DNA from: Spirogloea muscicola
Lineage: Eukaryota > Streptophyta > Zygnematophyceae > Spirogloeales > Spirogloeaceae
DNA length: 41,405 nt
Assembly (NCBI GenBank): GCA_009602725.1
Contig: WELB01000124.1
Span: 380,254-421,658 of the forward strand
Reading direction: 5' to 3'
Shown here: in pieces, positions 1 through 41,405 of the stretch
How the letters are laid out: the number at the start of each line of letters is the position of its first letter
Position numbering within the stretch: position 1 is the first letter of the stretch
Notes under the pieces: generated by a model
What the model was told of the DNA's origin: nothing
The model's input: only the letters and a program-made list of their open reading frames with translations
The model's database searches: none
Translations under genes and position numbers: made by a program

Positions 1-267
1 TGCTCTCCAACGCCACTTGATATCCCGCCTCCTTGACGATGCCATACATGGCGTCACGTAGGAGGTTGTGGGAGCCCGTGCGCTCACTGCCTTTGGCACA
101 CCTGAGCATGTGGTCACCCATGAGCACTTCATCATGCTCAATAAGCCCACATTCACATTGGGTCACCCCTGCCAAGCACAGGGATGGTAAGCCAAGACGG
201 CGGCGCATAGCATCGCAAAACAAAGCATTGTCCATCCGCAAGCCCGCATGCAAAGGCAAAGCGCGAA
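1..267 (-). pseudogene. non-LTR retroelement fragment, cut by window edge
   Basis: Read on the minus strand, this is a near-identical copy of 7730-7984 and runs off the left edge. It encodes the end of the reverse-transcriptase tail (RMDNALFCDAMRRRLGLP), a knuckle of the form CECG...DHMLRC (CxC-x12-H-x4-C), and the following NLLRDAMYGIVKEAGYQVAL stretch. Unlike the copy at 7585-8516, it keeps the 8 bases (around 205-212) that hold the RT tail and the knuckle in one frame. It is therefore the better guide to the ancestral sequence. The 5' part of the element is missing; at about 268 it gives way to a hairpin repeat. The family assignment rests on the knuckle plus endonuclease seen in the sister copies. 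Confidence 0.75.
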
Positions 268-282
268 AAAGAAGGAAGACTC

Positions 283-430
283 TTCCAGTAGAGGGCGATG
301 ACTGTGATTGGCTAGCCCCGAAAAGAAGGCAGTCTCTGGTCGAGAGAGGGCGCGCGGTGCGATTAAAATTTGGGGAGGGCGTGCAGGCCGAGCCAGTACA
401 AGACTCGGGCGGATTTTGACCCGGATCGGC
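283..430 (-). repeat. retroelement 3'-UTR hairpin unit and GCGCGCGGTGCG tail
   Basis: This contains the recurrent unit 'cttccagtagagggcgatg...' followed by an imperfect GGCTGTGA/GCCAGCCC-type hairpin. A GCGCGCGGTGCG motif follows, which also occurs near 5310 and 23970. It is a solo copy of the retroelement 3' tail. The base composition and long antisense frames here do not support a gene. Confidence 0.6.
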
Positions 431-1023
431 TGGGCTCTAACAACCGGGTCTGATGCAGCCGGTATCTGGAGACAAGGCGCGCGGTGTCCGTGACATTGAG
501 GAGTCCCAGCCGAGCCAGTGCAATGTTCAGCCACAATGCCGACGCACAGGCAAGTGCAGACAGACGGCGCAGATGGAGAGCGCAATTGCGCACTACAGTG
601 GCCTGCTTGAGCCTCTTCACCTTGTTCCCTTCAGACCCTGGCAGAGTGCTGACTTGGCCAGCCTGTTTTACTTTGCGGTTTTAGCTTCGCACAACCTGGG
701 TGAGGCTCCAGGCTGACCTTCTCCACTCAGCTGCTCTCTGCTGCTTGGCAGCAAGCGGAGGTCAAGGCGCCTCGCTTCCAAATTGCTCGAGCTTATTCAC
801 GGTCAAAAAGCCGATGTAATTTTGTCGAAGTTGTCGACCGCTGCCCGCAGTTTCTATTTATTCTCCTCCTGATTAAAGTGAAGGAAGTTTTGCTGAGCCT
901 GCAGGCTTAATCTGCGCACGAAGGCTGGGGCCCTCACACCTATCCTGGAAGTGCTGCCTGTCGCCTCAGTCATGCAGTTGACATAGAAGGCCCAGTGGAT
1001 TTCTCCAAAGGAAGCTTGCCGTT
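431..1023. other. gene-free stretch
   Basis: Several overlapping open frames exist on both strands, but none has a recognisable domain or a start and splice pattern I can support. Nothing else is evident. Confidence 0.5.
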
Positions 1024-1332
1024 CTACACATCAAGATCGCGATCCTGGAGGTCATCCTGCCGCAACCACAATCTGAGTGATTTTATAGAATAACCATCGG
1101 CCGCCAGCAGGCGGAGTTCGCGGAGAGAGAGAAGCGGACTGTGATGAGGTAGCCGCGTGAGTCTTGGGAAGGCTTCAGCCAGCTCCAAGCTCGCGCTCTC
1201 CGAGTCCCACAGCGCTGCCATGGCGCCATGCCTTGCCTTCAGCGGCCTGCGCTCGGGCAGCGCGAGCTCGGTGACGCTTGAGGCGGCGCGGGCCAGTGCC
1301 GCCGCCAGGCACTTGTTTGGCAGGCCGTTCAT
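1024..1332 (-). pseudogene. F-box/LRR paralogue fragment
   Basis: A 102-codon minus-strand frame begins MNGLPNKCLAAALARAASS, an F-box-like start. It continues through AEAFPRLTRL and LRELRLLAAD, then stops at a TAG (1024-1026). The same order appears in the larger gene at 2834-4747: LPDECLAVVLARAAA, then AAAFPKLARL, then VDLRLLAAATAL. This is a truncated paralogue lacking nearly all the leucine-rich repeats. It has one continuous frame across the GC-rich linker, where the larger gene changes frame. A short expressed F-box protein is possible, but the abrupt end after about one repeat argues for a relic. Confidence 0.6.
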
Positions 1333-1399
1333 GGCGGAGCACCGCGGGGAGCGCGGGCCGGCCCGCTTTCCCAAGCGCTTGCTTTGCACCGCCGAGCCC

Positions 1400-2833
1400 T
1401 ACTGGAACGGCAGTAGTCACGCCTGACACGTACTGTGCGCCAAAAGGCTATACGGCCATGCTGTGCGGGAGTATTCGCCAGCAACCTCCTGAACACCGTG
1501 AACTCTCGTAAATAGCACTGTTTGGCGCTCACAAGGCGTGGAAATGTCACAGTGGAGAGGTGGGTGATTCTATGGACGATATAGACCAACTCGACTGAAC
1601 GTTATCGATGGCGGACTTTTTCTCCAAGGCCGTCAAGGAGCAGGACAGGGAGGCGATGGCGTCCATATAGCCCATCTATTGCTGTAGCAGTACGACCTCC
1701 ATACCGTGCTTGCTCCCTACCCAGTGGCCACTTGAGTTGCTGTCTGCTTTAGCGCTTTCTGGCCCCTTCAAACCTCGTTCGGTCTTTCTTCTGGGCTGGC
1801 CGATCACAGCCATCGCCCTCTTCTGGAAGAGTCCTCCTTCTTGCTTGCTCGCATCAGGTCAGCAATCAACAAGTGACAACTCAGATGTCGGAGGGGGAAT
1901 TTACGAAGCATTCTCTTGGGCTTAGGGGGCTTCTTCACTCTCACAGAATGCATGCTAAGCTGAGTTCCGCCCAGCTTACCAGCAGCTACCACATCGACCT
2001 AGTGTACCAGATTCTCAATATAGCGTCATGACACAATCGTATCCCACAAATTCATATACTACTGTAAGTATGGACTCTCGAGAAGGCGTGATCATGCAAG
2101 GCAAGCCTCAGAAGCCTGAAGAAGAACGCTGAACGTTTCTCTGATGCGACATATGTGTGCAGACCATCTTTTCAGTCTCCGGCCTACTTAGCCGATGGAA
2201 GGTGTGAGCAGCGGGCTGATGGAGTGATTGTCCTACAGTAGCGGAGTAGGTTGCCCTGCTTGCATGTACTCACAATGTAGTGGGACATATGGTGAAAGAT
2301 GCCCATGATGTTTGGGCTGGATATCAGTATCTCAATACGGGCCCAAGAGTTCTTGTTGACATACGATCAGCAGAAGGGTGAATAGGAAGGTAATCCTTCT
2401 TACTTCAAGGAGAAAGATTATTGTCCCTTATCCGTTATCAGTGAGATCAGGAAAGACAGAAGGTCTGGTGCTGACAGTGCCCATAGATGCCTGGGAATGA
2501 GACTACTACGACCTTGGATGGTCTCTTCCTAGCCTGGGCCTCTTGCACGTTGAAACATGAGAACAGCCAGTCAACAAAAACGTTTACATGCAAGTCTTCC
2601 TCGTCATTACTTCTGCACCACATGCAGCAACTTTTGGACGCTGCAGTGAGCATTACCACAACCATGAAAACTGATTGACTCTGATGATCAGTGAAAGTCC
2701 GAGAATCCTGGCAAGGCCGTAAGCTCGGTTTAGAAGGTTAGACAACTGCCCAAGCAAGAAATGAAGCAGCCATTCAAACTGCCGACACAACCTTGACAAT
2801 GTCACGCTCCCTATACTGCTCTATATCAAGGAC
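1400..2833. other. gene-free stretch with one solo hairpin repeat
   Basis: No coding region is supported. A plus-strand copy of the hairpin repeat lies at about 1765-1835 ('tgggctggccgatcacagccatcgccctcttctggaag'-type). The 2.0-2.8 kb part is more AT-rich than its surroundings and probably contains the 3' flank of the F-box gene. Confidence 0.5.
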
Positions 2834-4747
2834 TTACAATGACTGCATTGCATGAATAATGCGGAATTTGAAAAATTGAGGACCACCAAAGTCGGCCTCC
2901 CACTGCTCTTCCACCCTCTCCAGACGAGAAACTCTTCTGGAATGATGTTGGAGGTCCGCAACAGCTTGCGGCAGCATGTCGACCTCACCAAGAGGGAGGC
3001 CTTCCACATGCAAAATTTCTAGTTGACTGCAACTAGCAAGAAGATCAGCAATAATCTGGTTGATATCCATGTTGTGACCAAGCCAGCAGTCATACAAGCG
3101 CAAAACTCTCAGGCTAGTGCATGGGCTCACCAATCTAGTCATGACTCTATCAGATTCGGCTTCACCAAAGATTCTGGATGCTGCCTCCGTGAGGCATGAA
3201 AGATCCAATGTGTTGTCAAACTCGGAGGTTGCCCTTGCAAAAAGCACACTGCTTGCCCTTGCAAAAGGCATACTGCTGAGCTCCAGGCTAACAAGCTGAC
3301 TGCAACCTGCAAGAAGTCTAATTGCACAATCATTGTGCAGCTCAATAACTCCGGCAAGTCGCAGTGCTGACAGGCCAGGGCACCAGCTGCTGAGGCTCCA
3401 GAAGCCATGCATAGCATCGTGTGTGCCCCAACAATAGTCACAGTCGAGGGAACGGAGGGATGGGAGACTCTTAGGGAAGCAGAGGTCCCCGCCCATAAAG
3501 CGAATCTTCTCAAGGCCAAGAGTCGCCAAACAGGGGGCCTTTGCTAGGAAGGCCAGTAAATTGCCAGCAGTCAGTCTCCATGCCACCAGCCTGAGCACCG
3601 TAAGGGAAGGAAGATGTTTGCAAGCGTGCAGCCAGTCATCGAGGTGTGCATCGGCCCAGGAGCCAAGAATCTGAAGCTCTTGCAATTGCAAGCAGTAGGC
3701 AGCTAAGTCCTTGATAGCATCAGCGTTGTCGTCGCCCTCTGGGAGATGTATGTCAACAACCTGCAACCCTGAGAAGTTGGCTGTAGCTGACTTTGGCCGC
3801 AGCCAATGGCAGTTCCAAGGCCGACGGCTAAGCAACCGCGTCAGCGAGCGGCATGATGACATGAGCGCCCAAGAGGAGACTGGCAACAGCTTTTGACAGG
3901 CGTCAATGCCAACCTCCTGCAGCAGCGGGCAAGCGGAGGCTAGCGCAATAATCCCGGCGTCGGTGATGGCAGCATAGCCAGTCAAGCGGAAGGATAGTAA
4001 GTGCCGCAAGTTGCTTGCAATGGACAGCAGTCCTGCATCTGTGACAGATTCGGATGGCCGCCTGGCGCTGCTGAGCTCTACTTTCGTGAGGCGCTTGCAT
4101 GCAACAACGACAGTCTGAATGTCCGAATCTGCAGATGACAATATCAACTCAACCGGCCTGTCAGATGCACTTAGGTCATCAAGGACGCGAGTTGGACTAC
4201 TGCTCAAGTTGGATATCGTCAAGTGTCAGGAATATTAATTAGAATGAGGACAGCTTCCCAATTTGGAGCATGATAGAAGCAGTAAGATTTCTGAGCAGCT
4301 CACCAGTGATGTCGAACCAACCCAGGGAGAGGCTCTCGAGACCGGTGAGGTGGGCAACGACGTCAGATGGAAAGGCTGGCGGGCTGTGGAGAACCAGCCC
4401 CCGCAGGATCCGCGCGTGAGCGGCGAGGTCACGGAGGCCGGCAACCAGCTGCTCCTCCGGAAGCTGCAGGTTCACGCGCAGGTCCGAGAGCGCGGTGGCG
4501 GCCGCCAGCAGGCGCAGGTCGACGAAAGCGAGTTGGACGGTGAGGCACAGCCGCGCGAGCTTTGGGAAGGCCGCGGCCAGCGCCGGGCCGAGCTCGCGCT
4601 GTCCGGGCCGGGCGCGCGGCCACAGCGGCCCCGCATCAGGCGGCGGCGGGCGGGCGGGGCGCGGGCGTGGGCGGGCGGCGCGGCGGCGCGGGCGAGCACC
4701 ACCGCCAGGCACTCGTCCGGCAGGACGTCCATGGCCATGGCGGACAA
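2834..4747 (-). CDS. F-box/leucine-rich-repeat protein (frame breaks near 4.6 and 4.2 kb)
   Basis: Substrate-recognition subunits of SCF ubiquitin ligases pair an N-terminal F-box with leucine-rich repeats; this gene has that layout. An ATG near 4735 opens MAMDVLPDECLAVVLARAAA (F-box helix 1). A second frame carries the first repeats (AAAFPKLARLCLTVQ, LTGLESLSLGWFDITGELL). A third frame, 4222-2834, carries about 14 further repeats (for example LPSLTVLRLVAWRLT, CTSLRVLRLYDCWLG) and ends HAMQSL-stop. The first frame change lies in a very GC-rich tract (4595-4690) where the 1.0-kb paralogue is continuous. The second is near 4215-4300, where a GTGAGC donor and AG acceptors exist but the simplest pairing does not restore phase. 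The frame at 4222 opens at TTG, not ATG, so it is not a separate gene start. Either small introns or indels join the parts. The SCF role is inferred. Confidence 0.65.
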
Positions 4748-5336
4748 CGACTGTGTTGGGTGTGGTGGAGGGCCTAAGTCCAGAAGAGAACGAAAAACTT
4801 CGTGTATTTGAAATAGACGAAGGCCAAATGGCCAAGTACAAAGGCAAGCACATCTTAAGACCTACATAACCTACAGTAGAAAGAGAGAGGCGCGCGGAGC
4901 ACATGAAGTGAAAGGGAGGCCAATTGAAGCCAATAAATTGTTCAGGCAGAATCTAGAGCATACTAAAACAAGGCTACAGAGAACGGAGCCCTATACTAAG
5001 GTGTCTAGAGTAACAAGGTGACATTAGTACCACTCGGGTCCAAAAGTAAGCAAGCGCTTCCAGATTGACAGCACTGGCTGTGAGAAGCCAGCCCAAAAGA
5101 ATGGACAAGGTCTGAAAGGGTCGGATGGCGCAAGAGAAGGGCTCGCCCATTGAGGCAAGAAGCCAGATACTAAGCACTAAGACGTCAGCAAGGGAGGCTC
5201 TCAGTAACCTCTAGTCAGCAAGTGCAGGTCGGAAAGAAGGAATTGCGCCCCCATAGAATAAGAGGGGCTAGCAAAGCCAGCCCAGGAGAGAAGGCACGCG
5301 GTGCGCTTAAATTTGACAAGGAGGCCAATTCTAGCC
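4748..5336. repeat. non-coding stretch with retroelement tail copies
   Basis: No gene is supported. Three pieces recur elsewhere. 4885-4925 has a GCGCGCGGAGCACATGAAG-type motif shared with 23960-24000. 5080-5160 is a minus-strand hairpin repeat with the flanking 'aagggctcgcccattgagg' tail. 5266-5335 is the 3' UTR of the retroelement copy that ends at 5337. Confidence 0.6.
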
Positions 5337-6262
5337 TTACATATGTCCTGTTAACTGGGTAATAAGGGGGACACCAATACCCCGAGTGAGCACATGCATA
5401 TCTGACATGCTATACTGAGGCGCCAAACCACCACCACGGAAGCCATAAGCCTGGCCTAATGCACGACCAGTACGCTGGTGTATCGCGAGTGCCTGGGAGC
5501 GCTGTAGACTCAATGATAGCCGCATTCTGTAGCATGCAACGATTGCTTGCGGGACGCTAGAATGCCCCAAGCTACCCGCCCAACTACGTCGGCGGGCATC
5601 GCCATGCAGTGCCAGGCGATGGAGGAGGGAAGGCCTCTTCGTTCCGCAGCCGCCGTAGATGTCCATGGCGCATGGGAAGAAGTGGTCGCCCCGGGGGTGG
5701 TCATTATAGTGCCTCTCCTTCTTCCTCTCTGCATGATGTGTCGCCGGACCTGGCACAGTCGGTGTGGGTGCCCCTGGTTGGAATGCGTCGATGAGAACGA
5801 CGTCGAGGAGAAGACGAGGCCCACCACTCCGGGGGGTGGCCACCACATCCAGACGCCTGACGTAAGGCCTGCAACGCTTCTGGAGCACCGGCATGATGCC
5901 CGGCACCTCCATGGCCGCATGATAACCTGCCTCGCACACCAAGCCATACATAGCGTCTCTGAGAAGATTGTGGGAGGCATTACGTTCACTTCCCTCAAAA
6001 GGGAATCGAAGCATCGAAGCATGTGGGCTGCCAAAGATATCGCATCCTCTGAACGATGGCCACATTCACACTGTTGAATGCCAGCCAAGCGTTGAGCCAA
6101 TCCGATGCCCCGGGAGAGCTCACGGAGTGGAGACGAGAGAGCCCACGCCCATCCTCCTTGAGCATCGCCTTGAGGTGGCTCATGTCTCGCCCAGGAAAGA
6201 ATGGACAATATCCAAAGGCCACAAAAATGGTGCCGAAAAGAAAGAACTGCACAACTAGACAC
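5337..6262 (-). pseudogene. non-LTR retroelement C-terminus, diverged subfamily, frameshifted
   Basis: Minus-strand remnant of the same element family as 7585-8516. In order it carries: an RT-tail motif (LHSVSSPGASDWLNAWLA); a knuckle QQCECG...AHMLRC (in the 5510-6262 frame); then, after a frame change near 6000-6015, ERNASHNLLRDAMYGLVCEA; RRLDVV...LLLDVVLIDAF; HYNDHPRGDHFFPCAMDIYG; and YRMRLSLSLQRSQALAIHQR. Asp residues in RRLDVV and LLDVV and the AMDIYG motif fit a PD-(D/E)xK restriction-like endonuclease. The frameshift coincides with a duplicated ATGCTTCG inside the knuckle-endonuclease linker. The usual terminal LTRGY is changed to LTRGIGVPL, extending the frame. It is a dead copy, closest to the fragments at 8657-8757 and 23944-24200. 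Confidence 0.75.
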
Positions 6263-6346
6263 AAGATGATGCAGACGGAAGCTCAGTACCCACGAGTAAG
6301 CAACAGCAAGTCAGAATAATCTGAAGCTGGGAAAGAGGAGAAGGGC

Positions 6347-6455
6347 TCGCCATCGTCCGCCGCTTCCATGGGGAGCCGCTGGACCTTCATGCAGCTGGGT
6401 CGCTGGCGCAGGCATACCGCATGCGCTTGGCCGTCCCGGTGCAGAAGAAGAATGC
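6347..6455 (+). pseudogene. retroelement endonuclease fragment
   Basis: A short plus-strand piece reads RRFHGEPLDLHAAGSLAQAY then RMRLAVPVQK. It matches the minus-strand copy at 7244-7545 (RRFHGEPVDFHAAGSLPQVY). Both ends are cut. A minus-type hairpin repeat follows at 6465-6545. Confidence 0.65.
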
Positions 6456-6639
6456 GCGGCCAAATTGACTGGTGGCTGTGAGAGGCCAGCCCAAAGGAAT
6501 GGTCAAAGTCCGAAGAAACCGGATGGAGCAGAAAGCAAGGTACTAAGTGGCTAAGACGGCAGCAAGGGGACACTCTGTAACCTCGAGTTAGTAGATGCAA
6601 ATCAGAATAGCTAGCAGAAGAAGAGGTGCAGAGAGTACT

Positions 6640-6890
6640 ATGGCAAGCGCGCGGCACCTGCGTGCCGGAAGAGCCCTTGCTGCTGCCTCTGGCTCTGGTC
6701 AGAAGACCCGCTTCCGGGAGCCAAGTTTCTCTGACCTGAGGCTGCTTAGCAGGGGTTACTGAGTGCTTCGTAGCTGCTTAGTTTCTTTTTGTGCTTGTTT
6801 TCTTAGTGCTTCCCCTGGCCCTTTCTCGTACTTTGTTCATTCTCTTCTTGGGCTGGCTTTCACTTCTGCTCGCACTTCTGCTCGCCCATT
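6640..6890 (+). mobile_element. retroelement 3' end (plus copy) with 3' UTR
   Basis: The coding tail HLRAGRALAAASGSGQ...SFSDLRLLSRGY ends at TGA 6760-6762. The 3' UTR follows (TAGCTGCTTAGTTTCTTTTT..., CCCCTGGCCC, CTCGTACTTTGTTC) up to the GGGCTGGC hairpin near 6850-6890. The same tail recurs at 10255-10440 and 22815-23070, which defines the 3' UTR. Only about the last 40 codons are present. Confidence 0.8.
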
Positions 6891-7110
6891 GAGGATAGGG
6901 GCTGGAAAAAGCCAGCCCAAAAAGAGAATGAACAAAGTACGAGAAAGGGCCAGGGGAAGCACTCAGCAAAACGACACAAATTAAGCACAAAAAGAAACTT
7001 AACTGAGCAGCTACGAAGCACTCAGTAACCCCTGCTAAGCAGGCTCAGGTCAGAGAAACTGGAAGCGGGTCCCCTGGCCAGAGCCAGAGGCAGCGGCAAG
7101 AAATTGCTTG
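6891..7110 (-). mobile_element. retroelement 3' end (minus copy), tail-to-tail with the previous
   Basis: Reverse-complement copy of 6640-6890: the 3' UTR at 6900-7021, the stop at 7022-7024, and the last codons (LLSRGY side) up to about 7110. The two copies are joined at their 3' hairpins, making a palindrome of roughly 470 bp centred near 6890. Confidence 0.8.
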
Positions 7111-7128
7111 CCCATATAAAAAGAGGTG

Positions 7129-7545
7129 CTAGCAAAGCCAGCCCAGAAAAGAATGGACAATATCAGAAGGCCACAAAGGCCACAAAGCGGTGCCGAAAGA
7201 GATTATCCTACACACCAGGACACGAACTGATGCAAATGGATGCTCAATATCCACGAGTGAGCAACAGCAAATCAGCATAACTCGAAGCAGGAGGGCTCTT
7301 CCGGCACGCAGGTGCAGCGCGCGTATCATAGACCTCTGCAGCGAGACGGCCAAGCGCATGCGGTACACCTGCGGTAGCGACCCGGCTGCATGAAAATCTA
7401 CCGGCTCCCCATGGAAGCGGCGGACGATGGCGTGACGTGAGAGCTGGTTGAGCAACTCGAGCCACCGAGCGCCCAACGCCCCGTGCGTGTCGATGGCGAG
7501 CGGGATAAGATGGCGGCCGGCGCGCGTGGACGGAAAGCACACTAA
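7129..7545 (-). pseudogene. retroelement endonuclease C-terminus with frameshift, plus tail hairpin
   Basis: The minus strand reads LIPLAIDTHGALGARWLELL, then HGEPVDFHAAGSLPQVY, RMRLAVSLQRSM and HLRAGRALL. It shifts frame near 7290 to end SSYADLLLLTRGY at a TGA at 7244-7246. 7133-7165 is the associated hairpin tail (GCAAAGCCAGCCCAGAAAAG). The catalytic Asp region is missing upstream. Confidence 0.7.
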
Positions 7546-7584
7546 GGACGTGCATCACCTGCTAAGCCGACCCTCTCAGTAGCC

Positions 7585-8516
7585 ACATACTAGCAAATGG
7601 GAATAAAGGGAGCTCCTCCCTCCAGCGCAGACGAGCAACCACTGGAGCATCTCCGGAGTCTCCTCCAAGGGGATGCTCGAGGCCAGGCTCGGCTCCTATC
7701 TGTATCGTCTCTGGGAGCGTCTGAGTGGCTCCGCGCTTTGCCTTTGCATGCGGGCTTGCGGATGGAAAATGCTTTGTTTTGCGCCGCCGTCTTGGCTTAC
7801 CATCCCTGTGCTTGGCAGGGGTGACCCAATGTGAATGTGGGCTTATTGGACATGATGCAGTGCTCATGGGTGACCACATGCTCAGGTGTGCCAAAGGCAG
7901 TGAGCGCACGGGCTCCCACAACCTCCTACGTGACGCCATGTATGGCATCGTCAAGGAGGCGGGATATCAAGTGGCGTTGGAGAGCACCGGGGTGATGCCC
8001 GTCCAGCTCCGCAACGGGGTCCCTCGGACGCGGCGTGTCGATCTGGTCGGCGTCCCCCTGGGAGGTGGCAAGCGGCTTCTCATGGACGTCGTCCTAACCG
8101 ACAGCTTCCGGACGAAGGGCCCCGTAGCTTCTGAGACCGGCTTTGCCGTGAAGGTGGCCGAACAGAAGAAGTTGCACAAGTACAAGGACCACCCGGCGGG
8201 TGATACCTTTTACCCCCTGGCCATGGACATCCATGGGTGTTACGGGGGTCGGTGGTCCTCGTTACTTTCGCTGCTGGCATCTCAAGCCGACCAGCGGCGC
8301 CGGGAACAGGGTGCAGCCCTTCCCGGTGGCTCGGTGCCTTTGGGTCTTGTGTCCTGCTACCGTATGCGTTTGTCTATGTCGCTACAGCGTTCCCAAGCGC
8401 TTGCTTTGCATCGCCGCGCTGGTCGTGCCCTTGCAGCAGCCTCTGGCTTGCGCAGCGGGGTTGCTCTTCCTCCCCTCAGCTCATCTGACTTCCTACTGCT
8501 GACACGGGGTTACTAA
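7585..8516 (+). pseudogene. non-LTR retroelement C-terminus: RT tail, zinc knuckle, restriction-like endonuclease
   Basis: This is the fullest copy in the window. Frame 7597-7780 carries the RT end (ARLLSVSSLGASEWLRAL, GLRMENALFC). Frame 7725-8516 carries RRRLGLPSLCLAGVTQCECG, a CxC-x12-H-x4-C knuckle ending DHMLRC, and NLLRDAMYGIVKEAGYQVAL. It continues with the endonuclease core RRVDLV...LLMDVVLTD, KYKDHPAGDTFYPLAMDIHG, and the tail QALALHRRAGRALAAASG...FLLLTRGY-stop. Compared with 1-267, 8 bases (gatgctat) are missing near 7783, which breaks the frame between RT and knuckle. The PD-(D/E)xK reading is from family knowledge of RLE-bearing non-LTR elements: D in RRVDLV, D in MDVV, then AMDIHG. 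The RT core and 5' end are absent. The 263-codon downstream frame alone might be translated, but is more likely a relic. Confidence 0.8.
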
Positions 8517-8656
8517 GAGCGCCCTGGCTGTCTAGCCTGTGGCTCCGTCATGAACACCTGTATGCATCTGGCTGGCTTTCACAGCCGCTCTTTTAATAGC
8601 AGCAGCCGCTTTCTCTCCCTTTTTCTTGCCGGATGGAAACCTCCCTCGCGCACAGA
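8517..8656 (+). repeat. 3' UTR of the preceding retroelement copy
   Basis: The sequence after the TAA includes GGCTGGCTTTCACAGCCGC, a variant of the family hairpin. 8517-8610 is repeated in reverse complement at 24346-24440, so it is a true element tail and not host sequence. Confidence 0.7.
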
Positions 8657-8757
8657 AGCATACAAAGCGTAGAAGGTTGTGGGAGGCATTACGCTCACCT
8701 CCCTCAACACATCGAAGCATGTGAACCGCCAACTCGTCGTCCGGACTATGGCCACAT
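8657..8757 (-). pseudogene. retroelement knuckle fragment
   Basis: The minus strand reads CGHSPDDELAVHMLRC then GERNASHNLLRF, the second half of the zinc knuckle and what follows. The first cysteines are lost where the sequence diverges, 16 bp before the inverted-repeat element at 8773. Confidence 0.6.
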
Positions 8758-8772
8758 TACTGTAGTGACCCT

Positions 8773-9106
8773 ACCCCTGTACACAGGCAACTAAGCGGTC
8801 AGGTTCTGATTGGGTTCGGACATACGGGTTTAGGAGCATCTTCTTTACACAATTGGAGGTATGCAGTGGAGGTGGAGACGCCGCCTGACGGGCGCGCCAC
8901 AGGCAGACTTCACTGCGCGGATGCGCGAGTGCTTCACAGTGTAGAGGTTTGCTCCTAAAGGAGGTGGAGACGCCACCTGACAGCGGCGCCACAGGGCAGA
9001 CTTCTGCTGCGCGGATGCGCGAGTGCACAGTAAAGAGGGTTTGCTCCTAAACCCTATGTCCGAACCCAATCAGGACCTGACCGCCTAGTTGTCTGTGTGC
9101 AGGGGT
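8773..9106. mobile_element. MITE-like element with 66-bp terminal inverted repeats
   Basis: 8773-8838 (acccctgtacacaggcaact...) and 9041-9106 are near-perfect inverted repeats of about 66 bp. They enclose two direct repeats of about 90 bp, 8868-8959 and 8960-9049. Each of these starts ggaggtggagacgcc and contains gcgcggatgcgcgagtgc. There is no transposase and no convincing target-site duplication next to the ends. The size and structure fit a non-autonomous DNA transposon. Confidence 0.75.
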
Positions 9107-9229
9107 CGATTTGCAACATGCACACTGTCGGATGCCTGCCAAAGAAAGTGGGGGGAAGCCAAGAAGGGAGTGGACGGCCGTCCGGACGAGGCGTGGAAAG
9201 GTCGTCGGAAGTGGTCGTAAAGTCAAAGC

Positions 9230-9470
9230 AGTCGGTGGTGCGTGACCCCCCCAAAGATCTCGCCAACGACTTGGAAGCCTGAGGATGCGCCCCTCGACGC
9301 CGCGACGGACGCGGAGGACTACTCCAAGGGAAGTGGCTCTCCCAAAGGGATGTGTAGTGTAGCGGACTGGGCTTTCGCTTACTGATACTTAGTAATTAGC
9401 GGTTGGCGGACGTTGTCACCGTCGATGACCATGAATACCGGGAACCGGCCGGGTGACACCCTTTGGTCTA
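9230..9470 (-). repeat. dispersed repeat 'gacatcgtccgct' family, copy 1
   Basis: The minus-strand sequence here resembles 22505-22800 and, in part, 24805-24925. Shared blocks include a gggtgtgacaccc palindrome, 'ttcccgg...ggtcatc', 'cgtgacatcgtccgct', 'tgactactgatta' and 'ggggggtcacgc'. No protein is recognised in it. It borders the outer sides of the large inverted repeat region. Confidence 0.6.
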
Positions 9471-9665
9471 CGGCCCGCGCGCTGCACCTGCGTGCCGGCA
9501 GAGCCCTCGCTGCTGCCTCTGGCTCTGGCCAGGCTGGCTTTGCCAGCCCCTCTTCTCTATGGGCGCGCACTTCTCTCTTGCCAGGAAGAAGTGGCTCTCC
9601 CAATGGGGGCAAGGGCTGTGAGAAGCCAGCCCGAAAAGAATTGACAAGGTTCGAAGGGGCCAAAC
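9470..9665 (+). pseudogene. retroelement tail fragment plus hairpin repeat
   Basis: 9470-9535 encodes ARALHLRAGRALAAASGSGQ, the conserved end of the element. It is followed by two copies of the GGCTGGC/GCCAGCC hairpin in opposite orientations (9530-9560 and 9610-9660, the latter with AAAAGAATTGACAAGG). Confidence 0.65.
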
Positions 9666-9729
9666 TACGAGCTAAGCAGCGACTGCGGGGCCTGAAGAGG
9701 CTCTGGCAGAACGGGGGAGGATGGACCAC

Positions 9730-10215
9730 TTAGTAGTTACGAGTGAGGAGCCTCAAATCCGACAGACTAGCTGCCGGTAAACTATCCCCCTGACGAAAGC
9801 CGGAGGCCGCAGCGAGAGCACGGCCAGCACGCAGATGCAAGGCGTGGGCCATGGACCGCTGGAGGGAGACGGACAAGCGCATACGATACACCTGAGCCCA
9901 CGAGCCAGCGGCGTTGAAGTCAGCCGGCTCACCGCGCCTGCGGGACACAGCGCGCCGTGCAAGCCTGGCCAACAGGTCGAGCCAGTGGGATCCGAGAGCC
10001 CCATGCACGTCCACAGCCAGGGGGACGAACTCGTCGGCAGCCGGGTGGTCGGCGTGTTTGGCTGCCTTGCTGCGAGCGGCCTTTGCCGCAGTGTGGCCAG
10101 CCCGCGAGGCAGAAAGCCCCGGGTTGGAGCGGTCGACCACATCGGTGGTGACCACATCGGCAATGATGCGCCCGCCACCGCCCGTCGTGGACGCCACCAA
10201 GTCGACGCGGCGCGT
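9730..10215 (-). pseudogene. retroelement endonuclease domain, 5'-truncated but open
   Basis: The minus strand begins RADGLQTRRVDLVASTTGGG, then RIIADVVTTDVVDRSNPG, AAKHADHPAADEFVPLAVDV, HGALGSHWLDLL, YRMRLSVSLQRSM, HLRAGRALAAASGFRQGD and LSDLRLLTRNY-stop. It is open throughout and retains RRVD, ADVVTTD and the AVDVHG motif of the restriction-like endonuclease. The knuckle and RT are lost at its 5' end, where it abuts a plus-strand 3' end of the same family. Of all copies this has the cleanest endonuclease. Confidence 0.75.
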
Positions 10216-10440
10216 TTGGAGTCCGTCGGCCCTCTGGAGGAAGGACTGCCAGGGGACCCACTCCCGGGAGCCTAGCTTCTCTGACCTGAGGGTGCTTAGC
10301 AGGGGTTACTGAGTAACACGTAGCTGCTTTGTTTCTTGTTGTGCTTGTTTTCCTTAGCGCTTCCCCTGGCCCCCTTCTCGTACTCTGTTCCTTCCTTTTT
10401 TGGGCTGGCATTTCCAGCCCCTATCCTCAAAGGGCGAGCC
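10216..10440 (+). mobile_element. retroelement 3' end with hairpin 3' UTR
   Basis: The plus strand encodes REPSFSDLRVLSRGY-stop (about 10267-10312). It is followed by the canonical 3' UTR (TAGCTGCTTTGTTTCTTGTT..., CCCCTGGCCC) and the GGGCTGGCATTTCCAGCCCC hairpin with 'tatcctcaaagggcgagcc'. It is head-to-head with the copy at 9730-10215. Confidence 0.75.
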
Positions 10441-10904
10441 CTTTCTTCTTTGGGGTACCCGGTCCGCCTGGACCTCTTGCCCGTCAACAGTAAGCCTGAT
10501 CGTCTCCTAGCTGTAAGTAAGCGTGGAGACGAAGCCAGCGCACGAGTGTCACGTCAAGGACGCAGTCTCCGAGTGTCACGTCGAAGACGCACTAGCGCCA
10601 CGGGCGGGCGGCACGGCCCGGCGGCGGGCCGGCCCGGCGGCGTGCCATGCTCAGGCGTGCTAGCCAGCATGGGGCTTGGCGGGCCAGCCTCGGGATCTAC
10701 GCCCTGCGGTTTCACCGACCTGAGGCTGCTCAATTCTCGGTTGCTACTTGATTCACTGTGTGCTTTAGCGCTCTCCCTGGCCCCTTCGGAATGTGTTGAT
10801 TCTTTATTCTGGGCGGCCTCGCTAAGCCACCGCCATCTCCTGCAAGCGTCCTTCATCTTTTGCCCCGGGCTCGCCCCTCTAGGGACCTTGTCATGGACCT
10901 CGTT

Positions 10905-11110
10905 CAGTGCTTCTGGGCTGGCCATTCACAGCCCCCGCCCTCTAGAGCTCACTACTTTCATTCTTCTTTCTGGGCTGGCCACTTACAGCCATCGCCCACT
11001 GCTGGAAGCGTTTTTCTTCTTTCTAGGCTAGCTTTTCACAGCCATTGCCCTCTACTGGAAGAACTTTCTTCATTGTCACTGTCAAAGCCCCCGCCCCTTT
11101 GGGAGAGGTC
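10905..11110 (+). repeat. tandem hairpin units upstream of helicase copy 1
   Basis: About four units of tgggctggcc-(a/t)tcacagcc-cgccctctactggaag, the retroelement 3' hairpin, lie 140-340 bp upstream of the helicase start. They correspond to the 53-nt array at 21990-22225 in the other arm, but the unit number differs. Confidence 0.65.
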
Positions 11111-11245
11111 ACTGCTTCTTCCAAAGCCTGCGCCTTGGTGCCGAGCCAGACACACTGTCAGACGAGCTAGGACAGTGTACGTTGCTGGACTGCCGCAGCA
11201 GCTCAGGGCGGCCAACAGCGCCCAGTCCCGCTTAATAGGGAAGCA

Positions 11246-14200
11246 ATGACTGCTCGTACCACCCTCCGTGTTGGCCTCATCGACCTGCGTTCCTCCTCGC
11301 AGGCGGCCGACAAGCCTGATCAGCTACAGGTCGATGGCGATGGGATCACATCGGAAGAAGAGCCTACGCGTGTGCGCAGCATCGCCTTTCCGCCATCGGT
11401 GACGGCTCGACAGCGGGCCGCCCTCCACGGTGATGCCCATCCTCCTTCAGTACTGGCCTTCTGAGTCAGCCTGCTGGAACGGCGCACAACGTGCTCTTCA
11501 GCGATGTTACGTAAAGGCCCACATCGATGGAACCTCCCTGGCCATCACTGTCTTGATTTAGGACCAAGCCCCCATGTTGGACCAAACTTGTGCCTTCACA
11601 AGCTTACTGGCTGGGTTGCCTTGCTGGGCTATGATTGGTCAATAGACAGCAGCTCCCACGTTTTTTCTCATGCCAATATGCCAGCTGGATGCTGCAGAGG
11701 CGGCCAAGGAGCACGGCCTGCAGCATGGGAGCAAGACCAACAGCCAAGGACAACGCATGCTCACTATCACGCGACCGTCTGCAAAGGGCCGCCATGTCGT
11801 TGTCCCTATGGAAGAGGCTGGGCTCACTGATGCTTGCTCGGGCGAGCTCACTGAGTCCCTCCTGGGGCTCAAGTTGGACGGGAAGCTGCAGCTCTGCAGC
11901 GGCACAGCAGCCATGGGCTTGAGAAGGGAGCAGGGTTCTGGGAGCTCTGGCAGAAGGCAGTCCGCCGAATTGCTCCCATTGAGAGCTTCGTCCGTAGCAT
12001 GGACAAGCTACTTGACCTCGAGAAGGTCTTGCTTGACCTGCGCATGTGCCTCAGCCCCTTTGATCCTGGCCGGCTGCCACTCCATTCCACGTTTGACATG
12101 AGAATATCCTGTGTCACTTGCTTACATGACAAGCTTGACTTCACAACCTGAACAAGCTGTTGGGCATTGCAAGATTCTGGCAACTTTTGCCAAGGCATTC
12201 ACAACATGCTGTTATATTTGCGCTGCCATAGACGGGCAGTGTAGTGGACGTTCCAAGTAAGCTATAGGGAATTGGAAAACCTATAATGCAGCTGTACTTT
12301 GTAGGCATCGTCTTCTCACTCGTTTTCTTCGCCTCCCTGCTCACAATCATTCCAACTGTCGTGCGAGGTGGCTTCCAGGACGCGGAGCTGGCGAGATCCA
12401 TCGAGCTTGCGACGCTGATGAAGCCCGAGACAGCCCAGCGGCGAGGGCTCGCGCTGCTTGACCTCAAGTGTGTCAACGAGGTGCCTGGCCTATTTGGCAG
12501 GACGCTGCTCATTCTTAAGCCGAACCAGGGGGAATGCAGTCTTCCCCCTCACAAGGTGCCCACCTGGCGCCTCGCTGCAGAGACCAGGCCTTAAAGTCAT
12601 AGGGTATACAGAGCTGGGCTTCTCTTCTTGTAAAGCTTAGGGTCAGTGTAATTGTCGGCTTAAAGGCTTGAGATATGTATATAGGTGTTCTTAAAGCGTC
12701 TGTTGCGTTTCAGTCTCATAGTACGCTTGGCTGCTCTGTCCTGCTATGCAGTTCTGGCGGCCTCGCGATATTGTGGCGTTGAAGCGGAGCAAAGCAGAGC
12801 CAACCAGCCCGGTGCTGGAGCAGGGCATCGTGTACGACCTCAAGGAGGACAGCATCACTGTCGTTGTGGATGACATTCCTGAGAAGGACCTGGACCACCC
12901 TATCCATCTTGAGAAGCTGGTCAATGATGTGAGACATTCGCATTGCCAAATTTCTTGGTTACTTCGTGGCGTCTAGGTGTCGGTCTACGCAACATGCTAC
13001 TGAGCTTCTCCTGTTCATTGGTCGTCTTTGTGTCCTGCTACTGCTTTGTGACGTGAATGTGCACGATCCTTTGGGCTGTGAGCCAGATTGCTTCTATCTG
13101 CCGAAGCTAGTGTGCCTTAGAAGTGGCAGCCTTTCCTGCAGGCTGCATACCAGTTGCTGAAGGACACGCTGATGCAGTTGACTGAAGGGGTCCTGCAAGG
13201 CCCTGCAGCGGATCTTGTACTGACGCTGATTGGTATCAGGCCTCCAACCTTTGCTGGGGTGCCGCCGGTAGTTGACTTTTTCAACGGGCAGCTTGACCAA
13301 TCACAGCAGGCCGCTGTGTTCAAGGCACTGTCAGCTAACGACGTTTTTCTGCTGCATGGCCCGCCTGGCACTGGAAAGACCACTGCTGTCGTTGAGATCA
13401 TCCTGCAGGTACCAAAGCTTTGCGCAGCGTCCTGCTCAGGACTATGCAGCTCTTGCGCCAATCAGCTTCTTAAGGAGAAGGAGATAGGTGAGAAGGTGGT
13501 CTTTCCAGGTTAAGAATGTCTGGTGTTGGCTTGGGCAGGAGGTGAGCAGGGGCCGCAAAGTGCTCGCGTGCGCAGCGTCAAACATTGCGGTGGACAACCT
13601 CGTCGAGCGGCTCGCCACGCAGAACGTGAAGCTCGTCCGGCTGGGCCACCCAGCCAGGCTGCTGCCCCAGGTGCTCGAATGCTCGCTGGATGCGCAAGTT
13701 CTGCGGAGTGACAACAGTGCCCTCGCCAACGATGCCCGCGAGGAGATGAAGGTGCAAGTCAGCACTTGGCTGATCGCCGTGACCAGATTGCGTCAATGAG
13801 ATTGCCGTGGTTGCTGAGGTAATGGTCATATATGCATGGCTGCTGGGGCTCTAAGACATGGCACCTTGACGACCTTGTCTAATGAATATTGATTTCTGGC
13901 AAGTGCTCTCTTATTGTCCAGCAACTTGAGGACAAGCTACTGGAAAGCAGTGATCGCAGAGAGAGGGCGAGCCTGCGACAGGATATGCGATGGCTGGCCA
14001 AGGAGGAGCGCCGTCGCCAGCAGCCGCTTGCTGCTGCCATCATCAGGAACGGCAAATTCATACTTGCAACTCTCACCGGCGCTTTGTCCCGCCACCTGCG
14101 CGTAAGCCGTGCCCATGTATACAGACTGTATACGTCCCCATTGGCACAATCACTCACCAGGATATAGCCTCCACATATGTGCATGCTAAGCTAGCCATAT

Positions 14201-16110
14201 TTGTCAGTGTCAGTACGACTTGTCAAGCAGTCTTAAGCCAGTCAACCAGAGCCTCATTGTCTCTTTAAAGAATCTACCCCATACCCACTCGGGTGTGTAC
14301 TTGATACAGATAGTTCATTCACAGCGTGCAGTTTATTTTGTTCCAGACATCGACGTTTGATGTGATCGTCATAGACGAGGCGGCTCAAGCGCTTGAGGCG
14401 GCCAGCTGGATTCTTTGCTCCAGGGCAGGCGATGCGTGCTTGCAGGCGACCATCTGCAGCTGCCGCCAACGGTTCTGAGCAAGGAGGCCGAGCGACTGGG
14501 GCTAGGAGTGACGCTCTTGGAGCGGTTGTCCGACTTTTACGGGGACGCCATCACATCGCTCCTGGACGTACAATATCGCATGCATGAAGACATCATGCGG
14601 TTGTCCTCGGAGGCCCTCTACAGCGGCAAGGTGTGTTCTGGAGTCTGGGGCTGACATTGGAGCCAGAAGGTTATCTTGACAGAATGAGAGCCTAATTCTC
14701 TCAAGTGCCTGAGATTGACTGCTTCACATTGAACAATTGTTGAGCCGCAAATGTGTTGTACTGGCAACCTAGTATATTCTGGCACAAACACGTTCAATCA
14801 GGTACAAACAAGAAACCCCTTTGAGCTGCGATTGTATGCAACTGCTAACTCCAGCACTAATTGGACAACTCTTTTGACACATTACCCACACAGGTGAAAG
14901 CTCACAGCCTCGTTGCTGGGCACAAGCTGTTGAACTTGGATGGCGTGTCACGGACGGCAACCTCTGAAGCAACACTTGTTCTTGTTGACACAGCAGGGTA
15001 TTGCAAATGAAATCAAGATTGCACGGCTCGTACTCCTTCTCTGTTATGGGAGTGCGCAAGTAGACTACATGGTCTTCCTGACGACTACGGCAGCTTTCTT
15101 GATCATGTCAGAGTGAAAGATGTGATGCATGAGCATACAATTTGTGACAAACCGTAATGCTGGACAGATGCGAAATGGAGGAGGCAAGGGAGGAGGAAGG
15201 GGACAGCATGCTTAATGACGGCGAGGCTCACGTGGCTATTGCTTACGCTGAGAGGCTCCTCAATGCAGGCGTTGCAGCAGCCGACATAGGCATCATTACG
15301 CCCTACAGTGCACAGGTATGCTCAATGCATATCTTCAATTTGATGACCTCTTCAGTCTCAAGATCTGGCTTTTTTGAATGTCAAAGGACAGCTATGGCGG
15401 CAGAGCTCTCCATATGGGCGGTGGCCTTGTGTGAGCCTGACCAAGCGAAGGCTGGACAGTGCTGGTCAAGATCTTATGCCAAACTGTGGGAAAATTGAAG
15501 TCACTAGAACATGCGCTGTTCGCTGTTTATGCAGTATCTTGCTGGCTGTGCGTCTACACGCTGAGGTATAGGGCATGCACTTACTGCAAGTCAGCAGTGT
15601 AGCTGCTTACTTCCAGCGTCAGATGCTCTTCATTGACAGGTTAAATGCCTTAAGCAGCTGAGGGACGATAAGCAGGTGCTGGCGCCTGTGGAGGTGTCGA
15701 CAGTTGACGGCTTTCAGGGCCGCGAAAAAGAGGCAATCATTATCAGCATGGTCCGATCGAATGGCAGAGGAGAGGTGAAGATGTGGGAGACTATCATTGC
15801 TACCTCAGCTAATGTCAGCACCTAGAGCAAGGATTCTGCCAAGACACTTGCTGCTACAAGTACCCGATGAAAAGCGAAATGTGTTGTCCAAACGAAATAT
15901 CTGAGTAGTGCGCTTATCTTTGTGCTGCAGGTGGGTTTCCTGGCTGAAAGGCGCCGGATGAATGTGGCAGTGACACGAGCGAGGCGCCAGTGCTGCGTCA
16001 TTTGTGATCGCGACACAGTGACAAATGACGTATTCTTGAAGGACATGATCGGCTACTTTGAGGCTCACGGAGAGCTCCTCACTGCCAAGGAAGTTTACCC
16101 CCAGCATTGA
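11246..16110 (+). pseudogene. SMUBP-2/IGHMBP2-like SF1 helicase, copy 1 (two frameshifts)
   Basis: Family members are 5'-3' SF1B DNA/RNA helicases. Pieces in order: MTARTTLRVGLIDLR (11246); KEHGLQHGS...[15 protein letters not shown] (11670-); [36 protein letters not shown] (12377-); [17 protein letters not shown] (12746-12929); motif I GPPGTGKT (exon to 13407); [15 protein letters not shown] (13541-13750); a basic helical exon (13920-14102); motif II VIDEAAQ with [20 protein letters not shown] and [10 protein letters not shown] (14348-14631); [15 protein letters not shown] (14894-); TPYSAQ (15315); [19 protein letters not shown] (15641-15774); VAVTRARRQ (15932-16110). Against copy 2, one base is missing near 11970 (just before ESFV) and one near 14411 (between [12 protein letters not shown] and the LAGD exon part). 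Unless these are assembly errors, the product is truncated before the helicase core. It lacks the R3H and AN1 zinc-finger tail of animal IGHMBP2. Confidence 0.8.
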
Positions 16111-16447
16111 AGTTATTGGCATGACAACGCCCGCAAAGCACTCATGAAGGCGACTTGATGGCAACATGCAAAAGCCGAGAGCCAGGTGACAGCCAGTTGC
16201 ATGGAGGTGCTCGGCTTTGCCGCATCCAGTCAGCACATGCATGTCACGTTGCTCCCTTGTGGTTCTGCGCTTCAGTTGACACACTTTCCTTGACATTGTT
16301 GCCGTCGATGTGCTGAGGGGCAGGCCAGTGGAAAACACCAGCAGCAGCTTGGCAGCAGCAACTTGGACAGATGAGCAGGGAGCTCTTGCCAGACCGATCA
16401 CTGCAGGCACGTCCGGCTGCCTTTGCATGAGGTCTCAGGTGGCAAGT

Positions 16448-16889
16448 TAGCTCCTCGTGGGTTTAGGGGTTATGGAAGAACACTTTCTTTCAATATGGGC
16501 AAGGGCTGTGAACAGCCAGCCCGTCTTGCCACAGCTCTTGCAACTTACAGGAGGTGCCAAATTCTAGAAAGTAAGCTCATACAAATGAGTCGAGGGCTGT
16601 GAAAAGCCAACCCCAAAAGAAAGGACAAGTCCAAAGGGGCCGGAAAAGGGCCACCGACACTCTAGAGTAGGGTAAGGAAAAGAGGACCTATGCAACCATA
16701 AATGTCGACTGCGGCTGGTAGGAGGTGATTGCGGCAGGGTCAGTCGAAGGAGTGCTGCATTTCTGCTTAATGAAGGAGCTCCAGGGCATTGAAGACCCAG
16801 TGAAATATAGCGGCCCAAAAGATTCGCACACCTTGCTCTGCCTCCTTCAATGTGACACAACTATCACTAAGACTCTTCCAGCAGGGGCT
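16448..16889. repeat. spacer between the inverted-repeat arms
   Basis: About 440 bp separate the two convergent helicase arms. It holds two hairpin repeats (16500-16525, GGGCTGTGAACAGCCAGCCC; 16590-16650, GGGCTGTGAAAAGCC with AAAAGAAAGGACAAGTCC). No supported gene is present. The spacer is long enough that the palindrome would be tolerated better than a perfect one. Confidence 0.6.
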
Positions 16890-16990
16890 TACTTACCACC
16901 TGAGACCTCATGCAAAGGCAACCGGACGTGCCTGCCATGACTGGTCTGGCAAGAGCTAAGACTGGCCCTGCTCAATTATACAAGTTGCTG

Positions 16991-19900
16991 CTACCAAGGT
17001 GCTGCTGGTATTCTCCACTTGCCTGCCCTCAGCACATTGCTGGGGTTTAATTGTATGGCACTGAGGAGCTCTCCGTGACTCTCAAAGTAGTCAATCATGT
17101 CCTTCAAGAACTCGTCATGTGTCACTGTGTCGCGGTTACAAATGACGCAGCACTGGCGCCTAGCTCGTGTCACTGCCACGTTCATCCGGCGCCTTTCAGC
17201 CAGAAAACCCACCTGCAGCACAAACGTCAATGCACAATTCAGACATTGCATTTGGACAACACATTTCGCTTTTCATCAGATACTTGTAGCAGCAAATGTC
17301 CTGGCATAATCCTTGCTCTTTGTGCTGACATGAGCTGACGTAGCAATAATAGTCTTTCACATCTTCACCTCTCCTCTGCCATTCGATCGGACCATGCTGA
17401 TGATGATTGCCTCTCTTTCGCGGCCCTGAAAGCCGTCAACCGTCGACACCTCCACAGGAGCCAGCACCTGCTTATCGTCCCTCAGCTGCTTAAGGCATTT
17501 AACCTGTCAATCCAAGAGCATCTGAAGCTGGAAGTCAGCAGCTAGACTGCTGTCTTGCAGTAAGTGCATGCCCTATACCTCAGCATTGGAATTTACAGCC
17601 AGCAAGATACTGCATAAACAGCAAGAATCGCATGTTTGGAGTTGCATGTTCCAGTGACTTCACTTCTGCCACAATTTGCCATCAGATCTTGACCAGCACT
17701 GTCCAGCCTTCTCTTGGTCAGGCTTGCACAAGACCACCGCCCATATGGAGAGTACTGCCTCCACAGCTGTCCTTTGGCTCTCAAGAATAGCCAGATCTTG
17801 ACATGGAAGGGGTCATCAGATTTGAAGATTTGCACTGAGCAGACCTGTGCACTGTAGGGCGTTATGATGCCAATGTCTGCTGCCGCAACCCCTGCATCAA
17901 GTAGCCTCTCAGCGTAAGCGATAACGATGTGAGCCTCGCCGTCATTCTGCCAGCTGTCCCCTTCCTCCTCCCTTGCCTCTTCCATGTCGCATCTGTCCAG
18001 CATCAGGGTTTGTCACAAAAGAAATGCTCATGCGCCACATGTTATCTCTCTGACATGATTAAGAAAGCTGCCGTAGTCTTAAGCAGTTCCATGTAGTCTA
18101 CTTGCGCACTCACGTTACAGATGGAGTACGAGCCGTGCATTCTTGAGTTCATTTGCAGTACCCAGTTGTGTCAATGAGAACAAGTGCTGCTTCAGAGGTT
18201 GCCGTCCGTGACACGCCATCCAAGCCCAATAGCTTGTGCCCAGCAACGAGGCTGTGAGCATGCACCTATGTGGGTAATTGTACCAGAGGAATTAAGTGCT
18301 GGAGTACTTGCGAACAATTGCAGCTCAAAGGGGTCCTTGTTCGTACCTAATTGACTATATATGTGCCAAAGTACTACTAGGCTGACAGTACAACACATTT
18401 GCGGCTCAACACATCTTCCATGTGAACAAGTCTTGTTCAGGCAATTGGGCTCTCATTCTGTCAAGATAACCTTCTAGCCAATCTCAGCCCCAGACTGCAG
18501 GACACACCTTGCCGCCGTAGAGGGCCTCCGAGGACCACCGCATAATATCTTCATGCATGCGATATTGTACGTTCAGAAGCGATGAGATGTCGCCCCCGTG
18601 AAAGTCGGACAACCTCTCAAAAAGTGTCACAGCTAGGCCATGTCGCTCAGCCTCCTTGCTCAAAACTCTTGGCGGCAGCTGCAGATGGTCGCCTGCAAGC
18701 ACGCATCGCCTGCCCTTGAGCAAAGCAATCCAGCTGGCCGCCTCAAGCGCTTGAGCCGCCTCGTCTATGACGATCACGTCAAACCTTACTTCCTGGAACA
18801 ACATAAACTGCACGCTGTTAATGATCTATCTGTATCAGGTACATACTCGAGTAGTCATGGGGTAGTTCCTCAACAAAGATCAATGAGCCTCTGGTTGACT
18901 GCCTCAAACTGCTTAATAATTCGTACTGACTTTGACAAATGTGGCTCGCTTAGCGTGCACATATCTGGAGGCTATGTCCTGGTGAGTGATTGTGCCGATG
19001 GCATGTGGGGACGTGTACGTGGGCCCCACTTACGTCCAGGTAGCGATTTGAAGCGCCAGAAAGAGTTGTGAGTATGACTCTACTGTTCTGAATGATGGCA
19101 GCAACAAAAGGCTGCTGGCGCTTGCGCTCCTCCATGGCCAGGCATCGCAAGTCCCGTCGCAGCTTCGCCCTGTCTCTGCGGTCTTTGGATTTCAGAAGCT
19201 CATCTTCAAGTTGCTGGACAGAGAAAGAGCAATCGCTTGCAATCAATACTACTCATCAGACAAAGTCATCAGGTTGCCATGTCCTAGAAGCTCCTGCAGC
19301 CATGCATAGATGACCATTACCTTAGCAAACACGGCAATCTGAGAAGTGCAAGTTGGTCAAGGCAATCAGCCAAGTGCTGACTTGCACCTTCATCTGCTTG
19401 CGGGCATCGTTGGCGAGGGCACTGTTGTCACTCCGCAGAACTTGCGCATCCAGCGAGCATTCGAGCACCTGGGGCAGCAGCCTGGCTGGGTGGCCCAGCC
19501 GGACGAGCTTCACGTTCTGCGTGGCGAGCCGCTCGACGAGGTTGTCCACCGCAATGTTTGACGCTGCGCACGCGAGCACTTTGCGGCCCCTGCTCACCTC
19601 CTGCCCAAGCCAATAATTACATTAGATGAATCTTTGACTGGAAATACCACCTCACATATGTCTCCCTTTTCTCCTTCAGAAGATGGTTGATGGAAGAGCT
19701 GCACTTTCATGAGCAGGACTCTGTGAGAAAATTCGGTACCTGCAGGATGATCTCAACTACTGTTGTGGTCTTTCCAGTGCCAGGCGGGCCATGCAGCAGA
19801 AAGACGTCATAAGCTGACAGTGCCTTGGCCACAGCGGCCTGCTGTGAGTGGTCAAGCTGCCGATTGAAGAAGTTTACTACCGTAGGCACCCCAGCGAAGC

Positions 19901-21837
19901 TTGGAACCCTGGTACCAAACAGTGCCGACACAAGATACGCTGCAGGGCCTTGCAGGACCCCTTGAGTCAATCGCATCAGTGTCTTCTTCATCATCTTGTA
20001 CGTAGCCTGCAGGAAAGGCTGCCACTCCTGAGGCACTCTAGCTTTGGCAGATATAAGCAAGTTGGCTCACAAGGTACAGTTCAAAGGAACACGCACATTT
20101 ATGTCACCAAGCAGTAACAGGAAAAACGAAGACCATTGCACAGCAGAATCTCAATAGCACGTTGCGTACAACGACACCTAGCGCCACGGAGCAACCAAGA
20201 AATGTTCTACTGCATATGTCTCACTTTGTTGACCACCTTCTCAAGGCGGATAGGGTGGTCCAGGTCCTTCTCAGGAATGTCATCCACAACGACAGTGATG
20301 CTGTCCTCCTTCAGGTCGTACACGATGCCCTTCTCCAGCACCGGGCTGGTTGGCTCTGCTTCGCTCCGCTTCAACGCCACGATATCGCGAGGCCGCCAGA
20401 ACTGCATAGCAGGACAGAGCCGCCAAGCTACTGTGAGACTGAAACTCAATAGCTGCATCAAGCACAACTATATACTAATCTCAAGCCTCCAAGCCGGCAG
20501 TTATACTAACCCTGAGGTTTACAAGCAGAGAAGCGCCGCTATGTACCCCTGTGACCCTTAAGCCTGGTCTCTGCAGCGAGGCGCCAGGTGAGCACCTTGT
20601 GAGGGGGAAGGATGTCATCCTGGTTGGATTTAAGAACCAGCAACGTCTTGCCAAATAGGCCACGCTCCTCTTTGACACACTTGAGATCAAGCGGCGCGAG
20701 CCCTCGCCGCTGGGCTGTCTCGGGCTTCATCAGTGTCGCAAACTCGGTCGATCTCGCCAGCTCCGCATCCTGGAGGCCACCTCGCACGACAGTGGGAGAT
20801 GATGATGAGCAGGAAGGCGATAAAAACGAGTAAGAAGAGGATGCCTAGAAAGCAGAGCTGCAATCTATGATTTCCAATGCCTTAAAGCTTGGTTGAAATG
20901 TCCAACGTCCAGTACACTGTAGAATAAGAGATAATGACGCCCTATGGCAGCGCAGATACAACAGCAAATTGTGAATACATTGAAACAAGTGACACATAAC
21001 ATTTCTCATGTCAAACTTGTAATAAAATAGCAGCCGCCCAGAATCAGAGGTGGGGTTGAGGCACTTGCGCAGGTCAAGCAAGACCTTCTCGAGGTCAAGT
21101 AGCTTGTTCATGCTATGGACGAAGCTCTCAACAGTGAGCACGTCGGCGGACGGCCCTCTGCCAGAGCTCCCAGAACCCTGCTCCCTCCTCAAGCCCATGG
21201 CTGCTGTGCCGCTGCAGAGCTGCAGCTTCCCGTCCAACTTGAGCCCCAGGAGGGACTCAGTGAGCTCGCCCAAGCAAGCATCAGTGAGCCCAGCCTCTTC
21301 CATAGGGACAACGACATGGCGCCCCTTACGCCACGGTCGCGTGATAGTGAGCATGCGTTGTCCCTGGCTGTCGGTCTGGCTCCCATGCTGCAGACCGTGC
21401 TCCTTGGCCGCCTCTGCAGCATCCAGCTGGCATATTGGCATGAGAAAAAACTGCTGACTTGTCACCAATCATAGCCCAGCAAGGCAACCCAGCCAGTAAG
21501 CTAGTGAATACGAAACTTTGGTACAACATGCGGGCTTGGTCCTCAATCAAGAGAGTGGTGGAAGTTCAGTGAGCTTCCAATAACATGTGCCTTTGCGTGA
21601 CATCGCTGGAGGAGCTCGTTGTGCGCCGTTCCAGCAGGCTGACTTAGGAGGATGGGCATCACCGGCCAGCTGCCGAGCCGTCAGCGACGGCGGAAAGGCG
21701 ACGCTGCACACAGTCGTGGGCACTTCTTCGGATGTGATCCCATCGTCATCAGCTTGTAGCTGGTCAGGCTCGTCGGCCGCCTGCAAGGAGGTACGCAGGT
21801 CGATGAGGCCGGCACTGAGGGTAGTACGAGCAGCCAT
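16991..21837 (-). CDS. SMUBP-2/IGHMBP2-like SF1 helicase, copy 2 (helicase frames open)
   Basis: Same gene as copy 1, in opposite orientation. From ATG 21837: [15 protein letters not shown]; then [16 protein letters not shown] through [20 protein letters not shown] in one frame (21468-20990); [20 protein letters not shown] (20780-); [19 protein letters not shown] (exon end ~20227); motif I GPPGTGKT (19707-20016); [15 protein letters not shown]; basic helix exon (19220-19040); motif [22 protein letters not shown] then [11 protein letters not shown] (III) and [42 protein letters not shown] and [25 protein letters not shown]; motif [11 protein letters not shown]; stop near 16991. All helicase motifs are intact and phase-0 GT-AG introns fit. 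The end differs from copy 1: the original stop is lost and about 15 extra codons (ending RIPAAPW) are read. It probably acts as a nuclear or organellar nucleic-acid helicase; the location is not visible. It lies convergent to its twin. Confidence 0.8.
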
Positions 21838-21989
21838 TGCATCCCTATGAAGCGGGACTGGGAGCTGGTGGCCGCCCTGAGCTGCTGCGTCAGTTCAGCA
21901 GTGTACACTGTCCTAGCTCGTCTAAGTGACTGTCGGGCTCGGCCTCAAGGCCCAGGCCTTGGAAGAAGATGTGGCCTCTTCCTAAGGGG
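21838..21989 (-). promoter_or_regulatory. 5' flank of helicase copy 2
   Basis: This 150-bp stretch directly upstream of the start is conserved in copy 1 (11115-11245). A third partial copy lies at 24225-24345 (agcgggactggg...gtacactg..cctagctcgtct). No TATA box is obvious. Promoter identity is inferred from position and conservation. Confidence 0.4.
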
Positions 21990-22225
21990 CGGAGGCTGTG
22001 ACAGTGACAGTGAAGAAGAGTCTTCCAGTAGGGGGCGATGGCTGTGATTTGCCAGCCCAGAAAGAAGAAGGACGCTTCCAGTAGAGGGCGATGGCTATGA
22101 ATTGCCAGCCCAGAAAAAAGAAGGACGCTTCCAGTAGAGGGCGATGGCCAGCCCAGAAAGGACTATGAAAGACGTGAGCTCTGCCAAAGGGGGCGGGGGC
22201 TGTGAATGGCCAGCCCAGAAAACAT
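21990..22225 (-). repeat. 53-nt tandem hairpin array upstream of helicase copy 2
   Basis: cttccagtag starts recur at 22022, 22075 and 22128, a strict 53-nt period. Each unit contains gggcgatggctgtgaa-ttgccagcccagaaa, the retroelement 3' hairpin. A shortened unit and a final gggggctgtgaatggccagcccag follow to 22225. Confidence 0.8.
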
Positions 22226-22513
22226 GAACAAGCTCCAAGACAAGGTCCTTGAAGGGGCGAGCCGGGAGCGGTGATCCCGACACTGCGCCGCCATGCCCGA
22301 TGCAGGCCAGCATGCAAGAGCATGGCATGCGGCCGGGCAGGCCCGCCGCCGGGCCGCGGCGCTGGTGCGGCGTTTACGTGACACCCGAAGACGCGTCTTT
22401 GATGTGACACTCTGTGCGCTAGCTTCGTCTCTACGGTTACTCACAGCAAGGAGACGATTAGAATTCCTGTTGTGACGGGCAAGAGGTCCAGGGCGGACAG
22501 GGTACCCCGATGG
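22226..22513 (-). repeat. outer flank of right arm
   Basis: GC-rich flank with gcatggcatgc and ccgggcaggcccgccgccgggcc self-complementary blocks, and gtgtcac direct repeats (fgtgacac-type pairs around 22377 and 22403). It matches 10525-10930 in the left arm and 24564-24800 to the right. No gene is recognised. Confidence 0.6.
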
Positions 22514-22810
22514 GTGTGACACCCGTCCAGTTCCCGGCCTTTACGGTCATCGACCGTGACATCGTCCGCTAATCGAGAAAAAGGGCTCGCCCATTGAGGA
22601 TAGCGGCTGGAAAAGCCAGCTTATCCCTGACTACTGATTATGCGTTAGCCCGGTCCGCTAAACTACTCCCCCATTGGCTGAGAGTGGTCCTCCGCATCCG
22701 TCGCGGCGTCGAGGGTCGCATCCCCAGGCTCCAGGTCGTCGAAGGGCGAGATCTTCCGGGGGGGGTCACGCGCCAACGACTGCTTTGACTCCTCTGACGC
22801 CTTTGCCCCC
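22505..22810 (+). repeat. dispersed repeat 'gacatcgtccgct' family, copy 2
   Basis: Carries gggtgtgacacccgtcc, ttcccgg, ggtcatcgaccgtgacatcg, tccgctaatcg, tgactactgatta and the ggggggggtcacgc block. It is homologous to 9230-9470 (reverse) and 24805-24925 (forward). A hairpin repeat piece (22585-22625) is inserted within it. Confidence 0.65.
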
Positions 22811-22814
22811 TTTT

Positions 22815-23165
22815 GGGCCCGCGCGCTGCACCTGCGTGCAGGCAGAGCCCTCGCCGCTGCCTCTGGCTCTGGCCAGGGGACCCGCTTCCAGGAACACAGT
22901 CTCTCTGACCTGAGGCTGCTTAGCAGGGGTTACTGAGTGCTCCGTCGCTGCTTAGTTTCTTTTTTGTGCTTGTTGTTCTTCGTACTTCCCCTGGCCCCTT
23001 CTCGTCCTTTATTCTTTTTTGGGCTGGCTTTTTCCAGCCCCTATCCTCAATGGGCGAGCCCTTTCTTCTTTTGGGAGAGCTCCCATTTACTTTCACTCCA
23101 GGAGCTCCCAACTGGGCTGGGCCTTCTCACAGCCATCGGCCTCTACTGGAAGCGTCTTCTCTTTC
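22815..23165 (+). mobile_element. retroelement 3' end and hairpin tails
   Basis: Encodes ARALHLRAGRALAAASGSGQ...LSDLRLLSRGY-stop (TGA near 22934). The 3' UTR (TCGCTGCTTAGTTTC..., CCCCTGGCCC) and the hairpin GGGCTGGC-TTTTT-CCAGCCCC with 'tatcctcaatgggcgagcc' (23019-23060) follow. A second hairpin (gggctgggccttctcacagccatcggcctctactggaag) ends near 23150. Confidence 0.8.
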
Positions 23166-23560
23166 CCGGCGATTGGTGGAGGAGGCAGGCTATGAAGTCC
23201 GCCAAGCGACGGGCGCCAAGGAGAGGAAGTACGCAGATCACCCCGCTCGCGACGAGTTTGTCACGCTTGCAGTCAACGTTCACGGGGCATTTGAGACTCG
23301 ATGGCTCGACCTTCTCCAGCGACTTGCGCAGCGAGCTGCTTCTCGCCGCGAAGGACAGCAGAGCGAGCAGCCCAGCCCGGCTTCAATGCTGTAGGGTCGC
23401 TTGCTCAAGTGTCCAGCATGCGCCATACAATCTCCTTGCAGGGGTCCTTTAGCATTTGCCGTCCACTTGCATGCAGGCCGCGCCTTGGCTGCTGCCACTG
23501 GATACCGTCAAGGCGACGCTTTTCCGCCCTCTAGTTATTCGGACTTGCACTTGCTGATTA
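23166..23560 (+). pseudogene. retroelement endonuclease with internal deletion
   Basis: The plus strand reads LVEEAGYEVRQATGAKERKY then ADHPARDEFVTLAVNVHGAF, ETRWLDLLQRLAQRAASR. After frame changes it continues FNAVGSLAQV and GRALAAATGYRQGDAFPPSS, YSDLHLL. The RRVDLV...DVV segment between EAGYEV and KERKYADHP is deleted, and AVDVHG has become AVNVHG. The copy is dead. Confidence 0.7.
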
Positions 23561-23943
23561 ATCAATTGAGCGCCCAATTGCTGACGTCATTTTGGACTCT
23601 GAATTCCCACCTTTTTGCGCCATCCGGCCCCTTCCCAGACCTGGTAAATCTCTTTGGTCTGGCCTGTCACAGCCGTTGCCATAACTTCGAAGAGCTGTTT
23701 CTGATCTTGGGGTACGCACGCGCCTAGCCAGGATGCGTTCAGCCCCGCCTCCGCACCCGAGGCTTCGCCCGCCTGGGCCACTTAGGCAGGCCGCTCTCCC
23801 ACCGTGACTCTCCGCAGGGATCAGCGCCCCTCAGGAGCCAGCTCCTCGGGGCCGGCGCGTCTAGCCGGACCCCACCCTGCCCCCCTGGCAATCTCCAACC
23901 TGCAGGCCAGGGAGTTGATCCCGCGACCTGTACCCCGACTCTC
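23561..23943. repeat. degenerate retroelement tail and gene-free sequence
   Basis: 23600-23720 resembles the 3' UTR (ccggccccttcccagacctggtaaatc, tttggtctggcctgtcacagccgttgcc). 23720-23943 shows nothing I can assign. Confidence 0.45.
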
Positions 23944-24201
23944 CATCAGTGTGACGGGCAAGAAGGAGGCGCGCGGTGCGCATGAAACTGAAAGGGAGAC
24001 CAATTCTGGCCTTACAAATGTCTTTTTGACTTGGTAATGAGCTCGCTAAGGGGGAAACTAATATCTACGGGTGAGCATATGCTATTCTGACAAGCTATGC
24101 TGAGGAGCCAAACCACCACCACGGAAGCCATTAGCCTGGGCCAATGCACGACCAGCACGCTGGTATATCGCGAGTGCCTGGGAGCGCTGTAGACTCAATG
24201 C
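23944..24201 (-). mobile_element. 3' end of the 5.3-kb retroelement subfamily
   Basis: Matches 5290-5520 in the same orientation. Shared features are the GCGCGCGGTGCGCATGAA motif, ccaattctggccttacaaatg, ctgacaagctatgctgaggagccaaacc, and the coding end around ALAxxNGFRGGG. It confirms that the 5.3-kb copy represents a separate subfamily with its own 3' UTR. Confidence 0.7.
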
Positions 24202-24345
24202 AAGAGGTCCAGGGCGGACAGGGTTCTGCAGCGGGACTGGGCGCTACTGGCCGCGCTTAGGCTGCTACATGTGTCCGGCCATGTACACTGCCCTAGCTCG
24301 TCTGAAGGGTCTGTCTGGCTGGGCCCCAGGCCTTAAGAGTCAAGC
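24202..24345. repeat. third partial copy of the helicase 5' flank
   Basis: 24202-24225 repeats caagaggtccagggcggacag from the outer arm end (22480-22502). 24225-24345 repeats the immediate upstream region of the helicase genes (agcgggactggg..., tgtacactg.cctagctcgtct, aggcctta). The intervening tandem array and all helicase exons are absent. Confidence 0.6.
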
Positions 24346-24563
24346 GGCTGCTGATATTAAAAGAGCGGCTGTGAAAGCCAGCCAGATGCATACAGGTGTT
24401 CATGACGGAGCCACAGGCTAGACAGCCAGGGCGCTCTTAGTAACCCCGTGTCAGCAGTAGGAAGTCAGATGAGCTGAGGGGAGGAAGAGCAACCCCGCTG
24501 CGCAAGCCAGAGGCTGCTGCAAGGGCACGACCAGCGCGGCGATGCAAAGCAAGCGCTTGGGAA
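24346..24563 (-). mobile_element. retroelement 3' end identical in type to 8390-8610
   Basis: The minus strand encodes SQALALHRRAGRALAAASGL, RSGVALPPLSSSDFLLLTRGY (in two overlapping quotes), stop at 24437-24439. The 3' UTR carries the ccagatgcatacaggtgttcatgacgg block. It is nearly identical to the plus-strand copy at 7585-8610 and so recent. It splits the third arm-flank copy into 24202-24345 and 24564-24800. Confidence 0.8.
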
Positions 24564-24984
24564 CGCCTTGGAGGGGCGAAGCCGGGGCGGGAGCCCCCGA
24601 GGCTGCCCTGCCAAGCCCGATGTTCGACGGCGCACCCGAGCATGGCATGCCGCCGGGCAGGCTCCAGCGCCGGGCCGTGCCGCCCGTGGCGCACGTGCCT
24701 CTTCGACGTGGCACTGGAAATGTCGTCTAAGCTAGCGCATCGTCACTACGAATACTTGTAGCTAGGAGACCATTAGGCTAATCATCGACGCTTAAGTGAC
24801 GTATGCGCCACGGCACCCCAAAGGGTGTGACACCCGTCCGGTTCCCGGTATCAATGGTCATCCAGCGTGACATCGTCCGCTGATCGCTGACTACTGATTA
24901 TCGGTTGACCCAGTCCGCTGGGTCAACCCCACACTAGCTCGCCAAGTGACGTGTCCGTCACACCTAGACACAGAGATCCAGATC
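24564..24984. repeat. third arm-flank copy plus dispersed repeat copy 3
   Basis: 24564-24800 (ggaggggcgaagccgg..., agcatggcatgccgccgggcagg, gtgtcgtctaagctagcgc) matches 22255-22400. 24805-24925 matches the dispersed repeat (gggtgtgacacccgtccggt, gtgacatcgtccgctgatcg, ctgactactgatta). It ends in a gggttgaccc-type inverted repeat around 24905-24925. Confidence 0.6.
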
Positions 24985-25590
24985 CTCGACCCCGAGCTTG
25001 GTGGCCACCACGCCGGGCGGTGGCCCGCGGGTCCCGCCGACGTGGTCACTTCAGATGTGGTTGACTGCTCTTACCCGGGGTCCTTGCTTCGAAGGCTGGG
25101 CATCCACTGCAGCGAATGCCGCTCGTGGCAAAGAGGCCAAGTACGCGGACGACCCGGAAAGGGACGAGTTCGTCCCACTGGCCGTCGATGTGCACGGGGC
25201 CTCGGGGTCTTAGTGGCTATACCTGTCGGCTCGGCCTGCGCAACGCACTGTGTAACGCAGGCGGGGGCGAGCAGGCCGACTTCAAACGCCGTTAGCTGCC
25301 TTCCGCAAGTGTTTCGCATGAGCCTGTCCATATCCCTCCAGCAATTCATGGGCCACGCCTTGCACCTGTGCTGGCCGTGCTCTAGCTGCAGCCTCTGACT
25401 TTCGTCAAGGGGATTGCTTTGCGGCGGCTGCTAGTCTTTCTGACTTGCAGCTACTACTTGGTATACTACTATCTATAAATACTACTTGCTTACGTCTTCC
25501 ACGTCTTTCAGCACTTTTTTCGGCCGTTTCGGACCTTGTCAATCTTGTGGCTGGCTGTTCACAGCCGGCGCCCCATTGGGAGAGCCACTT
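24985..25590 (+). pseudogene. retroelement endonuclease remnant with 3' tail
   Basis: The plus strand has, across shifting frames, ADVVTSDVVDCSYPG, KEAKYADDPERDEFVPLAVD, VHGASGS, then MSLSISLQQFMGHALHLC. A tail follows containing tgtggctggctgttcacagccggcgccccattgggagag (25550-25585), the family hairpin. It is multiply frameshifted. Confidence 0.65.
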
Positions 25591-26234
25591 TCTCACACTT
25601 CAGCGTTAAGCTTTAGAGATTGAAGCATTTGACCCTAGTAGACATGCGCCGTAAGGAGCGCAACTTTGAGGAAGGTGGCCAGCGCAAGTGACGGCACGCG
25701 AGCGAGGGCCGCCTGAGTGCGGATTCCAATGCCTTGAGGTGGTGGACGGGCACCCACGGGCCCAGGTCGTGCATCCGCAGCGGCTGCGGCGGCGGCGGCG
25801 GCGGCAGCGGCCGCTCGGCAGCCGCCTGCGCCACGCTTCCCGGCTGCCCCAGCCTTCTCGTCGGCTGCGGTCTTCCTCGCCTCCTCGGAGATCATGCCGC
25901 AGCCTCGGCTGCAAGGGCGGCGCTGCGCTCAGAGAGGCGGGCTCTCGGCCCAAAAGCGGCCCGGCCCCGGCCGCCGCGAAAGGCTCGCTTCGCGACGGCC
26001 CGCGGCGGCGGCGGCGGCCCTGCCAAGTCAGCAGGCCGCCACGTGGTGCCCGCCGGATCGAACATGCATCAGCAGCGGGGCGACCCACGTGGACCACGGT
26101 CAGGAAATCGGCGGGAGCCGAAGACCTAGCCGCGCCCTAAAATCCGCAACCATGGCCCAGGGTGCGACGACCTAGCCACACCCTAGTTTACGACAACCCT
26201 GGCCCGCGGCCCGGCCAGGCGCGGCGGCGGGGCC
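25591..26234. other. very GC-rich upstream region, no supported gene
   Basis: CGG/GCC-rich sequence gives long frames on both strands, but none has a recognisable domain. 26124-26160 and 26170-26206 are an imperfect tandem duplication (acctagcc.c.ccctagtt/aaatccgcaacc.tggccc) just upstream of the DUF599 start. It probably includes that gene's promoter and 5' UTR. Confidence 0.5.
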
Positions 26235-27450
26235 ATGGCGTGGAGCGAGGCCCTGCTGGACGCGGTGCTGGTGCCGCCGGCCGTGGCGGCGCTGCTGGCG
26301 TACCACGTCTGGCTGGCCGCCGCGGTGCGCCGCCGCCCGCTCACCACGGTCGTCGGCGTCAACCACATGGTCCGCCGCGCCTGGGTGCACCACATCATGC
26401 GGGTCAGTGCTCGGCCCGCCCACGATAAACCACCACCAGTGCTAACGCCCCAATTGTTCCTCCACCAAGGAGTCGTCTGCCTCTGGGAAGAGTCGAATCC
26501 CCGCCGTCTGCGGCATGGGACCTCGCCGGCGGCTGAGCCAGCTCCAGGTCCAGGTCCAGGTCCCTCATGCGCCGCCAGCCGCCGTTGTTGCAGGACAACG
26601 AGAAGCGCAACATCCTGGCGGTGCAGACGCTGCGCAACTGGGTGATGGCCTCGTCGCTGCTGGCGTCCACTGCCATCGGCCTGTCCACCGCCATGGCCGC
26701 GCTGCTGCGCTCCGCGCTGGACCCCGTCGTGCGGCAGGCCCTGCAGAGCTTCATCGTGGGCGCCGACTCCGACTCCGTCGTCGCCGTCAAGTTCTTCTGC
26801 CTCCTCCTCTGCTTCCTCTGGGCCTTCCTCTGCTACATCCAGGTGCGCTACGCCCTGAATTATGCTGCCCACACCACCGTTGATGTGCTTCAGAATAGAG
26901 CTCCTACAAGATAGCCTGTCTCAGGTCTTAAGACTTGGGGCTTGTACAAGTTGTGCGCTTGAGTATCTAGCTTGGCAAACAATGGCGGCCCCTTGGCCTG
27001 TTGGTGCCTCGGCCGGGCGAGCGCGCCCCAGCGCGTGCCGTTCCGTGTGGGGTGACGCCACAGAGCATGCGCTACGTCAACCACGTCAGCTTCCTGGTGA
27101 ACATCCCCATGGGGCCCGAGCTGCCGGGCTTGACGCCGGACTACGTCGCCAAGGTCCTGGAGAAGGGCTCTGACTTCTACACCGTCGGCACGCGCGGCTA
27201 CTACGTCGCCTTCCCGCTCATCTGCTGGCTCTTCGGCCCCATACCCATGCTGGTCGTTTCCCTGCTCATGATTGCTCTACTGTACAAGCTCGATACGCCT
27301 GGCGGCTACCACGCACCAACCGGCAGCAGCGGAGGCAGTGCAGCATTTTTTGGGCCTGCCTCTGAAGACCGCACCAATGGCGACAACGGTGACGCCCTCA
27401 GCAGCATTCATGTAGTTGAGAATGATCACTACCTCAAGCACGGGCTTTAA
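26235..27450 (+). CDS. DUF599 multi-pass membrane protein
   Basis: Three exons, 26235-26402, 26594-26842 and 27064-27450, join in phase 0 with GT-AG introns to give about 267 residues, near the family's usual length. Exon 1: MAWSEALLDAVLVPPAVAAL then YHVWLAAAVRRRPLTTVVG, a first membrane segment. Exon 2: NILAVQTLRNWVMASSLLAS, then a hydrophobic stretch and VVAVKFFCLLLCFLWAFLCY. Exon 3: SMRYVNHVSFLVNIP, GTRGYYVAFPLICWLFGPIP and MLVVSLLMIALLYKLD, followed by a hydrophilic tail. The pattern NxMxRxxWV, QTLRNxxMAxSLLAS and RxxNHxxFLxN is typical of plant and bacterial DUF599 proteins, whose biochemical role is unknown. About four membrane helices are visible. The ATG sits in a GCCATGG context. It lies upstream of, and convergent with, the CSL zinc-finger gene. 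Confidence 0.85.
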
Positions 27451-28568
27451 TCAGCTGCATGATCGTCCTTAAACTCCTCGCTCCCGGAGGATGCAAATGC
27501 ATCACATTCTTTGGCAGAACTCAACAGTTTTAGTATATAAATTCTTTGGCCAGCAAGCAGCGTGGCCTGCAAGGGGCAATTAGGGGCACTTTTCAAGAAA
27601 TCTGCTAGGACCAACACCACAGCACCATGAGATGTTCATGTGGTGTTACATTGGACTGACGCAGAGGTGTACTCGGCCGGCCTGCCCTCGTGGTCAGAGC
27701 ATGGAGCCCGAGTCCCAAGGCCTGGGCCCGGATCCTCATAATCCAAATATGTGCAAGCCAGAATTGGGCAGCACAGGATACCCTTAGTCATAGTACATTG
27801 GCAGCATCAGCACATTGGCAGCATGCTGTGTGCTCAGACAGGCTGCTTGATAAATCATCATGGCGTTGCTCGCTGCGATGTACTGGTAATGGCAGCACGG
27901 TATAGATCCTCCATTGTCCCACCTGCTGCTTGCTGTTTGTAACGCAGTCAGTAACCAAGCTTTCTGGGGCACTCGCTTATGCTTAGCCGCTGCAGCAGCA
28001 CCACTAACACGTGTGGCCACCGATGCCTAGCATGGAGCCCCCTTACAAGGGCTCTTAAGTTGACCAAAGAGCCCATTTTGCAGGACGAATGGCGTCCTGG
28101 CAGTACCAGCTCCACGTGTCTTACTTCTCGGCAAGCCAGCCGCCAACAAAACTCGCACTTGTGCCTTGAACGAGTGGGTCTGCGTGAGTCTGCGAAACAC
28201 CAAGGACGAGAAAGAGAGACCGACCAAATCAGCACAAGGATTGACAAATCTGGTGGGGCCTGCTTCATCCTTCCAATAGCCTGTTTTTGCAATCTCGGGG
28301 GGCCATAAGAAATTGACTTACGCACCTGCATGGCCGTCGATTGCCCTCGGCTTGGAGCCAAGCGGTTGTACAAAAGCTCATCTTCGTCATGGCCGTGAGC
28401 TCGGTAGACGCCCCTGTTGTCAGTGGCTGCCTGCAGCCATTTGGCTGGCTGCGTTGGAGGACGCGTGCTCGCAAGGCAGTCCTCCAGCACGCCAGCCAAA
28501 TGGCTGCGGCTGACAGTGGCAAGGTGCACATTGGATCGTGGGCTCTGCTGGGCGCACGCAGCAGACAG
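27451..28568. other. gene-free stretch between convergent genes
   Basis: 3' UTR sequence and AT-richer spacer. A 193-codon minus-strand frame (27948-28529) has no recognisable domain and spans a strong hairpin, so I do not call it. No other element is seen apart from the hairpin listed separately. Confidence 0.5.
28433..28507. other. long near-perfect hairpin
   Basis: 28433-28462 (GCAGCCATTTGGCTGGC then TGCGTTGGAGGAC) pairs with 28479-28507. The outer 17 bp are perfect, a few bases mismatch, then 8 bp are perfect. The loop is 16 nt. It lies just beyond the stop of the minus-strand CSL zinc-finger gene, where a 3'-end structure or a small-RNA precursor would be possible. Function is not shown. 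Confidence 0.7.
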
Positions 28569-29049
28569 TCAGCGCGAGCTGACGGCTACACAGATGTGGA
28601 GGGAGCAGGATCCGCAGGGGACGAGGATCTCCGCCTGTGCCGCCTCGTCGGGGCCAGCACCGCCATTCACCAACTGCGCCTGCCGTTGTCCCTGCCGCCG
28701 CTGCTGGTCGTCCTCCTCGTGCCCAGCTACTGCGGCGGCGACGTCCAAGCCTGCAGGAAGGTCATGAAGCTTGCTTTGGCTGCGGAAAGACGTCTGGACT
28801 TGATGGCTTCGTGACACTTAGATCGTCACACGAGCTCCCCAGGCGGAAGGCAGAGAGCTGGCCACCATGGCGGCTCTGCGAGAGCTCACCGGTGAGACGG
28901 TAGGCGTCGCCGCAGCGGCAGGGGTGCTCGTATTCGGCCGCGCCGCCGCCGCCGTCGCCGCCGGCGCCGCCGGTAACGGCCATGTCCTCCAAGCGCACCA
29001 CCTCGGAGACCACGCCGCCGTCCTGCCGCGGCCGCCGCCGCCGCCGCCG
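28569..29049 (-). CDS. CSL-type (DPH) zinc-finger protein, probable DPH4/DNAJC24 C-terminus
   Basis: Two minus-strand exons are visible. Exon 28890-29049 encodes GGVVSEVVRLEDMAV then EYEHPCRCGDAYRLT. A GTGAGC donor and a CTGCAG acceptor join it in phase 1 to exon 28569-28750 (GLDVAAAVAGHEEDD..., EAAQAEILVPCGSCSLHICV, stop). The paired CRCG and CGSC cysteines with the CSL tripeptide are the metal site of the DPH-type MB domain. DPH3 and DPH4 use this domain in diphthamide synthesis on eEF2. CRCG (not CPCG) and the preceding EVVRLEDM favour DPH4/DNAJC24. The J domain would lie 5', in or beyond the assembly gap, and is not visible, so DPH3 cannot be excluded. The gene is incomplete here. Confidence 0.7.
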
Positions 29050-40458
<11,409 letters not shown>

Positions 40459-40704
40459 GCATTGCCATCGCAAGGTCGTGACATTAGATTCACGAGTCCC
40501 TCTCTGCAGAGGCCGCCTAGAAAGCCTCAAAGCCGGCAATCTGAGCAGGCGATTCATGATGAAATGCCCACATGTTGGGTGGAAGCAGAAATTATTGTCC
40601 TGATTGCCAACTCCAGCGATCTTTTCGGAGCAGGAGAAGGTACTCTCATACAAAGAGCAGTGGCTGAGAAGGACCAGCCCAAAAGAATGAAAATGAATGC
40701 ATGA
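40459..40704. other. helicase 3' flank with a solo hairpin repeat
   Basis: 40655-40695 (agcagtggctgagaaggacc, agcccaaaagaatgaaaat) is a decayed copy of the retroelement tail. It is the only one seen to the right of 26 kb. No other feature. Confidence 0.5.
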
Positions 40705-41049
40705 GAAATAGCTCAGAGTCAGACTTCCAAATGGCCGCTTGAGAAAGCCTTCGAGTGCAGTCACAGGCTCAAAACTTGGTACATACAGCATCGCTCGCAG
40801 CTCGAGGTCGTGCAGGCTGCGGCGATGCAAGCTGTGGCAGTGCTGTCTAAAATTGAGCACTGCGGTGCCAAAAATCCACCTTATGACGCCAGTGTATCCT
40901 GAACACCACTTTACCTCCAGGTCATGCCCTTCTGCAAGGAGCAGGCGGCAAGGCTGGGGACTGAGGGGCACCGCCGCAAGCTTATTGTACGTGCTCTACG
41001 CGGCTTGGCACTGGGGCGCCACATTATTGGAATGCAATCAGCTGACTGA
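40705..41049 (+). pseudogene. possible C-terminal coding exon with an in-frame TGA
   Basis: One plus-strand frame reads SKWPLEKAFECSHRLK, then QLEVVQAAAMQAVAVLSK, IEHCGAKNPPYDASVS, a TGA (40900-40902), TPLYLQ, VMPFCKEQAARLGTEGHRRK and LIVRALRGLALGRHIIGMQS, ending TGA 41047-41049. Composition looks protein-like and helical, but I recognise no family. A 27-nt gtatcc...ctccag segment around the TGA has splice-like ends but is too short for a normal intron. The opposite strand is also open over most of this stretch, so the call is weak. Confidence 0.25.
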
Positions 41050-41158
41050 ATCACAGTGATTGATGATCGAAGGCCAGGCTGTGGCTTGAGGGCCCGACGA
41101 GGCCAGGAAAAAAGCATGCCTCGCTGCCTAGTCACTGGCTCAGTCCTGTGCGGCGCTG

Positions 41159-41405
41159 CTAGTAGAGGCGGCGACGGTTGAGTGCCCTGGCGGCGGTGGC
41201 CGGCGGCGGCGGCTGGTAGTTGTGGTGGCCGACGCCCGGCGGGTGCTTGCCCTCGCCCGGCGGGTGCTTGCCGGTGCCGGGGGGATGATGCCCTACGCTG
41301 CCCGCATGGTGCCCGACGCCGGCGGCATGGTGGCCGCCACGTTTCGGCGATGGCGGCGGCGGTAGAGGGCGGCCGGCGGCCCCGCCGAGTGGGGCGCCCG
41401 ACGGA
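41159..41405 (-). CDS. Gly/His/Pro-rich protein, C-terminus, cut by window edge
   Basis: An open minus-strand frame of 81 codons enters from the right edge and ends ARALNRRRLY at TAG (41159-41161). It contains LPPPPSPKRGGHHAAGVGHH, then the repeat series SVGHHPPGTGKHPPGEGKHP, PGVGHHNYQPPPP. The G-x-G-(H/K)-H-P-P-G unit recurs about five times. Such low-complexity His/Pro tails occur in metal-binding, cell-wall and surface proteins; I do not recognise the family. The start and any domain lie outside the window. Confidence 0.55.
   Translation of the reverse strand, partial: PSGAPLGGAAGRPLPPPPSPKRGGHHAAGVGHHAGSVGHHPPGTGKHPPGEGKHPPGVGHHNYQPPPPATAARALNRRRLY

Follow-up and report, generated by a model that had tools for sequence, protein, structure and literature searches.

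The helicase palindrome

The window, the whole stretch of 41,405 nucleotides that we have analyzed, corresponds to positions 380254-421658 of contig WELB01000124.1 (C124) in the Spirogloea muscicola assembly (153 Mb in 471 contigs). It contains a large inverted repeat, whose limits are defined by self-BLAST and arm alignment. The left arm (L) covers 10452-16455 on the forward strand, the right arm (R) is its inverted copy at 16883-22508 on the reverse strand, and a 427-bp spacer (16456-16882) lies between them. When aligned over 5817 bases, the arms share 84.0% identity. Self-BLAST of the window gives inverted matches at 10452-10697/22508-22273 (81%), 10961-12123/22122-20983 (85.5%), 12245-16109/20904-17035 (85.1%) and 16308-16455/17037-16883 (83%). 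The top inverted block scores 3906 bits; the maximum in five first-order Markov shuffles of the window is 33.7 bits. The palindrome is real, and self-BLAST confirms the 12-kb imperfect palindrome of the preliminary description, whose oppositely oriented arms share about 84% identity and flank 427 bp. The tail-to-tail duplication of a whole intron-containing gene plus upstream DNA, also proposed there, is genuine: Some 1-1.2 kb 5' of the first traced exon stretch are included in it. Inverted pairs of at least 500 bp appear in 14 rows across 187,405 bases, and 13 of them read as one helicase copy against another. The single pair of other origin is found at C117:348705-349668/351239-352147.

Each arm carries a SMUBP-2-type gene. 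Eleven exons are traceable in both arms, and the introns between them are bounded by GT and AG; exon 10 ends one base past the coordinate used for this check, and the first stretch begins inside its exon. The L copy (11646-16110, forward strand) was modelled as 11 exon stretches: 11978-12025, 12379-12555, 12752-12928, 13142-13408, 13539-13751, 13922-14101, 14347-14630, 14894-14997, 15168-15315, 15640-15774 and 15931-16110. The frame of its first exon extends upstream as a stop-to-stop open reading frame from 11646, and it is broken by 1-bp deletions after 11975 and after 14412. The R copy (16991-21468, reverse strand) is open through all 11 modelled exons (21132-17042). Its first exon is also open upstream, as a stop-to-stop reading frame to 21468. 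About 96 residues of this upstream stretch are without a Pfam match; a similar stretch is also present in the singleton copies described below. The ancestral stop of R was lost with a 198-bp deletion, and the frame continues to a stop at 16993-16991.

The spliced R protein matches the Pfam families AAA_11 (211.5 bits), AAA_12 (202 bits) and SMUBP-2_HCS1_1B (52.6 bits), each with a cut-off of 27. Its residues 1-631 align with chain residues 4-639 of SMUBP-2 (PDB 4b3g, 4b3f) with an E-value of about 1e-156. Compared with UPF1, SEN1 and DNA2, its closest solved relative is SMUBP-2 (524.7 bits), the next molecule is UPF1 (178.9 bits). On these matches, the arm genes belong to the SMUBP-2/IGHMBP2 family of SF1 helicases. 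The modelled R protein stops about where the 646-residue SMUBP-2 chain ends, and R3H or zinc-finger families are absent from the best 25 of its 38 Pfam rows. Human SMUBP-2 carries R3H and zinc-finger domains.

The locus had been described as two convergent SMUBP-2-like helicases. The family assignment is correct according to Pfam and to the structure match, but the number is overstated, since L has two 1-bp deletions. As judged from their reading frames, the genes of the window are not two working helicases: Only R is open through the modelled exons, so within the pair R alone could still make a helicase.

Homeologous loci and age of the duplication

A recent genome triplication in Spirogloea muscicola is stated in PMC7994812 and also in PMC10487979. 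Our gene searches show sets of three: Sorted by eye, the 89 AAA_12 matches in the genome include 8 triplets and 2 pairs besides the helicase palindrome locus, MCM matches form at least three triplets beside sets of two, and Argonaute matches form one triplet plus a fourth locus. Among the best 60 of 632 matches of a light-harvesting protein of this genome, a single LHCI chain of 620 residues is followed by chains which are mostly land-plant Lhcb, and Chlamydomonas chains rank below these. A search of the assembly for the RuBisCO large subunit gave no match.

The palindrome also occurs more than once. Contigs C117 and C270 each carry a matching tail-to-tail pair in homeologous position, although the right arm in C270 is truncated at 145469. 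The right flanks are colinear as far as fetched: Window positions 24606-30666 correspond to C117:321953-316001 (reversed, about 6 kb), and 24986-41144 correspond to C270:145687-161989 (about 16 kb). Each of the three contigs also has one singleton helicase copy near the pair (C124:297.3-302.2k, C117:353.4-358.2k and C270:129.0-124.2k), which is 70-71% identical to the window arms. The C124 singleton is about 90 kb from the window pair.

A further copy in C124, at 290.4-294.7k (extending to about 295.7k), is a recent inverted partial duplicate of L with 96.5% identity. This duplicate lies about 100 kb from the window palindrome. We have tried to read C124:284-310k, which includes the singleton, the truncated inverted L copy and an LRR-like gene, as a single inversion whose breaks were staggered, but such an inversion does not account for where the LRR-like gene lies.

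We have built a tree of the outer arms (10560-15730) from nine rows, without the partial duplicate; in this alignment the right arm of C270 fills 45% of the columns. The L arms of all three homeologs make up one clade (support 100/98), and their R arms a second one (95/95). Pairing both arms of one palindrome is rejected for all three palindromes (AU p <1e-30). Since L and R form separate clades across the three homeologs, the inverted duplication is, as read from this tree, older than the genome triplication; these clades rule out a duplication younger than the triplication.

The same clades bear on whether the palindrome is an assembly artefact, in which two haplotypes or homeologs were joined tail to tail. 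Homeolog collapse or mis-joining is a known hazard in a triplicated genome. Nevertheless, the tail-to-tail structure is present on three contigs, its arms group by side and not by contig, and the right flanks are colinear with C270 for about 16 kb and with C117 for about 6 kb. We have therefore rejected the haplotype mis-join suggested as a possibility in the preliminary description: Two more contigs hold the pair homeologously, with L and R arms in separate clades, and we consider an artefact extremely improbable.

The short branches between L and R add up to about 0.02 changes per site, compared with end branches of 0.06-0.09, so little time separated the duplication from the triplication. 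The dS between the window arms (0.194) is not above that of matching homeologous arms (0.19-0.28), presumably owing to conversion. The topology of the R clade, which joins the R arms of the window and C117, disagrees with those of the L arms and the singletons, which join C117 and C270.

Long inverted repeats are expected to be unstable, and this palindrome had been described as structurally unstable, which would make it short-lived. This does not agree with its history: The pair predates the triplication, and persists at least partly in all three homeologs.

Recombination between arms and outer borders

Scoring of 40 of the 314 candidates gave a full-length spacer at three places. Relative to the arms, the orientation of the window spacer is opposite to that of both homeologs on C117 and C270. 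Of 97 diagnostic spacer sites, 84 are R-type on the L side of the window, and 76 are L-type on its R side. A spacer tree splits the two orientations with 100/100 support, and grouping without a flip is rejected (lnL difference 264, AU p 2e-4); as the orientations correspond to opposite strands in this tree, the long branch between them is meaningful for grouping only.

These data show that the window spacer was flipped, by an arm-to-arm crossover. The 198-bp stretch at 16110-16307 is found in L of the window, in L of C117 and in both arms of C270; it is missing from the R arms of the window and C117. Since the window L arm retains this stretch just outside the spacer, the crossover is best placed at 16308-16455 (partner 17037-16883), a segment defined by self-BLAST, diagnostic sites, the spacer tree and the 198-bp stretch. 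This placement rests on few sites: There are 4 at 16300-16460, and the AU p for 16180-16455 alone is 0.15.

The window arms are also identical over 214 bp, at 13526-13739 and 19613-19400; identical runs in the other 14 arm pairs do not exceed 90 bp. This tract is a clear product of gene conversion. Among 60 diagnostic sites between 13670 and 16110, 35 are L-type and 21 R-type in window L; in window R, 46 are R-type and 9 L-type. Most of these sites fit the arm in which they lie, and further conversion would explain the mixture. It is plainest at 14100-14500, where window L is R-type at 5 of the 6 diagnostic sites.

Mirror-image matches continue past both arm ends, at 9403-9459/22572-22516 and 9221-9324/22790-22682. 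From these matches we have defined probable outer extensions of L (9221-9470) and R (22516-22790), so the original arms probably reached 9221 and 22790. The L extension is split from its arm by a later insertion at 9585-10246, on the reverse strand, which is flanked by a 6-bp direct repeat (TGCCAG) and contains, as seen by eye, part of a retroelement-like open reading frame. This insert arrived later, because the 96% duplicate at C124:290.4-295.7k has an empty site in its place.

Dispersed repeats at the outer borders had been proposed as the cause of the inverted duplication. The border repeats do exist: The left one (9221-9470) has 25 matches in the genome, and other border matches are in direct orientation (10248-10455/22872-23075 and 9472-9533/22816-22877). 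Their mediation is doubtful, as they look like the outermost portions of the two arms: They mirror one another colinearly past both arm ends, as expected if they were inside the arms, a mirror-oriented repeat pair is also found in C117, and the 9585-10246 insert is later. These observations weaken the proposal, and we regard a duplication caused by the border repeats as unlikely.

Decay of the copies and comparison with known systems

Five of the six arm genes are disrupted, the sole open one being window R, and the partial L duplicate is disrupted too. The L gene in C117 has three nonsense codons, and its R gene has a stop and frameshifts. In C270, L has frameshifts, stops and a 439-bp insert, and R is truncated. 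The 198-bp deletion is common to the R genes of the window and C117. Neither of the 1-bp deletions of window L is present in the partial duplicate (C124:290.4-294.7k), so they must be younger than that copy, or else assembly errors, as such single-base deletions could be. After the split between window L and this copy, the private changes are 8 nonsynonymous and 1 synonymous in window L, 4 and 7 in the copy, which are few counts.

The singletons show a different situation. Their omega values are low (0.08-0.11 in three pairs), which indicates strong purifying selection, and the nearby diverged singleton appears to be the constrained gene. Two of the three are open through the modelled exons; in the one on C270, a single base is deleted and a donor is altered. 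Arm genes have omega values of 0.23-0.46 between homeologs (12 pairs) and 0.32-0.48 within one palindrome (3 pairs). When only private changes are considered, omega is 0.16-0.46 for all six arm genes, each with p<0.05 against neutrality, and the lowest value is found in the L gene of C117, despite its three nonsense codons. From these values, all six arm genes seem to be under some constraint, so that their loss of function is recent or incomplete.

The history which we propose is very probably correct in outline: an old inverted tandem duplication before the triplication, followed by independent decay, and by recombination between the arms in the window. A SMUBP-2/IGHMBP2-type gene, together with about 1 kb or more of the DNA upstream of it, was copied in inverted orientation beside itself shortly before the whole-genome triplication, giving a tail-to-tail pair around a spacer of about 0.43 kb. 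This local inverted duplication may have arisen by break repair. Each of the three palindromes then decayed on its own after the triplication, by frameshifts, nonsense mutations, truncation and insertion. The arms of the window recombined at least twice: The spacer was flipped by a crossover close to their inner ends, and the 214-bp tract was copied by a conversion.

On the other hand, the palindrome might have been kept through the triplication since its inverted-repeat form acts in some way, for example through hairpin small RNAs which damp the helicase family, or as a spacer-flipping recombination hot spot which seeds rearrangements like the partial inverted copy (96%) found some 100 kb from the palindrome. 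We consider such a role improbable. Another reading would be a functional inverted repeat similar to PAI4-PAI1, whose read-through hairpin RNA might give small RNAs silencing SMUBP-2-type genes. The tail-to-tail geometry and the short spacer would suit a hairpin, and the genome has Argonaute genes; the L arm and the spacer together contain 6463 distinct 21-mers, of which 769 are found again in the R arm. However, just 30-51 of these 769 shared 21-mers are present in a singleton, so the constrained gene would be poorly targeted. The arms are 16% different, and the number of shared 21-mers falls to 415 in C117 and to 195 in C270, with its truncated arm. Silencing of this type is very unlikely in our opinion.

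Under the proposed history of duplication and decay, the gene content of the locus is ordinary: A helicase was duplicated, and its additional copies are in decay. What is less common is the setting: Through the triplication the palindrome exists as three replicates that are independent of one another, and each of them has a more distant singleton that serves as outgroup, so one algal locus allows per-lineage counts of crossover, conversion, truncation and pseudogenisation. The structure is real, old and of a known kind, and its setting is unusually informative, as the three copies amount to a natural experiment on how a palindrome decays. A limited literature search that combined tail-to-tail inverted gene pairs, pseudogenes and whole-genome duplication gave no matching paper, which is no claim of absence.

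Comparable structures have been described in other organisms. In Arabidopsis, the whole-gene inverted repeats PAI4-PAI1 (tail-to-tail) and VIM4-VIM2 (head-to-head) are tied to near-perfect stem-loop RNAs and siRNAs, as described in PMC13213937. The likeness to PAI4-PAI1, as given there, is that of whole plant genes inverted tail to tail and close together. Unlike the PAI type, with near-perfect identity of arms and trans targets, the window arms are 84% identical; the window pair is also older than a genome triplication.

In Caenorhabditis, inverted pairs of paralogous genes, convergent or divergent, are retained across orthologous loci, and their arms are described as unusually alike within species, sometimes 100% (PMC1803023). 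To the extent described there, these pairs resemble ours: They are inverted paralogs, some of them convergent, kept at orthologous loci. In contrast, Spirogloea arms are closer to the matching homeologous arms than to each other.

In human Y palindrome P6, conversion between arms and rare inversion by crossover in the arms have been described, with arms more than 99.9% similar (PMC3723533). Both processes of that account, arm-to-arm conversion and spacer inversion, are found here. Nevertheless, the window presents one clear conversion tract and one flip in heavily diverged arms, whose divergence of about 16% makes it unlike an actively homogenised palindrome. An active palindrome homogenised in the manner of the Y chromosome is ruled out by the L and R clades, as pairing within a palindrome is rejected in all three cases.

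Repeats and an insertion beside the palindrome

The two arms of the helicase palindrome (10452-16455 on the forward strand and 16883-22508 on the reverse strand) are far older than a 225-bp inverted pair located outside them (8387-8611 and 24342-24566, 99.6% identity). This pair, retroelement-like when judged by eye, belongs to a family with further members in C270, a contig with a homeologous palindrome, and at C124:286.7k, on the same contig as the window.

An insertion of about 660 bp is found at 9585-10246, with TGCCAG on both flanks. The corresponding empty site is seen near C124:294690, in the 96% duplicate, a partial inverted copy of the left arm. By eye, the insertion contains a partial ORF, which is retroelement-like.

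A shared assembly gap

At 29050-29636, 343 N are flanked by two A runs of 122 bases each. The homeologous positions in C270 (149907-150352) and C117 (316973-317366) are also gapped, which suggests that this stretch is hard to assemble in each of the three homeologs.

Rearrangement and LRR-like stretches

In C124:284001-304000, the singleton helicase (a more diverged SMUBP-2-type copy), a truncated inverted left-arm copy and an LRR-like gene lie side by side; a single simple inversion does not account for their order. Open stretches at 2837-4952 also appear LRR-like by eye. On C117 and C270, their homeologous counterparts are closer to C124:285-287k (79-81%) than to the window (67-68%).
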